From Muribaculaceae bacterium (GTDB taxonomy: Bacteria; Bacteroidota; Bacteroidia; Bacteroidales; Muribaculaceae): a stretch of 62,661 nucleotides of DNA. Each line of letters begins with the position of its first letter. The stretch's first letter is position 1. Shown piece by piece: positions 1 through 62,661 of the stretch. A program made the translations under genes and the position numbers. Below the pieces are notes generated by a model. That model was not told where the DNA came from, searched no databases, and saw nothing but the letters and a program-made list of their open reading frames with translations. Location: positions 1-62,661 of the forward strand of contig JAGAYZ010000068.1 in assembly GCA_017940245.1 (NCBI GenBank), read 5' to 3'.

Positions 1-2
1 TG

Positions 3-75
3 AGCGAAAGACGGGACTCGGACCCGCGACCTCGACCTTGGCAAGGTCGCGCTCTACCAACTGAGCTACTTTCGC
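3..75 (-). tRNA. tRNA-Gly (anticodon GCC)
   Basis: The reverse complement folds as a full cloverleaf. The acceptor GCGAAAG pairs with CTTTCGC, the D arm contains AGCTCAGTTGGTAGAGC, the anticodon loop is TTGCCAA, and the T arm is GCGGGTCCGAGTCCCGT. The discriminator is U73, as is usual for bacterial tRNA-Gly. A CA follows the discriminator but a full CCA is not encoded. Confidence 0.95.
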
Positions 76-439
76 AGTCGCATGCAATTTGGGTTTTCCT
101 TAATTGCGAGTGCAAAATTACATCAAATTATTGAACTGACCAAATTTTGAAAAGAAAAAATTAATTTTTCTTGCGATTGAAAGTTCATTGAAAGTTCCGG
201 TAAGAAGTATTACAGCACCTAAACTGCATTGATTTCAATCAAATAACAACAAAAGACCGTATCATTATTTCCTGCCCCCTGTGCACCTGCCACGGTTGTG
301 GCCCTTGCATCTGACCTGCTGGTGGAAGATGTCGCCCTTTAGAATTACCATACGGGTTGCCACACACTAAAATAAAGGGACCATAATCCTACAGGAGGTG
401 AATTCTGCGCTTGAAATAACAGAAAATTTGATTTCTTTT
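76..439. other. Intergenic region without a convincing gene
   Basis: This is mostly AT-rich sequence between the tRNA and the nucleotidase promoter. A 28-codon ORF on the minus strand (265-351, ATG to TAA), rich in Lys, Arg and Cys, lies inside a more GC-rich patch. It has no recognisable promoter, so it is not called as a gene. Nothing else is visible. Confidence 0.5.
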
Positions 440-470
440 TTGCTTGATTGGGCAGGAAGGAGTAACTTTG
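440..470 (+). promoter_or_regulatory. Bacteroidetes-type promoter of the 5'-nucleotidase gene
   Basis: TTG at 440-442 and TAACTTTG at 463-470 are separated by 20 bp. This matches the Bacteroidetes sigma-ABfr consensus (TTTG/TTG, 19-21 bp, TAnnTTTG). Transcription would start near 477, giving a leader of about 25 nt. Confidence 0.75.
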
Positions 471-501
471 CAAATCAGTATAAATAACAGGATATTTTAT
501 T

Positions 502-2022
502 ATGATGAAAAAAATGAACAAAATGATGCTAGCCTTGGTGGTCGCAGCCATGTCGATTACCGCTGCGCAGGCCGAGCATGTGGTCATCATCGCGGCCAAC
601 GACACTCACTCACAGATTGAACCGGCCAGCGATGGTCAAGGCGGAGTGATGCGCCGACGCGCCATTTATGACCAGTTGCGCCGTGACAACAAAAACACGC
701 TTCTGGTGCATGCTGGAGACGCAGTGCAGGGTACCGTATATTTCTCGCTCTATGGCGGTGAAGTGGAATACGCACTGATGGATTCCCTGGGCTACGACAT
801 GATTGTGATAGGCAACCATGAGTTTGACAATGGTCTCGACAGCGTGGCACACTACTACCGCAATGTGAAAGCAAAAAAACTGAGTGTCAACTACGACTTC
901 AGCGGCACCGCTATGGAGGGGCTGTTTGAGCCATACATCATTAAGGCTTATGGCGACAAACGTGTGGCTTTCTTCGGCATCAATGTGACGCCCGAAGGAT
1001 TGATTTCTGCGGCCAATTATGCCGGAATGCGCTACGTACGTTCACTGGATGCGGCCGATGCCACGGCTCGATTCCTCAAGGAAGTGATTAAAGTGGATTA
1101 CGCCATTATGATTTCTCACATCGGTTACAACTCCTACGACCCTAGTGAGCCTAACGATGTGGATATCATCAAGTCGAGCCACTACATTGACATGGTCATT
1201 GGCGGACATTCTCACACGGTTGTCAAACCTGGCACTGAATACGCTACCGTGGCCAATGCCGACGGTCGCCCCATCGTTGTGGGACAGAACGGGAAATCGG
1301 GTAAATTTGTAGCTACTTATGACCTGGACCTGGAAACCGGCAAAGTGGTCTACAACCAGATTCCTGTCAACGACAAATGGGACGAAGCCGCTCGCTCCTA
1401 CCCTGCCATGGAAGCATGGCTCAACCACTACAAGCATGGTGTTGACTCGCTGATGAACAACGTAGTGGGAACGTCGGTTCGTCTGATGAAAAACAGCGGT
1501 AACGCGTTGCAAAACTGGGTTTCGGATGCGGCTATGAAAATCATCCCCGCTCTATCGGGCGTGAAAGACGTGCAGTTTGCCATCATGAACAAGGGTGGCA
1601 TCCGCACCGACATGCCTCAAGGGACCGTAACCGAAGGACTAATTAATTCAATGTTCCCCTTTGACAACCGCTTCATGGTGCTGGAAATTAACGGCCAGGA
1701 CCTGCTTGACGCTCTCAAGGTGATGGCAAGTCGCGGCGGAGATGCCGTGAGCAAGGAATTGCAAGTGACTTATAACGACAAGGGGGAAATCACCTCGGCA
1801 AAGGTGAAAGGCAAAAAAGTGAATCCCAAGAAAACCTATCGCATGGTCACCATCGACTATCTGGCCAACGGAGGTGACTACATGGTACCCCTCAAGAATG
1901 CCACCCGCCTCTATGTAGACGACGTAAAATATGGAGTGCACATCCTCGACTACGTGAAGAAATTGTCGGAAACAGGCAAGATGATTGATAGTACTGACGA
2001 ATGTCGCATGCAGAAGAAGTAA
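502..2022 (+). CDS. Secreted 5'-nucleotidase / metallophosphatase
   Basis: 506 aa, UshA/5'-nucleotidase family, expected to release phosphate from nucleotides outside the inner membrane. Residues 1-24 form a signal peptide ending AQA. The calcineurin-like metallophosphatase domain carries the metal ligands in order: NDTH (33-36), GD (72-73), GNHE (103-106) and GGHSHT (234-239). The C-terminal 5'-nucleotidase domain begins near residue 320 and contains NKGGIR (363-368). In many Bacteroides these two domains are encoded by separate adjacent genes (recalled); here they are one polypeptide. It is monocistronic, between its own promoter and a strong hairpin. Nucleotide specificity cannot be read from the sequence, and UDP-sugar hydrolase activity is equally possible. 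Confidence 0.9.
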   Translation: MMKKMNKMMLALVVAAMSITAAQAEHVVIIAANDTHSQIEPASDGQGGVMRRRAIYDQLRRDNKNTLLVHAGDAVQGTVYFSLYGGEVEYALMDSLGYDMIVIGNHEFDNGLDSVAHYYRNVKAKKLSVNYDFSGTAMEGLFEPYIIKAYGDKRVAFFGINVTPEGLISAANYAGMRYVRSLDAADATARFLKEVIKVDYAIMISHIGYNSYDPSEPNDVDIIKSSHYIDMVIGGHSHTVVKPGTEYATVANADGRPIVVGQNGKSGKFVATYDLDLETGKVVYNQIPVNDKWDEAARSYPAMEAWLNHYKHGVDSLMNNVVGTSVRLMKNSGNALQNWVSDAAMKIIPALSGVKDVQFAIMNKGGIRTDMPQGTVTEGLINSMFPFDNRFMVLEINGQDLLDALKVMASRGGDAVSKELQVTYNDKGEITSAKVKGKKVNPKKTYRMVTIDYLANGGDYMVPLKNATRLYVDDVKYGVHILDYVKKLSETGKMIDSTDECRMQKK

Positions 2023-2044
2023 CCTCTGCGGCAATTCATCACCA

Positions 2045-2091
2045 CACAAGATGCAACGTTCACCCATTCTAGAAGAGCGTTGCATCTTGTG
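2045..2091. terminator. Bidirectional hairpin terminator
   Basis: A perfect 14-bp inverted repeat, CACAAGATGCAACG (2045-2058) and CGTTGCATCTTGTG (2078-2091), surrounds a 19-nt loop. It lies between the convergent nucleotidase and tcdA genes. There is no strong U tract on either side, so termination is inferred mainly from position and stem strength. Confidence 0.7.
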
Positions 2092-2106
2092 CTATATGTG
2101 TTAGCG

Positions 2107-2865
2107 CTAATTGTTGCGACTGGGCATTGCTTGACCGGGGCAACCGTCGATAAGATCCTTAACCACTTCTCCCCCTATGATGAGCCCAGCAGCCGCCGGC
2201 ACCCAAGCGTTACTGGCCGGAACAGGACGGTGCTCGTTATCGCCGGTTTCGACTGGCCCACTATCGCCGGCAAGCGGGATGCGTGGCACTTCCGGACTAT
2301 ACACACACTTGAAATGGTTGATGCCCTCACGGCGCAATCGCTTGCGAATCACCTTGGCCAGAGGGTCCATGATGGTCTTGGTGATATCGGCCACACGGAA
2401 GGCTGTGGCATCGAGTTTGTTGGCTGCACCCATGCTGCAAATGATAGGAACATTCTGCCGCTTGCATCGGCGTATGAGCTCCATCTTTGCACTCACAGTA
2501 TCAATGCAATCCACCACATAGTCATAGACGCTCAAATCCACCTCATCGGCATTTGCCACCACATAAAACATGCAGTGCTTAACCACCTTACAACTCGGAT
2601 TAATGGCCTGTATGCGCTCCTGGGCCACGTCCACTTTATATCGGCCCACATTGGTTGTGAGAGCTATAATCTGCCGGTTGATGTTACTCGGGCAGATGCG
2701 GTCATTGTCAAAGATGTCAATGGCCCCCACTCCACTTCGGGCAAGCACTTCGACCGCATATCCGCCTACTCCTCCTACCCCGAAAACAGCGACACGACAC
2801 ACCGCCAGACGGTCCATTGCGGCCTGTCCCAGCAACATCTGCGTGCGTGTAAATTGATCCTGCAT
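2107..2865 (-). CDS. tcdA: tRNA threonylcarbamoyladenosine dehydratase TcdA
   Basis: 252 aa, E1-like ThiF/MoeB superfamily, TcdA/CsdL subgroup. It performs the ATP-dependent cyclisation of t6A to ct6A at position 37 of ANN-decoding tRNAs. The nucleotide-binding loop GVGGVGG is at residues 29-35, followed by the family motifs DNDRICPSNINRQ and KVDVAQERI. The region VDCIDTVSAKMELI is the usual adenylation-domain core. The length fits the family. It appears monocistronic and converges on the nucleotidase gene. Confidence 0.93.
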   Translation of the reverse strand: MQDQFTRTQMLLGQAAMDRLAVCRVAVFGVGGVGGYAVEVLARSGVGAIDIFDNDRICPSNINRQIIALTTNVGRYKVDVAQERIQAINPSCKVVKHCMFYVVANADEVDLSVYDYVVDCIDTVSAKMELIRRCKRQNVPIICSMGAANKLDATAFRVADITKTIMDPLAKVIRKRLRREGINHFKCVYSPEVPRIPLAGDSGPVETGDNEHRPVPASNAWVPAAAGLIIGGEVVKDLIDGCPGQAMPSRNN

Positions 2866-2889
2866 GGCTTTGAATGATTTTTACAGTCA

Positions 2890-2897
2890 CAAAAGTA
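2890..2897 (-). promoter_or_regulatory. -7 element for tcdA
   Basis: The minus strand reads TACTTTTG, a match to TAnnTTTG, 25 bp before the tcdA start. No good -33 TTTG is placed at the ideal distance. Confidence 0.55.
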
Positions 2898-2970
2898 CAA
2901 AATTCCAATTACACTACGTACAAAAAATGACTCAAAGTCTCTAAATCACTTCAGAGTTCATGTCGAGGGG

Positions 2971-3001
2971 TTGCGAAAATGAGCTGATTTTATTATTTTT
3001 G
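2971..3001 (+). promoter_or_regulatory. Bacteroidetes promoter of the GH3/serine hydrolase gene
   Basis: TTG at 2971-2973, a 20-bp spacer, then TATTTTTG at 2994-3001. Because the element overlaps an in-frame ATG at 2960, it supports the downstream ATG at 3035 as the true start. Confidence 0.75.
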
Positions 3002-3034
3002 CAGCCTGTAACATTGAAAATTAAAGAAGAACGC

Positions 3035-6000
3035 ATGAAAAAGAATATAATGGCTTTGCTCATGGCATTGCTCACACTCATGGCATCGGCTCGCGACAAA
3101 AAGGCACAACCGGCTATTTTCAATCACGTAGACCCCGCAGCCATGGACGCATGGGTGGAGGCTCAAATCGCCACCATGACACCCGCTCAGCGTGTAGCGC
3201 AACTCATCATCATGGGTGTAGATCCTAAAGACGACGAGCCCACGCGCGCTCTGGTCAAACGATATGTGGCCGAAAACGGCGTGGGAGGCCTCATCTACAA
3301 CGAGTGCACCATCCACGACATGGCCACTATCACCAATTATGCGCAATCGCTGGCCTCTGTGCCCCTCATGATGACCATAGACGGCGAGTGGGGTCTTGCC
3401 ATGCGCGTGGAAGGCACACCGCGCTTTCCGCGCAACTTGATGCTTGGAGCCATCGACGACGACCGCATCTTGTATCAGTACGGTCGGGAAGTGGCACGCG
3501 AGTTGCGCCGCGCAGGTTTCCACGTCAACTTCGCGCCTGTGCTTGATGTGAACGACAATCCTAGCAACCCCGTCATCGGCACTCGTTCATTCGGCGAGAG
3601 CCCCGAACTGGTGTCGCGACACGCCATAGCCTATGCCCGTGGCCTGGAAGACGGCGGTGTGCTCTCGGTGGGCAAGCATTTCCCCGGACATGGCTCATCG
3701 GTTGAAGACTCACACAAGACATTGCCACTAATCGACAAATCCATAAAAGAAATCAACACTTGTGAATTGATACCCTTCCGCAACTACATAGATGCAGGCC
3801 TGTCGGGCATACTGATGGCCCACCTGAATGTGCCGGCCATCGACAACAGCGGCCGTCCCACCACCATGTCGCGCCACTGCGTTACCGACCTGCTCAAAAA
3901 CAAATTGGGATTCACCGGACTCGTCTTCACAGATGCACTGGGCATGGAAGGTGCCAAGAAAAACATGAGCGGGTCGCCATGCGTGAATGCCTTGCTGGCA
4001 GGTAACGACGTGTTGCTTATGCCGGCAAATGCCGACGACGAGGTGAATGCCGTGCTCGATGCCATCAAAGCAGGCCGGCTCAGCCAGGACGATATTGACG
4101 AGCGTTGCAGAAAAATGTTGCGCTACAAGTATGCGCTGGGCCTTACCAGCCGGCAAAACATCATGGAAACCGGCTTGAAAACAGCACTCACCGGAGGTCA
4201 GTCGCAAGCCTTGATGCGCCAACTCATGGGAGGATCTGTAACCGTCATCAAAAATCACAATGACTTCCTACCTATTCGCAACTTGCAAAGCCGGCACATC
4301 GCCGTCATCACCATCGGTGCTGAGAAGGGCACTAAAGCCATGTTCCACGACCGAGCCAACGACTATGCTGCAGTCACATCATATAGTCTGAAAACAGGCG
4401 AGTCGGCCACAGCACTGGCCCAAAAAGTAAAAGAAGGACGTTACAACGTAGTCCTATTGGCTCTGTGCAGCGATGATGAAGCCAGCCGCGCTGCGATGCA
4501 AACCATTGTCAAGCAATGCAACAACGTGGTAGTGACCATCATGAGCAAGCCTTACGACATTTCGCGCTGCGCCAGCACCATCACCAGCAGCCACGTGAAA
4601 GCAGTGGTTCTCACCTATCAAAACGGCGACTTGGCCGAGGATTATGCCGTCCAGACCATCTTTGGCGGCAATGCGGCTCAGGGCAATTTGCCGGTCTCTC
4701 TCAAGTGTGGCAAAAAAACCTATAAGGCCGGCCATGGTTACCATTACGACGCCTGCCGCCTGGGCTACACGATTCCTAGTGAAGTGGGCATGAACGACTA
4801 CCTGCTCCACCAGATAGACTCTGTGGCCAGACTGGGCGTAAGAGCCAAGGCATTTCCGGGTTGTCAGGTGGTGGTGGGACGACACGGGAAAATCGTGTGC
4901 AAGCGTTCTTACGGCGAGACCGACTTCGGCAGTGGTGTGGCCGTAGACGACAACACGATCTTCGGGCTGGCTTCTGTATCAAAAGCCACGGGCACCATTG
5001 CTGCAGTCATGAAATTGTATGATGATGGCAAATTCAAACTTGATGAGCCAGTGAGCCGCGTCATCACCGACTTGCGCGACGGGGACAAAGAAGACCTCAC
5101 TTTCCGCGACCTGCTCTACCACGAAACAGGAATGCCGGCATCACTCAACATGTGGAACATGATGATGGATCCTGCCACCTATACAGGCCCCCTTGTGGCC
5201 AGCGGTGCCGACGACAATCATCCTATTAAAATCATGAATGGCGCCTGGGGGCACAAAGACGCTCGCTTGCGCACCGATATCCTCTCGACCACAAAAACCG
5301 ACCGCTTCAACGTTGCCATCGCCGACGGCTTATGGGGAGGACGTGTTACCTACGACTCCATCATGCAGCGCATATATCACGCCAAGCTGGGCAAGAGAAA
5401 ATACCTATACAGTTGTCTCAACTTCTGCCTTCTGGCCGATGCCGTGCAGCGCATCACCCGGGCACCGCTCAACTATTTTGTCAACAGTTACATATTCGCC
5501 CCGTTGGGAGCACATCACACTCTTTACCGCCCGCTGAGCCGATTCCCGCGCGATCAGATTGCTTATACCGAGGTGGACACCTATCTGCGCCGGCAGCACA
5601 TTCACGGCTATGTGCACGATGAACTAGCTGCTTTCTCGGGTGGCGTACAGGGTAATGCCGGGCTCTTTTCCAATGCCAACGATCTAGCTAAACTGCTGCA
5701 AATGTGGCTCAATGGAGGCACCTATGGTGGCGTGCGCTTCTTCAAGCCCTCGACAGTAGAAACGTTCACCACCCAGAAGAGTGCCAACAGTCACCGTGGA
5801 TTGGGATTTGACAAGCCAGTCGTGGGCAATCCTGAGGCATCCAACACCTGCCCCGAGGCGACACCAGAAGTTTATGGGCACACAGGTTTCACAGGCACAT
5901 GTTTCTGGGTCGATCCTAAAAACGACATGTTCTACATCTTCTTGAGCAACCGCGTGAGTCCCACGCGCAACAACCCCAATTTCACGCGCATCAGCGCACG

Positions 6001-6043
6001 AAGCCACATCAACACTTTAATCTACAAAAGCCTCCAGAAATAG
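3035..6043 (+). CDS. Secreted GH3 (NagZ-like) glycosidase fused to a serine hydrolase domain
   Basis: 1002 aa. The start is at MKKNIMALL, which opens a signal peptide; an upstream in-frame ATG at 2960 would precede the promoter. Residues about 30-370 are a family 3 glycoside hydrolase with GKHFPGHG (213-220), the NagZ-type Asp-x-His dyad at D225/H227 and the probable nucleophile D300 in FTDALGM. A GH3 C-terminal domain follows to about 600. The last 400 residues are a class C beta-lactamase/PBP-like domain with SxxK at S647-K650 and HTG at 949-951; the middle motif reads YSC rather than Y-x-N. Fusions of this kind are known in Bacteroidetes and suggest peptidoglycan fragment trimming in the periplasm: beta-N-acetylhexosaminidase plus peptidase, esterase or amidase activity. 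The substrates are inferred. Confidence 0.88.
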   Translation: MKKNIMALLMALLTLMASARDKKAQPAIFNHVDPAAMDAWVEAQIATMTPAQRVAQLIIMGVDPKDDEPTRALVKRYVAENGVGGLIYNECTIHDMATITNYAQSLASVPLMMTIDGEWGLAMRVEGTPRFPRNLMLGAIDDDRILYQYGREVARELRRAGFHVNFAPVLDVNDNPSNPVIGTRSFGESPELVSRHAIAYARGLEDGGVLSVGKHFPGHGSSVEDSHKTLPLIDKSIKEINTCELIPFRNYIDAGLSGILMAHLNVPAIDNSGRPTTMSRHCVTDLLKNKLGFTGLVFTDALGMEGAKKNMSGSPCVNALLAGNDVLLMPANADDEVNAVLDAIKAGRLSQDDIDERCRKMLRYKYALGLTSRQNIMETGLKTALTGGQSQALMRQLMGGSVTVIKNHNDFLPIRNLQSRHIAVITIGAEKGTKAMFHDRANDYAAVTSYSLKTGESATALAQKVKEGRYNVVLLALCSDDEASRAAMQTIVKQCNNVVVTIMSKPYDISRCASTITSSHVKAVVLTYQNGDLAEDYAVQTIFGGNAAQGNLPVSLKCGKKTYKAGHGYHYDACRLGYTIPSEVGMNDYLLHQIDSVARLGVRAKAFPGCQVVVGRHGKIVCKRSYGETDFGSGVAVDDNTIFGLASVSKATGTIAAVMKLYDDGKFKLDEPVSRVITDLRDGDKEDLTFRDLLYHETGMPASLNMWNMMMDPATYTGPLVASGADDNHPIKIMNGAWGHKDARLRTDILSTTKTDRFNVAIADGLWGGRVTYDSIMQRIYHAKLGKRKYLYSCLNFCLLADAVQRITRAPLNYFVNSYIFAPLGAHHTLYRPLSRFPRDQIAYTEVDTYLRRQHIHGYVHDELAAFSGGVQGNAGLFSNANDLAKLLQMWLNGGTYGGVRFFKPSTVETFTTQKSANSHRGLGFDKPVVGNPEASNTCPEATPEVYGHTGFTGTCFWVDPKNDMFYIFLSNRVSPTRNNPNFTRISARSHINTLIYKSLQK

Positions 6044-6078
6044 TTTTTTCCGAAAACTAATGATATCTAGGCCTGAAT

Positions 6079-8442
6079 TTAGAAGGGGTAGCCTATGGCC
6101 AAATGGAAAGCGATGGCATCCTTGAAACGGGGAATATTAAAATATCCACTTTTTCCGGTATCATAGGGCGCATGCAGACCGATACCCAGGTCGGCACGCA
6201 CGACCAGCATGCTCATGTCGAAACGGATTCCCACACCGGTTCCTAACGCCAGTTGCTTAAAGAAATTTTTCATCCGAAGCTTACCATCGGGCCTCCATTC
6301 CTTGTCTTCGTCACTCATCTTGAGTAACCAGATATTGCCGGCATCAACAAACACCGCACCGTTAAAATAGCCTATGATGGGAAAGCGGTATTCCCAGTTG
6401 GTCTCAAACTTGAACGTACCGGTCTGATCGAAATAGTCGTAGGCAGAGCGATGAGCAGGATGATAACTACCGGGTCCGATCGAACGCACGGTAAAGGCAC
6501 GCAATGAGTTGGCGCCTCCCACATAGAATTGCTCACGATATGGCACTTCAAGCGAATCACGCGTAGAAACCGCCGCCCCAACATAAACACGCCCCACCAG
6601 CGAACTACGATCGGTCAAATGTCGTGTCCACACCAGTTGAGTTTCAGCTCTAAGGAATTGAGAAAATGGGGTTCCCATCATCTCTCGTCTATTGCCACGA
6701 CCAAAAAGTTTCCACAAACCGGCAAATATATGCCCAGCTTCGGAGATAGTGGAACGCCAGGTGATGTGATTGCGCCCGAAGTCATTGTCATAGGTATAGG
6801 AATACTCCATTTTAGGAATAAACACATCCATGAAACTCATGGAGAGAACCGGATTCTCACTCATGATGACGTTAAACGAATCGGTATAACTGATGAGTTT
6901 GTTATAAGTGAGGCGGAACGGAGTGAATTCATGAAGAGAATGTTTGTTGGAATGCCATTCCCACGTCATGCCACCGCCCAGTTGCAGCATCTTGAAAAAG
7001 TGCGGACGATTCATAAGATCGGCCTTGATGTCAAACTTGGTCCAGTTCTGATAGCGACGGCTGCGGTCTACAAATCGTGGAGCAAGCAATCGAGGCACCG
7101 CCAGCGCCACCTCTGCTCCCACTTCATAGGAATTGAAATCACTGTTTTTGATGCTGCTGCCTTTTCCGGTCTGCCACTCATAGGAGGCGTTCAGGTTGAT
7201 GTTCAAGCGCTCTCCGCCACCAAACAAGTTTTTATGTCCCAGTCCCAATTGCATGGCCGGACCTATGTAACTATTACTCTTGCTCGTACCCTGCAACTCC
7301 AGTTTCACCTCCCAGGGTTTATCCACCATGCAATAGACATCCAGGTCGAGCACACCCGTTCCGTCGGGCATGACCGTGTCACGAGGTGTGACGTGCATGT
7401 CGATGTTACTGAATATGCCCAACCGCGAGAGGGCCAACTGTGTGCGGTCGAGGCTGCCCACACGAAATGGACGACCGGGCCGGGCCAGCACATTTGACGT
7501 GAGCACACTGTTGCGCAAACGCACCGGCTCATATCTGACGATGGTCATTCGTTTGGTCTCTGTAGTGTCGGGCTCACCACCGCTGCCATGAGGCAAAACA
7601 GTGGCAGTAATCTTTCCGGTAAGATACTTACGCTCGGCCTGATTGGGCACATCGGGAGCCATGACCAGTTGCATATTGATGACGCCTTTCTCGGTCACAC
7701 TGTCGGCCAGATACTGCAAATATTCTGGCTTAAAATAATAATAGCCATGGTTGCGCACATAGTTGGTAATATCGATGCGCACAGCATTGAGGGAGTCAAG
7801 GCAATACCTGCTACCGGTGCGTAAGTAATGACTGGCTTTTGCCACCGAGTCGATCATGAATTTCAATTCTCCCTCTTGATTGAGGTATTTCACCGAGCCT
7901 ATGCGATAGGGTTTGGACACATTCACATCATAGGTGATGCTCGCCTTTTTAGGATTTTTACCTTGATTGAGCGTGTAGCTGGCACTTGATGTGAAATAGC
8001 CGTTATTGCGCAGCAAGGTGTTGATCATTTCGGTACGGGTCTTGGGATTCACTCGCTGTATGGTCACAGGGCGAGACACGAGGTGCTTATAGATCCATCC
8101 CTTGAATCCCTTGGCATTTGGATCCATGTGATTGTATACCCACAAACCCACGGGAAACGGCGTGCGGTAATAAGGCGAATATAGTGGATTGTTGGGCTTG
8201 ACATTGATGACTTCAAAGATTTGGTCTTTCACACCCTCGTCTATTTTCTCTTGATGCTGGTGGTAATTAAGATTTTTCACACCAGTGTAGAGCATCTCGT
8301 TGGGTCCCAGCTTTGCAGTGGTAGAGCAGCTGGTCACCAGCAGCAAAACCAGCAGCATGGCGCACGCCACATGCCATCGGCACTCCCGACGCAATCGTGT
8401 CGGGCTTACGCCTGAGCCTATATTTCGTTGATTTGTTTTCAT
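6079..8442 (-). CDS. tamL: TamL-like Omp85 outer-membrane lipoprotein
   Basis: 787 aa. A long basic N-region leads into LLVLLLVTSC with a lipobox Cys39, so this is a lipid-anchored Omp85 protein, as described for Bacteroidetes TamL. Residues about 55-330 are POTRA-like and the C-terminal half is a D15/surface-antigen beta-barrel ending in Phe (HLAIGYPF), typical of BAM substrates. Its ATG overlaps the tamB stop by 4 nt (8439-8442), so the two are translationally coupled. Together they should form an envelope-spanning bridge for lipid transport or outer-membrane assembly. The role is from family knowledge. Confidence 0.87.
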   Translation of the reverse strand: MKTNQRNIGSGVSPTRLRRECRWHVACAMLLVLLLVTSCSTTAKLGPNEMLYTGVKNLNYHQHQEKIDEGVKDQIFEVINVKPNNPLYSPYYRTPFPVGLWVYNHMDPNAKGFKGWIYKHLVSRPVTIQRVNPKTRTEMINTLLRNNGYFTSSASYTLNQGKNPKKASITYDVNVSKPYRIGSVKYLNQEGELKFMIDSVAKASHYLRTGSRYCLDSLNAVRIDITNYVRNHGYYYFKPEYLQYLADSVTEKGVINMQLVMAPDVPNQAERKYLTGKITATVLPHGSGGEPDTTETKRMTIVRYEPVRLRNSVLTSNVLARPGRPFRVGSLDRTQLALSRLGIFSNIDMHVTPRDTVMPDGTGVLDLDVYCMVDKPWEVKLELQGTSKSNSYIGPAMQLGLGHKNLFGGGERLNINLNASYEWQTGKGSSIKNSDFNSYEVGAEVALAVPRLLAPRFVDRSRRYQNWTKFDIKADLMNRPHFFKMLQLGGGMTWEWHSNKHSLHEFTPFRLTYNKLISYTDSFNVIMSENPVLSMSFMDVFIPKMEYSYTYDNDFGRNHITWRSTISEAGHIFAGLWKLFGRGNRREMMGTPFSQFLRAETQLVWTRHLTDRSSLVGRVYVGAAVSTRDSLEVPYREQFYVGGANSLRAFTVRSIGPGSYHPAHRSAYDYFDQTGTFKFETNWEYRFPIIGYFNGAVFVDAGNIWLLKMSDEDKEWRPDGKLRMKNFFKQLALGTGVGIRFDMSMLVVRADLGIGLHAPYDTGKSGYFNIPRFKDAIAFHLAIGYPF

Positions 8443-11400
8443 TGCTTCTGGGTGTTAAGGGTATCGGGCGCCAGCATGTGTCCAAACGGATCATCGTCCT
8501 TGAATGTGGCCACAGTATCGGCAGGGGCTGTCACCTGCTTGTTGAATGACTTGCGGAACAACTCATTAAGCGACCCCACCTTGTGTTTCATCACAAAACC
8601 GACCCCGGTCTTGGTCACCTGCCCTTCGAGCACACTCTCGTAACCGGTGCGACGGAACAAGCGCAGGTAACGGCTACCCTGGTCATTCAAGTTATATTCC
8701 ACAGAAATGTCACTAATCAGATTATGACCGAAGTTCTGCTCGGTAGAAGCATCGGTACTATATTCTCCACCCAGCACAATCTTGAACCTGTCGTTAAACA
8801 GGTTTTTCGACAAGCGATAACTGTAACTGGTCTCGGTGCCGCCACTCTTAGCCCCTTGATACTGGTTGATGCCAAATGACAAGTCTACGCCTTTAATGGC
8901 CTTTTGCGCCCAGTTGTTGAGCTGAGACTGCAAGAATGAGAACAGGGCTGTATTGGCGTTGAAACCGCTCATGGCTCCCACACTGTTTTTCCCTGTATAC
9001 GAACCATACAGTAGCATGTTGATGGCGGCCTGGCTGCGCTGGTCGGCACTCATGGATTGTAATTCGTTCTGCACAGCCATGTCATTATCACTGCTCATGT
9101 CGAAACTCAAATCTATGTTAGACAGCGTACCTCCCACGTTGGCCGTAATCAGGAAGTCCACCAGGCGGGATCCTGAGTCCTCATTGCTCACACTGGTCTT
9201 GCTGTGCTGAGTTCCGGTAAGGTTAAGTTGCGGATTGAGCATATCGCCGGTCCATGTGATGGTGCTGCCGCTGGCGATGTCGAAGTTTTTCTGCGCAATC
9301 AGCGGTGGTGTGTAACGCACGTTTCCATTCTCAATAGTGTAGGTGCCGCTCAAGTTGTCCTTGCCGGCAAAATCAAGAGTATATTTCAAGCGGCCGCTAC
9401 CATCGATAGTGGCGCGATCTTTGCCATCTTCATTCAGAAAGACATTGATTTTTGAACCTTGCTCGACATCTATGTTGGCTTGAATGGTGGTAGCATAGCT
9501 CTCGGCAGCTGTCATAAGAATCGGAGAACCGCCAATGGAGTCATTTACATTGATGAAGGTGACCATGTTTTCATCCACACGATTGGTGGTGTTGAGAGGG
9601 TTCACCTCGTCTTTCATCACATATGTGATATTGCTAGTTGGCAACATGGTCACATCGGCACGCACATTCATGTTATTGTTCTCACTGCGCACTGTGGCAT
9701 CCACATCCACAAAACCTTTACCAAATATTTCACTATATGGCTTCTGCTCGCTGTTGATCACTTGGACATTCTGCCCCTTGATGCGCAAGTCGATGGCCGG
9801 CCTGGAGATATCGCGCATATCCACCACTCCGTTCATGGCCGCGGCATTGCCATTGTGCCCATGCAACTTGTAATTGCTGAACCTGATGACATTGTTGCTC
9901 ACCGGAATGTGGTCGTCACACAGGGTAAGCGATGCTCCATACTTGGGAATGGCAACAATGGCCGAATCACCCACAAGGTATCCGTTGAGCATGGGAGCGT
10001 CGGTCTTTCCGCTCAACTGCAGTTGCCCGTTGGCATATCCGCGTAGCCAAACCATGTTGCCAGGAATAAATGGCGACACCTTGCGCAGCGGGAAACGGTC
10101 TAGCGTGAGCGCCACATTCAAGGGGCTGGTTGAGGTGCTGTCGTTAAGCACGCCGCTGGCAATGGCCACGCGAGCGCCATCCATGAGCAGGTCGGCATTC
10201 ACCTTGGTGCTGGCAGTTGATGGATCAATGGAGTAATTGGCCTTTAATGCCAGATCTCCCTCACGGAAACCATTGTAGGTAAAGTCCTTGAGGTGAATGT
10301 CGCCCGTTCCCTCAGCATTCTTGCCATCGTATTTCAGGTCTAAGTTGGCATCCATACGCCCGGTCATCGGATCCAGTGAGGGCACCAGTTGCGTCCACTC
10401 TTCAATGCGCAAGTTGTCTATGTCGAGCAAAATATCCTCATTGCCCTCTTCGGGGTTACGTTTCGTGTGAAGCGCCACCACACTGGAGTCGCTTTCAAGA
10501 CGCAGATTGGCATCAAGCATATGGTCGGTATAATCATAGTTGACATAGTTGCTGTCATTCACAGTCCACTCTCTGTAACCTATCACCGGCTCATGCGGGA
10601 AGAAACGCATATTTACCGATTTATCAGTCAGTTTGGCATTGCAGCCAAGCCGATAACCGACTTCTTTTTTAATGTTCTGTTGCTTGACCAGGAAATCGAT
10701 AGTAGAGCCACGTATGCCTCCTTCGACACTCACTTGCGCAAAGTCGTCCCATGTGCCTGGACGGTTGCCCATGTGTGCGTTGAACGCAAGATATTTGTTG
10801 TGTTCTGTCGCATTGAACTTGAGCGTGTCGATGCTGGTCGAGCCCACACTCAACGACCGTACCATTCCGTCAACGAAAACGTTGGAATCGTTACGCACCT
10901 GGCACGAGACTTCGCGGAAGTCCACTTCTTGAGTTTCCAGCAAGCGCTGCACAATTCCATCAGGACCCATTTTCACATTCAGGTCAAATTTGGGCAAGGC
11001 CTGCTTGAGTGTGTCTATATCCACCGCACGCTTGTCGATTTGCGACAAGACAATGTTGCTAGCCTTCGTAAACTTGTCGACAAGTGTTTCCGCTCCTTCA
11101 GGCGACGTGAAGGTCAAGTGGTTGTCTTCGTTGTCGAAAGTGACCTCGGTGAGCGAGTCGCACGAATACAGCGTGGCATTGGCACTTTCGGCCACAATCG
11201 ATTTGCCGTCTAACTTCCAGTTGACGTTCTTCAAATCCACATCGGCATCATATTCTCGAGTGCGGGTATTCAGATCGGCGCGAGCTGTGAAAGTGGCACC
11301 GCCGGCACATTCGCCTTTATACATGCCCAGCGCTTGCAAATCCACGTTGCGCACAGTGCCATTGGCATCCAGCACATAGTGTTCACCACTTATGGTGCCT

Positions 11401-13289
11401 TTCACGTCCACATCAACATCACAATTGGCATTATTCGATGTCACACGAGCTGCCAGATCACCACCATTGAGATGCACATCAGCTTGTAGATTGCGATAGA
11501 AGGCATTGTTATAATTCACGCCGGCTAAATCAACTGTGGCATTGACATTGGTCGAGGGTTTCAAGAAATCAAACCCCTCTCCTTTTGCCTTGATGTGTGC
11601 AGTGAGTTTGTCTGTCTTAGACAGTGGCAGCACAGCCTTGACCGGAAAGTTATTAAATGTGGCATCCACGTCATATTTCTGCTGGCGGCTATTGAACGAA
11701 CCACGCCCCACCAGCTCGCCTCCGGCCACTTTCATGGTGGCGTCGGCACTGATGGTGCCTCCACGCAACTTGGCTTTGCCTTTCACGGCCATAGGCGGGA
11801 AATTGACCTGCTTCTGCATCGCTTTGTCCAGCAGGGTGGGTTTCACAAAATTGATGTTATCAAAACGTGCGTCCACGTCCAATTCTCCGGCTATCTTGTC
11901 GGCATCCATGGGGTTATATACGGTGCCGCTCACAGTGGCGTGGGCATAGCGTGGCATGTTGGCCGTGAGGGTCTTGATGTCGAGATGATTAGTGTTTCCT
12001 GCAACATCGCCCTTTACGGAGATAGGCGACACCTGCGGTATATCTTTTAGCACTCCGGCATACTCAGGCATGGCTTTTGTCACCTCCTGCAGTGCTATTT
12101 TCGAATCGGTCTTGATGCGCATGTTACCACCGGGCTTGTTTTCCAGCATGGCCATATCCACGTGTCCGTCGAGGGCAATGTCGCTCATCATGGTTTTCAC
12201 CCTAAGGCTGTCGAGGTCAACACCCAGGTCGTCGACCTTTATCGTGCCGTGGGCATCCTTGACCTCCAGCCCACTGCGTTCTTTCACGCTCACGTGTTTG
12301 ACAGGCACCACCACATTGGTTCCACGGTTATAAAAGTCGTCCACCTCAAGGTTGAGGTCACTCACCTCTATGCAGTCTGTGTCCAGTCCTTTTGCTCCGC
12401 CCTTCTTGTCACGCAATGCATAACGGGCATGACTATTGGTCAGGCGCATGGTGTCGGCTTTCACGGTCCATGGAATACTGTCACTGGCCAGTTTGGGGAG
12501 TGTGTCGGGTGGAACGGGATGGACATGAGCATATTCTTTTGCCCATTTGTCGGGCGGATAGATATAGTTTACATCGGCACTGTCCACTTCGAGTGTTCGG
12601 GCGTCTACCGTCTTTGCACCCGTATCCACAACTCCATTTTTGAGCACTGCATGCCCAACGTGCGCCTCCATTTTGTCGATTGTTGGCAACATCTGCATGG
12701 AGTAGTCCACATCGTCAAGTGTGAGTTTCAAGGCGCGAATATGCCACGGGTCGCTTTGGGTAGTGTCGGCTTCTTGTTTCACTTTATGCGGCAGATAGGT
12801 GAGGTCCACCTTGCCACCGCGCAGATGCCCATCGGCCACATTCACTTCATTGTGCTTCCAGTCGAAGTCTATACCTTTAACTTTGCACTCATCGACACGG
12901 GTGCGCAATACCATCGACGAGTCTTCGGTCACCAGGTTGTATCGCGCCTTTTTCAGTTCGGCTTCATCGACCTGCACTTCTCCATCCAGCAGTGGTTTCA
13001 TGGCTACGCCTGCCGTGAGATTCTCGGCCATGAGCATGGTATCGCGGTTCTGGTCGAGCACCAGCACGTCATCAACACTCACGTCGAGGGGAAACTTAAT
13101 CAGGATGCGCCCCACATTGATGTCCAAGCCGGTCTTCTCGCTGGCCCATTCACAAGCATAGTCCTTGACTATGTTTTGCACCCAGGGAATATATAGCGCA
13201 AAAGGAATCAGCACAATAAGCAACAGCAGGATGCCCATCACCCAGCCTGCCACTTTTAGTCCCCTATTGCGTTTCTTTTCCTCGGCCAT
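8439..13289 (-). CDS. tamB: TamB-like translocation/assembly module protein
   Basis: About 1616 aa, AsmA/TamB superfamily. A single N-terminal membrane anchor (about residues 13-34) precedes a very long repetitive beta-rich region. The conserved TamB (DUF490) C-terminal domain lies near residues 1270-1560. The start is the ATG at 13289; a GTG codon lies directly before it at 13292. TamB proteins form a hydrophobic groove from the inner to the outer membrane and partner an Omp85 protein, here the overlapping downstream tamL. The order tamB-tamL and the 4-nt overlap support one operon from the promoter at 13317. Confidence 0.9.
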   Translation of the reverse strand: MAEEKKRNRGLKVAGWVMGILLLLIVLIPFALYIPWVQNIVKDYACEWASEKTGLDINVGRILIKFPLDVSVDDVLVLDQNRDTMLMAENLTAGVAMKPLLDGEVQVDEAELKKARYNLVTEDSSMVLRTRVDECKVKGIDFDWKHNEVNVADGHLRGGKVDLTYLPHKVKQEADTTQSDPWHIRALKLTLDDVDYSMQMLPTIDKMEAHVGHAVLKNGVVDTGAKTVDARTLEVDSADVNYIYPPDKWAKEYAHVHPVPPDTLPKLASDSIPWTVKADTMRLTNSHARYALRDKKGGAKGLDTDCIEVSDLNLEVDDFYNRGTNVVVPVKHVSVKERSGLEVKDAHGTIKVDDLGVDLDSLRVKTMMSDIALDGHVDMAMLENKPGGNMRIKTDSKIALQEVTKAMPEYAGVLKDIPQVSPISVKGDVAGNTNHLDIKTLTANMPRYAHATVSGTVYNPMDADKIAGELDVDARFDNINFVKPTLLDKAMQKQVNFPPMAVKGKAKLRGGTISADATMKVAGGELVGRGSFNSRQQKYDVDATFNNFPVKAVLPLSKTDKLTAHIKAKGEGFDFLKPSTNVNATVDLAGVNYNNAFYRNLQADVHLNGGDLAARVTSNNANCDVDVDVKGTISGEHYVLDANGTVRNVDLQALGMYKGECAGGATFTARADLNTRTREYDADVDLKNVNWKLDGKSIVAESANATLYSCDSLTEVTFDNEDNHLTFTSPEGAETLVDKFTKASNIVLSQIDKRAVDIDTLKQALPKFDLNVKMGPDGIVQRLLETQEVDFREVSCQVRNDSNVFVDGMVRSLSVGSTSIDTLKFNATEHNKYLAFNAHMGNRPGTWDDFAQVSVEGGIRGSTIDFLVKQQNIKKEVGYRLGCNAKLTDKSVNMRFFPHEPVIGYREWTVNDSNYVNYDYTDHMLDANLRLESDSSVVALHTKRNPEEGNEDILLDIDNLRIEEWTQLVPSLDPMTGRMDANLDLKYDGKNAEGTGDIHLKDFTYNGFREGDLALKANYSIDPSTASTKVNADLLMDGARVAIASGVLNDSTSTSPLNVALTLDRFPLRKVSPFIPGNMVWLRGYANGQLQLSGKTDAPMLNGYLVGDSAIVAIPKYGASLTLCDDHIPVSNNVIRFSNYKLHGHNGNAAAMNGVVDMRDISRPAIDLRIKGQNVQVINSEQKPYSEIFGKGFVDVDATVRSENNNMNVRADVTMLPTSNITYVMKDEVNPLNTTNRVDENMVTFINVNDSIGGSPILMTAAESYATTIQANIDVEQGSKINVFLNEDGKDRATIDGSGRLKYTLDFAGKDNLSGTYTIENGNVRYTPPLIAQKNFDIASGSTITWTGDMLNPQLNLTGTQHSKTSVSNEDSGSRLVDFLITANVGGTLSNIDLSFDMSSDNDMAVQNELQSMSADQRSQAAINMLLYGSYTGKNSVGAMSGFNANTALFSFLQSQLNNWAQKAIKGVDLSFGINQYQGAKSGGTETSYSYRLSKNLFNDRFKIVLGGEYSTDASTEQNFGHNLISDISVEYNLNDQGSRYLRLFRRTGYESVLEGQVTKTGVGFVMKHKVGSLNELFRKSFNKQVTAPADTVATFKDDDPFGHMLAPDTLNTQKQ

Positions 13290-13316
13290 CACACTCTTTG
13301 CGCGCGTTTAGAATTA

Positions 13317-13324
13317 CAAAATTA
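13317..13324 (-). promoter_or_regulatory. -7 element for tamB-tamL
   Basis: The minus strand reads TAATTTTG with a TTG 18 bp further upstream, a near-consensus Bacteroidetes promoter. It lies 28 bp before the tamB start. Confidence 0.65.
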
Positions 13325-13385
13325 CAAAAAAATGGGATATGACAAGATATTTTTAAGAAAAAGACTTCCTTGGGTGATGCGCAAA

Positions 13386-14237
13386 TCATTGTCTACGCAA
13401 GAAAGCGACATATATGAGCAACACCACGTTCATGAGCAACGCATAGATAATTGCCGGAATGGCTATGACATCATTGTTGAAAATAAATGGGCTGGAAGCT
13501 ACCGCTATGGCTTGTGCCGCATTTTGCATGCCCACTTCAATGACGATGGTGCGACGCACAGCGCCACTCAACCGCGACAGTCGCGACAAGCCGGCCGCAA
13601 CAACTATGGCCAACAAAATCAGAGCCATGATGCAGAAACCGAGTTGCTTAATATTGGCAATTATCTCGGAATAATGCTGTATAAAGAAAATGCCTGCCAG
13701 CAACATCAGCGCCGGGAAAGCAATGCGCGACAACACGGCATCGGTGCGCCGGGCGGCATTTGGCCAGAATCGCTTCATTATCACACCCAGCACAATAGGC
13801 AGAGCCATGAGTACTAAGTTCTGAACCAGCAAGTTGCCCACAGGCAGATGGATGCCGCCTTCCAGTTCGGCTCCGCTCCACGATACTGCCATGCCCAGGA
13901 TGAGGGGGATGGTGAACAACGTGATTACGCTGCTCAGTGCTGTCAACGTCACCGACAGGGCAACATCGCCACCGGCCAACTTGGAAAAGACATTGGACGA
14001 ACTGCCGCCCGGACAACAGGCAATGAGCACCACGCCCACAAAATACAATGCCGGCAGATTCATCGCCACTGCTAAAGCGAAAGCCACGGCTGGCAGCACA
14101 ACGAGTTGCCCTGTCAACCCCACCAGCACGGCACGGGGCCGCCTTGCCAACATCGTAAAATCTTCTAGCCGCAGCGTCAACCCCAAGTCAAACATCAGCA
14201 GCGACAATATCGGCAAAACTAAAATAATTGGATTCAT
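13386..14237 (-). CDS. BASS-family (bile acid:sodium symporter-like) transporter
   Basis: 283 aa, about nine hydrophobic segments, SBF/BASS family. The signature CPGGSSSNVFSKLAGGD (around residues 75-91) and the second half EVGMQNAAQAIAVA are the crossover-helix sodium and substrate motifs. Family members carry bile acids, pantothenate, pyruvate or other organic anions with sodium; the substrate here cannot be deduced. A bile-acid role would fit a gut organism but is not shown. It is slightly shorter than many members, yet both helix-crossover motifs are present. No clear promoter is seen upstream. Confidence 0.88.
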   Translation of the reverse strand: MNPIILVLPILSLLMFDLGLTLRLEDFTMLARRPRAVLVGLTGQLVVLPAVAFALAVAMNLPALYFVGVVLIACCPGGSSSNVFSKLAGGDVALSVTLTALSSVITLFTIPLILGMAVSWSGAELEGGIHLPVGNLLVQNLVLMALPIVLGVIMKRFWPNAARRTDAVLSRIAFPALMLLAGIFFIQHYSEIIANIKQLGFCIMALILLAIVVAAGLSRLSRLSGAVRRTIVIEVGMQNAAQAIAVASSPFIFNNDVIAIPAIIYALLMNVVLLIYVAFLRRQ

Positions 14238-14320
14238 AACATTCTGATTAGAAATTTTCTATATATCAATTTATAAACTGTAAATTCAATGTTTCCAACT
14301 TCAAGTAAGGCTTGAGGTTT

Positions 14321-14899
14321 TCACACGTCACACACCATGTGACGCATGGCATGTCCACCCCATTCTGCCACATCCACGACACGAAATCCAAGCCGGCCAT
14401 AGAGTCGCTCTGCTTCGGGATTGCCCATGTCTACCAGTAGACCCACCCGGCATAGTCCCATCGTGCATGCGCGACGTTTAACGGCTTCCAGCAGTTGCGA
14501 CGCGATGCCACGACAACGATAAGCGGCCTGCACACACAGTGAGTCGCAATAGAGTTCACCGGCTTGCGTCTCGTCGTCGATATTGCTATAATCTATCCCA
14601 AACGCTGCTTGCGCTTCTTGAACAAATGCCCGCCTCAGTTCCCGCAGGCGACCACCGTCGTAACTCACACACGCGCCCACCACTGCGCCGGCATCGTCGG
14701 CCACCAGCGTGTTCAGGTAGGAATATTGCGAATCGGTTCTGCTCACCAAGCGGGTCATCATCACCCAAAAATCATCCAGTGTGTGACGAGGGCCGGCAAA
14801 CCACCGGCAACATTCCTCGTTCATTGCCTCCATGATAAAACGCGCTACTACTGGAGATTCACCCTCGAGGGCTGGTCTTATCGTTATGGCCATAAACAT
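14321..14899 (-). CDS. GNAT family N-acetyltransferase
   Basis: 192 aa. The GNAT fold is recognisable from the central VVGACVSYDGG strand, then LYCDSLCVQAAYRCRGIASQLLEAV (acetyl-CoA loop R-x-x-G-I-A) and GFRVVDVAEWGGHAMRHM at the C-terminus. The acceptor substrate is unknown. The start is ATG 14899, with a second in-frame ATG at 14893. It sits downstream of a hairpin that follows the lipoprotein gene, so it may be transcribed separately. Confidence 0.85.
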   Translation of the reverse strand: MFMAITIRPALEGESPVVARFIMEAMNEECCRWFAGPRHTLDDFWVMMTRLVSRTDSQYSYLNTLVADDAGAVVGACVSYDGGRLRELRRAFVQEAQAAFGIDYSNIDDETQAGELYCDSLCVQAAYRCRGIASQLLEAVKRRACTMGLCRVGLLVDMGNPEAERLYGRLGFRVVDVAEWGGHAMRHMVCDV

Positions 14900-14913
14900 T
14901 CACATCATAAAGA

Positions 14914-14940
14914 GTGTGCCAAGCACCACACTTGGCACAC
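14914..14940 (-). terminator. Hairpin after the small lipoprotein gene
   Basis: A perfect 10-bp stem, GTGTGCCAAG (14914-14923) with CTTGGCACAC (14931-14940), has a 7-nt loop. On the minus strand it lies 26 nt after the stop of the lipoprotein gene and is followed by TCTTTATG. The U tract is weak. Confidence 0.6.
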
Positions 14941-14965
14941 CCTTCAATCATCATTTTCAATACGA

Positions 14966-15436
14966 TTATTTCAACACATCCTCGGGATAACCAAGCTCCT
15001 TCAGTGTCTGCTTGGCCCATTCCTCATCATTAAAGACTTTCTTGCCGTTGTCGGTTGCGTTAGCGGCTTCTGTAAATTCCTCCATTAATTTTTCATAGGA
15101 TTCGAGTTCTTTGGTCTTCTGCTCGTCTTCCATTAAAGCGGCTGCAGCAGTAGGATCTTTTTCGAGTTTTTCCTTGAAATCTTTCATGAAATCAAGCATG
15201 GGTTTTGAGGCAATTAACACCTCTTTCAATGCAGCCTTCCACTCATCTACGCTCCAGTTGGCTCCTTCAGCTTTTGCTTTGGCCAGCAGTTCGTTGATGT
15301 CAACTTTTTTCTCCACCACTTGCTCTTCTGCGGCAGTCGAATCGCCGGTCTTGGTCGCGTCGGCAGTTGCATTTCCTTGGCACGACATCAGGCTGATGCC
15401 CATCACCAGCGCAATCATCAAAAATAATTTCTTCAT
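14966..15436 (-). CDS. Small helical lipoprotein of unknown function
   Basis: 156 aa. A lipoprotein signal peptide ends in ISLMSC with Cys19. The rest is Lys/Glu/Ala-rich and predicted largely alpha-helical, without Cys or a catalytic motif. I do not recognise the family with certainty. It follows tatC by 30 nt on the same strand and could be the last gene of the tat operon. It ends at a 10-bp hairpin. Confidence 0.8.
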   Translation of the reverse strand: MKKLFLMIALVMGISLMSCQGNATADATKTGDSTAAEEQVVEKKVDINELLAKAKAEGANWSVDEWKAALKEVLIASKPMLDFMKDFKEKLEKDPTAAAALMEDEQKTKELESYEKLMEEFTEAANATDNGKKVFNDEEWAKQTLKELGYPEDVLK

Positions 15437-15466
15437 TTGGTTAAAAATTTAATTGGGTTAAACAAT

Positions 15467-16249
15467 TCACTCCTCGATGGCCGGTTGTGGCTTCACGAGC
15501 AGTGCACTAAATTCATACAAAACGTAAATGGGCAGAAACACGATAGTGAGTGTGAACGGGTCGCCCGTGGGGGTGATGAATGCGGCCAAAACGAGCAACC
15601 CCACCACCGCATGTCTACGGTAACGCGCGAAGAACTCGCGGTGCAACAACCCCACGTTGCCCAGCAGCCACGACAGTAGCGGTAATTCGAATATCACGCC
15701 CATCACCAGCAGCAGCATCATGAACGTGTCTATGTAACTGTCGAGCGAAATCTGGTTGGGAACCATCGCGCTCACGTGGTAGTCGGCCAGAAAACGCAAG
15801 GTAACAGGAAACACCACAAAGTAGCCCACAGCCATGCCCAAGTAAAACATCACATTGCCCATGCAGAAGGCGACCTTCACACCTCGCTTCTCACTGGGGT
15901 ATAGCGCCGGAGCAACAAAGGTCCACAGCAGATACACCAGTACCGGGAATGAGAGCACAAGCGCCAGATAGAACGACGTGGACATGTGAATGAAGAATTG
16001 CGAGGCCAGTTGGATGTTGATTAAGTCTACATGAAAACCTTCGGTACTAAACGTCGGCACTCCGGGTATAGCGGCTGTCAACGAAGCAAAGAGACGATAC
16101 AGAACGAAGTCGCCACGACATGGTGCCAGAATCACACCATCGAAAATGCGGGGCATGAGGGCAAACAAAGCCACGGCCACGACGACGAGCACCACAGCCA
16201 TTTTCACCAGAACACCGCGCAGGGCATCCAGGTGATCCCAAAACGACAT
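15467..16249 (-). CDS. tatC: Sec-independent protein translocase TatC
   Basis: 260 aa with the start at ATG 16249 (MSFWDHLDALR, the usual TatC opening). An in-frame TTG at 16270 would add 7 residues. Six membrane segments and the conserved N-terminal WDHLDALR and FxExPLL-type (VIFELPLLSWLL) motifs identify TatC, the twin-arginine signal receptor of the inner membrane. It lies immediately after tatA; together they make a minimal TatAC system, and no tatB is visible here. Confidence 0.93.
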   Translation of the reverse strand: MSFWDHLDALRGVLVKMAVVLVVVAVALFALMPRIFDGVILAPCRGDFVLYRLFASLTAAIPGVPTFSTEGFHVDLINIQLASQFFIHMSTSFYLALVLSFPVLVYLLWTFVAPALYPSEKRGVKVAFCMGNVMFYLGMAVGYFVVFPVTLRFLADYHVSAMVPNQISLDSYIDTFMMLLLVMGVIFELPLLSWLLGNVGLLHREFFARYRRHAVVGLLVLAAFITPTGDPFTLTIVFLPIYVLYEFSALLVKPQPAIEE

Positions 16250-16273
16250 TTCCTGCAACTGCCCAGCCAACGT

Positions 16274-16498
16274 TTATTCTGTTTTTTCGGTCTTTCCCTT
16301 CGCCTCTTCGTCTACTGGACGCTTGATTTCTTCTTCGATGTCGTTCATTCCTTGCTTAAACGAGCGCACACCCTTGCCCAGTCCTTTCATCAACTCGGGT
16401 ATCTTCTTGCCGCCAAACAGCAGCAACACCACAAATACGATAATGATCAACTCGGTGGTGCCCAAGTTGCCCAAAAGCGACAAAATCATCATTTCCAT
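16274..16498 (-). CDS. tatA: Twin-arginine translocase subunit TatA/E
   Basis: 74 aa. It has a short N-terminal transmembrane helix (about residues 10-27), the [16 protein letters not shown] hinge and amphipathic helix, and an acidic/basic tail, as in TatA. It forms the pore of the Tat pathway with the next gene, tatC. In many Bacteroidetes one TatA-like protein serves both the TatA and TatB roles. Confidence 0.93.
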
Positions 16499-16532
16499 AG
16501 TTATCTTGAGAGATTATAAATAATTCGTAATC

Positions 16533-17141
16533 CTAAAAATTCGTTATGCGTTGCTTGCGTGCCACGGTCTGGATCGTGAAGTAATGGCAATCATCGGCAT
16601 AGCCGGTCTCATGACTATAGTCAATCACATATTTGCCGTTGCCGTAGGAAGCCGAATTCCCGTCGGAATCCCGCTCTGCGCACTTGAAGCCATGACGGTC
16701 AAATTGTCTCATAAAAGCCCTGGCGGCTTGCTCGGTAAAGAGTTCTACGGTCACAAACACCTCATAATCGCCATCTTCGCCATCGTTGCAAGCAGCAATT
16801 TCTACGACACAAGCCTCATCTTTCAATGCACCAGGCACAAAGCAGTAGCGAGTGGTGTCGGGCACCCCACCCTTGTAGAACCCGTCGATAATCACGCACG
16901 GGCCACCATAGCCGTCGCCCGTCAAGCCGCGCTTGAAGCCTTTCTTCTCCATCACCTTCACTGCATTGGCCATGAAAGCATCGGCTTCGCCTTCGGCCGT
17001 TTCCACAGGCATCTGCGGACAAAAATCTATCACCGCCAGCAAGTCGCCCACATCCACTACCGGCTCCTGGACTGTTTTCGATGCCGAACTGGCTCCAAAA
17101 ACACTCAGCGCAAACACTGCAAGCAAGAGTATCTTCTTCAT
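16533..17141 (-). CDS. Secreted hypothetical protein
   Basis: 202 aa from the ATG at 17141, which opens the signal peptide MKKILLLAVFALSVFGASSA. The mature part contains two similar halves of mixed alpha/beta character (one with GYGGPCVIIDG, one with EVFVTVELFTEQAARAFM). No family is recognised. The preceding promoter (17169-17198) supports this start. Nothing in the neighbourhood fixes a function. Confidence 0.8.
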   Translation of the reverse strand: MKKILLLAVFALSVFGASSASKTVQEPVVDVGDLLAVIDFCPQMPVETAEGEADAFMANAVKVMEKKGFKRGLTGDGYGGPCVIIDGFYKGGVPDTTRYCFVPGALKDEACVVEIAACNDGEDGDYEVFVTVELFTEQAARAFMRQFDRHGFKCAERDSDGNSASYGNGKYVIDYSHETGYADDCHYFTIQTVARKQRITNF

Positions 17142-17145
17142 TATT

Positions 17146-17424
17146 TTACCAATTTTGAGAGTTATTTGCAAAAGTAATAAAAAATTCCCACAAAACAACA
17201 ACCATCGGCCAAAAACAGCCATTCACCTCCTTATCGTAGAGCACATAACGGCCGTTACCTTGGTAGGAAAACTCCCACTGAGCCGAGCGCCGTCCTTGCG
17301 TAGCCTCAGTGCGCAAGTACACGCGCGAGTGCGGACATGCCACACCAACGCGGGGTGTTTGCCGGCAACACGGCATTGCCAGCACCACAGTGAACAGCAA
17401 CATCAAAATCCAACCGTTTTTCAT
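17146..17424 (-). CDS. Small exported hypothetical protein
   Basis: 92 aa from ATG 17424 (MKNGWILMLLFTVVLA, a signal peptide; the following PCC is a poor lipobox). The middle contains RSAQWEFSYQGNGRYVLYDKE and the C-terminus is hydrophobic and may be a second membrane segment. No family is recognised. Its own -7 element lies 24 bp upstream and it ends 4 bp before the next start, so it is probably real although short. Confidence 0.55.
   Translation of the reverse strand: MKNGWILMLLFTVVLAMPCCRQTPRVGVACPHSRVYLRTEATQGRRSAQWEFSYQGNGRYVLYDKEVNGCFWPMVVVLWEFFITFANNSQNW
17169..17198 (-). promoter_or_regulatory. Promoter of the 202-aa secreted protein
   Basis: On the minus strand TTG (17196-17198), a 19-bp spacer and TACTTTTG (17169-17176) fit the Bacteroidetes consensus. 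The element lies inside the 3' end of the upstream small gene. Confidence 0.7.
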
Positions 17425-17447
17425 CCGTTCCACAAATCAATGATGTG

Positions 17448-17455
17448 CAAAGTTA
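17448..17455 (-). promoter_or_regulatory. -7 element for the small exported protein
   Basis: The minus strand reads TAACTTTG. A convincing -33 box is not visible. Confidence 0.5.
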
Positions 17456-17540
17456 CTGATTTTCCCACCTTTTTAATGATTATCGGCCTAGATTTTAGAA
17501 AATTTACACATGCCGATTTTATCATGTCAGGAAATAGGAC

Positions 17541-17548
17541 TAATTTTG
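17541..17548 (+). promoter_or_regulatory. -7 element for fabD
   Basis: TAATTTTG lies 49 bp before the fabD ATG. The -33 region is only T-rich. A near-duplicate CCGTAATT occurs at 17552 and 17571 between it and the start. Confidence 0.55.
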
Positions 17549-17597
17549 CATCCGTAATTAACGAAAAAAATCCGTAATTTTATAAAACTGACTGAAG

Positions 17598-18476
17598 ATG
17601 AAAGCATTTGTATTTCCTGGACAGGGTGCTCAGTTCGTAGGAATGGGCAAAGACCTCTACGAGAGCAACCCCAAGGCCAAGGAACTTTTTGAGAAAGCCA
17701 ACGAGGTGCTGGGATTTCGCATCACCGACCTCATGTTCGACGGCACCGAAGAAGACCTGCGTCAGACCAAGGTCACCCAGCCCGCCGTGTTCTTGCACTC
17801 GGTAATCCTGGCACTGACCATGGGCGACGAGTTCAAGCCCGACATGGTGGCCGGACACTCGCTGGGCGAGTTCTCGGCACTGGTGGCTGCTGGCGTGCTC
17901 CCCTTCGAGCAGGGACTCAAGTTGGTCGAGACTCGCGCTATGGCCATGCAGAAGGCGTGCGAAGCAGCACCATCGACCATGGCGGCCATCATCGGCCTCG
18001 ACGATGCTAAGGTGGAGGAAATCTGCGCCAGCATCGACGGCGTGTGCGTGCCCGCCAACTACAATAGCCCGGGCCAAGTGGTGATTTCGGGCAGCAACGA
18101 GGCTATTGCCGCAGCTTGCGAAAAATTTAAGGAAGCCGGTGCCAAGCGTGCCCTGCCGCTCAAGGTGGGTGGAGCTTTCCACTCGCCACTGATGGAGCCG
18201 GCACGCGCCGAGCTGGCCAAGGCTATCGACGAGGCCGACTTCTCGGCTCCCATCTGCCCCATCTACCAGGATGTGGACGCTCTGCCCCACACCGATCCGG
18301 CCGAAATCAAGGAGAATCTGGTCAAGCAGCTCACCGCTCCGGTGCGCTGGAGCCACATCGTGGCCAACATGGTCAACGATGGCATGACCGAGGCCATGGA
18401 ACTGGGTCCCGGCAAGGTGCTGCAAGGTCTCATTGGACGCACGTGCCGCGACGTGGCCGTCTCGGGCCGCCAGTGA
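17598..18476 (+). CDS. fabD: Malonyl-CoA:ACP transacylase FabD
   Basis: 292 aa. It loads malonyl groups onto acyl carrier protein for type II fatty-acid synthesis in the cytoplasm. FPGQGAQ is at residues 6-12, the nucleophile elbow GHSLGE carries Ser88, and the catalytic His195 is in VGGAFHSPLM. Length and motif order are typical. It appears monocistronic between its own promoter and the terminator at 18504; no other fab gene is adjacent. Confidence 0.96.
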   Translation: MKAFVFPGQGAQFVGMGKDLYESNPKAKELFEKANEVLGFRITDLMFDGTEEDLRQTKVTQPAVFLHSVILALTMGDEFKPDMVAGHSLGEFSALVAAGVLPFEQGLKLVETRAMAMQKACEAAPSTMAAIIGLDDAKVEEICASIDGVCVPANYNSPGQVVISGSNEAIAAACEKFKEAGAKRALPLKVGGAFHSPLMEPARAELAKAIDEADFSAPICPIYQDVDALPHTDPAEIKENLVKQLTAPVRWSHIVANMVNDGMTEAMELGPGKVLQGLIGRTCRDVAVSGRQ

Positions 18477-18503
18477 TTTCACATTTTGGCTATTGAATAA
18501 GAA

Positions 18504-18531
18504 CGGGAGGCTTTCACCTCCCGTTTTTTTT
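18504..18531 (+). terminator. Intrinsic terminator of fabD
   Basis: CGGGAGG and CCTCCCG form a 7-bp stem with a 6-nt loop, followed by eight Ts. The T tract runs into the last bases of the convergent antiporter gene. Confidence 0.9.
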
Positions 18532-19504
18532 ATCGCATCAGCAGATAGACTGTGTAGCCCACGTAGCATAGCAAGAATATCACACCCTCCACGCGGTCGA
18601 ACCGGTGTTTCCCGAAGGTGAACACCACCAGGTAGGTCATCACCGCGCAAGCCAGCATCACCAGGTAGTCCACCATGTTGACGCTCTGCAATGTGAACGG
18701 CTTGATAGTGCTCGACAAGCCCAGTATCATCAGGATGTTGAACACATTGCTGCCTATCACGTTGCCCAGCGCCAGTTCGGGGTTTTTCTTCAGCGCGGCG
18801 GTGACGGCAGTGATCAGTTCGGGCAACGACGTGCCCACGGCCACGATGGTGATCGATATCACCGCCTCGCTCATGCCCCACGACCGAGCCAGGTTCTTGG
18901 CTGCATCAAGAAACAGATTGCCACCATAGATGAGTCCGGCCAGCGAGGCAAGTGCCACGCACCATAGCAACGCCGGGTGCTTGCCGGCCAGTTTCGACTG
19001 CGTCTGTTCGTCGGCCTCGGCCATGGCGGCCTGCGGGTTCTTGCCTTTGAGTATCACCACATAACACATATAGGCCACAAACAGCACCAGCATGAAGATG
19101 CCGTCCACGCGCGAGAGCCGGTTCTCGCCCAGGCCCGGAATGAGTGTGTCGTTGGCCAGCAACAGCAGCAGCAATGCGGCCGCAATGCCAAACGGGATGT
19201 CGCGCCGACTGATTTCGCGCTCGATGGCAAATGGCAATATCGTGGCCGTCACACCCAGTATCAAAAAGATGTTGCAGATGTTACTGCCTATCACGTTGCC
19301 CATGGCGATGTCGCCGTGGTTGCTCAGCGCCGACGAGATAGACACAAACAGTTCGGGGGCCGACGTGCCCATACCCACGATGGTCAACCCGATGATAAAA
19401 TTAGAAATCTTGACCCGTTGCGCAATGGCAACCGACGAATCTACCAGCAGGTCGGCTGCCACCAGCAGCAGACCCAACCCTATTACCAGAAACAAATAAT
19501 CCAT
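18530..19504 (-). CDS. Calcium/sodium antiporter (CaCA family, YrbG-like)
   Basis: 324 aa with about ten membrane segments in two inverted halves. Each half carries an alpha-repeat: GTSAPELFVSISSAL near residues 47-61, and GTSLPELITAVTAAL in the second half, each followed by GNVIGSN. These repeats form the ion-binding core in the inner membrane. Length fits YrbG-type exchangers. Ion specificity is assumed from family. Confidence 0.92.
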   Translation of the reverse strand: MDYLFLVIGLGLLLVAADLLVDSSVAIAQRVKISNFIIGLTIVGMGTSAPELFVSISSALSNHGDIAMGNVIGSNICNIFLILGVTATILPFAIEREISRRDIPFGIAAALLLLLLANDTLIPGLGENRLSRVDGIFMLVLFVAYMCYVVILKGKNPQAAMAEADEQTQSKLAGKHPALLWCVALASLAGLIYGGNLFLDAAKNLARSWGMSEAVISITIVAVGTSLPELITAVTAALKKNPELALGNVIGSNVFNILMILGLSSTIKPFTLQSVNMVDYLVMLACAVMTYLVVFTFGKHRFDRVEGVIFLLCYVGYTVYLLMR

Positions 19505-19726
19505 TCTATTTTTTCATTTCTCGTTATTTTTCAGCCCACGAAATTACACAAAAATTTCCACCCCACAAAATCGGGCTGCGGGCAGTGAGCTTTGGAGCCT
19601 TCCTAAAGCATCTGGGATTTCTGGACATCCAGAATATCTAGGACTTCTAGAGCATCTAGAAACAAAAAAAGCCGCCGTGTTTCACAACACAACGACTCGT
19701 TTTGAGCTATTAGATTAAAAATACAA
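19505..19726. repeat. Intergenic low-complexity repeat region
   Basis: About 220 bp without a gene. From 19592 to 19660 it contains degenerate short units around TCT(A/G)GGA, CTGGACATCCAG and CTAGGACTTCTAG. These resemble the degenerate repeats at 21809, 22129, 31759 and 32017 but are more diverged. The segment ends in an AAAAAAAGCCGCCGTG stretch like that following the other copies. Confidence 0.5.
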
Positions 19727-21733
19727 TTACTTGATCATTCTCTTCTCTGACGAAGTTGTTCCGTCACTATAATGAGTAACCTCAATATTCAATCCAGGGA
19801 ATGGTTTGCTGCTCATCATGCCCATCACGTTCACATAGGTCACACCCACTGGGTGCACCTCGGCACGCGGAGCCGTCACCGCCGTCACCAGTCCGTCGCC
19901 GCCCTCCAGCGGAAACACCATGTAGCGGCCCTCACTGGGCACGCCCTCGGCTCGGCGCGGTGCGGCGCTCGTCGACCCACCATTCGACACCCAGCGCACG
20001 ATGACGTGGAAGTCGTAGGTGTTGCCGGCAATGAAATCTTCGGCGGGATTGCCGGGATAGAGCGACCAGTCGACCGGGAAGCCACCGGCCAGCCCGTGCT
20101 CGTTGCCCATCGTTTGGCCGTCTACGGTCTTCTCCACCGTGAAGTGGTTCACGTCGTGGCCCTCAAACGTGGCCCAGTGCACCTTGCAATATTCCTGCGG
20201 CTTGGGCGTCATGAAGAAGAACTCGCCGTCGGCCACCGTCTGCACGTTGGGAGTCATGAAGTTGCACGTCACGTAGTGGTTCTCGGCATAGGCCTGCTCC
20301 TCGGTGGGCACCTCATAGGCCGTCACCGTCATCGTGGGGTTGAGCTGGTCGGTGAGCGTGCCCGTCAGGGTGCCGCCCTTAATGAGCTTGCCCACAAACT
20401 TCCGTGCCACAGCCTCGGTCTCGAAGCCCAGCAGCACCCAGTTGCTCTGATCCCACTCCTCGGTCTGCAGCCCGCAGCGCTCCACGTAGTCGTGCTGGTG
20501 CTCATAGCGGATGGCCTTGTCGCGATATTTGCCCAGGTCCTTGGCATATACCCGCGTCGGGTCCTTTTCGGCCACATACACGCCCACTAGGTCGTCGGCC
20601 ACGGTATAGGTCTCCCCCACGGTGCCCTCGTTCACAATCCACTCCAGCGGCGTGCCTGCCACGCTGAAGATGTAGCGAGCCATGTAGTAGCCAGGGAAAT
20701 ATTGATACACATACACGCTCTTCTCGTCCTTCGGCTCAGCTCTCAGCCAGTTGCACTGCGGACTTGCCGTTACCGGGATAGCCGTTTCGTAGTCGGCCGT
20801 GTGGGTGGCCACCACATTCACCGTTCCATCCAGGCTGCCGTCGGCATTTGTTCCCAGTTCGGCAACCACAAATCCATCGTTCCAGTTAGGCCGGGTAGTG
20901 AACAGGATATAATTCTTTCCGTTCATCGCAAAGCAGTTCACTCCGTTGCTGGTACCGAAACCGGGATATGCATGGGTGTTGATGGTTGTGGCCGTAGCCA
21001 CTTCGTGTCCGTTCAGCACCACGTCCACAGGATTCTCGGTGCGTTGCACAATCAGAAAGTGCTTCTGGCCGTTCACATCGGTCCATGAACTCACATAGTC
21101 TTCCCCCGAAAAAGGCTTGTCGGCTGCAGGCCCCATCATGAAAGGCATCGCCACCTGGTAGCCCTCGGTCAGTTCACCCGACTTGAATTCTACCACATAG
21201 AGGAACTCCACATTGGCGGCAACAAAGACCAGTTTACCGCCTTCGGCCGAGAATACGTCACCCTCGGCAAAGCCCCAGAAGTCGCCACGAGCTTGCGGTC
21301 GAGTCTTCGGCAACTTGAAATCCTTATATGTCGAACCGTCGGCCTTGACGATGCGAATCTCGTTCTGTGTGTAAGAATACGGACGTATATGATTAGGCAG
21401 ACGCAACAAGAAATTGCCTGCTTCGTCTCTGGTGAAGTTACACCCCTGTCCGCCATCGACCGCAAAATCGGCTACAAATCCATTCTGGCCGTAAATATGA
21501 ATCTTTTTCTGTTTCTGATCATGAATGAAGAATTGATTGTCGTGTCCGAAACCCTCACGGTTATAGGACCATTGTTCGCCTTCAGGAAGTTCGACAGTGA
21601 TGGGAACCTCTTCACTTTTCCATTCCCGGCTGAAATTGTAGCCATCGGCGGCCGTCTCTTCGGCACCGGCTTGCGGCAGTGCCACGCAGGCCAGCACCGC
21701 CATCATTGCAATTGTCTTTAATCTCGTTTTCAT
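19727..21733 (-). CDS. Large secreted protein with an N-terminal probable beta-propeller and a shared C-terminal module
   Basis: 668 aa, signal peptide ending in QAGA near residue 24. Residues 30-370 have the alternating strand pattern of a beta-propeller-like domain with short GY/FF-rich blades (inference). From L382 (LVGVYV) onward the protein matches the secreted protein at 22206-23297: LVGVYV, V-Y/F-AKD, QSNWV (429-433), K-x-GTLTG, then CNF and an F-V/M-x-PK block. The end (VTYVNVMG...PFPGLNIEVTHYSDGT) corresponds to RYVDVQG...PRPGVNICVTTYSDGT of that paralogue and looks like a short sorting or extension domain. Function unknown; probably surface or periplasmic. Confidence 0.8.
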   Translation of the reverse strand: MKTRLKTIAMMAVLACVALPQAGAEETAADGYNFSREWKSEEVPITVELPEGEQWSYNREGFGHDNQFFIHDQKQKKIHIYGQNGFVADFAVDGGQGCNFTRDEAGNFLLRLPNHIRPYSYTQNEIRIVKADGSTYKDFKLPKTRPQARGDFWGFAEGDVFSAEGGKLVFVAANVEFLYVVEFKSGELTEGYQVAMPFMMGPAADKPFSGEDYVSSWTDVNGQKHFLIVQRTENPVDVVLNGHEVATATTINTHAYPGFGTSNGVNCFAMNGKNYILFTTRPNWNDGFVVAELGTNADGSLDGTVNVVATHTADYETAIPVTASPQCNWLRAEPKDEKSVYVYQYFPGYYMARYIFSVAGTPLEWIVNEGTVGETYTVADDLVGVYVAEKDPTRVYAKDLGKYRDKAIRYEHQHDYVERCGLQTEEWDQSNWVLLGFETEAVARKFVGKLIKGGTLTGTLTDQLNPTMTVTAYEVPTEEQAYAENHYVTCNFMTPNVQTVADGEFFFMTPKPQEYCKVHWATFEGHDVNHFTVEKTVDGQTMGNEHGLAGGFPVDWSLYPGNPAEDFIAGNTYDFHVIVRWVSNGGSTSAAPRRAEGVPSEGRYMVFPLEGGDGLVTAVTAPRAEVHPVGVTYVNVMGMMSSKPFPGLNIEVTHYSDGTTSSEKRMIK

Positions 21734-21808
21734 TTCGTTTTATATATCGTTTTTTTCATTTCTTTCGAGCCATGGCAGTTGGGCTTAGGCCATGGGCAGT
21801 GGAGAACA

Positions 21809-21852
21809 CCGAGGTCTCTAAGATCTCCGAGGTCTCTGAGGTCTCCAAGAAG
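21809..21852. repeat. Degenerate 9-bp-period repeat (GAGGTCTCY units)
   Basis: The array reads roughly as GAGGTCTCT-AAGATCTCC-GAGGTCTCT-GAGGTCTCC-AAG. It is followed by an AAAACCGCCGCC-type stretch. Comparable arrays lie at 22129 and 31759. No coding potential is seen. Confidence 0.65.
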
Positions 21853-21889
21853 CAAAAACCGCCGCCTTGCGCCACTTGTTGCTCATAGC

Positions 21890-21926
21890 TAGCGGCTAAT
21901 TGCTAACGGCTAGCGGCTAATTGCTA
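21890..21926. repeat. 16-bp direct repeat, period 21
   Basis: TAGCGGCTAATTGCTA occurs at 21890-21905 and again at 21911-21926. It lies just downstream of the 48-aa membrane protein gene. Confidence 0.85.
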
Positions 21927-21933
21927 TCAGCTA

Positions 21934-22080
21934 TCACAGCAGCCACCCCACCAGCAGGCCCAAGGCGAAGCCCGCCATGCCGGCCACCATTGCCGCCCGC
22001 CGCGTGCGGCGCCGCAACTCCAGCCGCAGTTCCTGCAGTGTGTAGTCGCGTGGTGTCACTATTTTATCTTTATCCTCCAT
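21934..22080 (-). CDS. 48-aa single-pass membrane protein
   Basis: A short ORF, ATG 22080 to TGA 21934. The N-terminus is MEDKDKIVTPRDYTLQELRL, then an Arg-rich stretch (RRRTRR, residues 23-28) and a glycine-rich hydrophobic segment of about 18 residues ending VGWLL. By the positive-inside rule the N-terminus would be cytoplasmic. It lies between two paralogous secreted proteins of the same orientation. No family is recognised. The base composition differs from the repeats around it and it uses ordinary codons, which favours a real gene. Confidence 0.6.
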   Translation of the reverse strand: MEDKDKIVTPRDYTLQELRLELRRRTRRAAMVAGMAGFALGLLVGWLL

Positions 22081-22128
22081 AATTCAATGTCCTATGCTTT
22101 AGGCCTTAAGCTATGGGATGTGGGCTTT

Positions 22129-22155
22129 TCAGAGGTCTCCGAGAATTCCGAGAAG
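22129..22155. repeat. Degenerate repeat, second copy
   Basis: AGAGGTCTCCGAGAATTCCG followed by AGAAGC repeats the unit seen at 21809. The flank CTAAAACCGCCACATCGTGC resembles sequence next to the array at 32017. Confidence 0.6.
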
Positions 22156-22205
22156 CTAAAACCGCCACATCGTGCCACTTTTAGCTCGTGGCTCTAAGCC
22201 GGTAA

Positions 22206-23297
22206 CTAAAACAACAACTTCTCCGTGAGCACGGTGCCATCGCTGTAGGTGGTCACACAGATGTTCACGCCCGGTCGTGGCTCGGCAGCCACATGGCCCT
22301 GCACATCCACGTAGCGCACGCTCTGCACTGCGGCTCCCGTGCGCACCTGCTCCACACCGGTGATCACCTCCGACGTCAGGCGCAGCGGAAACACATAGGC
22401 GTGATAGCCTTCGGGCAGTGTGCCCTCATTGCCATAGTCATATCCATCAGCCTCAGCACGCCGGGGCGCATAGTTGATGTCACCGTCAAAACCGGGATCG
22501 ATGTTCAGACTCACGTTGTTGCCCGTGCTGAACTCTATCAGAGCCGGAAATTCATACAGGTAATGGGGCTTGAAAACGTCGTCGGCCGTCACGGTGTTGC
22601 CATCGGTCTGCTCTTCCCACATGATCATGTCCACCGTGAAACTGCCCGGCAGATTGGCCGAGTTCACGCCAGCCTCGCTCTTGGGCACGATAAACTTTCC
22701 ATCGCCGGCATATACAGCCCAGCGGATGTTGGCCAACTCCAGGTTTTTGGGTTTCACAAAGAACCATTCGGGCTGGTGCACGAAGTTGCACGTGCAGTAG
22801 GTATTATAGTGGTAGGTGTTATCCGGCCCAATCTGCGGATAGGCCACCTTGCTTCCATTCACTTCAACATCCACATCCACAAACAGGCCCACGGGACCGG
22901 CAGGTGTGTTGGCGATGTGGAACTGGCCGGTCAGTGTGCCGGCCTTTATCTCCTTGCCCTCGTAGGCCGACGCGTCGTAGCCCTCGGGGAAGTATATCTT
23001 TACCCAGTTGCTCTGGCTGAACTCGCCCACTTTGTCATAGACCACATCGGCCGCCACCTGTTCGTCGCTAGGTGTGGAGCGGCTCACACTGGTATTGTTG
23101 TTCTTGTCTTTGGCAAACACCACGTTTTTGTAGCGTGGCGGGACGTAAACACCCACCAGGGTATTAGACACCGTAAAGAAGTCATCCAGCTTGCCTGTCG
23201 AGATGATATCGCGCAACTGTTTGCTGGGTGGTGTTTGGGCACTGGCCACGGTGGCCAGCGCGAGCATAACGATCAATGTCAAGTAATGTTTTTTCAT
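22206..23297 (-). CDS. Secreted protein sharing the C-terminal module of the 668-aa neighbour
   Basis: 363 aa from ATG 23297 (MKKHYLTLIVMLALATVASA, signal peptide). An upstream in-frame ATG at 23342 would place 15 charged residues before it and is less likely. Shared landmarks with the 19727-21733 protein are LVGVYV (from L47), V-F-AKD, QSNWV (95-99), KAGTLTG, CTCNF, WFFVKPK, NYAPRRAE and a C-terminal RYVDVQG...YSDGT block. It also contains IDPGFDGDINY, the phrase with which several fimbrillin-like proteins upstream end. Function unknown; the context suggests a surface-associated accessory of the fimbrillin-like operon. Confidence 0.78.
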   Translation of the reverse strand: MKKHYLTLIVMLALATVASAQTPPSKQLRDIISTGKLDDFFTVSNTLVGVYVPPRYKNVVFAKDKNNNTSVSRSTPSDEQVAADVVYDKVGEFSQSNWVKIYFPEGYDASAYEGKEIKAGTLTGQFHIANTPAGPVGLFVDVDVEVNGSKVAYPQIGPDNTYHYNTYCTCNFVHQPEWFFVKPKNLELANIRWAVYAGDGKFIVPKSEAGVNSANLPGSFTVDMIMWEEQTDGNTVTADDVFKPHYLYEFPALIEFSTGNNVSLNIDPGFDGDINYAPRRAEADGYDYGNEGTLPEGYHAYVFPLRLTSEVITGVEQVRTGAAVQSVRYVDVQGHVAAEPRPGVNICVTTYSDGTVLTEKLLF

Positions 23298-23327
23298 CTT
23301 TTTGTCTCGTCGTTTTTTATTCGCTGT

Positions 23328-23372
23328 GGGCTGTAAGCTCACGCAGATCTCGCAGATTTTGCAGATTTTTTA
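23328..23372. repeat. Dispersed repeat containing CACGCAGATCTCGCAGATT
   Basis: Reads GGCTGTAAGCTCACGCAGAT followed by CTCGCAGATTTTGCAGATT. The same sequence, with a few changes, occurs inverted at 28115-28165. It lies just outside the 22206-23297 gene. Confidence 0.8.
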
Positions 23373-23615
23373 TTCAAGTTCGGCAAGTAGCCATGTTGGC
23401 TCGTGTTAAAGTTCCTCTTCGAGGCACTCTGTCTCTGCCCGCTTGTGACCAAGCTGCGAACCCCGTCAGGGTTCTTGCATGGTCTTTAACACATAATGCC
23501 TCTTCCGAGGCATCAAGCGCCCTCGACGCATTTCCTCGTTTTACCAACACTTCAATCAACTTGCAGAACTTGATTTCTTTTCTTGTTCTTGTTCCGATTC
23601 TTTTCTTGTTCGGCT
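23373..23615. other. Hairpin-rich noncoding stretch
   Basis: Several small perfect stems lie in series: GAACCC/GGGTTC around 23460 and GCCTC/GAGGC around 23500, together with repeated GTTAAAG/CTTTAAC phrases. A 61-codon ORF on the minus strand (23374-23559) spans it but has no signal, promoter or domain and is probably fortuitous. Possibly part of an intergenic repeat family. Confidence 0.4.
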
Positions 23616-23676
23616 GGATTTGTAATCCGGCAGCCGGCTAATGGCGGATTTGCAATCCGCTTGCCCTCCAGGGCAA
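23616..23676. repeat. REP-like palindromes (GGATTTGYAATCC)
   Basis: GGATTTGTAATCC (23616-23628), GCGGATTTGCAATCCGC (23644-23660) and the adjoining stem TTGCCCT-CC-AGGGCAA (23661-23676). Copies of the same palindrome lie at 31841-31967 and a relative at 60481. They resemble REP/BIME elements mobilised by RAYT transposases. Confidence 0.75.
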
Positions 23677-23713
23677 CTGCCATCACAGGGGCATTATGCC
23701 TCAATTTAATAAA

Positions 23714-23740
23714 GAGGGTGCCAGTGCCCCCGGCACCCTC
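23714..23740 (-). terminator. Terminator at the end of the fimbrillin-like operon
   Basis: A 9-bp stem, GAGGGTGCC (23714-23722) with GGCACCCTC (23732-23740), with a 9-nt loop, lies 38 bp beyond the stop of the last fimbrillin-like gene. On the minus strand it is followed by TTTATTAAATT. Confidence 0.7.
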
Positions 23741-23778
23741 TAGAAAAAAATTATTCTTTTAAAAAACCAGTTGCATGA

Positions 23779-25581
23779 TTATGGTTTATAGATGCCCCAC
23801 TCGTCGCGGCTGTTATTAACCGTCACAGTTTCCCAAATGGCAGGAGCATCAGAATGAGCATACAAATATGATCCATCAACAGCATCATTCATCACATTGT
23901 TCTCAACTGTAATGTTCAAGTTGTAATAAGCCTCTTGACGTGAATCTAAAGCAAGTCCATAATTGACTTTACTTGGATTAGCATTGACAATGTTATTCTT
24001 AAAAATCAATTGACTTGCAGGATTTGCTGCAGTATAATGGTTTACTTGAACAGCATATTTCTTTGGTTGATTAAATGTGCAGCCTTCGATTGTGTTAGAC
24101 GAACCATTGCCAATCTGAAGTGGTTTTGCATTACCTTCGCAATTAAATGTACAATTTTTCACTACAGCAGTAGTGGCTTGATCGCCCCAGGTCACAATAC
24201 CTGTTGCTTTTCCATTTGAATCCGCAATGTTAAAAACACAATCTTCAACAATAAGCTTTACTCCTCCAAAAATATAAATAGATGCAACCTCAGAGCCTGA
24301 ACGATAATAGTGAGTTGCATCACCCTTTGTGTTTGTGTTTGTTGTCTTGGTCAGCGTAAGCCCCTTAATCGTCATTGAACTACCAGTTGCAACTTTCTGT
24401 GCCGAACTTGCGCTCATGGCAAAACGGCCATTGATGGTAATGTCGGCAGGACTCACACCATTTGCAGCCTGAACAGTAACATTAATCACCTTGTTTTGGT
24501 TCTCAAATGCAAAGTTATTATCCATTGTATATGTACCTTTTGCAAGAGTCATAACAATGTCGGTAAGGCCAGCTTCAAGTGCTGAATTGTAAGCAGCTTC
24601 AATGGATTCATACTTTTGGCCATTCATGGTCACTACATTTGTCACCTCAGGATATTCGATGTTATTGTCGGGCTGGTCGAAGCGCTGGTCGATGATCACG
24701 TTGAAGTTCACGTCTTCGGTGAACAGGTTGCCCAGGATGTTGGTGCGGTGGTTCTTCTTCACAGGAACGCTTTCCACTGTGAGTTTGTTGAACTCAGCGC
24801 CGGCTGTGTTGAGCATCGACAGCTCGGTGGTAACGGTAGCCTCATCATTAGGAACCAGGAAGTAGCACATCGAGAGCCACTTGTAGGTGTCTTCTTCCAC
24901 TTTCAGGTCTTCGCTCATCACCGAGTTGGCGGCAGCCCAAGTGATGTCGGCGTTCGTGCCAGTGGTGGTTTGATTCAGGATATCATACTGATTAGCCACT
25001 TGCTTCACGGTGACAACGGTCTGCTTGATGTCGATGCCGGCCTCAACAGCAGCCTCGTAGTCGGCCACAACGTCACCATAGTTGAGCTGAGCAAATGGAC
25101 GGGTAAGAGTGATAGTCTTGTTGATAGGACCAGTGATCTCAAGATTCATCTCGCGGTTGCTGAAGGCGTCGCCGTCGTCGGCATTGGCCACAGCCTTGCT
25201 GTAATCTACAGTAACTTTACCGGTAGTAGCATCGAAGGTATAGGCATCCTCGTCAGGGTTCTGTGCCCAGAAAGCGAAGCTATACTTCATGCCCTTAACA
25301 AGCTTGAAATTCACGGTAGCTTTTCTGTCGGTCATGGTCACGGCCTTGTCGCCCAGCAGACTCACGTTCTGCAGCAGCGTGCCGTCTTCTTTGTATACGG
25401 CCACTTGCAACTTGGTGGCGGTGAGACCGTCGCTGATAGTACGGCTCTCGATAGCGCCGGGAAGTTCGATGGTGAACTGCACGTTTCCATCGCCTGTCAT
25501 CTCGGGCTCCATGTCGCTGGAGCAAGATGCGGTGCCCAGCAGCATTGCTGCCACAGCACCCAAAAACATTAATTTCTTCAT
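23779..25581 (-). CDS. Fimbrillin-like (DUF6562-type) lipoprotein with C-terminal parallel beta-helix
   Basis: 600 aa from ATG 25581 (MKKLMFLGAVAAMLLG, lipobox TASC with Cys20); a GTG lies in frame at 25590. Residues about 30-290 are the fimbrillin-like domain: VQFTIELPG, then ESR with Arg47, an FAFWAQ strand, TLTRPFAQLNYGD, CYFLVPNDEA, VKKNHRTNILGNLFT and FNVIIDQRFD. From about 315 a linker (YESIEAAYNSALEAG) leads into a right-handed beta-helix rich in N, T, V and I turns such as VVKNCTFNCEG and NTIEGCTFNQ. The helix part is visibly more AT-rich than the stalk (22/60 G+C at 24121-24180 against 32/60 at 24721-24780). Last gene of the operon. Probably a surface adhesin or pilus-tip-like protein; ligand unknown. 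Confidence 0.83.
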   Translation of the reverse strand: MKKLMFLGAVAAMLLGTASCSSDMEPEMTGDGNVQFTIELPGAIESRTISDGLTATKLQVAVYKEDGTLLQNVSLLGDKAVTMTDRKATVNFKLVKGMKYSFAFWAQNPDEDAYTFDATTGKVTVDYSKAVANADDGDAFSNREMNLEITGPINKTITLTRPFAQLNYGDVVADYEAAVEAGIDIKQTVVTVKQVANQYDILNQTTTGTNADITWAAANSVMSEDLKVEEDTYKWLSMCYFLVPNDEATVTTELSMLNTAGAEFNKLTVESVPVKKNHRTNILGNLFTEDVNFNVIIDQRFDQPDNNIEYPEVTNVVTMNGQKYESIEAAYNSALEAGLTDIVMTLAKGTYTMDNNFAFENQNKVINVTVQAANGVSPADITINGRFAMSASSAQKVATGSSMTIKGLTLTKTTNTNTKGDATHYYRSGSEVASIYIFGGVKLIVEDCVFNIADSNGKATGIVTWGDQATTAVVKNCTFNCEGNAKPLQIGNGSSNTIEGCTFNQPKKYAVQVNHYTAANPASQLIFKNNIVNANPSKVNYGLALDSRQEAYYNLNITVENNVMNDAVDGSYLYAHSDAPAIWETVTVNNSRDEWGIYKP

Positions 25582-25610
25582 ACTTTTCACTGTTATTTTT
25601 GAGATTTTAT

Positions 25611-25642
25611 CTCATGGCTGGCATCCGTCCACCAGCCATGAG
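25611..25642 (-). promoter_or_regulatory. Intercistronic hairpin within the fimbrillin-like operon
   Basis: A perfect 11-bp stem, CTCATGGCTGG (25611-25621) with CCAGCCATGAG (25632-25642) and a 10-nt loop. It is not followed by a U tract on the minus strand, so it is more likely an RNA-processing or stabilising element, or a partial attenuator, between the two beta-helix genes. Confidence 0.6.
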
Positions 25643-25693
25643 ACAGTTATTAAAAAATCAATCAGTTAATCTATTATTCAATCTGTAGTCAGA

Positions 25694-27994
25694 TTACTCT
25701 TGCTTCTTAGTGCAACCAGTAACTTTCACCAAGTCATAGTAATCAGCACGATCTTCATCATTCCAAACGGCATTCACATTATCGGCAGCAACTTTGCTAA
25801 TATCGAGATTGCTGGCAGTGATTTTAGCACCTGCTGTATTGGTGACAAGGATGGCACCTTTCTTTGCAGTTTCAAAAGTGCAACCACTAATGTTAATATT
25901 GCATTGTACACGGTTTGCTTCATCTACATATTGATCTATCACTTTGATGCCGCGTCCACCTTTAGTAGCAATGAATTTACAATCCTTAATCGTTGTATTC
26001 TTAACGTTGGCATTAACCATGAATGTATAGAATGCACCCGGCTCATTGAATGTGCAGTTCTCAACAACAGCGTCATTTTGAATAGCGACAGAATTATTGA
26101 AGGTTACATTTTGTAGATATATCTTGCCTGAAGTAAGATCATTTGAGCCATTGCCATTTCTGTTTGACAAATTGATGGCATGATTATTCCAAGCACCATT
26201 TCCTCCTTCGGTTTTATATACTGTCATATTCTTTAGAATCAGATTACCATTCCAGGCTCCAAAGCTACTCCAGTCAGTATCAGTGCCGCGCAAATTCAGC
26301 GTGTGTCCATTTCCATCAATAGTGACGCTTTGGGTATTAGCATCGCCATAATTAGTACGAGCACCATAATGGAGTTCCATATCATTCATCAGCTTGACTG
26401 CGATGTTTTTCTTGCCAGTTGCTTTGAGCGCAGCTGTCAGTTCACTTTCAGTGCTCACCTCTACCGGGGTGATGGGTTGAACTTTGTACCAGTCGCCATC
26501 TTGAACTGACTCATAACCAGGAGCCACAAAGTTAGTGCCAGCACCTTCAGCCTTATTATTCTCTGGATCAAACTTATAGAATTTGCCACCAGCCACTTCG
26601 ATTGAAGCGGTACCATTTCTTCTATTTTCATCGAGAAGATTAAGTTCAAAATTATAGCCCTCATCAGCATTGTCAAGTTGCTGAATGTTATATGAGCCAC
26701 CATTCACTTTGGCAGTTCCTTGAGCCACATACAATGCTGTAAGATTTCCATTATAATCTCCACCATTAACGACCAAGTTTCCATTTTTCCACACATCTAC
26801 GGCAAAGCAATCATTCGCCTTAGCAGCAACCTGACCATCACCATTAATAGTGAGATTTCCACCAAGCACCGAGATTAATGCATAGTTCCCTTTTGATTCA
26901 TTCCAAATATCAGTGGTATTGCTGATATTATGGCCATTCAAGTCAAGTGTTGCAGTGCATTCTGCAGGAACAACGATAGGCTTATCAATAACAAGATCTT
27001 CGGCAAGTGCATAAGAACCGAAGCCCATTGCAATCAGTGCGTTAATCTCGTCGGTAGTCATGCCGGCTTTGAGCATCAGCTTGCCATTAACGATGTCGTA
27101 ATCGTAGTTGTCGAAGTTCTGGTCGATGATGATGCGGAAGTTGCTTTCTTGGGTGAAGAGTGAGCCAACGATGTTGGTGCGGTGGTTCTTCTTCATGGGA
27201 ACGCTGGCAACGGGAACAACAACGTCGGCCTTGTTGGTCTTGACGGTCATTTCCACGTCAACGTTGGCCTCGTTGTCGGGCACCAGGAAGTAGCACATCT
27301 CCATCCAAGCGTAGTCCTTACCTTCTACGGTGAGCGTAGCTGGATCATTGGGAAGCGCTGCGAGAGCGTACTCAACATCGGCCTCGCCAGTAGCTTCTTC
27401 GGTGAAGAGACCGAAAGTGGTAGCGGCTTTCTTTACGGTCACCATGCTCTGGCTGGGCGTGATGCCGGCAGCAGCGGCTGCTTCCAGATCATCGGCACCA
27501 AAGTTGAGCTGAGCGAACGGACGATACAGCGTCACATCGGTAGTAGTGGCAGTCACCTCATAGTCCTTGACCGTTGCATAGAATGCATCGCGCTTCTCGT
27601 CGTTGCAACCTCCTGTGTAGTTAACTTCAAATTCACATCCATCCATGTTCTCGCCAGGAGTGAAGGTGTAAGGAGCGCCATCAGCATGGGCGAAGAAAGC
27701 GAAGTTGTACTTCTGACCTTTCACGAGCTTGTAGGTCACTGTGGCTACACGGTTCTCGAAGTCGGTCTTCACCGTAGGCTCCACGGCCAGCTTGTTGCCA
27801 TCGGCATCGTAGCAAGCCACATCGAGCTTGGTGGCTGTGGTGCCATCGCTGATGGCACGGCTCTCAAAACCACCGGGAAGTTCAACCTTAAATTGCACTG
27901 TGCCGTCGGCCAGTTGCGGCTCCATGTCGCTGGAGCAAGACGCGGTACCCAGCAGCATTGCTGCCACAGCACCCAAATAAATGAATTTCTTCAT
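25694..27994 (-). CDS. Fimbrillin-like (DUF6562-type) lipoprotein with long beta-helix
   Basis: 766 aa. The signal peptide MKKFIYLGAVAAMLLG...Cys20 is nearly identical to that of the next gene. The stalk domain (about 30-300) has VQFKVELPG, ESR with Arg46, TLYRPFAQLNFG, CYFLVPDNEA, MKKNHRTNIVGSLFT and FRIIIDQNFDN. Residues after about 310 form one or two beta-helix segments, separated near residue 510 by a second Ala/Leu linker (VEVSTESELTAALKATGKKN) that looks like a fresh helix cap. The 3' part is AT-rich, the 5' part GC-richer. Function inferred as a surface adhesin; closely related to the 600-aa neighbour by duplication of at least the stalk. Confidence 0.83.
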   Translation of the reverse strand: MKKFIYLGAVAAMLLGTASCSSDMEPQLADGTVQFKVELPGGFESRAISDGTTATKLDVACYDADGNKLAVEPTVKTDFENRVATVTYKLVKGQKYNFAFFAHADGAPYTFTPGENMDGCEFEVNYTGGCNDEKRDAFYATVKDYEVTATTTDVTLYRPFAQLNFGADDLEAAAAAGITPSQSMVTVKKAATTFGLFTEEATGEADVEYALAALPNDPATLTVEGKDYAWMEMCYFLVPDNEANVDVEMTVKTNKADVVVPVASVPMKKNHRTNIVGSLFTQESNFRIIIDQNFDNYDYDIVNGKLMLKAGMTTDEINALIAMGFGSYALAEDLVIDKPIVVPAECTATLDLNGHNISNTTDIWNESKGNYALISVLGGNLTINGDGQVAAKANDCFAVDVWKNGNLVVNGGDYNGNLTALYVAQGTAKVNGGSYNIQQLDNADEGYNFELNLLDENRRNGTASIEVAGGKFYKFDPENNKAEGAGTNFVAPGYESVQDGDWYKVQPITPVEVSTESELTAALKATGKKNIAVKLMNDMELHYGARTNYGDANTQSVTIDGNGHTLNLRGTDTDWSSFGAWNGNLILKNMTVYKTEGGNGAWNNHAINLSNRNGNGSNDLTSGKIYLQNVTFNNSVAIQNDAVVENCTFNEPGAFYTFMVNANVKNTTIKDCKFIATKGGRGIKVIDQYVDEANRVQCNINISGCTFETAKKGAILVTNTAGAKITASNLDISKVAADNVNAVWNDEDRADYYDLVKVTGCTKKQE

Positions 27995-28114
27995 AAATAA
28001 ATAGATTTAATGATTATTGTGAAAATGTTAATTGTTTCTTTTTTAGCTACTGTTATAGCCACGAACTACAAGTTGAGCAAGGCGGCGAATTCGCATCAGG
28101 AAAGAAACCTGATA

Positions 28115-28165
28115 AAAGAATCTGCACAATCTGCGAGATCTGCGTGAGTTCACAGCCCACAGTTC
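28115..28165. repeat. Inverted copy of the CACGCAGATCTCGCAGATT repeat
   Basis: The plus strand reads AATCTGCACAATCTGCGAGA then TCTGCGTGAGTTCACAGCCC, the reverse complement of the element at 23328. Both lie just downstream of minus-strand genes in the same locus. Confidence 0.8.
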
Positions 28166-28173
28166 ACAGCCCA

Positions 28174-29202
28174 TCAATAGTTGATGTCGCCGCCGGTGCT
28201 GGGGTCTATCTCAAAAGCTACTTCCACCAGCGTGGTGATGTTGGACACATGCACCACCGTGCGGTGATTGCGCTGTATGGGCAATTTATCAACTGGAACT
28301 TTCACAGGCTTCTCCAGCAGGCCGAAGGTGTAAATATTCATCTGGGCGTGGTCGAGCACAGTGACATCGGGCGATGCCAGCACATAGTTCATCGACAACC
28401 AGAAGTTGTCACCGCTTTCGGTGGCAAACAAATCCTGATACTGGTCGGTGCCCACTTTGCTCGTTATAAAACCGCAGAAGTCGTAGGTGTCTTTGTTGTG
28501 CTTCTTCCAGTACTGAGGCAGCTGCAGCGTGAACGCCTCGGTAGTGGGCTGGCTGGCCTCGCCGGTGAGCAAGTTGAGATGTGTGAACGCTCCGGCAGTA
28601 ACGTTGAGGTCGCTGCCGATAAGCTTATAATTGGAGCTGTGCAGCTTTTTCCACTCATCAAGGTCGCACACAAAGTCAATTTGCGCAAAGGGGCGACGCA
28701 GGGTCACTTCTTTTTCAATCGGGCCGGTGATGGGCTGCGTGGCATAGTCGGCCACTACGGCACAGAAGGCGTCGCGACGCTCATCGTTGGCCTCACCGTT
28801 ATAGTTCACCACCACATCCTTGAGGTTGGTGGTGTTGTAGAAGCCGTTGTCGGTGAGGTTCTCTCCCACTTTCTTCTGTGCCCAGAACACGAAGGTGTAG
28901 TTCTGTCCACGAGCCACCGAAGTCTTCACTGTGGCCTCACGTCCTGTGATGGCCACATCGTTCTGCCGCAACGCTGCCAGCTCGTTGCCCTCGCTGTCGA
29001 AGACGGCAAAGATGAGTTGGTCGGCTGTGGTGCCGTCGCCGTTGGCGCGACTCTCGATGCCATCAAGGTTTACGGTGAACTCCACGCTGGCCTGTTCCTG
29101 TGTGGGCTGCGCCGGCTCGTTGGCCTCGCTGCTGCATGCTGCAGCCACCATCATCATGCTTGCCGCGGCAAGCCATAGTTGTATCTTTTTCATCTTGTTC
29201 AT
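28174..29202 (-). CDS. Fimbrillin-like (DUF6562-type) lipoprotein
   Basis: 342 aa. The lipoprotein signal ends AAACSS with Cys23 when starting at ATG 29202; an internal ATG (29193, MKKIQLWL) is an alternative. An AGGAGG lies just before the first ATG, unusual in this phylum. VEFTVNLDG and ESR (Arg52), then TLRRPFAQIDFV, match the fimbrillin-like stalk. It ends right after IDPSTGGDINY, without a beta-helix. The length suggests a structural shaft or anchor subunit. It is separated from the preceding gene by 12 bp. Confidence 0.82.
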   Translation of the reverse strand: MNKMKKIQLWLAAASMMMVAAACSSEANEPAQPTQEQASVEFTVNLDGIESRANGDGTTADQLIFAVFDSEGNELAALRQNDVAITGREATVKTSVARGQNYTFVFWAQKKVGENLTDNGFYNTTNLKDVVVNYNGEANDERRDAFCAVVADYATQPITGPIEKEVTLRRPFAQIDFVCDLDEWKKLHSSNYKLIGSDLNVTAGAFTHLNLLTGEASQPTTEAFTLQLPQYWKKHNKDTYDFCGFITSKVGTDQYQDLFATESGDNFWLSMNYVLASPDVTVLDHAQMNIYTFGLLEKPVKVPVDKLPIQRNHRTVVHVSNITTLVEVAFEIDPSTGGDINY

Positions 29203-29214
29203 TCCTCCTCGATG

Positions 29215-30342
29215 TTATTTAGCTATCAATTGAACACCCGGCCAACTCACCACTTGGGGAACTCGCGTATATCGCGCTGCCGTGGGCTTCAAGGGTGACA
29301 TGTTGCGCTTGTTTTCTACAATCACATTGAGGTAATCCTCGAAGTTCTGGTCGATGACTACACTGAACGTGACATCGGTCAGCAGGTAGTCGAGCAGTAT
29401 ATTGGTGCGCTTATTTCCATATACCATGATTCCCTTGTCCTCACCAAATTCCAACGGGCCTATCGTGGTGCCATCGGCCAGTTCTATTTCTATGGATGTC
29501 TCTATCTGCTCGCCATCCATTTTGGTGAGGAAATAATTAAACGCCAACCACACAAATTCGCGATACTGGCTATTGTCGGGGTCAACTGGGTCATCCCACC
29601 ACACTTCGGTAATCTTTCTGTTGGGAATGTCGTTCATGTTGAGTTCAAAATAGACATCGGTCCAGTCGGTCGACGTTTTCACCGGTCCACTTTGCAACAG
29701 TCCAAACTGCATATATGCCTTACTCACCCACACGCGAGTTTTGGCTCCGGTGAGATCGACACCTGCATCCTTCATGGCCTGGAACGCGTCGCTCAGTTCG
29801 TCGTGAGTAATGCCAAAGTTAAGTTGAGTGAAGGGACGACGCAGCGTGATTTTGCGTTGCACCATGTCGCCATCGGCCGAAACCTCAATGCCTTCGGCCT
29901 TAGCATAGAAGGCATCACGATCATCGTCGTTGCAAATCACGGGATTCTCGTCGTCGCCAAAATAGTCAATTTTGATCACATCTGAGTTGCTGGTGTCATA
30001 CACTTTGCAGCCTTTGTGTTGCGCCCAGAAGGCAAAACTGTACTTGTGACCCGGTGTGAGGGGCACCTGCACGGTGGCCGTGCCGTTGTTGTTGAACGCA
30101 ATGTTGTGCTGACGCAAATCGGGCAACTCCACGTTGTTCTCGTCATAGACCCAGAAGAAGAGTTCATTGGCCTTCTTGCCGTCGCCTATGGCACGCGAGT
30201 CGATGTAGCCGGGCAACTGGGCGGTGAACTCTACCATCACCTTGTCGCCGCCGAGCGTTCCGGGCTCGTCTTGGGCGCAGGAGGTGGCGAGCAGGGTCAT
30301 TGCCGCCAGAGCCATCATGCAGAAAATTTTTGTTTGTTTCAT
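29215..30342 (-). CDS. Fimbrillin-like (DUF6562-type) lipoprotein
   Basis: 375 aa. The signal peptide MKQTKIFCMMALAAMTLLAT leads to Cys22. Domain landmarks: VEFTAQLPG, DSR (Arg50), YSFAFWAQHKG, TLRRPFTQLNFG, NKRTNILLDYLLT and FSVVIDQNFEDY. After the terminal IDQNFE strand about 36 further residues follow, rich in Pro, Arg and Val, without beta-helix character. Overlapping promoters are not seen; it is 27 bp behind the first operon gene. Confidence 0.82.
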   Translation of the reverse strand: MKQTKIFCMMALAAMTLLATSCAQDEPGTLGGDKVMVEFTAQLPGYIDSRAIGDGKKANELFFWVYDENNVELPDLRQHNIAFNNNGTATVQVPLTPGHKYSFAFWAQHKGCKVYDTSNSDVIKIDYFGDDENPVICNDDDRDAFYAKAEGIEVSADGDMVQRKITLRRPFTQLNFGITHDELSDAFQAMKDAGVDLTGAKTRVWVSKAYMQFGLLQSGPVKTSTDWTDVYFELNMNDIPNRKITEVWWDDPVDPDNSQYREFVWLAFNYFLTKMDGEQIETSIEIELADGTTIGPLEFGEDKGIMVYGNKRTNILLDYLLTDVTFSVVIDQNFEDYLNVIVENKRNMSPLKPTAARYTRVPQVVSWPGVQLIAK

Positions 30343-30369
30343 ATTGCTATACCTTATTTATAAATATTG

Positions 30370-31344
30370 TCAAAAGAAAATGTTGATGTCACCGTCGAAG
30401 TCGGGATCGATGCCGATGCCGCCCCCGCTGGCGGTCTTGGTGAGAAAGTGGCCGGTGATGGTGGTGATGCCGCCGCGCCGCAGGGGCACGGTGAGCGTGC
30501 CGGTGCGGCTCACCTGCTTGCCGTCGTCGTCGTAGAGTCCCAGCGCCACCTGCACACTGCCCTCGTCGCCGTTGACCATGACCAGGTCGGTAGCCAGAGT
30601 GGCGCTGCCGTCGCCCTCAGTGCTGAGTTCGCTCATGGTGGACAGGAACGAGATACCGGTGGTGGCGTCGAAAGGTACGCCGCGCAACACGCTGTAGTGG
30701 TTGGGCAGGAAGCCGGGATAGGCCACCAGGATGCGCAGGGACTGCGGCTTAGCGAGCCACTTGTTGTAGTCGGTGGCCACAAACTTGATTTTGCCCATCA
30801 CGCTACGCAGCGCCAGCGTCTCGCGAATCACCGTGGTGGTGTCGCCCGCGGGCACACTGAAGTTGACGGCCGCACTGCCGGCATAGGCGTTGCGGCGGTC
30901 GTTGCCACCCTGGTAGGTGCCCAGCAGGGTGATGTCGGAAAAATTGGTGGTGTTGTAGTATTTGTCGGCCGTGGTGCCGGCATCCACGTGGTCGGCCCAC
31001 GCCAGGATGCGGTAACGGCCCGACGGCAGCGTCATGCGGCACTCGCCTTGCCGACCGGCGGCGGTGAAAACCACTGTGGCTTGTGCCGCAGGAGTGGCGG
31101 CCAGAGTACCGGTCGCGCTCTCGGCATAGGCACGCACCTGGCAGCGCAGGTCGGTGGCCGTGGAGCCGGCGCGCGACTCGTCGTCGATGGTCTTAAAGGC
31201 CACCATGGCGGTGTCGAGCTGCAAAGAGACAACTACCGGGGCGGACCCAAATTTGGGTTCGTCCGGCTCTTCGCCCTTGCTGCTGCATGCACTTAGCAGG
31301 CAGGAAATCATGCAGATTGCAAAGGCGGCCACCAGTGACACCAA
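30370..31344 (-). CDS. Divergent fimbrillin-like lipoprotein, first gene of the operon
   Basis: About 324 aa. No ATG opens this frame at the expected place. The frame offers TTG 31344 or GTG 31341 just before a hydrophobic stretch ending LLSACSS (Cys20). Starting there, the N-region lacks basic residues, which is odd for a signal peptide. Seven Gs (31369-31375) lie upstream, and an ATG at 31426 would join this frame if the tract lost one G. The mature part has the fimbrillin-like pattern (YRILAWADHV, DESR at R58, ALRSVMGKIKFVATD) and ends IDPDFDGDINIFF. The most diverged of the five; an anchor or initiating subunit is plausible. Confidence 0.72.
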   Translation of the reverse strand: MVSLVAAFAICMISCLLSACSSKGEEPDEPKFGSAPVVVSLQLDTAMVAFKTIDDESRAGSTATDLRCQVRAYAESATGTLAATPAAQATVVFTAAGRQGECRMTLPSGRYRILAWADHVDAGTTADKYYNTTNFSDITLLGTYQGGNDRRNAYAGSAAVNFSVPAGDTTTVIRETLALRSVMGKIKFVATDYNKWLAKPQSLRILVAYPGFLPNHYSVLRGVPFDATTGISFLSTMSELSTEGDGSATLATDLVMVNGDEGSVQVALGLYDDDGKQVSRTGTLTVPLRRGGITTITGHFLTKTASGGGIGIDPDFDGDINIFF

Positions 31345-31482
31345 TCGGTGATTTAATGGATTTCTATACCCCCCCGATTCTGCGTAAAGAGCTGATTTTC
31401 AATAATTTACTACAAGAGTAGCACATTATTATAGTTTTTCAGGTAGTTATTTATTACGCTATTCAATGTTACTTTACGGCCG

Positions 31483-31511
31483 CAAAGTTACAACATTATT
31501 TTAAAAAACAA
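31483..31511 (-). promoter_or_regulatory. Promoter of the fimbrillin-like operon
   Basis: The minus strand reads TTG (31509-31511), 18 bp, TAACTTTG (31483-31490). It predicts a leader of roughly 130 nt before the first gene, containing an ATG at 31426 and the G7 tract. Confidence 0.7.
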
Positions 31512-31758
31512 TCATTTAAATATATCATTTTTCGTTGATTTTTTAAAATAATATATGTTTAAATTACTATTTCTAGTATTAATTTTACCAGTAAACTACT
31601 GAAATTCAGCTATATAAATCAGCAGTAATAGAAATTTTATTCACTTTATACCCACAAAAAACGTCAGTTAAGCGTGAAATGGATTGAAATAAATTGAACT
31701 AATTTTGAAATAAAATGAAATTTTAAGGCTTCACGACTACGTTAGAAGCCAGTTTAGC

Positions 31759-31838
31759 TTCTCGGAGTTCTCGGAGGACTCGGAGACCTCAGGAGTTCCC
31801 GAAGTTTCCGAAGTTTTCGAAGTTTCCGAAGTTCTGTT
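31759..31838. repeat. Degenerate 9-bp-period repeat array
   Basis: About nine units drifting from CTCGGAGTT/CTCGGAGGA/CTCGGAGAC to TTCCGAAGT/TTTCGAAGT. It is the longest of the arrays in the window and has no codon-like structure. Confidence 0.7.
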
Positions 31839-31840
31839 CG

Positions 31841-31967
31841 CCTGGATTTGCAATCCAGGCGCAGGGTAACCAGCGGATTTGTAATCCGCCTGCCCGTGAG
31901 GGCTACCGCCGCGCCAGCGCGGAGATTACAAATTCCCCATTAAATCCTGGCGGATTGCAAATCCGCC
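31841..31967. repeat. REP/BIME-like palindrome cluster
   Basis: CCTGGATTTGCAATCCAGG (31841-31859), GCGGATTTGTAATCCGC (31873-31889) and GGCGGATTGCAAATCCGCC (31949-31967). The third is in inverted orientation relative to the first two (GGATTGCAAATCC against GGATTTGCAATCC), the arrangement seen in bacterial interspersed mosaic elements. Confidence 0.75.
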
Positions 31968-31974
31968 AAAACTG

Positions 31975-32012
31975 AACCACCACATCTTGCGACGTGGCGC
32001 GATGCGGTGGTT
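31975..32012 (-). terminator. Probable terminator after the C11 protease gene
   Basis: AACCACCACATC (31975-31986) pairs with GATGCGGTGGTT (32001-32012), one G-U allowed, loop 14 nt. On the minus strand it is followed by CAGTTTT. It lies 66 bp past the protease stop. Confidence 0.55.
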
Positions 32013-32016
32013 TTAG

Positions 32017-32058
32017 CCTCTCGGAGACCTCAGAGTTCCCGGAAACCTCGGAAAGCTC
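32017..32058. repeat. Degenerate repeat, further copy
   Basis: CTCTCGGAGACCTCAGAGTT then CCCGGAAACCTCGGAAAGC. Same type as the array at 31759, and followed by a CACAGCCCTCAGTTCACAG phrase also found near 28155. Confidence 0.6.
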
Positions 32059-32077
32059 ACAGCCCTCAGTTCACAGT

Positions 32078-33217
32078 CTACTGCACTGGGGTGGCTATCG
32101 CCTTGGCCCAGTCGAGGGTGACGTAGTAGTCCTCGTTCACGTCTGGCGACGTGCCTGGCACGTAGGTCGACAGCCCTGAGAAGCGGTCGGTGTCGATGAG
32201 GATGCGGTTGAACACAGTGCGCGTTGCCACCTTGTAGAGCACTACTTTATTATATAATGCCTGCAGTTCGGCCGCCTGCTCGGTTGTGGCGCACGCCTGT
32301 GTGTACTGCACAAAATCGTAGAGGAAATGATAACCATTCAGGTTGTAGCACTGCATGCCGGCCAGCGACGGTCGCTCGGTGTCGTCGGCATGGATGCGGC
32401 GGCACAACGCGGCCAGCGCATCGAGCTGCGCGCAGTCGACCACCGCTGCAGTGAACGTGCGGTCGTTGCCCGACTGGGCGTTATAGTGGTCAAAGGTAGC
32501 CCGACAAGCCTCGGCCAGCTGGGCCTGCTGAGCACAAAGCATCGGCAAGGTGACATCGTAGGGCATGCCACGGGCCGGGATCTCGGTGGGATAGCCCACG
32601 AAGTAGCGACAACGGTCACGCAACTGGTAGGCCACCTCCACGGCACCCATATAGCACACGTCGGCATAAATCCACGAGAACACGCCCTGCGGGATGGCAC
32701 CGGCCAACACGTGCAGCGGCATGGTGGCACCATTGTCCTCGCCGAACACACGACGCGGGGCGGCCGCCTTGGTGGTGAGCGACGGTGCCCATCCGGTGGC
32801 GTGAGACCAGAGCACCAGGCCATAGTCCTGCGCCGGAGCGTAGCGGCGCGCGTCGGCAATGACTTCGCTCATGCGCTCGGCCGTGACCGAGGCACACTGT
32901 GTCGACGGATATACCTCCAGCACCTCATGCACAGCCGTGCCATGCTTGTTTTTTTTGATTTCAAACAGCGTGGGGTTCTGTTCACCGGGAGCCACGCGAT
33001 AAACCAGCCAGCGGCAACCATTCAGCCCGCCGGCCGTCACGGCCCGATCCATTTCGTCAAGGTCTTGCTGGTCGCGCTCATTGGCGCCCAGACTGTTGGT
33101 GGCCACCATATACACCAGCACCGTGCGACGCGCAGGCGTTGCGGGCGTGTCGGGCTCATCACTGCTGCATGCCGCAAGCAGCAGACACAGCGAGAGCAGT
33201 AGAAGTGTCTTTTTCAT
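32078..33217 (-). CDS. Clostripain-family (C11) cysteine peptidase lipoprotein
   Basis: 379 aa. The lipoprotein signal ends LLLAACSS (Cys17). The caspase-like core carries the catalytic dyad His139 in LVLWSHATGW and Cys188 in ADVCYMGA. Family C11 enzymes (clostripain, PmC11, fragipain) cut after Arg or Lys and are often autoprocessed. The start of the gene is 23 bp downstream of the T9SS plug gene, so the two form an operon. Immediately downstream lies the fimbrillin-like operon, whose products carry a conserved Arg at a possible maturation site. A role in fimbrillin processing is an inference from position and specificity. Confidence 0.87.
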   Translation of the reverse strand: MKKTLLLLSLCLLLAACSSDEPDTPATPARRTVLVYMVATNSLGANERDQQDLDEMDRAVTAGGLNGCRWLVYRVAPGEQNPTLFEIKKNKHGTAVHEVLEVYPSTQCASVTAERMSEVIADARRYAPAQDYGLVLWSHATGWAPSLTTKAAAPRRVFGEDNGATMPLHVLAGAIPQGVFSWIYADVCYMGAVEVAYQLRDRCRYFVGYPTEIPARGMPYDVTLPMLCAQQAQLAEACRATFDHYNAQSGNDRTFTAAVVDCAQLDALAALCRRIHADDTERPSLAGMQCYNLNGYHFLYDFVQYTQACATTEQAAELQALYNKVVLYKVATRTVFNRILIDTDRFSGLSTYVPGTSPDVNEDYYVTLDWAKAIATPVQ

Positions 33218-33240
33218 GTTATATTTGTTACGCTATTGAT

Positions 33241-34506
33241 TCAATTGATGGAACGCGCCAGCCCGTAGCCCACGAGCTGGTCGTAGCGCCCCCCACTGGG
33301 GCGGTGATAAACCAGCACCATGTACTGGTTCACGGTCTGAAACTTGTCGCCGTCGATAGGAGCCGTCTGCCCCACCCTGCTACCGTCGGGCACCCACAGA
33401 TACTGGTAGTTGTAGGCTCCCTGCTTGAGCAACATGTCGTTGACATAGCATCCGCTGGCAGGATCATATTTCATCACCGTGGTCGATGCCGGCAGGCCGT
33501 GAGTAAACTCGCCCTCGAGGAAGATGTGGCCTCCCTCCACAGGGCCGGCCGTGTTGAGCGAGAAATGAGTCACCACATAGTCGGCATCGATGCGGCTGTC
33601 GTTGCCCTCGGCATTGCGTATGGTGAAGTGGCCGCGTTGCGTCTGGTCGTAGAGATACTGCATGCTGTGGCGAGGCTCGTCGGTATAGAGCGTGGCATGG
33701 TAGAAGGGCTGCACATAGTCGATGGCAGCCACACCCATATTGAGCGAGTGGATGTTTACTGTCTCGAAACGACGGTACTCGTTGCCGGCATTGAAGATGA
33801 GCTCGGGCTGGTGCTCATAGGTCACCGTGCCGATGCCGGCACTCAACGGGCGACGCAAGACCACGGCATTGTCGGTGCGTGTGTTCTGAAACACGACGGT
33901 GGTCAGCTCGCCATAAGGGTCGGCTATGACGCCGGGCTTGTACTGCAAGTTGATCGACAGCTGCTGGTGGGCGTCGTTGTAGGTCTCGTCGGTGCGGCTG
34001 TTCACGTCGGTGAGCACCGTCACCCGCGGCTCGCACACCATGAAGCGTGTCTGGAAGAGCACCTTGTCGGGGTCGTCCTGCTCATAGACGCGCAACACAT
34101 AGTTGCCACTGCGCGTAAACTGCATGTCGGGGTTGGGCAATGAAAACGAGTAATTATAATAATGTGTGAAGGTGGACTCGCTCTGCAGGTAGTCGGTCAC
34201 GTCGGCATAGTTGAATCCCTCGACATACTCGCTCTCCTGCAACTGCGATGGCTGCCACAGCGCGTCGCAGTGCTGCAGACTGTAGCGCAGGTAGTGCACA
34301 TCATAGTCGATGTAGTCGAAGTTCACCTCCAGATAGTCGTCGCTGCCCAGCACCAGCACGGGCGGCAAATACATGTTGCTGGCCGGAGCCACCTTGAGCG
34401 ACCGCACATTGCTGTCGAAAATGGTCACCCGCGTGTCGGCTGTGGCTTGAGCCCACCCCTGCACAGCCAGCACACAAGCCAACGCAAACAATATTACTCG
34501 GTTCAT
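33241..34506 (-). CDS. Type IX secretion system plug protein (DUF5103)
   Basis: 421 aa, signal peptide MNRVILFALACVLAVQGWA. The sequence matches the DUF5103 family: an N-terminal RSLKVAPASNMYLPPVLVLG region, then HYNYSFSLPN, RVYEQDDPDKVLFQTRFMV and a C-terminal LLKQGAYNYQYLW segment. Family members cap the periplasmic side of the SprA channel of T9SS. It starts the plug-protease operon. No other T9SS core gene is present in the window, so the system itself must be encoded elsewhere. Confidence 0.85.
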   Translation of the reverse strand: MNRVILFALACVLAVQGWAQATADTRVTIFDSNVRSLKVAPASNMYLPPVLVLGSDDYLEVNFDYIDYDVHYLRYSLQHCDALWQPSQLQESEYVEGFNYADVTDYLQSESTFTHYYNYSFSLPNPDMQFTRSGNYVLRVYEQDDPDKVLFQTRFMVCEPRVTVLTDVNSRTDETYNDAHQQLSINLQYKPGVIADPYGELTTVVFQNTRTDNAVVLRRPLSAGIGTVTYEHQPELIFNAGNEYRRFETVNIHSLNMGVAAIDYVQPFYHATLYTDEPRHSMQYLYDQTQRGHFTIRNAEGNDSRIDADYVVTHFSLNTAGPVEGGHIFLEGEFTHGLPASTTVMKYDPASGCYVNDMLLKQGAYNYQYLWVPDGSRVGQTAPIDGDKFQTVNQYMVLVYHRPSGGRYDQLVGYGLARSIN

Positions 34507-34564
34507 CGTTTTTTACGTTTTATTCAGTTGGACAACGACATTAAAAAATCGTTTAATGGTTGTG

Positions 34565-34596
34565 CAAAAGTAATACAAATGATAACAATATCCAAA
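34565..34596 (-). promoter_or_regulatory. Promoter of the T9SS plug / C11 peptidase operon
   Basis: On the minus strand TTTG (34593-34596), a 20-bp spacer and TACTTTTG (34565-34572) form a full consensus. Confidence 0.75.
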
Positions 34597-34625
34597 TTTT
34601 AGCCCCATCAGCGGCACGCCCCGGT

Positions 34626-35519
34626 TCAGCGCATGCGATATTCCAGCGGCGTGAGCGACGTGAGTCGTTTGAAGAATTTCGAGAAGAAACTGGGATTGGC
34701 AAAGTTGAGCGCATCGGCAATCTGCACCACCGTCTTGTCGGTGTGCTGCAGCATCACCTTGGCCTCGGCGATGAGCGCGCGGTCGATCCATTCCTTGGCA
34801 GTGACACCGCTCACCTGCTTGATAACCACACCCAGGTGACGCTGCGTGAGGCACAGACGGTCGGCATAAAATGCCAACTGATGCTCGCGGCGGCAGTGCG
34901 CGTTCACCAGTGCGATGAAACGAGTGAACAACTCGGCCGAGTGCGACGGAGCCACGACATGGCTGGCATGCTTGCTGTAGCAATCGTCATAAAACCACAC
35001 CAAGGCCGACAACAAGCTCATAAACGTTTCGCGGCTCCATTGCGGCCGATGCACCAGCTGCCACATTTGCTCGACGAGTTGTCGCAACCAGACAATCGAC
35101 CCATTGTCCACTTTCAGCACAAAGTCGCGCAACCCTCCATTCAGAATCTGCGGCACGCGCCCCGAAGTGAAAGGCATGTCGCCAAAAACCGCCACCCCCA
35201 TCACCAGCAACTCACCTTCGACCGAGATGGGCTGCACAATGCTTCCTGGCGTCAAAAACAATATCGAGCCGGTGGTCACATGACGGTCGATGAGGTTAAT
35301 GCTGCTATGCACATCACCTTTCAACACGATGCCCATGCGGTAATCATCGATGAGCAATGGCACCTGCCGACCCAAAATATGCCGGAACAGCGCGTTGCCT
35401 CCGCGGCCGTGCACAATGGCAAAGTCCTGGCACAAGTACAAGGCTTCCTTGTCCTTGATGGTGTGCGACGCCACATCTTGGATCATCTTATAGTTGAATT
35501 TTTCGGGTCTTTTTTTCAT
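34626..35519 (-). CDS. AraC-family transcriptional regulator
   Basis: 297 aa from ATG 35519. An ATG at 35531 is also in frame, but the promoter at 35542 would leave it almost leaderless. The N-terminal cupin-like sensory part runs to about 180; the C-terminal 110 residues are two helix-turn-helix motifs with the AraC signature (ADALNFANPSFFSKFFKR and EYRMR end). It is divergent from the efflux operon starting at 35682, whose probable target it is. Confidence 0.88.
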   Translation of the reverse strand: MKKRPEKFNYKMIQDVASHTIKDKEALYLCQDFAIVHGRGGNALFRHILGRQVPLLIDDYRMGIVLKGDVHSSINLIDRHVTTGSILFLTPGSIVQPISVEGELLVMGVAVFGDMPFTSGRVPQILNGGLRDFVLKVDNGSIVWLRQLVEQMWQLVHRPQWSRETFMSLLSALVWFYDDCYSKHASHVVAPSHSAELFTRFIALVNAHCRREHQLAFYADRLCLTQRHLGVVIKQVSGVTAKEWIDRALIAEAKVMLQHTDKTVVQIADALNFANPSFFSKFFKRLTSLTPLEYRMR

Positions 35520-35541
35520 GTCTACAAGCATTAATCAACCG

Positions 35542-35549
35542 CAAAGGTA
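35542..35549 (-). promoter_or_regulatory. -7 element of the AraC gene
   Basis: The minus strand reads TACCTTTG. The predicted start point lies only about 16 nt before the ATG at 35519, supporting that start. Confidence 0.65.
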
Positions 35550-35646
35550 GCAAAAAACGGCAAATAAATCACATCATTGATCATAAATCCCACAAAAAGA
35601 ACATCACTTCATCAATACAGATAACACCCGTCACACATTTTGGCTG

Positions 35647-35654
35647 TAATTTTG
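35647..35654 (+). promoter_or_regulatory. -7 element of the efflux operon
   Basis: TAATTTTG. It lies 28 bp before the GTG at 35682 and rules out use of an in-frame ATG at 35640. The 100-bp gap to the divergent AraC promoter could hold its operator, but no clear direct repeat is seen. Confidence 0.65.
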
Positions 35655-35681
35655 CAAGCGGAAACTAAAAGATCAACCATC

Positions 35682-36959
35682 GTGAACAAAAAATTCATCA
35701 GCATCTTATTATTAAATGTGGCATGCCTCACTGCTGTGGCGCAAACCACCCTGGAGCAATGCCAGCAAGCGGCCCAGAACAATTATCCGCTCATTCAGCA
35801 ACGCGACCTCATCGCGCGCACCACCGGTTACACCGTGGCCAACATCAAAAAAGGCTGGCTCCCGCAAGTGTCGGCCACAGCGCAGGCCACATTGCAGAGC
35901 GATGTAACCGCTTGGCCTACCGAGATGAAAGGATTGATGAACCAGATGGGCCTGGACATGAAAGGACTCAAGAAAGACCAGTACCGTGTGGGCATCGATG
36001 TGAATCAGACCATCTACGACGGCGGTTCCATCACCAGCCAAGCCGCCCTGGCACGCGAGCAGGGACGAGTGCAAGAAGCACAAAACGAAGTGAATCTTTA
36101 CACGGTGAGAATGCGCGTGAATGAACTCTACTTCGCCTTGCTACTTGTCAACGAGCAGCAAAAACTGAATAATGACCTGCAGCAACTGCTGGAAAATAAC
36201 GAAAAGAAACTCGCATCGATGTTCAAACGCGGAACTGCCGCCGAAAGCGACTACAACTCGGTGAAGGCCGAGCGACTCAACGCCGTGCAGCAAGCTACCG
36301 CTCTCGCAGCACAACAACAAGCATTGCGACGCATGCTGAGCACCCTGTGCGGCATCGAAATAACCGACGTACAAAAACCGCCAGTGGTCGAAACCGGCAA
36401 CAACCTGAATAACCGACCCGAACTGCAACTCATCGACGCGCAACTGCGCCTCAACGAAGCGCAAAAGAAAACGCTGGATGCCGCCATCAGACCAAAACTG
36501 AGTCTTTTTGCGCAAGGTTTCTATGGTTATCCGGGTTATAACATGTTCAACGACATGATGCACCACAAATGGAGCTTGAATGGTATGATCGGCGCCCGAC
36601 TCACCTGGAACATCACACCGCTCTACACCCGAAATAACGACCTGGAAAAACTCAAGCTGCAACGCCAGCAAGTGGAAAACAGCCGTGATGTGTTCCTGCT
36701 CAATAACAACCTGGACCAAATCCAGCACGGCGAGAATGTGCTGCGTTACCGCAAAATGATGGACACCGACAGCGACATCATAGACCTGCGCAGCAAAGTG
36801 CGCCACTCGGCCGAGTCGAAACTGGCTCATGGCATCATCGACGTGAACGACCTCATCAAGGAAATCAACAACGAGAATGCCGCTCGCGTGCAGCAGTCCA
36901 TTCACGAAACTGAAATGTTGAAAGAAATTTACGACCTGAAATTTGCAACCAACAACTGA
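35682..36959 (+). CDS. TolC-family outer-membrane efflux protein
   Basis: 425 aa from GTG 35682, which opens a signal peptide (residues 2-19, NKKFISILLLNVACLTAV). The rest is the two-repeat TolC pattern of long coiled coils and beta strands (GVDVNQTIYDGG-like and ARLTWNITPLY). It forms the outer-membrane exit duct. It is followed by a HlyD-type adaptor (gap 5 bp), a fused double ATPase and two ABC-2 permeases, so the substrate is exported directly out of the cell; its nature is unknown. Confidence 0.9.
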   Translation: MNKKFISILLLNVACLTAVAQTTLEQCQQAAQNNYPLIQQRDLIARTTGYTVANIKKGWLPQVSATAQATLQSDVTAWPTEMKGLMNQMGLDMKGLKKDQYRVGIDVNQTIYDGGSITSQAALAREQGRVQEAQNEVNLYTVRMRVNELYFALLLVNEQQKLNNDLQQLLENNEKKLASMFKRGTAAESDYNSVKAERLNAVQQATALAAQQQALRRMLSTLCGIEITDVQKPPVVETGNNLNNRPELQLIDAQLRLNEAQKKTLDAAIRPKLSLFAQGFYGYPGYNMFNDMMHHKWSLNGMIGARLTWNITPLYTRNNDLEKLKLQRQQVENSRDVFLLNNNLDQIQHGENVLRYRKMMDTDSDIIDLRSKVRHSAESKLAHGIIDVNDLIKEINNENAARVQQSIHETEMLKEIYDLKFATNN

Positions 36960-36964
36960 ACAAG

Positions 36965-37939
36965 ATGAAAAAGATAACTTTCCTGGCAAGCGCAGCACTC
37001 ATGCTCATGGCTTGCAGCAACGATGAAAAAGAATACGACGCCACAGGCACCTTCGAAGTGACCGAAGTAACCGTTTCGGCAAAGGCCTCGGGCGAACTCA
37101 TCATTTTCGAGATTCAAGAAGGACAGGAACTCGCAGCAAGCGCCATTGTGGGGCACATCGACGACACCCAACTTAAGCTCAAAAAAGAGCAACTCGAAAG
37201 CACCAAGGCACAACTCAATGCCAACCGGCGACAACTGGGTGCCAACCGCAATGCCACAAGCAGCAAGCAACTCGACTTGGAGAAGCAAGTTGCCAGCATC
37301 AGGCAACAAATCGCTAATGCCCGCCGTGAGAAACAACGCTACACCGAACTGCTGCGCGACGGCGCTGTGCCCAAGAAACAAGTAGACGACATTTCCTACC
37401 AAATCAGCGTGCTGGAAAAACAACTGGCCGCCACACAAGACCAAATCAGAAGCAACAACGCCAGCCTGGCACAGCAGAGTGCAGGCATCGACGCACAAAT
37501 CGAGGGCATCAATGCCCAGAGTGCAGGCATCGATGCCCAACAGGCACAACTTGACGACCAAATTGCCAACACTTCCATCAAAAGTCCCATCACTGGAAGC
37601 GTCCTTGAAAAGTATGTGGAACAGGGTGAATTTGTCACCGTGGGGAAACCACTATTCAAGGTGGCCGACACCCGAAAAGTGACCATGCGCGCCTATGTAA
37701 CCTCGGCTCAACTCGAGCACATCAAGGTGGGACAGGCAGTGAAAGTGACCACCGACTATGGTAACCAAAAGGGCAACACCTACAAGGGTGTGGTCACCTG
37801 GATTTCACCGCGTTCGGAGTTTACCCCCAAAACCATCGTCACCGATGATGAGCGCGCCGACCTCGTCTATGCCGTGAAAATCACCGTTGACGGCAACAGC
37901 GACATCAAGATGGGAATGTACGGAAAGGTAAAATTTTGA
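36965..37939 (+). CDS. HlyD-family periplasmic adaptor (membrane fusion protein)
   Basis: 324 aa. The lipoprotein signal ends LMACSN (Cys17), so it is lipid-anchored. A biotinyl-lipoyl-like half motif (VTVSAKASGELIIFEIQEGQ) is followed by a long coiled coil (about 80-200) with repeated AGIDAQ phrases, the second half (SPITGSVLEKYVEQGEFV) and a beta-barrel. It links the ABC components to TolC. Confidence 0.9.
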   Translation: MKKITFLASAALMLMACSNDEKEYDATGTFEVTEVTVSAKASGELIIFEIQEGQELAASAIVGHIDDTQLKLKKEQLESTKAQLNANRRQLGANRNATSSKQLDLEKQVASIRQQIANARREKQRYTELLRDGAVPKKQVDDISYQISVLEKQLAATQDQIRSNNASLAQQSAGIDAQIEGINAQSAGIDAQQAQLDDQIANTSIKSPITGSVLEKYVEQGEFVTVGKPLFKVADTRKVTMRAYVTSAQLEHIKVGQAVKVTTDYGNQKGNTYKGVVTWISPRSEFTPKTIVTDDERADLVYAVKITVDGNSDIKMGMYGKVKF

Positions 37940-37945
37940 TGCGCC

Positions 37946-39415
37946 ATGACCAGCATTGAAGTGAGCCACATATCCAAAGCCTATGGCAACGTCAAGGCAC
38001 TCAACGACGTGTCGTTCAGCGTCGACCGCGGCGAGGTGTTCGGCCTCATCGGTCCCGATGGCGCCGGAAAGACCACCATGTTCCGCCTGTTGTGCACGTT
38101 GCTCTTGCCCGATGCCGGGCAAGCCAGCGTAGATGGTTTTGACGTGGTCACACAGATAAACGACATACGCCGACGCGTGGGTTACATGCCTGGCAAGTTT
38201 TCGCTTTATGAAGATCTCACCGTGCGCGAAAACCTGGAATTCTTCGCTACCCTCTTCGGCACCACGGTCGATGCCGGCTACGATACCATCAAGGCCATTT
38301 ATTCTCAGATCGAACGGTTCAGCAACCGCAAAGCCGGAGCACTGTCGGGGGGCATGAAGCAGAAACTGGCACTGTCGTGCGCCCTGGTCCACCAGCCTAG
38401 TGTGCTCGTCCTGGACGAGCCCACCACCGGCGTAGACCCCGTGAGCCGAAAAGAGTTGTGGGACATGCTTGGCACGCTCAAGCAGCACGACATCACCATC
38501 GTGGCGGCCACACCCTATCTCGACGAAGTGCGCCGCTGCGAGCGGGTGGCGTTCCTCAACGAGGGGCAAATACAAGGGATAGGCACTCCCGACGATATTC
38601 TGAGCCGCTTCGCGCATGTGTTCAACCCGCCCGGCATCAACCGCACCAACGATGCCACCACAACCGCGCTGCCTGCCGATAACGTTATCGAGGTGCAACA
38701 TCTGGTTAAAGCCTTCGGTTCGTTTCATGCCGTCGACGACATCTCATTTACTGTGAAGCGCGGCGAGATATTCGGTTTCTTGGGTGCCAATGGAGCCGGG
38801 AAGACCACCGCCATGCACATGCTCACCGGGCTGAACCAGCCCACAAGCGGAACAGGCACTGTGGCCGGATTCGACATCAGCACACAACACGAGCAAATCA
38901 AGCGACACATTGGTTACATGAGCCAGCGATTCTCGCTCTATGCCGACCTCACTGTAGCCGAAAACATCCGCCTCTTTGGAGGCATCTACGGCATGAGCGA
39001 CAGTGAAATCGCCACCAAGACCGACCAATTGCTGGAACGACTGCAGTTCACCGACCATCGCAACGACTTGGTGGGTGCACTGCCACTGGGATGGAAACAG
39101 AAACTGGCATTCTCGGTGAGCATCTTCCACGAGCCTAAGATTGTATTCCTCGACGAGCCCACTGGCGGCGTCGATCCTGCCACACGTCGACAATTTTGGG
39201 AACTCATCTACGACGCCGCCGGGCGCGGCATTACGGTGTTTGTCACCACCCACTACATGGACGAAGCCGAATACTGCGACCGCATCTCCATCATGGTCGA
39301 TGGAAAAATCAGTGCCATCGGCACACCACTTGAACTGAAACGCCGTTACGATATGCCCGACATGGACCATGTGTTCACCCTGCTGGCACGACAAGCAACG
39401 CGTTCCAGCGACTAA
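37946..39415 (+). CDS. Fused double ABC ATPase of the efflux system
   Basis: 489 aa with two ABC domains in one chain. Domain 1: Walker A GPDGAGKTT (36-44), signature LSGG (133-136), Walker B VLVLDEPTTG. Domain 2: Walker A GANGAGKTT (280-288), Walker B IVFLDEPTGG. The second signature is LPLGW (379-383) rather than LSGGQ, so one of the two composite ATP sites should be weak. YhiH/RbbA-like fused ATPases with ABC-2 permeases have this architecture. Partner permeases follow. Confidence 0.9.
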   Translation: MTSIEVSHISKAYGNVKALNDVSFSVDRGEVFGLIGPDGAGKTTMFRLLCTLLLPDAGQASVDGFDVVTQINDIRRRVGYMPGKFSLYEDLTVRENLEFFATLFGTTVDAGYDTIKAIYSQIERFSNRKAGALSGGMKQKLALSCALVHQPSVLVLDEPTTGVDPVSRKELWDMLGTLKQHDITIVAATPYLDEVRRCERVAFLNEGQIQGIGTPDDILSRFAHVFNPPGINRTNDATTTALPADNVIEVQHLVKAFGSFHAVDDISFTVKRGEIFGFLGANGAGKTTAMHMLTGLNQPTSGTGTVAGFDISTQHEQIKRHIGYMSQRFSLYADLTVAENIRLFGGIYGMSDSEIATKTDQLLERLQFTDHRNDLVGALPLGWKQKLAFSVSIFHEPKIVFLDEPTGGVDPATRRQFWELIYDAAGRGITVFVTTHYMDEAEYCDRISIMVDGKISAIGTPLELKRRYDMPDMDHVFTLLARQATRSSD

Positions 39416-39428
39416 AACCAGCATTGTC

Positions 39429-40520
39429 ATGAAAGAATTTATTAGTTTCGTCATCAAAGAAGCCAAGCACATCTTGCGCGACCGCCGCACGATGCTCATC
39501 CTCTTCGGCATGCCCGTTGTGATGATGCTGCTGTTTGGGTTTGCCATCACCACCGATGTGCGCAACGTGCGCATGGTGGTTGTGACCGCTTCCTCCGACC
39601 ACCTCACACAACGAGTAATCGACCGCCTGGCTGCCAGCGAATATTTCACCATTACGGCCGCAGTGCCCACACCCGAGATGGCCGAACGCCTCATCCGCCC
39701 GCAAAAAGCCGACATGGCACTGGTGTTTGCACACGATTTTGCCGCGCGACGTGGTGGCCTGCAATTCATTGTAGATGGCTCCGATCCCAACATGGCCCAG
39801 CAATGGATTTCCTACGCAACACAAACCATAGCCCACGATGACGTATTCAGACAAAATACTGTGAACAAAGCTGTTGAGCCAATCAACTTAAAGATGCTCT
39901 ATAACCCGCAGATGAAGAGTTCCTATAACTTTGTGCCTGCCATCATGGGCATGTTGCTCATGCTTGTTTGCGCCATGATGACAAGCATTTCCATCGTGCG
40001 AGAAAAAGAAAAAGGCACCATGGAGGTGCTCCTGGTCTCACCCATCAAGCCGCTCATGATTATCATCGCCAAGGCCATACCATATCTGGCACTGGCTTTC
40101 GCCATCCTCATCACCATTTTGCTCATGGCCCGGTTTGTGCTGGGCGTACCCATCCAGGGATCGCTTTTCTGGATTATTGCCGTCTCACTCATCTACATTC
40201 TGTTGGCATTGTCGCTGGGGCTGCTCATCTCCAGCGTGGCCAAGACGCAACTGGTGGCACTGCTACTCTCGGCCATGGTGTTGCTCATGCCCATCGTGAT
40301 GCTTTCGGGAATGTTGTTCCCAGTGGAATCGATGCCCACGGTGCTACAATGGATTTCGGCCATAGTGCCCCCACGATATTACATCGAGGCCATGCGCAAA
40401 CTCATGATTATGGGCGTGGGCATCGGCCAAGTGGTGCGCGAAGTGACCATCCTCACCCTGATGACTGCCGCCCTGCTCACTCTGGCTTTGGCCAAGTTCA
40501 ACAAGCGACTGGAAGACTAG
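39429..40520 (+). CDS. ABC-2 type permease, first copy
   Basis: 363 aa from ATG 39429 (MKEFISFVIKEAKHILRD). An N-terminal membrane segment (about 25-45), a long extracytoplasmic domain and five C-terminal membrane segments follow the YhhJ/ABC-2 pattern, with the ERGTMEVLLVSP-like motif EKEKGTMEVLLVSPIKP. It forms the channel with the next gene. An in-frame ATG at 39369 lies within the previous gene and is not used. Confidence 0.88.
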   Translation: MKEFISFVIKEAKHILRDRRTMLILFGMPVVMMLLFGFAITTDVRNVRMVVVTASSDHLTQRVIDRLAASEYFTITAAVPTPEMAERLIRPQKADMALVFAHDFAARRGGLQFIVDGSDPNMAQQWISYATQTIAHDDVFRQNTVNKAVEPINLKMLYNPQMKSSYNFVPAIMGMLLMLVCAMMTSISIVREKEKGTMEVLLVSPIKPLMIIIAKAIPYLALAFAILITILLMARFVLGVPIQGSLFWIIAVSLIYILLALSLGLLISSVAKTQLVALLLSAMVLLMPIVMLSGMLFPVESMPTVLQWISAIVPPRYYIEAMRKLMIMGVGIGQVVREVTILTLMTAALLTLALAKFNKRLED

Positions 40521-40551
40521 CGAAAAAACCATTATAACATGCCGTTTTGTC

Positions 40552-41634
40552 ATGATTAAATACCTGTTACAAAAAGAAATATTACAGATACGCCGCAATG
40601 CGTTCCTGCCTCGCCTCATCATTGCTTTCCCCATCATGGTGATGTGCGTGCTGCCGTGGGTGATGAATATGGAAGTGCGCAACATCGTAGTGGATGTAGT
40701 CGACAACGACCGGTCGACGCTATCGCAACAGCTAGTCCACCGCATTGAATCCAGCAACTATTTTGTCTTCCACGGACAACCAGCAAGCTACCAAGAAGCC
40801 TTGAACGACATCGAGCACAGCAAAGCCGATGTGGCGCTCGTCATCCCATCGCATTACAGCCGCGACCTGACCTTGGGAAAAACGCCACAAGTGCTCATCG
40901 CCGCCAACGCTGTCAATGGCACCAAAGGAGCCATGGGAACGTCATATTTGTCGCAGATTGTGACCGCGCACGCCTTCCCTCAACTGGCATCCATTCAAGC
41001 ACAGGTGAACACACTCAACCTCTACAACAAGCACCAGAACTATAAACTCTACATGATACCGGCACTACTGGCCATCGTGATGATGCTCATGTGCGGTTTC
41101 TTGCCTGCCCTCAACATTGTGGGCGAGAAAGAAACGGGCACAATCGAGCAAATCAATGTCACTCCAGTATCTAAATGGGCTTTCATTCTGGCAAAGCTCA
41201 TCCCTTATTGGGTTATAGCCCTGTTCATTGTCACGGTGTGCCTGTTGCTGGCCTGGGCTGTATATGGAATCACCAGCCAGGGCAACTTGTTGCTCATCTA
41301 CCTGATGGCCATGCTGCTGGCTCTTTTTTTCAGTTCGTTCGGACTCATCATCTCCAACTACAGCGACACGATGCAGCAGGCCATCTTCGTGATGTGGTTT
41401 TTCGTGGTGATTCTCATGTTGCTCAGTGGCTTGTTCACCCCCACCCGCTCCATGCCCTCGTGGGCCTACCTCACCACCTACGCCAACCCCATGCACTATT
41501 TCATCGATGCCGTGCGCACCGTTTTCATCAAGGGGGGCACATTGCACGACATCGCTCATCAAGTCGCTGCGTTAGCGGCTCTCACCGGCATAATGGCTTT
41601 GTGGGCAGTGAAAAGTTACAAAAAGAATCATTAA
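40552..41634 (+). CDS. ABC-2 type permease, second copy
   Basis: 360 aa, paralogous to the preceding permease. It has one N-terminal membrane segment, a periplasmic loop (residues about 45-165), the coupling motif GEKETGTIEQINVTPV and five C-terminal membrane segments. It ends the five-gene operon tolC-hlyD-ATPase-permease-permease. Confidence 0.88.
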   Translation: MIKYLLQKEILQIRRNAFLPRLIIAFPIMVMCVLPWVMNMEVRNIVVDVVDNDRSTLSQQLVHRIESSNYFVFHGQPASYQEALNDIEHSKADVALVIPSHYSRDLTLGKTPQVLIAANAVNGTKGAMGTSYLSQIVTAHAFPQLASIQAQVNTLNLYNKHQNYKLYMIPALLAIVMMLMCGFLPALNIVGEKETGTIEQINVTPVSKWAFILAKLIPYWVIALFIVTVCLLLAWAVYGITSQGNLLLIYLMAMLLALFFSSFGLIISNYSDTMQQAIFVMWFFVVILMLLSGLFTPTRSMPSWAYLTTYANPMHYFIDAVRTVFIKGGTLHDIAHQVAALAALTGIMALWAVKSYKKNH

Positions 41635-41692
41635 TCACGTCTCCGCACTACATTTATTTGCCCCACACACTTCACATCAGCGGAATTATTAC

Positions 41693-41700
41693 TAAATTTG
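41693..41700 (+). promoter_or_regulatory. -7 element of the heterodimeric ABC exporter
   Basis: TAAATTTG lies 62 bp before the ATG. The -33 region is poor. Confidence 0.5.
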
Positions 41701-41761
41701 CAGTTACAACGCGTTAACGGGTTGTTCTTTAACCGAAATAAATAGCAGTAACCGCCACACT

Positions 41762-43525
41762 ATGATTAAAACTTTATTGAGGCACATCGGGCAGTACCGC
41801 ACTGCTGCCATCCTCACCCCCATCTTCATCATGCTGGAGGTGGTGATGGATGTGCTCATCCCCTATGTCACCTCGTGGCTCATCGACGACGGCATCAATG
41901 CCCGCCACTTGCCCAACGTCTACCGCTATGGAGGGTTGATGCTGCTCATGGCCTTCGTGAGCCTTGCCATGGGCATTTTAGGAGGCCGATTTGTGGCTAA
42001 AGCATCGACAGGTTTTGCCGCCAACTTGCGCAAGGCCATGTACCGCAACATCCAGCGTTTTGCTTTCAGCGACATCGACAAGTACAGCACCAGCGGCCTG
42101 GTGACACGCATGACCACCGACGTGACCAACTTGCAGAATGCCTTCCAGATGATTTTGCGCACTAGCATCCGCGCCCCATTCTCTCTGATTTTCAGCATCG
42201 TGATGTGTTTTGTCATCAGCCCGCGCATGAGTCTGATTTTCGTTACCGCCACCGTGATTCTGGCGGTGATTCTCACCGTCATCATCAAGCGGGTGTCGGC
42301 AACTTTCACACGGGTGTTCAAGCAGTATGACGTCCTCAACTCGGCTGTGCAGGAAAACGTGAGTGCCATCCGCGTAGTCAAGGCTTTCGTGCGGGAAGAT
42401 TACGAGAACCAGAAATTTGAGCTCGCGGCTCGCGGCCTGTATAACCTCTATGTGAAGGCCGAGCGGCTCATGGCTGTCAATCACCCGGTAATGAATATGG
42501 TGGTCTATGGTTGCATCATTGCCATCAGCTGGTTTGGCGCACAATTTGTCGTCGACGGGCAACTCACCACCGGTCAAATCACCTCCTTGTTCACCTATGT
42601 GATGAGCATCCTCATGTCGCTCATGATGTTGAGCATGATTTTCGTGCAAATCACTATGAGTGCTGCTAGCGGCAAGCGCGTGGTGGAGGTCATCAACGAG
42701 GTGCCCGACATTGTCAATCCCGAGCAACCCGACGCTGAAATTCCAGATGGACGCATCGACTTCAATCATGTGAGTTTCGCCTACAAAGGCGGCAGTGGCG
42801 AATATGCCCTGCACGACATCGACCTGCACATACAATCTGGTGAGACCATAGGTGTGATTGGTGGAACAGGCAGCGGAAAATCCAGCCTGATCAACCTCAT
42901 CAGCCGTCTCTACGACACCACACGCGGCAGCGTGGCCGTGGGCGGAAAAGACGTGCGCACGCTAGATCTCACCACCCTGCGCAACTGCGTCTCGGTGGTG
43001 CTGCAGAAAAATGTGCTTTTCTCCGGCTCCATCCTCGACAACCTGCGATGGGGAAACCCCGATGCCACACTGCAACAGTGCCAGCAGGCTTGCCGCATAG
43101 CCTGCGCCGACGAGTTCATTCAGCAGATGCCCGACGGCTACAACACACACATCGAGCAGGGTGGCACCAACGTAAGCGGCGGACAACGCCAGCGCCTGTG
43201 CATCGCGCGAGCCCTGCTCAAGCAACCCCTGGTGCTCATCCTGGACGACAGCACCAGCGCCTGCGACAACGCCACCGACGCACGCATCCGCGAGGCACTG
43301 CGACGCGACGTGCCTGCCATGACGCGCATCATCATCGCCCAGCGCATCTCCAGCCTCAAGGACTGCGACCGCATCCTGGTGCTGGACGGCGGACGAGTGA
43401 ACGGATGGGGCACGCACGAAAATTTGCTCAAAAACAACAAAATATACCAAGAAATCTGCGCCATCCAGGACGAAGATGGTGGAGACTTCGATGAGCCTAA
43501 CGGCAGAAAGGAGGACGCACGATGA
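41762..43525 (+). CDS. ABC exporter half-transporter with degenerate ATP site
   Basis: 587 aa: six membrane helices (about 1-310) then an ATPase domain. Walker A GGTGSGKSS starts at 367, and the signature is VSGGQRQR. The catalytic carboxylate after Walker B is Asp496 (LILDDS) instead of Glu, and the H-loop residue is Gln527 (IAQR) instead of His, the pattern of the non-catalytic half in heterodimers such as TM287/288. Its stop overlaps the next start by 4 nt (ATGA). Exports lipids, peptides or drugs; substrate unknown. Confidence 0.9.
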   Translation: MIKTLLRHIGQYRTAAILTPIFIMLEVVMDVLIPYVTSWLIDDGINARHLPNVYRYGGLMLLMAFVSLAMGILGGRFVAKASTGFAANLRKAMYRNIQRFAFSDIDKYSTSGLVTRMTTDVTNLQNAFQMILRTSIRAPFSLIFSIVMCFVISPRMSLIFVTATVILAVILTVIIKRVSATFTRVFKQYDVLNSAVQENVSAIRVVKAFVREDYENQKFELAARGLYNLYVKAERLMAVNHPVMNMVVYGCIIAISWFGAQFVVDGQLTTGQITSLFTYVMSILMSLMMLSMIFVQITMSAASGKRVVEVINEVPDIVNPEQPDAEIPDGRIDFNHVSFAYKGGSGEYALHDIDLHIQSGETIGVIGGTGSGKSSLINLISRLYDTTRGSVAVGGKDVRTLDLTTLRNCVSVVLQKNVLFSGSILDNLRWGNPDATLQQCQQACRIACADEFIQQMPDGYNTHIEQGGTNVSGGQRQRLCIARALLKQPLVLILDDSTSACDNATDARIREALRRDVPAMTRIIIAQRISSLKDCDRILVLDGGRVNGWGTHENLLKNNKIYQEICAIQDEDGGDFDEPNGRKEDAR

Positions 43526-45438
43526 GAGCACCCAGTTTCAATCCCAACCGCCCCATCGGTGGCCGCAATCAGTCTGCCGGCGAGCCCACAGGCAACCGGC
43601 GAGACATTCTTTTGCGCCTGATGCGCATAGTGATGAAGAACTACAAGTTCTCTTTCCTGGTTGTGGCTCTGTGCATCGTCATCACCTCGGTGACAACCCT
43701 GGCCTCCACCCTGTTCACACGCACGCTCATCGATGACTACATTGTGCCGCTGACACAAGCGGCTATGCCCGACTACGGGCCGCTGGCTGACGTGCTCATG
43801 AAACTGGCACTCATCCTGCTGCTGGGCGTGGTGTGCTCCTACTTGCACAGCGTGCTCATGATCAACGTCACACAAGGTACCATGCTGCGCCTGCGAACCG
43901 ACATGTTCCGCCACATGCAGTCGCTGCCCATCTCCTATTTCGACTCCCACTCACACGGCGAGGTGATGTCAACCTACACCAACGATGTTGACACACTTCG
44001 ACAAATGATCAATCAGAGTCTGCCGCAGGCGCTCAATTCGCTCATCACCATCACCATCACGCTCATCAGCATGGTTGCACTGAGCGTGCCGCTCACACTG
44101 GTATCTATCGTCATGGCGGTGGTCATGGCCTTCACCACCACCTGGCTGGGGAAACGCTCACGGCGGCACTTCAAGCAACAACAGCAACGGCTGGCCGACG
44201 TGAATGGATTCATCGAGGAAATGATGACGGGGCAAAAAGTGGTGAAAGTGTTCTGCCACGAGGAGCAGGCCATCAAGCAATTTGAAACCATCAACGAACA
44301 ACTGCGACAAAGCACCTACGAGGCCAACCGTATCGCCAACATCGTCATGCCCGTCAACGGCAACCTGGGCCACTTGAGTTACGTGCTCATCGGGGTGGTG
44401 GGGGCCACGCTCATCTTGAGCGGACAAGTGGAATTGAGCCTGGGTACGCTGGTGGCCTTCCTCACACTGAACAATAGTTTCGCCCGACCCATCGCCAACG
44501 TGAGCCAGCAAATCAACAGCGTGCTCAACGCCAGTGTGGGAGCCGAGCGCGTGTTCCGCATCTTGGACCAGCAGCCCGAAGCCGACAGCGGCCATGTGAC
44601 GCTGGTCAACGCCATGGAAGCTCCCGATGGCACCCTGGTGCCTATGCCGCTGCGCACAGGGCTTTGGGCATGGCGCGTGCCCGACCAACCTCGGCCCCGC
44701 TTTGTGAAAGTGGACGGCGGTGTGCAGCTCAACATGGTGGACTTCGGCTACACCCCCGACAAGCAAGTGCTCTTCGACATCATGATCAATGCCATGCCCG
44801 ACCAAAAAATCGCCTTCGTGGGTGGAACGGGTGCCGGCAAAACAACCATCACCAACCTCATCAACCGCTTCTACGACATCCAAGACGGCACTATCACCAT
44901 CGACGGCATCAACGTGACCAGCATCAGCAAGCCACACCTGCGCCGCTCGCTGGGCATGGTGCTGCAAGAGACACACTTGTTCACAGGCTCTGTGCTCGAC
45001 AACATCCGCTACGGCCGGCTCGACGCCACCGACCAGGATTGCATCGAGGCCGCCAAGCTGGTCAATGCCGACGGCTTCATTCGACGCCTGAGCGACGGCT
45101 ACCGCACCATCCTTTCGGGCGACGGAGGCAACCTGAGCCAGGGCGAACGCCAGTTGCTGGCTATCGCACGTGCGGCAGTGGCCGACCCGCCCATACTCAT
45201 CCTCGATGAAGCCACATCCAGCATCGACACACACACCGAGCGACTCGTGCAGCAAGGCATGGACTCGCTCATGAAAGGCCGCACCACATTCGTCATCGCT
45301 CACCGCCTCAGCACCGTGCGCAATGCCGACTGCATCATCGTGCTCGAGCGCGGACGCATCATCGAGAGCGGTACCCACGACCAGCTCCTGGCCCTACACG
45401 GAAAGTACTACCAGCTCTACACAGGCCACGACCTCTGA
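43522..45438 (+). CDS. ABC exporter half-transporter with intact ATP site
   Basis: 638 aa. A 30-residue cytoplasmic extension precedes six membrane helices. The nucleotide-binding domain is complete: Walker A GGTGAGKTT, signature LSQGERQ, Walker B with catalytic Glu (LILDEATSS) and H-loop IAHRLST. It pairs with the overlapping upstream half, which supplies the degenerate site. About 40 residues between the membrane domain and the ATPase (EAPDGTLVPMPLR) are an insertion not usual in this family. Confidence 0.9.
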   Translation: MRAPSFNPNRPIGGRNQSAGEPTGNRRDILLRLMRIVMKNYKFSFLVVALCIVITSVTTLASTLFTRTLIDDYIVPLTQAAMPDYGPLADVLMKLALILLLGVVCSYLHSVLMINVTQGTMLRLRTDMFRHMQSLPISYFDSHSHGEVMSTYTNDVDTLRQMINQSLPQALNSLITITITLISMVALSVPLTLVSIVMAVVMAFTTTWLGKRSRRHFKQQQQRLADVNGFIEEMMTGQKVVKVFCHEEQAIKQFETINEQLRQSTYEANRIANIVMPVNGNLGHLSYVLIGVVGATLILSGQVELSLGTLVAFLTLNNSFARPIANVSQQINSVLNASVGAERVFRILDQQPEADSGHVTLVNAMEAPDGTLVPMPLRTGLWAWRVPDQPRPRFVKVDGGVQLNMVDFGYTPDKQVLFDIMINAMPDQKIAFVGGTGAGKTTITNLINRFYDIQDGTITIDGINVTSISKPHLRRSLGMVLQETHLFTGSVLDNIRYGRLDATDQDCIEAAKLVNADGFIRRLSDGYRTILSGDGGNLSQGERQLLAIARAAVADPPILILDEATSSIDTHTERLVQQGMDSLMKGRTTFVIAHRLSTVRNADCIIVLERGRIIESGTHDQLLALHGKYYQLYTGHDL

Positions 45439-45493
45439 TTGATCCTAAATGTTAATTGATGGTAAAAAGCGTGGATTTTAGGAAGAATTCAAT

Positions 45494-45501
45494 TACTTTT
45501 G
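45494..45501 (+). promoter_or_regulatory. -7 element of the Lys/Thr/Ala-rich protein gene
   Basis: TACTTTTG, 61 bp before the ATG. Confidence 0.5.
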
Positions 45502-45562
45502 TGTTTTAGACAAGTCTAAACTTCGATTAATTAATTACAAACCTTATAAATTCAGACTACAA

Positions 45563-46357
45563 ATGAAAAAAATCACATTACTGCTCATTGCTGCATTTGT
45601 GCTGGGTTTCGGCTCAATGAATGCACAGACTACCGGTAAAAAGTTCCGCAAGACTACTGCCGGAACCACCAAGACCGAAGTAAAGGCCGAAAAAAAGACC
45701 AAAACCGAAGTGAAAGCAGAAGCCAAAGCTAAAACCGAAGCCAAAGCAGAATCTAAGACAACAGGGGCCACTTTCAAGAAAAGTGAAATAAAAGCCACCA
45801 ACAGCAATGTCACAAAGGCAACCACAAAGGCCACTGCCACCAAGCAGGCCGTAGCCGCTCCAAGCAAGGCAACAGCCGTGGAAAAGCACGCTGCGACCGC
45901 CACAAAAAAGGCAACAACCGCACAACCCCAAAAGGCCGTCGTTCACGCCACACCCGTCGACAAGTCGAACTTTAATGGTTTCTTCACCAACACCTACGGC
46001 GACGGACTGGGAGGGACCTGCACACACCGGCTCACCGTCAACTTCGACCCTGCTTCAGGTACTGTAAAGGGACGACACACCAACGAGAGCGGCGTGGAGC
46101 GTGACTATCACGGCAAGTTGGTAGGCGACAAACTGGTTTGTGTCTATGACGAAGATGGCGATGAGTTTGCCGAAATGAAACTCTATGACGCCAACACCAT
46201 CAAGCTCGAAGGATTCACCGGCACTTTCAAGCGCAACGACAGCGACACCCCCACCATTTCTGTTTCGCCCAGCGGACAGTCGGGCGCGGCAGCTGTCGAT
46301 CGCGAGGGACTGGAAGCCATTCAAAAGTACATGAGAGAGAAAGAACAAAGCAAATAG
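45563..46357 (+). CDS. Secreted Lys/Ala/Thr-rich repeat protein
   Basis: 264 aa, signal peptide MKKITLLLIAAFVLGFGSMNA. Residues about 30-130 are low-complexity and strongly basic, with KTEVKAE/KTEAKAE repeats and (K/A)ATKxA blocks. The C-terminal half has a beta-rich domain (NGFFTNTYGDGLGGTCTHRL, then FDPASGTVKGRHTN and DGDEFAEMKLYD) like a small envelope-binding fold. No family is recognised. The basic linker could bind nucleic acid or anionic envelope polymers; that is a guess. Confidence 0.75.
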   Translation: MKKITLLLIAAFVLGFGSMNAQTTGKKFRKTTAGTTKTEVKAEKKTKTEVKAEAKAKTEAKAESKTTGATFKKSEIKATNSNVTKATTKATATKQAVAAPSKATAVEKHAATATKKATTAQPQKAVVHATPVDKSNFNGFFTNTYGDGLGGTCTHRLTVNFDPASGTVKGRHTNESGVERDYHGKLVGDKLVCVYDEDGDEFAEMKLYDANTIKLEGFTGTFKRNDSDTPTISVSPSGQSGAAAVDREGLEAIQKYMREKEQSK

Positions 46358-46381
46358 CCGATTCTTGTCTGCCCAGGACAA

Positions 46382-46435
46382 AAAAATTAAGCAGCGCTCC
46401 ATTGCAAAGTTATATGGTAGCGCTGCTTAATTTTT
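46382..46435. terminator. Bidirectional terminator
   Basis: A perfect 17-bp inverted repeat, AAAAATTAAGCAGCGCT (46382-46398) with AGCGCTGCTTAATTTTT (46419-46435). With A and T runs in both arms it can terminate both the upstream gene and asd, which converges on it. Confidence 0.92.
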
Positions 46436-46476
46436 GCTTCGTTTGCCTCACAAACTTCAATCGTTCATCAGGCTGT

Positions 46477-47484
46477 TTATTTCTTATGGGCCAGCAAGTA
46501 TTGGCCAATCTGCACCGCATTCAGTGCGGCACCTTTCTTGATTTGGTCACCCACGACCCAGAAGGTGAGGCCATAGTCGCTGCTCAAGTCTTCACGGATG
46601 CGGCCCACATACACGGGGTCTTTACTGGTGCAATCCTTGGGCATGGGATAAACATTGGCGCGAGGCTCGTCCATCACCACCACACCGGGGGCCAACTGAA
46701 GGGCGGCACGAGCCTGATCGGGAGTGATGGGGTTCTCACACTCGATCCAGATGGCTTCGCTGTGGGCACGCATCACCGGCACACGCACGCAGGTAGCGCT
46801 CACTCGGATGTCGCTATGCATGATTTTACGCGTCTCGTGATACATCTTGGCCTCCTCGCGCGTGTAGTTGTTATCCAAAAACACATCGATGTGCGGTATC
46901 ACATTATAGGCCAGTTGGTGCTGAAAATGCTTCACTGTGGTTTCCAGTTTGCCATGGGCGATCTCACTTTGCTGCAATGCCAGCTCGTCCATCGCCTCCA
47001 GCCCAGCGCCACTAGCGGCCTGGTAACTGGCCACCTGCACGTTTTTGATGTGCGACAGGTCGTCGAGCGGTTTCAGTGCCACCACCATCAGGATGGTGGT
47101 GCAATTAGGATTGGCAATAATATGCTTGGGCGCGTTCAGCGCGTCCTCGCCATTCACCTCGGGAACCACCAGCGGCACTTCATCATCCATGCGGAATGCG
47201 CTGCTGTTGTCTATCATCGTGCAGCCATACTTGGTAATGGTGGGGGCAAATTCAACGGCAGTCTTTGCTCCTGCCGACACAAAAGCGATGTCTATGTCCT
47301 TGAAGTCATCGTTATGTTGCAGCAATTGCACCACATAGTCCTCACCACGAAACGTGAAAATGCGCCCGGCGCTACGTTTCGAGCCAAAAAGAACCAGCTC
47401 ATCGACGGGAAAATTCTGCTCATCTAGCACCCGCATAAACTCTTGACCTACGGCACCACTGGCGCCCACAATTGCAACTTTCAT
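46477..47484 (-). CDS. asd: Aspartate-semialdehyde dehydrogenase
   Basis: 335 aa. It reduces aspartyl phosphate to aspartate semialdehyde for Lys, Thr, Met and cell-wall diaminopimelate. The N-terminal NADP-binding [10 protein letters not shown] motif is at residues 7-16, and the catalytic Cys128 lies in [23 protein letters not shown] is the usual C-domain opening. It is the last gene of a minus-strand run with the kinase (gap 77 bp), prfB and the acyl-CoA synthetase; whether they share a transcript is uncertain. Confidence 0.94.
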
Positions 47485-47561
47485 TCTCTTTGATTTGGAT
47501 AATTAACAGATTAAACAAGTGTTGTTCGTGCTATAGCAAATATCGTGCCAAAACGCACACC

Positions 47562-48335
47562 TCACTTGATGTGGGTGCCACGCGTGTAGTCCGACAGTTG
47601 CGCAGGATTAGTAATGATGACCTCGCTCACACCATGGTCGATGGCGCTGAAGGCATTGTCCAGTTTGTTGACAAACCAGTCTTTGATGATTTCCAGTTCA
47701 CGCATGGCTTTGTAGCGCGTGCGTTTCAGTTCCACCACCACGCTGTCGGGGTCATCCACGTTCAGCAGCACGCCTTTCTTTTCGAAGCAGTAGATGAGCG
47801 TAACATCATAACGCAGTGCCAAAGCTTTTGCCACCTCGGCAGCCATGGCGTCGGTCTCATTAAATAGCAGTGAACCTTTACCATCGTGAGTGAGCGGAGC
47901 TAATACCGGGGTCACTCCCTCGTCGATGAGACGCGAGATGAAAGTAGCGTTCACTTGCCGCACCTCGCCGGTGTAGCCCATGTCTGTGCCGCCCATGCCG
48001 CGTTTCACACTGGAAATCAAATTGAAGTCGGCGCCGGTCACCCCCACCGCATTCACTTTGCGCGCTTGCAACAACGCCACCAGCTGCTTGTTCACCAAGC
48101 CGGCATATACCATCGACAGCACGTTGAGCGTCTTGTCGTCGACCACAGGCCTACTGTCCACAGTCGTGATCTTCACACCCATTCTCTCGGCTATACGCGA
48201 TGCCAGATTTGAGCCGCTGTGAATCACGAGCTTATTACCTTTTAACGCGCACAACTCCTTGATGAACAATTTCAGTGTCTCGGGGTTCTCAACGATTTTC
48301 CCCGACACTTTCACGATAGTAAGTTTCTGTTTCAA
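47562..48335 (-). CDS. ArgB-like amino-acid kinase with altered glycine loops
   Basis: 257 aa, starting at TTG 48335. It aligns over its whole length with acetylglutamate (or succinylglutamate) kinases: LKLFIKELCAL, MVYAGLVNKQLVALLQARKVNAVGVTGADFN, PVLAPLTHDGKGSL and CFEKKGVLL. However VKxGGK reads VKVSGK (Lys9, Ser11), HGGGK reads HSGSN (39-43), and the GGM preceding the conserved Lys224 reads DWF (219-221). These are substrate and phosphate-binding glycines. Either it is a weak, altered-specificity or inactive paralogue, or the true ArgB of the cell has diverged. It lies between prfB and asd, with no arg gene near. Confidence 0.75.
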   Translation of the reverse strand: MKQKLTIVKVSGKIVENPETLKLFIKELCALKGNKLVIHSGSNLASRIAERMGVKITTVDSRPVVDDKTLNVLSMVYAGLVNKQLVALLQARKVNAVGVTGADFNLISSVKRGMGGTDMGYTGEVRQVNATFISRLIDEGVTPVLAPLTHDGKGSLLFNETDAMAAEVAKALALRYDVTLIYCFEKKGVLLNVDDPDSVVVELKRTRYKAMRELEIIKDWFVNKLDNAFSAIDHGVSEVIITNPAQLSDYTRGTHIK

Positions 48336-48362
48336 AAGAAATACAATGGTTAATGGTTACTA

Positions 48363-49472
48363 CTACTCTTCGCTGAATTCCATGAGATAGGCCTTGATAA
48401 ACGCATCGATGTCGCCATCCATCACGCCACCCACATCGCTGGTCTGGTGCCCGGTGCGATGGTCTTTCACGCGGCGGTCGTCAAACACATAACTGCGTAT
48501 CTGGCTACCCCACTCTATCTTTTTCTTGGAGTCCTCCACCTTGCGTTGCTCTTCGCGACGGTGCTGCAATTCCTTGTTATACAAAATGGATTTCAGATTT
48601 CGCAGTGCGTTTTCTCGGTTCTTGGGCTGATCTCGGGTCTCGGTGTTTTCTACCAAGATTTCCTCCTCCTCTCCGGTATAAGGATCCTTGAACTGGTAAC
48701 GCACTCGCACACCGCTCTCCACCTTATTCACATTCTGGCCTCCTGCGCCACCACTGCGGAATGTGTCCCACGATATGCGAGCCGGATCCAGTACGATTTC
48801 GATGGTGTCATCCACCAGCGGGGTAACAAACACCGAGGCAAACGACGTCATGCGCTTGCCTTGCGCATTGTAGGGCGACACGCGCACCAGTCGGTGCACA
48901 CCGTTCTCGCTTTTGAGATAGCCATAAGCAAAAGCGCCTTCTGCACTGATGGTCACACTTTTGATACCGGCTTCATCGCCTTCTACCATGTGCTCTATGG
49001 CTGTTTTGTAGCCGTGACGCTCACACCAGCGCAGGTACATGCGCATGAGCATCTGGGCCCAGTCTTGACTCTCTGTTCCGCCTGCACCCGAATTAATCTT
49101 GATGATGGCGTCCATCTTGTCCTCGTCGCGGCGCAACATGTTGCGTAATTCCAGTTTTTCAACCTTGTCGACGGCTTCGGCATAGAGGGCATCTACATCT
49201 GCCTCTTCTATCAACCCCTCTTTCACAAAATCGAAACCTGTGGCCACCTCTTCGGCAGCTTTGCTCACTTCTTCACAACTGTCTATCCAGAAGTGGAGCA
49301 TCTTGATTTTCTTCATCTGCGCCTCGGCCGCCTTCTGGTCGTTCCAGAAGTCGGGCACATGGGTGCGCAGTTCTTCTTCCTCTACTTCAATGCGCTTGTT
49401 ATCCACGTCCAGATAACGATGCAGCGCTTCTACACGCTCTTGTAATGCTTTTAATTGATCCTGTGTAATCAC
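48363..49472 (-). CDS. prfB: Peptide chain release factor 2
   Basis: 369 aa from GTG 49472. It reads UGA/UAA stop codons and triggers peptide release. The GGQ motif is at 244-246 (GGAGGQNVNK). The codon-recognition tripeptide reads SPY (RVSPYNAQGK) where Escherichia coli RF2 has SPF. The frame is open throughout; there is no in-frame UGA near codon 25, so no programmed +1 frameshift is needed. Only 27 bp separate it from the kinase gene downstream. Confidence 0.95.
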   Translation of the reverse strand: MITQDQLKALQERVEALHRYLDVDNKRIEVEEEELRTHVPDFWNDQKAAEAQMKKIKMLHFWIDSCEEVSKAAEEVATGFDFVKEGLIEEADVDALYAEAVDKVEKLELRNMLRRDEDKMDAIIKINSGAGGTESQDWAQMLMRMYLRWCERHGYKTAIEHMVEGDEAGIKSVTISAEGAFAYGYLKSENGVHRLVRVSPYNAQGKRMTSFASVFVTPLVDDTIEIVLDPARISWDTFRSGGAGGQNVNKVESGVRVRYQFKDPYTGEEEEILVENTETRDQPKNRENALRNLKSILYNKELQHRREEQRKVEDSKKKIEWGSQIRSYVFDDRRVKDHRTGHQTSDVGGVMDGDIDAFIKAYLMEFSEE

Positions 49473-49519
49473 TTTATATCCTAATAAGTTGTTCTATCGT
49501 GACAAGTTGATTGTTCTCT

Positions 49520-51349
49520 TTATGATTTTGACTTCTTACGGAAGTCTGCGGCATACATGGCATCGATCAGACGCGCATATCGCTTATTGATGACCGAGCG
49601 GCGAATTTTCAGTGTGTTGGTCAATTCGCCGGCCTCCATTGTGAACGGACGCGGCAGCAACACAAATCGCTTCACTTGCTCGTATGAGGCAAGATTCTTT
49701 TGATAGCCTTCTATGCGCTGCTCAATCATTTTGTGGATGTCGGGATTATTGACCAGATCTTCCACCTCGTTGAAGTCGATTTTCTGTTTCCGCGCATAGG
49801 CCTGCAATTCTTCAAAATCGGGCACGATGAGAGCCGACACATACTTCCGCCCGTCGCCTATGATGGCCACCTGCTCGATAAATTTGTCCTGCCCCAGTGA
49901 TGTTTCAAGCATCTGCGGAGCGATATACTTGCCATTACTGGTTTTGTACAGATCTTTCAGTCGTTCGGTGAGAATGAGCTGTCCGGCTTCGTTCAGCTCG
50001 CCGCAGTCGCCCGTGTGGAACCATCCGTCGGCATCCAGAACCGCGGCTGTCTCTTCGGGTTTGTTGTAGTAACCTTTCATCACCGTGGGGCCTTGCACCA
50101 GAATTTCATTATTCTCGCCTATTTTCACATTCACACTGGGAATGGGATAGCCCACAGTGCCTATAGTCCATCCTTCCTGCTCGAAAAAGCTCACCGATGC
50201 GTTGGTCTCGGTCAATCCGTAGCCTATCACGATGTTGATGCCCACCGAGTGCAGGAATTCCGTGATGTTGTCACTGAGCATGGCACCGGCTGTAGGAAAG
50301 AAACGGCCACGCTCTATGCCGATGGCACCGCGCAACTTCTTGAACACCTTGTTCTCGAAATATTGATACTGCTTCTCAATGAGCAGAGGCGGTTTCTTGC
50401 CTAGACGCACGTATTTGAGGTTGCGCGTCTTGCCCACTGCTATGGCACGCTTCACGAGCATGCGCAACACAGGTGCCGCTCCTGCCAGATTATCGTTGAC
50501 TGCCGTATAGACTTTTTCCCAAAATCGAGGCACACTGCACATGCAGGTGGGTTGCACCTCTTTGACAGCACGCTGGATCTCTTTGGGATTATAATTAATG
50601 GCGATGCGCACACCCTTTGTAAAGCAATACATGGTCCAGCCCAACTCAAACACGTGGCTGAACGGCAGGAAACTGAGCGACACATCGTTGTCGGGATCAA
50701 CCGGGATGCGTTCGCCATGGGCCCACATGGCGGCATTAAAGTTGCTGTGAGTGAGCATCACGCCCTTGGGCATGCCTGTCGTGCCCGATGTGTAGATGAG
50801 ATACATCAAGTCGCTATCGACACCTTCGGCACCGCGTTGCCGCACCTGGGCATCGACGGTACTCGCAGCCTTGTCTCCCGTCGACAAAAAATTGCTCCAA
50901 GTCATCACTCGCGAGTCATCGCATAGATTCACCTGCGGATGCAGAGCAACCACATACTTGAGCGAAGGGCACTCATCCAGCAGACTCACAGCTATGTCGA
51001 CCTGGTGCTGGTCGCCCGCAAATAAAATGGTGGCACCGGAATCGTTCACGATATACTTGGCCTCGTCACGGCTGCTCGTGGCATAAATCGACACGGGCAC
51101 AGCACGATTATTAAAGGCTGCGAAATGGGTTATGAGCACTTCGGGACAATTCTGTGTAAACACACACAGGCGGCCTTGCACTTCCACGCCCATGCTGCAC
51201 ATCGCGGCCGCGGCACTGCTCACACACGCCTGCATCTTGTTCCACGACATTGAAGTCCATTCATCGGTCAGCAAATCGCGATAACGCATCTGTTCACGGT
51301 CGCCATATCGTGAAGCCTGTTGGGGCAATAATTCCACAAATTTATTCAT
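49520..51349 (-). CDS. Long-chain acyl-CoA synthetase (AMP-forming)
   Basis: 609 aa, ANL superfamily. The AMP/ATP motif YTSGTTGMPKGVMLTHSN, the core YGLTETNASVSF, the hinge TGDCGELNEAG and LTERLKDLYKTSNGKYIAP (A8 motif, adenylate-holding Lys) are in order. Bacteroidetes members activate long-chain fatty acids for lipid synthesis. Its promoter is at 51378; pnp diverges from the same gap. Confidence 0.9.
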   Translation of the reverse strand: MNKFVELLPQQASRYGDREQMRYRDLLTDEWTSMSWNKMQACVSSAAAAMCSMGVEVQGRLCVFTQNCPEVLITHFAAFNNRAVPVSIYATSSRDEAKYIVNDSGATILFAGDQHQVDIAVSLLDECPSLKYVVALHPQVNLCDDSRVMTWSNFLSTGDKAASTVDAQVRQRGAEGVDSDLMYLIYTSGTTGMPKGVMLTHSNFNAAMWAHGERIPVDPDNDVSLSFLPFSHVFELGWTMYCFTKGVRIAINYNPKEIQRAVKEVQPTCMCSVPRFWEKVYTAVNDNLAGAAPVLRMLVKRAIAVGKTRNLKYVRLGKKPPLLIEKQYQYFENKVFKKLRGAIGIERGRFFPTAGAMLSDNITEFLHSVGINIVIGYGLTETNASVSFFEQEGWTIGTVGYPIPSVNVKIGENNEILVQGPTVMKGYYNKPEETAAVLDADGWFHTGDCGELNEAGQLILTERLKDLYKTSNGKYIAPQMLETSLGQDKFIEQVAIIGDGRKYVSALIVPDFEELQAYARKQKIDFNEVEDLVNNPDIHKMIEQRIEGYQKNLASYEQVKRFVLLPRPFTMEAGELTNTLKIRRSVINKRYARLIDAMYAADFRKKSKS

Positions 51350-51377
51350 TTCCTCAATATTTTATGTGGTTATTCTG

Positions 51378-51385
51378 CAAAGATA
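51378..51385 (-). promoter_or_regulatory. -7 element of the acyl-CoA synthetase gene
   Basis: The minus strand reads TATCTTTG, 28 bp before the ATG. Confidence 0.6.
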
Positions 51386-51577
51386 GTGAAAAAATCCGAG
51401 AGCGACGGCCTGCCATTGCAAAACATTTTGCGCATTAACAACAATTCTCTTAATCTTTACACCTTTTACACAAATTAAGAGCATCCATCAAGCCACATGG
51501 CCTCACCACCAGCACGGGCAAACCGACCCATAATCAGCCTTTTACACGGCGTTAATTGTTAATAAACATATAAATAG

Positions 51578-51608
51578 TTGGCAGAACAACAAAAAAACCG
51601 TACCTTTG
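51578..51608 (+). promoter_or_regulatory. Promoter of pnp
   Basis: TTG (51578-51580), 20 bp, TACCTTTG (51601-51608), a full consensus. The remaining 51386-51577 gap holds no gene. Confidence 0.8.
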
Positions 51609-51639
51609 TCCGTTTTTTAAAAGCAATTATTTAATTTTT

Positions 51640-53958
51640 ATGTTTACACCTACTAAAAAAACCATCGCCTTGAGTGACGGACGCGAGATCACTCTGGAAA
51701 CTGGAAAGCTTGCCAAGCAAGCCGATGGAGCTGTTGAATTACGACTGGGCAACACCATGTTGCTGGCTACAGTCGTCTCGGCCAAGGAGGCCGACGAGGG
51801 CGTTGACTTTATGCCCCTCACTGTTGAGTACAAGGAGAAATTCTCCGCTTTTGGTCGCTTCCCCGGCGGATTCACCAAGCGTGAAGGACGCGCCAGCGAC
51901 TATGAAATCCTCACCGCACGTCTTGTGGACCGTGTGTTGCGCCCATTGTTCCCTTCGAACTATCACGCCAACACCATCGTTCACATTATCATGTTCTCCA
52001 GCGACGGCGTGGACGCTCCCGATGCCCTAGCCGGACTAGCCGCTTCGGCAGCAATCGCCGTGAGCGACATTCCTTTTGAAGAGCCTATTGCCGAAGTGCG
52101 CGTGGCTCGTATCGACGGACAATTCGTTATCGACCCTACTTTTGAGCAGATTGAAAAAGCCGACATGGAACTGATGGTAGGTGCAACATATGACAACATT
52201 ATGATGGTCGAGGGCGAAATGGACGAAGTGAGCGAAGATGACCTGATTGCAGCACTCAAGGCTGCTCACGAGGCCATCAAGCCCATGTGCCTGATTCAGA
52301 AAGAACTCGCTACAGAGCTCGGCGTTGTCAAGCGCGAGTATTGCCATGAGATCGACGACGAGGAAATCAAAGAGCGTCTGCGCAACGAGTGCTATCCTAA
52401 GTGCTATGCAGTGGCCAAGGCCGGCAGTGCCGACAAGCAGTGGCGCAACGAGCAGTTCGACAAGGCTCTTGAAGAGTTTGTAGAAACCATCCCCGAGGAG
52501 GAGCGCGAAGAAAAGATGCCCATGATTAACCGCTACTTCCACGATGTGCAACGCGACGCTGTGCGTCGTTGCATCCTGGACGAGCACATTCGTCTCGATG
52601 GCCGCAAGATGGACCAGATTCGTCCCATCTCTTGCGAACCCGACTATCTGCCCTATCCCCACGGTTCGGCATTGTTCACACGTGGCGAGACACAGGCTCT
52701 GGCCACCGTCACACTGGGCACAAAACTGGACGAGAAACTCATCGACGACGTGCTGCGCCACGAAAACGAGCGTTTCTTGCTCCACTATAACTTCCCCTCG
52801 TTCTCTACAGGCGAGGCCCGTGCTCCTCGCGGCGTGAGCCGTCGTGAAATCGGACACGGAAACCTGGCTCATCGCGCCCTCAAGCGCATGTTGCCCGAAG
52901 ACTTCCCCTATAGCTGTCGCGTCGTGAGCGACATTCTGGAGTCTAACGGTTCGTCGTCGATGGCTACCGTATGCGCAGGATGCATGGCACTGCTCGACGC
53001 CGGTGTCAAGTTGCGCAAACCTGTAGCCGGTATCGCCATGGGACTCATTACCGATGAGGGTAACGTAAAGCACGCCGTGCTGAGCGACATCCTGGGCGAT
53101 GAAGACCACCTGGGCGACATGGACTTCAAGGTGACCGGTACTGTGGACGGTATCACAGCCACGCAGATGGATATCAAGTGCGATGGACTGCCCTACGAAG
53201 TGCTTGAACAAGCACTGCGCCAGGCCAAGGAAGGCCGCCTGCACATTCTCAAGCTCATCAACGAGGCTATACCCGCACCACGCGAAGACTACAAACCGCA
53301 TGTGCCTCGCATCGTGGCCATGACTGTGGATAAGGAATTCATCGGCGCCATCATCGGCAAGGGTGGTGAGGTTATCCAAGGCATTCAGGAAGAAACCGGT
53401 GCCGTTATCACCATCGATGAAATCGACGGCAAGGGCGAAATCGAAATCTCGGCAGCCAATGCCGACAGCATCAACGCCGCCGTTGAGCGCATCAAGGCCA
53501 TCATTGCAGTGCCCGAGGAAGGCACCGTTTACACCGGCACTGTGCGCTCCATCCTTGAGTTTGGTGCTTTTGTTGAGTTCATGCCCGGACGCGATGGTCT
53601 GCTCCACATCAGCGAGATCAGCTGGGAGCGCCTGCCCGATATGGAAGCCGCAGGTCTGCACGAGGGCGATGAGGTCACCGTCAAGCTCATTGAGATTGAC
53701 AAGAAGACCGGCAAATATCGCCTGTCGATGCGCGCCCTGCAAGACAAGCCCGAAGGTTACGAAGAGCGACGCAACGAGCGTCGTGCTCCTCGCGGCAATG
53801 GCGGCAACAACGGCGGTGGCAACCGCAACGGCGGCAACGCTGCCGGACGAAACGGTGGCAATAACCGCGGCGCAAATCGTGGACCACGGCGTGACAATCG
53901 ACGCGACGTGCGCAACGATCGACGCGACGTGCGCAACGATCGACGCGACGACGAGTAA
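51640..53958 (+). CDS. pnp: Polyribonucleotide nucleotidyltransferase
   Basis: 772 aa. It degrades RNA 3' to 5' by phosphorolysis. Two RNase PH domains (about 10-235 and 310-555) flank a helical domain; KH ([17 protein letters not shown]) and S1 ([21 protein letters not shown]) follow. The last 60 residues are a Gly/Asn/Arg tail ending in tandem RRDVRND units, encoded by a 21-bp direct repeat (53899-53919, 53920-53940, partial to 53949). The tail resembles RG-rich RNA-binding regions. The final stop precedes a strong terminator. Confidence 0.96.
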
Positions 53959-53979
53959 TCTACATTCACCTCTATATCT

Positions 53980-54013
53980 TAGAGCCGCGATTTCTCTTCG
54001 CGGCTCTATTTTT
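53980..54013 (+). terminator. Intrinsic terminator of pnp
   Basis: TAGAGCCGCG (53980-53989) pairs with CGCGGCTCTA (53999-54008) and is followed by TTTTT. The ispE start lies 17 bp beyond. Confidence 0.92.
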
Positions 54014-54029
54014 CAAATTCTTCTCACTC

Positions 54030-54851
54030 ATGATTACGTTTCCCAACGCAAAAATCAATTTGGGTCTCAACATCGTGGAGCGCCGCCCCGACGGGTACCA
54101 TAACATCGAAACGCTGTTCTACCCCATCCCGCTCACCGATGCGCTGGAAATTGTCCCTTCTTCCACCGGACAGACCACACTCACTTGCTACGGACGCAAG
54201 GTAGATTGCCCCACCGAGAAAAACCTGGTCATGAAGGCTTACAGATTGCTGCAACGCGACTACAACATTCCTCCGGCCGACATCCACCTCTACAAACACA
54301 TCCCCGATGGCGCAGGCATGGGGGGCGGATCGAGCGATGCCTCACACACCCTGCTCATGCTCAACGAAATGAACCATCTGGGGCTGTCACAGGAAAAACT
54401 CGCACAACTGGCAGCCACGCTGGGCGCCGATTGTCCTTTCTTTATCTATAACCGCCCCATGCTGGCAACTGGCATAGGCAATGTCTTCACCCCTGTCGAC
54501 TTGAGCCTGAAGGGACACACACTGGTCATCGTCAAGCCCGATGTGAGTGTACCCACCGCTCAAGCCTATGCTCATGTGCAACCGGCCACGCCCACCACTC
54601 ATGTTGCCGAAATCACTCGCTGGCCCATCGAGATGTGGGACGGACAACTCATCAACGACTTCGAGCCTAGTGTCTTTGCCGCGCATCCCGAGTTGTGGAA
54701 CATCAAACTACAACTGCTCGATGCCGGTGCACAATATGCGGCCATGTCGGGATCGGGATCGGCCATGTTTGGTATTTTCAAAGGTGACATTGTGGCACAA
54801 ATAGCGTTGCCGTTCACTGACAGGTATGACACTTTTATTCTACCTCTTTAA
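54030..54851 (+). CDS. ispE: 4-diphosphocytidyl-2-C-methyl-D-erythritol kinase
   Basis: 273 aa, GHMP kinase. It phosphorylates CDP-ME in the non-mevalonate isoprenoid pathway. The N-terminal substrate motif AKINLGLNI (7-15) and the ATP loop PDGAGMGGGSSDASH (around 91-105) are intact. It starts just after the pnp terminator, with no obvious promoter in 16 bp, so read-through from pnp is possible. Confidence 0.94.
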   Translation: MITFPNAKINLGLNIVERRPDGYHNIETLFYPIPLTDALEIVPSSTGQTTLTCYGRKVDCPTEKNLVMKAYRLLQRDYNIPPADIHLYKHIPDGAGMGGGSSDASHTLLMLNEMNHLGLSQEKLAQLAATLGADCPFFIYNRPMLATGIGNVFTPVDLSLKGHTLVIVKPDVSVPTAQAYAHVQPATPTTHVAEITRWPIEMWDGQLINDFEPSVFAAHPELWNIKLQLLDAGAQYAAMSGSGSAMFGIFKGDIVAQIALPFTDRYDTFILPL

Positions 54852-54902
54852 AGGCACAGTTTTTGCACCACTCTTTTCACAAGAATATTAACACAACTAG
54901 AT

Positions 54903-55499
54903 ATGAGCAAGAAGAAAAACGAAAAAAAGCAGGATAATCTGCACGACGAAATGGAACAGACACAGCCCGCAACTGAACAACCCACTCAAGAGCAATCAGC
55001 CGGCGAGGACCCCGCCACCGAGCAAGAACAGCAGGAAGAAACGCCCGAGAGTGTCATCGAGAAGTTGCAGGCTCAAGTTGCTCAAGAAAAGAAAGAATAC
55101 CTTTTCCTGATGGCCGACTTCGACAACTATCGCAAGCGCACCCTCAAGGAAAAACAGGAAATGCTCAAGAATGGGGCCGAAAGGGCCATGCTGGAACTGC
55201 TGCCGGTGGTCGACGACTTTGAGCGCGCCATCGACTCGCTCAACAAAAGCGAGGACATAGAAAGCATCAAGGAGGGCATCAACCTCATTTACAACAAATT
55301 TGTAAAATATCTTGAGCACAACAATGTCAAGCCCATCGAGAGCACAGGTAAGGACTTCGATGCCGATGTGCATGAAGCCATCACCATGTTCCCGGCTCCC
55401 AGCGACGACATGAAAGGGAAAGTGGTCGACACCACACTCAAAGGCTACATGATTAACGACAAAGTGCTGCGCCACGCCAAAGTGGTCGTAGGACAATAA
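54903..55499 (+). CDS. grpE: GrpE nucleotide exchange factor
   Basis: 198 aa. It has an acidic, glutamine-rich N-terminus (about 1-50), a long helix with the DNYRKRT motif, and the C-terminal beta domain (KPIESTGKDFDADVHEAI and GYMINDKVLRHAKVVVGQ). It releases ADP from DnaK. It is followed by dnaJ after 24 bp; dnaK itself is not in the window. Confidence 0.96.
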   Translation: MSKKKNEKKQDNLHDEMEQTQPATEQPTQEQSAGEDPATEQEQQEETPESVIEKLQAQVAQEKKEYLFLMADFDNYRKRTLKEKQEMLKNGAERAMLELLPVVDDFERAIDSLNKSEDIESIKEGINLIYNKFVKYLEHNNVKPIESTGKDFDADVHEAITMFPAPSDDMKGKVVDTTLKGYMINDKVLRHAKVVVGQ

Positions 55500-55523
55500 T
55501 AACCGATAGGAGATTTCACTACA

Positions 55524-56696
55524 ATGGCAAACAAGAGAGACTATTACGAGGTGCTTGGAGTGGACAAGAAAGCCACCACCGACGAAATCAAGAAAGCCTA
55601 CAAGAAACTTGCACTTAAGTATCACCCCGACCGGCAGCACGACAAAAGCGATGCCGAGAAAAAAGAAGCCGAGGAACGCTTTAAAGAAGCAGCCGAGGCC
55701 TACAGCGTGCTCAGCGACAACGACAAGCGCGCACGCTACGACCAGTTCGGTTTTGCAGGCGACCAAATGGGCGGAGACGCAGGCGGATTCGGCGGTTTTG
55801 ACATCAACGACATTCTGAACTCGGTGTTCGGCGGCGGATTCAACTTTGGCGGATTCGGCGGATTTGGCGGGTTTGGAGGTGGAGCCTCACAGCAGCATGT
55901 AAACCGCGGCACCGACCTGCGCGTGCGGGTGAAAGTCTCACTGGCCGACGTGGCTCACGGTGTGGAAAAGAAACTCAAAATTCCGCGCATGGTGTCTTGC
56001 CAGGCATGCCGCGGAACCGGTGCCAAGAACGGAACTGCACAGGAAACTTGCCCCACATGTCACGGCAGCGGCGTGGAAGTGCACACTCGCCGCACCATGT
56101 TCGGCGTGATGCAGCAGCAGACACACTGCCACACTTGTGGTGGCAATGGCAAAATTATCAAGGAACGCTGCCCCGAATGTGACGGTAAAGGCCTCAAACG
56201 CAAAGAAGAAATCGTCTCGGTCAACATTCCTGCCGGCGTGGCCAAAGGCATGATGCTCAAGATGAGTGGACGCGGCAACGACGCGCCTGGCGGTGGCATT
56301 CCCGGCGACTTACTCATTGTGATTGAAGAAATTGCCGACGCACAACTCGTGCGCGACGGCAACGACATCATTTACAACCTCATGCTCGATTTCCCCACCG
56401 CCGTTTTCGGTGGAAAGGTAGACGTACCCACCGTCGACGGACAGGCCAGAGTCACCATCAAGGCCGGCACACAGCCCGGCACTGTGCTGCGCCTGCGAGG
56501 AAAAGGACTGCCCGACCCCAACCAGTATGGTAAGGGCGATGAACTCATCAACGTCATGGTCTACGTGCCCGAAGCACTGAATGCCGACGAGCGCAAAGCC
56601 ATTGAGACTCTGCGCGACTCCAATTCAGGCAACATAAAACCCACCGAGAGCACTCGAAGCCGCATCTTCAGTCGCTTGCGACACATCTTTGACTAG
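55524..56696 (+). CDS. dnaJ: DnaJ (Hsp40) co-chaperone
   Basis: 390 aa. The J domain carries HPD at 34-36. A Gly/Phe linker (about 80-120) precedes the zinc centre with four CxxCxGxG elements ([32 protein letters not shown]), and the C-terminal substrate domains follow. It stimulates DnaK ATP hydrolysis. The stop is 2 bp before the start of the pseudouridine synthase gene. Confidence 0.97.
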
Positions 56697-56698
56697 TT

Positions 56699-57604
56699 AT
56701 GAACCGACAACACAACCATAAAGTGCCTCGTGCCACCGACAAGTCGCTAGCTTTTACCGCTCACGAAGAAATGGGACTGCTCGATTACGTGATGAAATGC
56801 CTCGACGGCATCAGTCGCAACAAGGCCAAGAGCATCCTCACCAAGGGAGGTGTCACCGTAGACGGACGCACACAGACTCACCACGAGTTTCGGGTACAGC
56901 CCGGAAACGTGGTCACTATCAGTCGTCACCCTCGTCCCATGGCCGACCGCACCCCACACTTCGACATCGTTTTCGAAGACCCTTATCTGGTAGTGGTAGA
57001 CAAGGCTCCTGGCGTACTGTCGATGGGTGTGGGAGCTGGGAGTCTCAACATGAAGACACTCCTCGACCGACATTTCACCGACACTCACCAGCGTTGCACC
57101 GCACATGTGGTTCATCGCCTGGACTGCCGCACGTCGGGACTCATGGTATATGCCAAGAGCGTAGAGGTGCAGCAAGCTTTCACGCGCGACTGGCGAGGCA
57201 CCGTCACCGACCGCCGCTATGTGGCCGTGGTCGATGGCGTGATGGATAACGACGAAGGGCGAGTGGAAAGTTGGCTCAAAGACACGCCTAACATGAAGGT
57301 CATCAGCAGTCCCACCAACAATGGCGGCAAGCACGCTGTCACCACATGGCGGGTGCTCGAACGGGCGCAGGCACACACGCTCATTGAATTGAAACTTTAC
57401 ACTGGGCGCAAGAACCAGATTCGTGTACACATGGCCGACATAGGGCATCCCGTCACCGGCGACGGTAAATACGGCCGGCAGACAAGACCCGGAAGCCGTC
57501 ACTGCCTTCACGCCATCCGCCTGGCCTTCACACATCCTGTAACTGGAGAACCTCTATTCTTCGAGACTCCCATTCCCGACTACTTCATGCGTCAACTCAC
57601 ATAA
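56699..57604 (+). CDS. RluA-family pseudouridine synthase
   Basis: 301 aa. An N-terminal S4-type RNA-binding domain (about 30-85, SRNKAKSILTKGGVTVDGRT) precedes the catalytic domain with Asp142 in HRLDCRTSGL, and a KNQIRVHMADIGHPVTGDGKYG stretch near residue 240. It makes pseudouridine in rRNA or tRNA; the site is not predictable. Tight linkage to dnaJ suggests one transcript grpE-dnaJ-pseudouridine synthase. Confidence 0.92.
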   Translation: MNRQHNHKVPRATDKSLAFTAHEEMGLLDYVMKCLDGISRNKAKSILTKGGVTVDGRTQTHHEFRVQPGNVVTISRHPRPMADRTPHFDIVFEDPYLVVVDKAPGVLSMGVGAGSLNMKTLLDRHFTDTHQRCTAHVVHRLDCRTSGLMVYAKSVEVQQAFTRDWRGTVTDRRYVAVVDGVMDNDEGRVESWLKDTPNMKVISSPTNNGGKHAVTTWRVLERAQAHTLIELKLYTGRKNQIRVHMADIGHPVTGDGKYGRQTRPGSRHCLHAIRLAFTHPVTGEPLFFETPIPDYFMRQLT

Positions 57605-57623
57605 CGTCCTGTGGCCTGCATCA

Positions 57624-58691
57624 CTACAGCAGGTATCTGTTCACATAAGGAATCTTACTGAGCACCCACGCCGTGAAATAAGACACGGCAAGGATGCTCA
57701 GCGTGTATAACGGAATGAAATAGGCCGGATGAAGCCACGACGAGTCAATGCCATGCGATACTGCCCAGCGGATATAAAGCACATGCACCAGATACACGCC
57801 AAAGCTCAGACGGGATGCCTGCACAAGTACACGGCGGCATTTCTCGCTTAGCCGCAACGACAAGGCGCCGAACCACACATACACAGCAACCGAAACTGCC
57901 AGTGTAGTCGGAGTGAGATAATTGATGAACCAGTTCACGGCTTTCCCCGTGCGGTGGGAATAAAATATCGTGCCACACACCACCGCAGCAAGAGCTACGG
58001 CTCCCCCCGCGTAGATAATTTTGCGGGTGCAGGGGCCGGGCCTATAAGCACACAGGTAATGACCCAGCACGAAGTAGCCACTATAACCTGCCACCACATT
58101 AATATAAAGTGAATCATAGAACTTCTTAACGACGTTCACCGCGGCCACATCGCAGTGCTGCTTGGCTATTGTAAAGGCAAACGGCACAACAAAAGCACAC
58201 GCTATAGCCACGATAATAAAATACCGCTCGGTAGCCCTGTTTTTAGCTATCGCGCGGAAAACGGGCACTGCTATATAGATGCCCAGCAACATTTTCAGGT
58301 ACCAGAAATGACTGGGACCAGTCAGCAGCAACGACAATGCCAGGGTGCCATGGTCGGCATTTATCCTTTGAAACGAATACACATACGACCACCCCAAAAA
58401 GGCCACTACAATGCGCAACACATTACGTCCATAAAGGCGCCTCACACTCAACTTGCGCTCGGCATTCAGGAACAACGCGCCTGAAATCATCAGAAACACC
58501 GGCACACACCACCGCACCAGCGACTGATAGCACAACCTCAATGTCCACTGCGCCGACGGGTAACCATCAATGAAGTGCTGCGCCGACACATGCAGCCACA
58601 CCACTGCCACTGCCGCTGCCACGCGCAGCAAGTCCAAGTCTAGCGCACGATGCGCCTGTGGCGCAGACGATGAAACAATTTCTTTAGCCAT
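57624..58691 (-). CDS. Membrane acyltransferase (acyltransferase 3 family)
   Basis: 355 aa with about ten membrane helices. The N-terminal LDLLRVAAAVAVVWLHVSAQ, then MISGALFLN and RRLYGRNVLRIV are acyltransferase-3 hallmarks. Members O-acetylate or succinylate cell-surface glycans. The acceptor is unknown. It converges on the pseudouridine synthase gene. Confidence 0.87.
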   Translation of the reverse strand: MAKEIVSSSAPQAHRALDLDLLRVAAAVAVVWLHVSAQHFIDGYPSAQWTLRLCYQSLVRWCVPVFLMISGALFLNAERKLSVRRLYGRNVLRIVVAFLGWSYVYSFQRINADHGTLALSLLLTGPSHFWYLKMLLGIYIAVPVFRAIAKNRATERYFIIVAIACAFVVPFAFTIAKQHCDVAAVNVVKKFYDSLYINVVAGYSGYFVLGHYLCAYRPGPCTRKIIYAGGAVALAAVVCGTIFYSHRTGKAVNWFINYLTPTTLAVSVAVYVWFGALSLRLSEKCRRVLVQASRLSFGVYLVHVLYIRWAVSHGIDSSWLHPAYFIPLYTLSILAVSYFTAWVLSKIPYVNRYLL

Positions 58692-58770
58692 TGCGGGTGC
58701 AAAGGTAGCAATAAGACATCAATTTCACACGACAATTTCGCTTTAATTCCACTTTTTACACCCCAGGCTA

Positions 58771-58800
58771 TTGCCAATTAAAAAAATATTTGTACCTTTG
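58771..58800 (+). promoter_or_regulatory. Promoter of rpsO
   Basis: TTG (58771-58773), 19 bp, TACCTTTG (58793-58800), a full consensus. The start codon is 40 bp downstream. Confidence 0.8.
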
Positions 58801-58839
58801 CACCGCAATTTTGCAAACTAATATATATCACTAAACGTA

Positions 58840-59115
58840 ATGTACTTAGATTCAGAGAAAAAGAAAGAGATCTTTGGAACTTACGGTGCCAGCAATACTG
58901 ATACTGGGTCTCCCGAGGCACAGATTGCATTATTCTCTTACCGTATTTCCCACCTGACCGAGCACTTGAAGGTCAACAAGAAAGATCATACGACTCAGCG
59001 TGCACTGAAGATGCTCGTAGGTAAGCGTCGCAAATTGCTCGATTACCTGATGCGCAAGGACATCAACCGCTACCGTGCTCTCATCGCCAAGAAAGAACTC
59101 GGTATCCGCAAGTAA
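58840..59115 (+). CDS. rpsO: 30S ribosomal protein S15
   Basis: 91 aa. The sequence is typical: GSPEAQIALFSYRISHLTEH, then HTTQRALKMLVGKRRKLLDYL and a KKELGIRK end. It binds the central domain of 16S rRNA. Monocistronic between a strong promoter and terminator. Confidence 0.97.
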   Translation: MYLDSEKKKEIFGTYGASNTDTGSPEAQIALFSYRISHLTEHLKVNKKDHTTQRALKMLVGKRRKLLDYLMRKDINRYRALIAKKELGIRK

Positions 59116-59135
59116 TCCAGTTCACGACATCGTAA

Positions 59136-59172
59136 AAGCGTTGCATCCACAAGGGGTGCAACGCTTATTTTT
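59136..59172 (+). terminator. Intrinsic terminator of rpsO
   Basis: AAGCGTTGCATCC (59136-59148) pairs with GGGTGCAACGCTT (about 59154-59166) with one G-U pair, followed by ATTTTTA. Confidence 0.9.
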
Positions 59173-59193
59173 ATCCCACTAAGGTAAGATAGC

Positions 59194-60225
59194 TTAATGC
59201 GGGAGGACGAGGCGCATGCCGACGAAGTGGAGCCAGTTTTCGGGACCGCTCATATAGCGGTTCGACACGCGGCAGTACTTCGCGAAGTCGGATAAGTTAC
59301 CACCACGGTAAACGTGGTTAGAGCCAGTAGCAGGACCAACAGGGTTGACTTGCGAATCAGACGGATAGGAACCATACCAGTCCTGGCACCACTCATTCAC
59401 ATTACCGCTCATGTCGTAGAGGCCGAGTTCGTTGGGAGCCTTGGTGCCCACGGGCTGCGTGCCGGAGCCGGGATTGTTGTCCATATACCAAGCCACATCA
59501 CCAATGGTGTTGCTCCCTGCATATTTATAGCCTTGACTTTTGCTGCCCCCGCGAGCCGCATACTCCCACTCAGCCTCAGTGGGCAAGCGGAAGTTTTTGC
59601 CCGTGAGCTGGTTTAGCTCCGTGATGAACTCCTGACAAATGTCCCAATTCACGTTTTCTACCGGTCGTTGCAGGTTCGTGCCATAGTCAACATCATCTGG
59701 ATATTCCTCCCAAGTTTCAAAATCAAGACACCATTCGGTTTGAACCCCATTGAAATGACTTGGGTTATCGCCCATCACAGCCTGCCACAACTCCTGAGTG
59801 ACCTCGGTTGCACCAATACTATAACTAGACAACGTAACTTGGTGTGTCGGAAGCTCATCTGGGTAGTAGTCACTGCCCTGTTCCTCCGTTGCGCCCATCG
59901 TGAACGTGCCGCCATCCACATAGACCATCTTGAAACTGACCCCATTGACGGTATAGGTGGTGACCCCGGGTTCAACGGGATTGTCCACGTCAAGAATGAC
60001 GTTAATGACGGCATTCACATCACTCACATCCACCTTCTCGTCGCCGTTGAGGTCGGCGTTACCGAGATAGTCATCGGCGGTCTTGAGCTCAAGGATAATG
60101 TTGATGGCGGCATTCACGTCGCTGACGTCCACCCTGCCGTCGCCGTCCACATCGCCGTAAACCTGACTCCATGCCGGCATACACATAGCGATGGCCGACA
60201 ACAATAAAACCATTCTTTTCTTCAT
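59194..60225 (-). CDS. Secreted dockerin-like / sulfatase-modifying-factor-like protein
   Basis: 343 aa from ATG 60225 (MKKRMVLLLSAIAMCMPAWS, signal peptide); an upstream in-frame ATG at 60279 is unlikely. Residues 24-75 are two dockerin-type EF-hand repeats (DVDGDGRVDVSDVNAAINII and DLNGDEKVDVSDVNAVINVI). Residues 95-343 are a formylglycine-generating-enzyme-like fold: FTMGATE, YSIGATEVTQELW, PVENVNWDIC, FRLPTEAEWEYAARGG, GNVNEWCQDWYG and GMRLVLPH. Most such proteins in Bacteroidetes lack proven activity. The dockerin may hold it to a scaffold or simply bind calcium. Confidence 0.87.
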   Translation of the reverse strand: MKKRMVLLLSAIAMCMPAWSQVYGDVDGDGRVDVSDVNAAINIILELKTADDYLGNADLNGDEKVDVSDVNAVINVILDVDNPVEPGVTTYTVNGVSFKMVYVDGGTFTMGATEEQGSDYYPDELPTHQVTLSSYSIGATEVTQELWQAVMGDNPSHFNGVQTEWCLDFETWEEYPDDVDYGTNLQRPVENVNWDICQEFITELNQLTGKNFRLPTEAEWEYAARGGSKSQGYKYAGSNTIGDVAWYMDNNPGSGTQPVGTKAPNELGLYDMSGNVNEWCQDWYGSYPSDSQVNPVGPATGSNHVYRGGNLSDFAKYCRVSNRYMSGPENWLHFVGMRLVLPH

Positions 60226-60285
60226 ACTATCGAACATTAAACTCTTCATCCCGCAGCCCCAAGGATGACATATAAACAAAACAAC

Positions 60286-60464
60286 GAAGCGTGGGCTGCT
60301 TATGCCACACTCCGCTGATTGATGGTCCTAGGAATTACCAAAAGTGCAAAGGGGTATAATGGATGCAGTCCACGCCTATAGCGCGGAAGCAGCAACGCTC
60401 TCTCCATTGCACTTGTTAAGAATTTCCTAGGTTCTCAATCAGCAAGAAATAAGCATGTCGCTTC
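60286..60464. repeat. Long imperfect palindrome
   Basis: The two halves of about 179 bp are imperfect inverted copies. GAAGCG, TGCTTAT, GCTGATTGA, CCTAGGAA and AAGTGCAA on the left recur in order and inverted on the right. The centre (60350-60405) pairs less well. No ORF. Could be a structured RNA or a miniature inverted-repeat element. Confidence 0.65.
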
Positions 60465-60480
60465 TAAAAATCAAAATGTC

Positions 60481-60502
60481 GGCGGATTGTTTCCAATCCA
60501 CC
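60481..60502. repeat. REP-like palindrome
   Basis: GGCGGATTG-TTTC-CAATCCACC forms a 9-bp stem with one mismatch. It resembles the GGATTTGYAATCC palindromes at 23616 and 31841. Confidence 0.5.
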
Positions 60503-60655
60503 AGCAAAGATACGAAAAAAAAGTGAACCGCAAGCCATCAAGCAGCAAAAAAGTCACCAAAAAGGAGGAATGGAAGAATGCAGGGGCATAGCCTCAGCAC
60601 AACTGACCAGACGGCGGCTGCGGTTTATGAATCTTTTGCCAGTCGAAAAATCAGG

Positions 60656-62107
60656 TTACAGGATGGGACTGAGCAGGCGCACAACACTCTCGGCGGCCTT
60701 GACAAGCAACGGGCGACGGCGCCAGTGACTCAATATGATGCGGGTGCTTTGCCGCTGGTCGGCCTGGAACACGGCTTTCATGCGCTGATTAAACTCGCGG
60801 CTATAGACCAGCACATTGCACTCAAAATTATGCTCGAAACTGCGGAAATCAAAGTTCGTACTGCCCGTGGTAGCAAAATCGTCGTCCACAATCACCGCCT
60901 TGGCATGCATCATCGTTGGCTCATAGAAGTAAACCTTGATACCTGCCAGCAAACATTCTTTGAGATAACTGCCGGCAGCCAGCCGCAGCAGGCGGCTGTC
61001 GGTCTTGCGGGGCATCATCAGACGCACGTCTACCCCACTCAGTGCGGCCGACTGCAATGCCTTCAGCAGTGCGTCGCTGGGCAGGAAATAAGGAGTCTGG
61101 ACGAAAATGCACTTTTTGGCATCGGCTATAGCCTTGAGAAAGGCAAACGAGATGTTGCTCCACTTACCCGTAGGGCCACTGGCAAGCACTTGCACCGTGT
61201 CGTAACCCGGCTTGGCCGCTTGCGGCTCGCTGGCGGGTACAGGCAGCGTGAGCAATCCGCGCTTCATGAAGTTCCAGTCAACGGCAAACGTGAACGCCAG
61301 TCCTGCCACTGCAGGTCCAGTCAGACGCAGATGCGTGTCGCGCCATGCCATCATGTGCCGCGAGCCGGTCACATAACGGTCGGCTATGTTCATGCCCCCT
61401 ATGTAACCCACCTGACCATCTATCACCACCAATTTCCTATGGTTGCGCCAATTCAGACGGTTGGCCAGTTGCGTAAAAGTAATCCGCAAAAATGCGTGGG
61501 CATCAACGCCTTCACGACGCATGCGCTGAAAAAAGGCCGCATTGATGGTAAACGACCCCACATGATCGTAAATCACACGCACCTGCACACCCTCGTGTGC
61601 CTTTGCCACCAGCAGGTCGCGCATTTGCTGACCTATGATGTCGTTCTCAAAAATGTAATATTGCAGATGAATGTAGCTTCGGGCAGCGGCAATGTCGCGC
61701 TTGAGTGCGTCAAATTTCTCCTGCCCCGAAGTGAAAATGTCGATATGGTTTCCTGTATAATATGGAGCTTCGGCCAGAGACTTGACAAGTTTAATCTGCT
61801 GGCGACTTAAGTCCGACAATCCCAAATCGTCCAGTTCTGCAGGCTCTGGGTCGGTGAGCGCGCGCAAACGGCGCTGATCCTTGCGCGAAATCATGTGAAC
61901 GCTCTTGAGCGAGCGCCCAAAGAAAAAATACAGCAACAACCCCACAGCAGGCAATAGCAGCAGCACTGTAACCCACGCCAGCGATTTAACAGGATTGCGG
62001 TTCTCTCCAATCACCACGCCTACCGTACCCACAATAGTCACCACGTACACCGCCACTAGGACGTTGTACAGCACGTCGGCATATGGAAATAACTCGGCAA
62101 TAATCAT
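60656..62107 (-). CDS. cls: Cardiolipin synthase (phospholipase D family)
   Basis: 483 aa. Two N-terminal membrane segments are followed by two HKD motifs: H223-K225-D230 (HRKLVVID) and H401-K403-D408 (HAKAVIVDD). It condenses two phosphatidylglycerols to cardiolipin. It starts 6 bp after the stop of the small T9SS-domain protein and is probably co-transcribed with it. Length fits the family (ClsA-like). Confidence 0.94.
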   Translation of the reverse strand: MIIAELFPYADVLYNVLVAVYVVTIVGTVGVVIGENRNPVKSLAWVTVLLLLPAVGLLLYFFFGRSLKSVHMISRKDQRRLRALTDPEPAELDDLGLSDLSRQQIKLVKSLAEAPYYTGNHIDIFTSGQEKFDALKRDIAAARSYIHLQYYIFENDIIGQQMRDLLVAKAHEGVQVRVIYDHVGSFTINAAFFQRMRREGVDAHAFLRITFTQLANRLNWRNHRKLVVIDGQVGYIGGMNIADRYVTGSRHMMAWRDTHLRLTGPAVAGLAFTFAVDWNFMKRGLLTLPVPASEPQAAKPGYDTVQVLASGPTGKWSNISFAFLKAIADAKKCIFVQTPYFLPSDALLKALQSAALSGVDVRLMMPRKTDSRLLRLAAGSYLKECLLAGIKVYFYEPTMMHAKAVIVDDDFATTGSTNFDFRSFEHNFECNVLVYSREFNQRMKAVFQADQRQSTRIILSHWRRRPLLVKAAESVVRLLSPIL

Positions 62108-62113
62108 CAGTTT

Positions 62114-62425
62114 TCACCTCACCACTACTTTGCGCGACCACTGATTTCCATATCGCACTATGTAGAACCCCTTGGGTGCATCTATGGCGACCTGGGAATC
62201 GGCGGCTACACGCACTGTGCGCAAGAGCTGCCCTGTGATGGAATAGATGTTGAACACGGCATCGTTGTTTCCGGCACTCAGATAGATGCGCCCCACCCCA
62301 CCTTGAGCAGTTGCGTCAGCAACATGCGACTGCTCAATGCGATCGGCTTTAGCATCTACAGCAGTGCTGACAACTGGTGCGGCCAGCGTCATGCAAAGTA
62401 GTCCTATGATTAGTGTTCGTTTCAT
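62114..62425 (-). CDS. Small exported protein with a T9SS type A-like C-terminal domain
   Basis: 103 aa from ATG 62425 (signal peptide MKRTLIIGLLCMTLAAPVVS). Residues 55-103 match a T9SS type A sorting domain: FNIYSITGQLLRTVRV, then GFYIVRYGNQWSRKVVVR. The cargo part is only about 30 residues, so the sorting domain is nearly the whole mature protein. It heads an operon with cls; the promoter is at 62435. Confidence 0.8.
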   Translation of the reverse strand: MKRTLIIGLLCMTLAAPVVSTAVDAKADRIEQSHVADATAQGGVGRIYLSAGNNDAVFNIYSITGQLLRTVRVAADSQVAIDAPKGFYIVRYGNQWSRKVVVR

Positions 62426-62434
62426 CTCAACCGA

Positions 62435-62466
62435 CAAAATTACTACTTTTTATTATCACAAGCAAA
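62435..62466 (-). promoter_or_regulatory. Promoter of the T9SS-domain protein / cls operon
   Basis: On the minus strand TTTG (62463-62466), 20 bp, TAATTTTG (62435-62442), a full consensus. Confidence 0.8.
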
Positions 62467-62556
62467 TTTTATGCCACTTTTTTTACTGAGTTTTTTCAGA
62501 CTGAGTTTTCAGTTAAAAAAGGCAATATTGTCCTAAATAAAATTTTCAGAAAAAGA

Positions 62557-62628
62557 CAAAGGAAGTTGAAAAGAAAGTAGAAAAATACTACTTTCGTAGT
62601 GACGACCAAATCACTTCAACCTCCTTTG
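62557..62628 (+). promoter_or_regulatory. Strong leader hairpin and promoter of the edge transposase
   Basis: The outer stem CAAAGGAAGTTGAA (62557-62570) pairs with TTCAACCTCCTTTG (62615-62628) with one mismatch, and the inner stem GAAAGTAG/CTACTTTC is at 62573-62580 and 62588-62595. The outer stem ends 3 bp before the ATG. Within it TTG (62566-62568), 20 bp, TACTTTCG (62589-62596) could be an internal promoter. Read-through transcripts would fold and hide the start; own transcripts would lack the left arms. Confidence 0.6.
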
Positions 62629-62631
62629 ATA

Positions 62632-62661
62632 TGGCAAAGATAACACTATTTTCTCAAGTAA
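62632..62661 (+). CDS. Start of a probable IS4-family (DUF4372) transposase, cut by the window end
   Basis: The first ten codons read MAKITLFSQV, which I recognise as the usual opening of DUF4372-type IS4-family transposases of Bacteroidetes. Only these residues are visible, so the catalytic part is not seen. The preceding hairpin is typical of insertion sequences. A related GCN5- or unrelated gene start cannot be excluded. Confidence 0.55.

What the first reader, a model, noticed from the sequence alone, without database searches (positions are those of the whole stretch)
23779..31344. Five-gene operon of fimbrillin-like lipoproteins, two ending in beta-helices
All five products have a lipobox, an SR-containing strand about 24-40 residues after it, and a terminal (I/V)ID-x-x-F strand or FDGDIN end. 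Two of them continue into long parallel beta-helices. Shaft-like subunits plus helix-bearing 'heads' in one operon suggests a surface appendage or adhesin array. The fimbrillin-like (DUF6562-type) label is family recall; the head/shaft model is inference.
Basis: partly seen in the sequence, partly recalled or inferred. Interest (0 to 1): 0.72.

Follow-up and report, generated by a model that had tools for sequence, protein, structure and literature searches.

The report
Pilus operon with swappable beta-helix heads
A gut bacterium carries a gene set that most likely builds short surface pili tipped with interchangeable sticky heads, next to a protease that probably trims the parts so they can assemble; the general kind is known, but the head swapping and the linked protease are a new variation.

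Summary
The finding is real. All five ORFs pass Pfam's DUF6562 cut-off; P4 and P5 end in beta-helix domains. They belong to a larger locus, C11 (clostripain) peptidase - P1 - P2 - P3 - headed pilins - X1 - X2, conserved in related ruminant-gut genomes. The "SR strand" looks like the type V pilin processing site: 36 of 36 genus pilins with a recognised lipobox have it, shuffled mean 0.5. Close C11 genes occur in 11 of 12 DUF6562 genomes and 2 of 89 others, and border P1 in 10 of 10 contigs holding both. Heads are cassettes: near-identical stems carry heads without detectable similarity, and P5 shares a 73%-identical head but 36%-identical stem with another species. Head GC3 is below stem GC3 in 23 of 23, suggesting import. 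Best reading: a type V-like pilus locus with a linked processing protease and exchangeable tip heads. Not shown: fold (structure prediction was off), shaft identity, cleavage, assembly, ligand. Outside the genus a DUF3575-anchor-headed-pilin form is usual and in one record lies among glycan-degradation genes.

The parts
32078..33217 (-). C11 (clostripain-family) peptidase lipoprotein, candidate pilin-processing protease
   Evidence: PF03415 8e-25; His139, Asp186 and Cys188 invariant in 4 of 4 aligned orthologs, their assignment as catalytic and S1 residues is recalled; profile matches solved C11 peptidases; neighbour of P1 in 10 of 10 genomes with both on one contig
31482..31490 (-). Bacteroides-type -7 promoter element TAACTTTGC upstream of P1
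   Evidence: TAnnTTTG(C/T/A) upstream of P1 in 10 of 10 loci, 1.9 of 10 expected after base shuffling, maximum 6; the motif itself is recalled
30370..31344 (-). P1: short DUF6562 lipoprotein, likely anchor
   Evidence: DUF6562 6.4e-66; P1-class proteins match Mfa2 (E up to 0.1) in 11 of 19 against 2 of 20 pilin stems
29215..30342 (-). P2: headless DUF6562 pilin, likely connector or stalk
   Evidence: DUF6562 1.3e-8; 9 of 9 P2 genes are 330-375 aa
28174..29202 (-). P3: DUF6562 pilin, headless here, in G004 and in G081, headed in 6 relatives
   Evidence: DUF6562 1.4e-13, Mfa2 1.4e-6; relatives
27113..27994 (-). P4 pilin stem (residues 1-294)
   Evidence: DUF6562 1.1e-12; split at the IIDQNF strand
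25694..27112 (-). P4 beta-helix head (plus stop)
   Evidence: Pectate_lyase_5 1.8e-5, over cut-off; GC3 0.37 against 0.65 in the stem
24679..25581 (-). P5 pilin stem (residues 1-301 from the ATG at 25581)
   Evidence: DUF6562 4.2e-14
23779..24678 (-). P5 beta-helix head (plus stop)
   Evidence: Beta_helix 2.1e-6, over cut-off; 73% identical to the head of a G040 pilin whose stem is 36% identical; GC3 0.33 against 0.69
23714..23731 (-). Terminator-like hairpin after P5
   Evidence: such hits are not enriched over shuffles (11 found, 12.5 expected)
22206..23297 (-). X1: conserved downstream exported protein, no Pfam or NCBIfam match
   Evidence: Orthologs at 46-53% identity (some as partial segments) in 8 other genomes, all with DUF6562, so 9 of 12 DUF6562 genomes; no family at E up to 1
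19727..21733 (-). X2: conserved downstream exported protein related to X1, no Pfam or NCBIfam match
   Evidence: Follows X1 in 8 relatives' loci; X2-like without X1 in G004; no family at E up to 1

Best explanation
A type V-like (Bacteroidota) pilus locus of the DUF6562 branch. P1-P5 are exported as surface lipoproteins. The linked C11 peptidase cuts after the Arg at the end of strand beta-1 ((D/E)SR|(A/T)); removal of beta-1 opens a groove that a strand of the next subunit fills. P1 is the lipid anchor, P2 (and headless P3) connector or stalk, P4 and P5 alternative tip subunits whose C-terminal beta-helices act as binding heads. The head array evolves by cassette exchange: AT-rich heads are joined to native stems at the last fimbrillin strand. 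Shown by sequence: family membership, lipobox, conserved Arg site, C11 linkage and co-occurrence, synteny, head modularity and GC3 contrast. Inferred: cleavage by C11, strand exchange, subunit roles, tip position, horizontal origin of heads. The ligand is unknown; a glycan is a guess.
For: DUF6562 in all five, beta-helix heads in P4 and P5. Arg site in 36 of 36 lipobox-bearing genus P2-P5 types (11 of 47 ORFs dropped) and by a looser regex in 21 of 25 outside the genus (no chance control); it matches the described type V layout, a beta-1 strand followed by Arg (PMC5789003, abstract and passages). [quoted passage not shown] Close C11 in 11 of 12 DUF6562 genomes against 2 of 89 others, Fisher 6e-12, relatedness not corrected. 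Synteny. Head modularity. GC3 lower in 23 of 23 heads. Mfa2 link without signal peptides: anchors 62.6% global and 49.9% local, pilins 37.7% global and 62.7% local, C11 controls at most 0.5%; the Mfa2 alignment itself hits solved structures 4qdg, 3gf8, 3pay and 5nfi.
Against: No structure model. No pilin found in the PDB by sequence. DUF6562 against Mfa_like_1 at most 1.7% without signal peptides. P1 also carries (D/E)(S/A)RA in a longer loop, whereas the known anchor Mfa2 has no site, so P1 may be cut too. No Trp in the last 60 residues of P1 or P3 or before the P4/P5 heads, unlike many known type V subunits. C11 occurs without DUF6562 in G129 and G094, and in G027 lies on another contig. No C11 borders the pilins in 20 loci outside the genus. 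In G226 headed pilins are dispersed. P3-type heads stay with P3-type stems, so not every head moves.
Confidence: 0.72

Rival explanations
1. Stalkless mini-adhesins: one anchor binds one headed pilin directly and no filament forms; the heads are alternatives for the same anchor.
For: In about 15 of 20 loci outside the genus (my reading, two with an extra short DUF6562 gene) one anchor is followed by one headed pilin; in G226 at least six headed pilins on five other contigs accompany one detected anchor.
Against: The window's genus keeps a headless P2 in position 2 in 9 of 9 loci where that position was read, which suggests a connector or stalk.
Confidence: 0.35
2. Decorated shaft: headed pilins polymerise and carry heads along the filament instead of only at the tip.
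For: At least four headed genes in some loci against two or three headless ones (P1, P2, sometimes P3); the same last strand (I/V)IDxxF ends the stem in headless P2 and in headed pilins.
Against: [quoted passage not shown]
Confidence: 0.15
3. Separate surface lipoproteins (binding proteins or glycan-capture proteins) that do not assemble.
For: Heads resemble pectate-lyase-like folds; a DUF3575-DUF6562-DUF6562 trio lies among SusD, heparinase II/III-like, HTCS and sulfatase genes in a B. finegoldii record.
Against: The conserved Arg site after a hydrophobic strand and the linked C11 protease have no clear role in this model.
Confidence: 0.12

Closest known systems
Porphyromonas gingivalis Mfa1 fimbria (Mfa1-5), type V pili
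   Same: Multi-gene locus of surface lipoproteins; beta-1 strand ending at an Arg processing site; anchor, stalk and tip division; Mfa5 is a large tip protein (PMC5789003 and PMC7835359, passages).
   Different: Different Pfam family (DUF6562); a clostripain-type gene is linked, instead of gingipains encoded elsewhere (latter recalled); several exchangeable beta-helix heads; no conserved C-terminal Trp; P1 keeps an Arg in its loop.
Gut Bacteroides type V pili with diversified tips
   Same: Clostripain processing and C-terminal ligand-binding domain on tip pilins (PMC12632263, section 14).
   Different: There tip diversity is attributed to diversity-generating retroelements (ref. 165 of that review, not held); here whole heads differ between near-identical stems. 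I ran no search aimed at a retroelement.
Fragipain and related surface clostripains
   Same: Surface C11 protease that processes lipoproteins (PMC12632263, passages of section 13); profile match to solved C11 peptidases.
   Different: The review calls Fpn orthologs conserved in species of the phylum; in this genus C11 is found in 17 of 101 genomes, 11 of them with DUF6562.
DUF3575-DUF6562-DUF6562 loci of other Bacteroidales
   Same: P1-class protein followed by a headed DUF6562 pilin.
   Different: DUF3575 is present upstream in 19 of 20 loci; in the window's genus DUF3575 is absent from 11 of 12 DUF6562 genomes and C11 is upstream instead.

Membership tests
Pfam DUF6562 (PF20200) | Score over the curated cut-off of 25 bits | tested here: met
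   5 of 5 window proteins
Type V pilus | Subunits are lipoproteins with acidic residues after the Cys (surface export) | tested here: met
   5 of 5 window proteins by reading; 36 of 47 genus P2-P5-type ORFs by regex, the rest truncated, wrongly started or missed; the lowest have 2 acidic residues in +1 to +8. Lipidation itself not tested
Type V pilus | Beta-1 strand followed by an Arg or Lys processing site in polymerising subunits | tested here: met
   36 of 36 lipobox-bearing genus pilins, 21 of 25 by looser regex outside; sequence only
Type V pilus | Two beta-sandwich domains | tested here: inconclusive
   Structure prediction off; moderate profile link to Mfa2, none to Mfa_like_1
Type V pilus | Anchor subunit without processing site | tested here: inconclusive
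   P1 keeps (D/E)(S/A)RA in a longer loop
Type V pilus | Conserved Trp before the C-terminal residues (PMC5789003, passages) | tested here: not met
   No Trp in the last 60 residues of P1 or P3 or before the P4/P5 heads; the P2 Trp lies in a tail that its relatives lack. The paper calls it common, not obligatory, and notes that Mfa4 lacks it
Type V pilus | Tip subunit with extra C-terminal domain | tested here: met
   P4 and P5 heads; tip position not tested
Type V pilus | Polymerises by protease-triggered strand exchange | not testable with these tools
   Needs biochemistry or microscopy
Mfa2 anchors (PF08842) | Score over the curated cut-off of 21.2 bits | tested here: not met
   P1 18.0 bits; P3 does pass, 28.5 bits
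Peptidase C11 (PF03415) | Score over cut-off, and His/Cys pair present | tested here: met
   88.6 bits against 25.8; His139 and Cys188 invariant in 4 of 4

The most novel reading that the evidence does not exclude
A polymorphic-adhesin system: native pilin stems act as constant sockets onto which AT-rich beta-helix heads from outside are repeatedly spliced at one fixed strand, and a dedicated C11 protease encoded beside the anchor licenses each stem-head fusion for display. One anchor with a changing set of heads would let these bacteria retool surface binding by recombination instead of by retroelement mutagenesis.
Probability: 0.4. Interest if true: 0.66.

Novelty: new variant of a known kind. 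Interest (0 to 1): 0.52.

Why it matters
It gives the unnamed family DUF6562 a likely role (pilin stem and anchor), offers a locus where the pilin-processing protease travels with its substrates, and shows a second route, head cassette exchange, by which gut Bacteroidales may diversify pilus tips. The cleavage site and protease make a direct biochemical test possible.

Tried and rejected
PDB sequence searches with P1, P3, the profiles A4-A7 and the two heads gave no pilin; the A4 profile hit 3n6z, deposited as a putative IgA1 protease, E 9e-4, over the head part. Profile comparisons that included signal peptides were discarded as inflated, since an unrelated lipoprotein control reached 68.5% through its signal peptide alone; one search repeats them without (cut at the recognised lipobox, or at residue 25 where none was recognised). 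There Mfa2 against Mfa_like_1 scores only 2-3%, so the method is weak at this distance. Phase variation: inverted repeats near the promoter look like short AT palindromes; no invertible segment is claimed. Phage origin of the P5 head: no match in 50,697 phage records. Donors of the heads: the P5 head has no match at 1e-8 in the 383 other genomes of an order-wide sample; the P4 head has matches in 2 of 383, G373 and G226, partly within DUF6562 pilins. X1/X2 as type IX cargo: end motif shared with large exported proteins, but no sorting model hit, so left open. The first Arg-site count was pre-selected and is replaced. My expectation that the L068 pair has unrelated heads was wrong: they match at 32% over 194 residues. 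One search returned nothing through my own indexing error, repeated; one search was an empty placeholder. Not in print: the one search for DUF6562 found 0 papers; in the listings that I saw (those of 21, 46 and 92 capped) no title or abstract start describes head exchange in such loci. The library lacks most subscription papers.
Full report
OBSERVATION. All five pass the DUF6562 cut-off, and P4 and P5 also pass the cut-offs of Pectate_lyase_5 and Beta_helix. They are the only DUF6562 matches found in the 2.7 Mb, 80%-complete genome that contains the window. The end motif is exact in four of five; P3 deviates (EIDPSTGGDINY).

THE LOCUS IS LARGER. Upstream lies a C11 peptidase lipoprotein (33217-32078), and downstream two conserved exported proteins, X1 and X2. 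Reading relatives' contigs, the order C11-P1-P2-P3-headed pilins-X1-X2 is on one contig in G040, G107, G109 and G081 besides the window; G031 and G092 are split over two contigs; G027 starts at P2 and G083 within a headed pilin; G086 and G114 show only C11 and P1 before the contig ends. In G004 the contig with C11-P1-P2-P3 continues into an X2-like gene, and its headed pilins lie on another contig. Records found by name are labelled Muribaculaceae, Prevotellaceae, Bacteroidales or Barnesiella, where a source is given from goat or roe deer gut. P3 is headless in the window, G004 and G081 and carries a head in six other genomes. P2 is headless in 9 of 9.

THE PROTEASE LINK. Among 101 genomes of the genus, DUF6562 occurs in 12 and a close C11 ortholog (48% identity or more) in 13. 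Eleven have both. The DUF6562 genome without C11 is G083 (72% complete, DUF6562 match at a contig end); G129 and G094 have C11 without DUF6562; G047 has a broken C11 remnant and no DUF6562. Fisher p = 6e-12; with every C11 by Pfam (17 genomes) p = 9e-10. Neither corrects for relatedness. Where both lie on one contig they are neighbours in 10 of 10 (8 same strand; G114 and G086 divergent). In G027 C11 sits on another contig and P1 was not found. C11 and P1 divergences track each other (Spearman 0.93, 45 pairs), which shared species history alone can explain. Outside the genus I read 20 loci: 19 of the 23 other genomes with a match (four with weak or partial matches left out) plus L046. No C11 borders the pilins there (0 of 20), while DUF3575 is present in 19 of 20. 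Within the genus DUF3575 is missing from 11 of 12 DUF6562 genomes. A TAnnTTTG promoter element lies upstream of P1 in 10 of 10 loci (1.9 expected after base shuffling, maximum 6), so P1 probably has its own promoter.

THE SR STRAND. In P2-P5 types the segment after the lipid Cys runs: acidic stretch, alternating hydrophobic strand, then (D/E)(S/A)R(A/T/S), then usually I-(S/G/A)-D-G. Of 47 such ORFs of the genus, 36 have a lipobox recognised by my regex, and 36 of 36 have the site; shuffling residues gives a mean of 0.53 and a maximum of 6 in 2000 rounds. They are related sequences, 15 clusters at 60% identity. Eleven ORFs were dropped (truncated, wrongly started or missed by the regex); 3 of these still show the site. 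Outside the genus a looser regex finds an (S/T/N/A/L)R(A/S/T/G) within 50 residues in 21 of 25 (no chance control); three of the four misses have an Arg with other neighbours. This is the described type V layout, in which an Arg at or after beta-1 is cut and beta-1 is removed (PMC5789003, abstract and passages); in Bacteroides the surface clostripain is said to do this (PMC12632263, section 14). That the window's C11 cuts here is inference.

SUBUNIT ROLES. P1-class proteins match the Mfa2 anchor model (E up to 0.1) in 11 of 19, pilin stems in 2 of 20. With signal peptides removed, anchors against Mfa2 give 62.6% end to end (E 1e-5, 284 columns) and 49.9% locally, pilin stems 37.7% and 62.7%, C11 controls at most 0.5%; against Mfa_like_1 DUF6562 reaches at most 1.7%. 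Anchors and stems are clearly one family (99.8%). So P1 is the likely anchor. Against it, P1 keeps an Arg in a longer loop. P2 is the best stalk or connector candidate. The Trp common near the C-terminus of known type V subunits is absent. Roles remain inferred.

HEADS ARE CASSETTES. I split 23 headed pilins of the genus near the (I/V)IDxxF strand. At E 1e-3 stems match in 253 of 253 pairs, heads in 82 of 253. Two tandem G081 genes share stems at 95% with no head match; two tandem G109 genes 87% with none; window P5 and a G040 gene share heads at 73% with stems at 36%. Along these genes identity falls or rises near the junction. Three of the four stem clusters with more than one member carry two to four of the six head clusters; the fourth, the P3 type, keeps one head cluster. 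In another genus, the G311 pair (L068) has stems 97-100% identical over the first 270 residues, and heads that match at only 32% over 194 residues. GC at third positions is lower in the head than in the stem in 23 of 23 genes (mean 0.54 against 0.73; window P4 0.37 against 0.65, P5 0.33 against 0.69); total GC is lower in 17 of 23. Import of AT-rich heads explains this, but compositional constraint of beta-helix sequence may contribute, and P3-type heads differ little. The genes are related, so 23 is not 23 independent events. No donor was found.

WIDER DISTRIBUTION. In 392 genomes sampled across the order, DUF6562 occurs in 24 (22 over the cut-off), 16 of 205 genera. By my reading, about 15 of 20 loci have one P1-class gene followed by one headed pilin; in two of these an extra short DUF6562 gene intervenes, and in two the P1-class gene was masked in my ORF list and is taken. 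In G226 at least six headed pilins lie on five contigs other than that of the anchor, so linkage is not universal. In a Bacteroides finegoldii record listed as a plasmid, DUF3575-DUF6562-DUF6562 stands among SusD, two heparinase II/III-like proteins, an HTCS regulator and a sulfatase; one further locus (L073) has a sulfatase next door (which tested one neighbour each of 8 loci, chosen by eye). This is a lead towards glycan binding, not evidence for the window.

VERDICT. A type V-like pilus locus of the DUF6562 branch, with a linked candidate maturation protease and exchangeable tip heads: a new variant of a known kind. The fold, cleavage, assembly and ligand are untested.

Noticed in passing
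In 4 of 4 own-genome cases read they lie at the C-terminal end of large ORFs, one an alpha-amylase; a possible unrecognised sorting or surface module.
   Followed up: partly
L105 (Bacteroides finegoldii NZ_OY725945.1) 1246-16408: A DUF3575-DUF6562-DUF6562 trio embedded in a polysaccharide-utilisation-like locus with SusD, two heparinase II/III-like proteins, HTCS and a sulfatase.
   Followed up: partly
window 31831-31977 and about 23610-23680: Intergenic palindromic repeats built on GCGGATT...AATCCGC on both sides of the pilin operon (for the first; the second seen by eye); probably a dispersed repeat family.
   Followed up: no
L112-L117 (genome G226): Several large headed DUF6562 pilins dispersed over contigs; two (L113, L115) have stems 94% identical and no head match at E 1e-3.
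   Followed up: partly
L057 (G047:C117): Broken C11 remnant with in-frame stops in a genome without DUF6562, as expected if both are lost together.
   Followed up: no
window 6079-13292: Adjacent Omp85-family and TamB-like genes, a TAM-like export pair.
   Followed up: no
window 33241-34506: Type IX secretion system plug protein (NCBIfam 2.9e-113) just upstream of the C11 gene.
   Followed up: no
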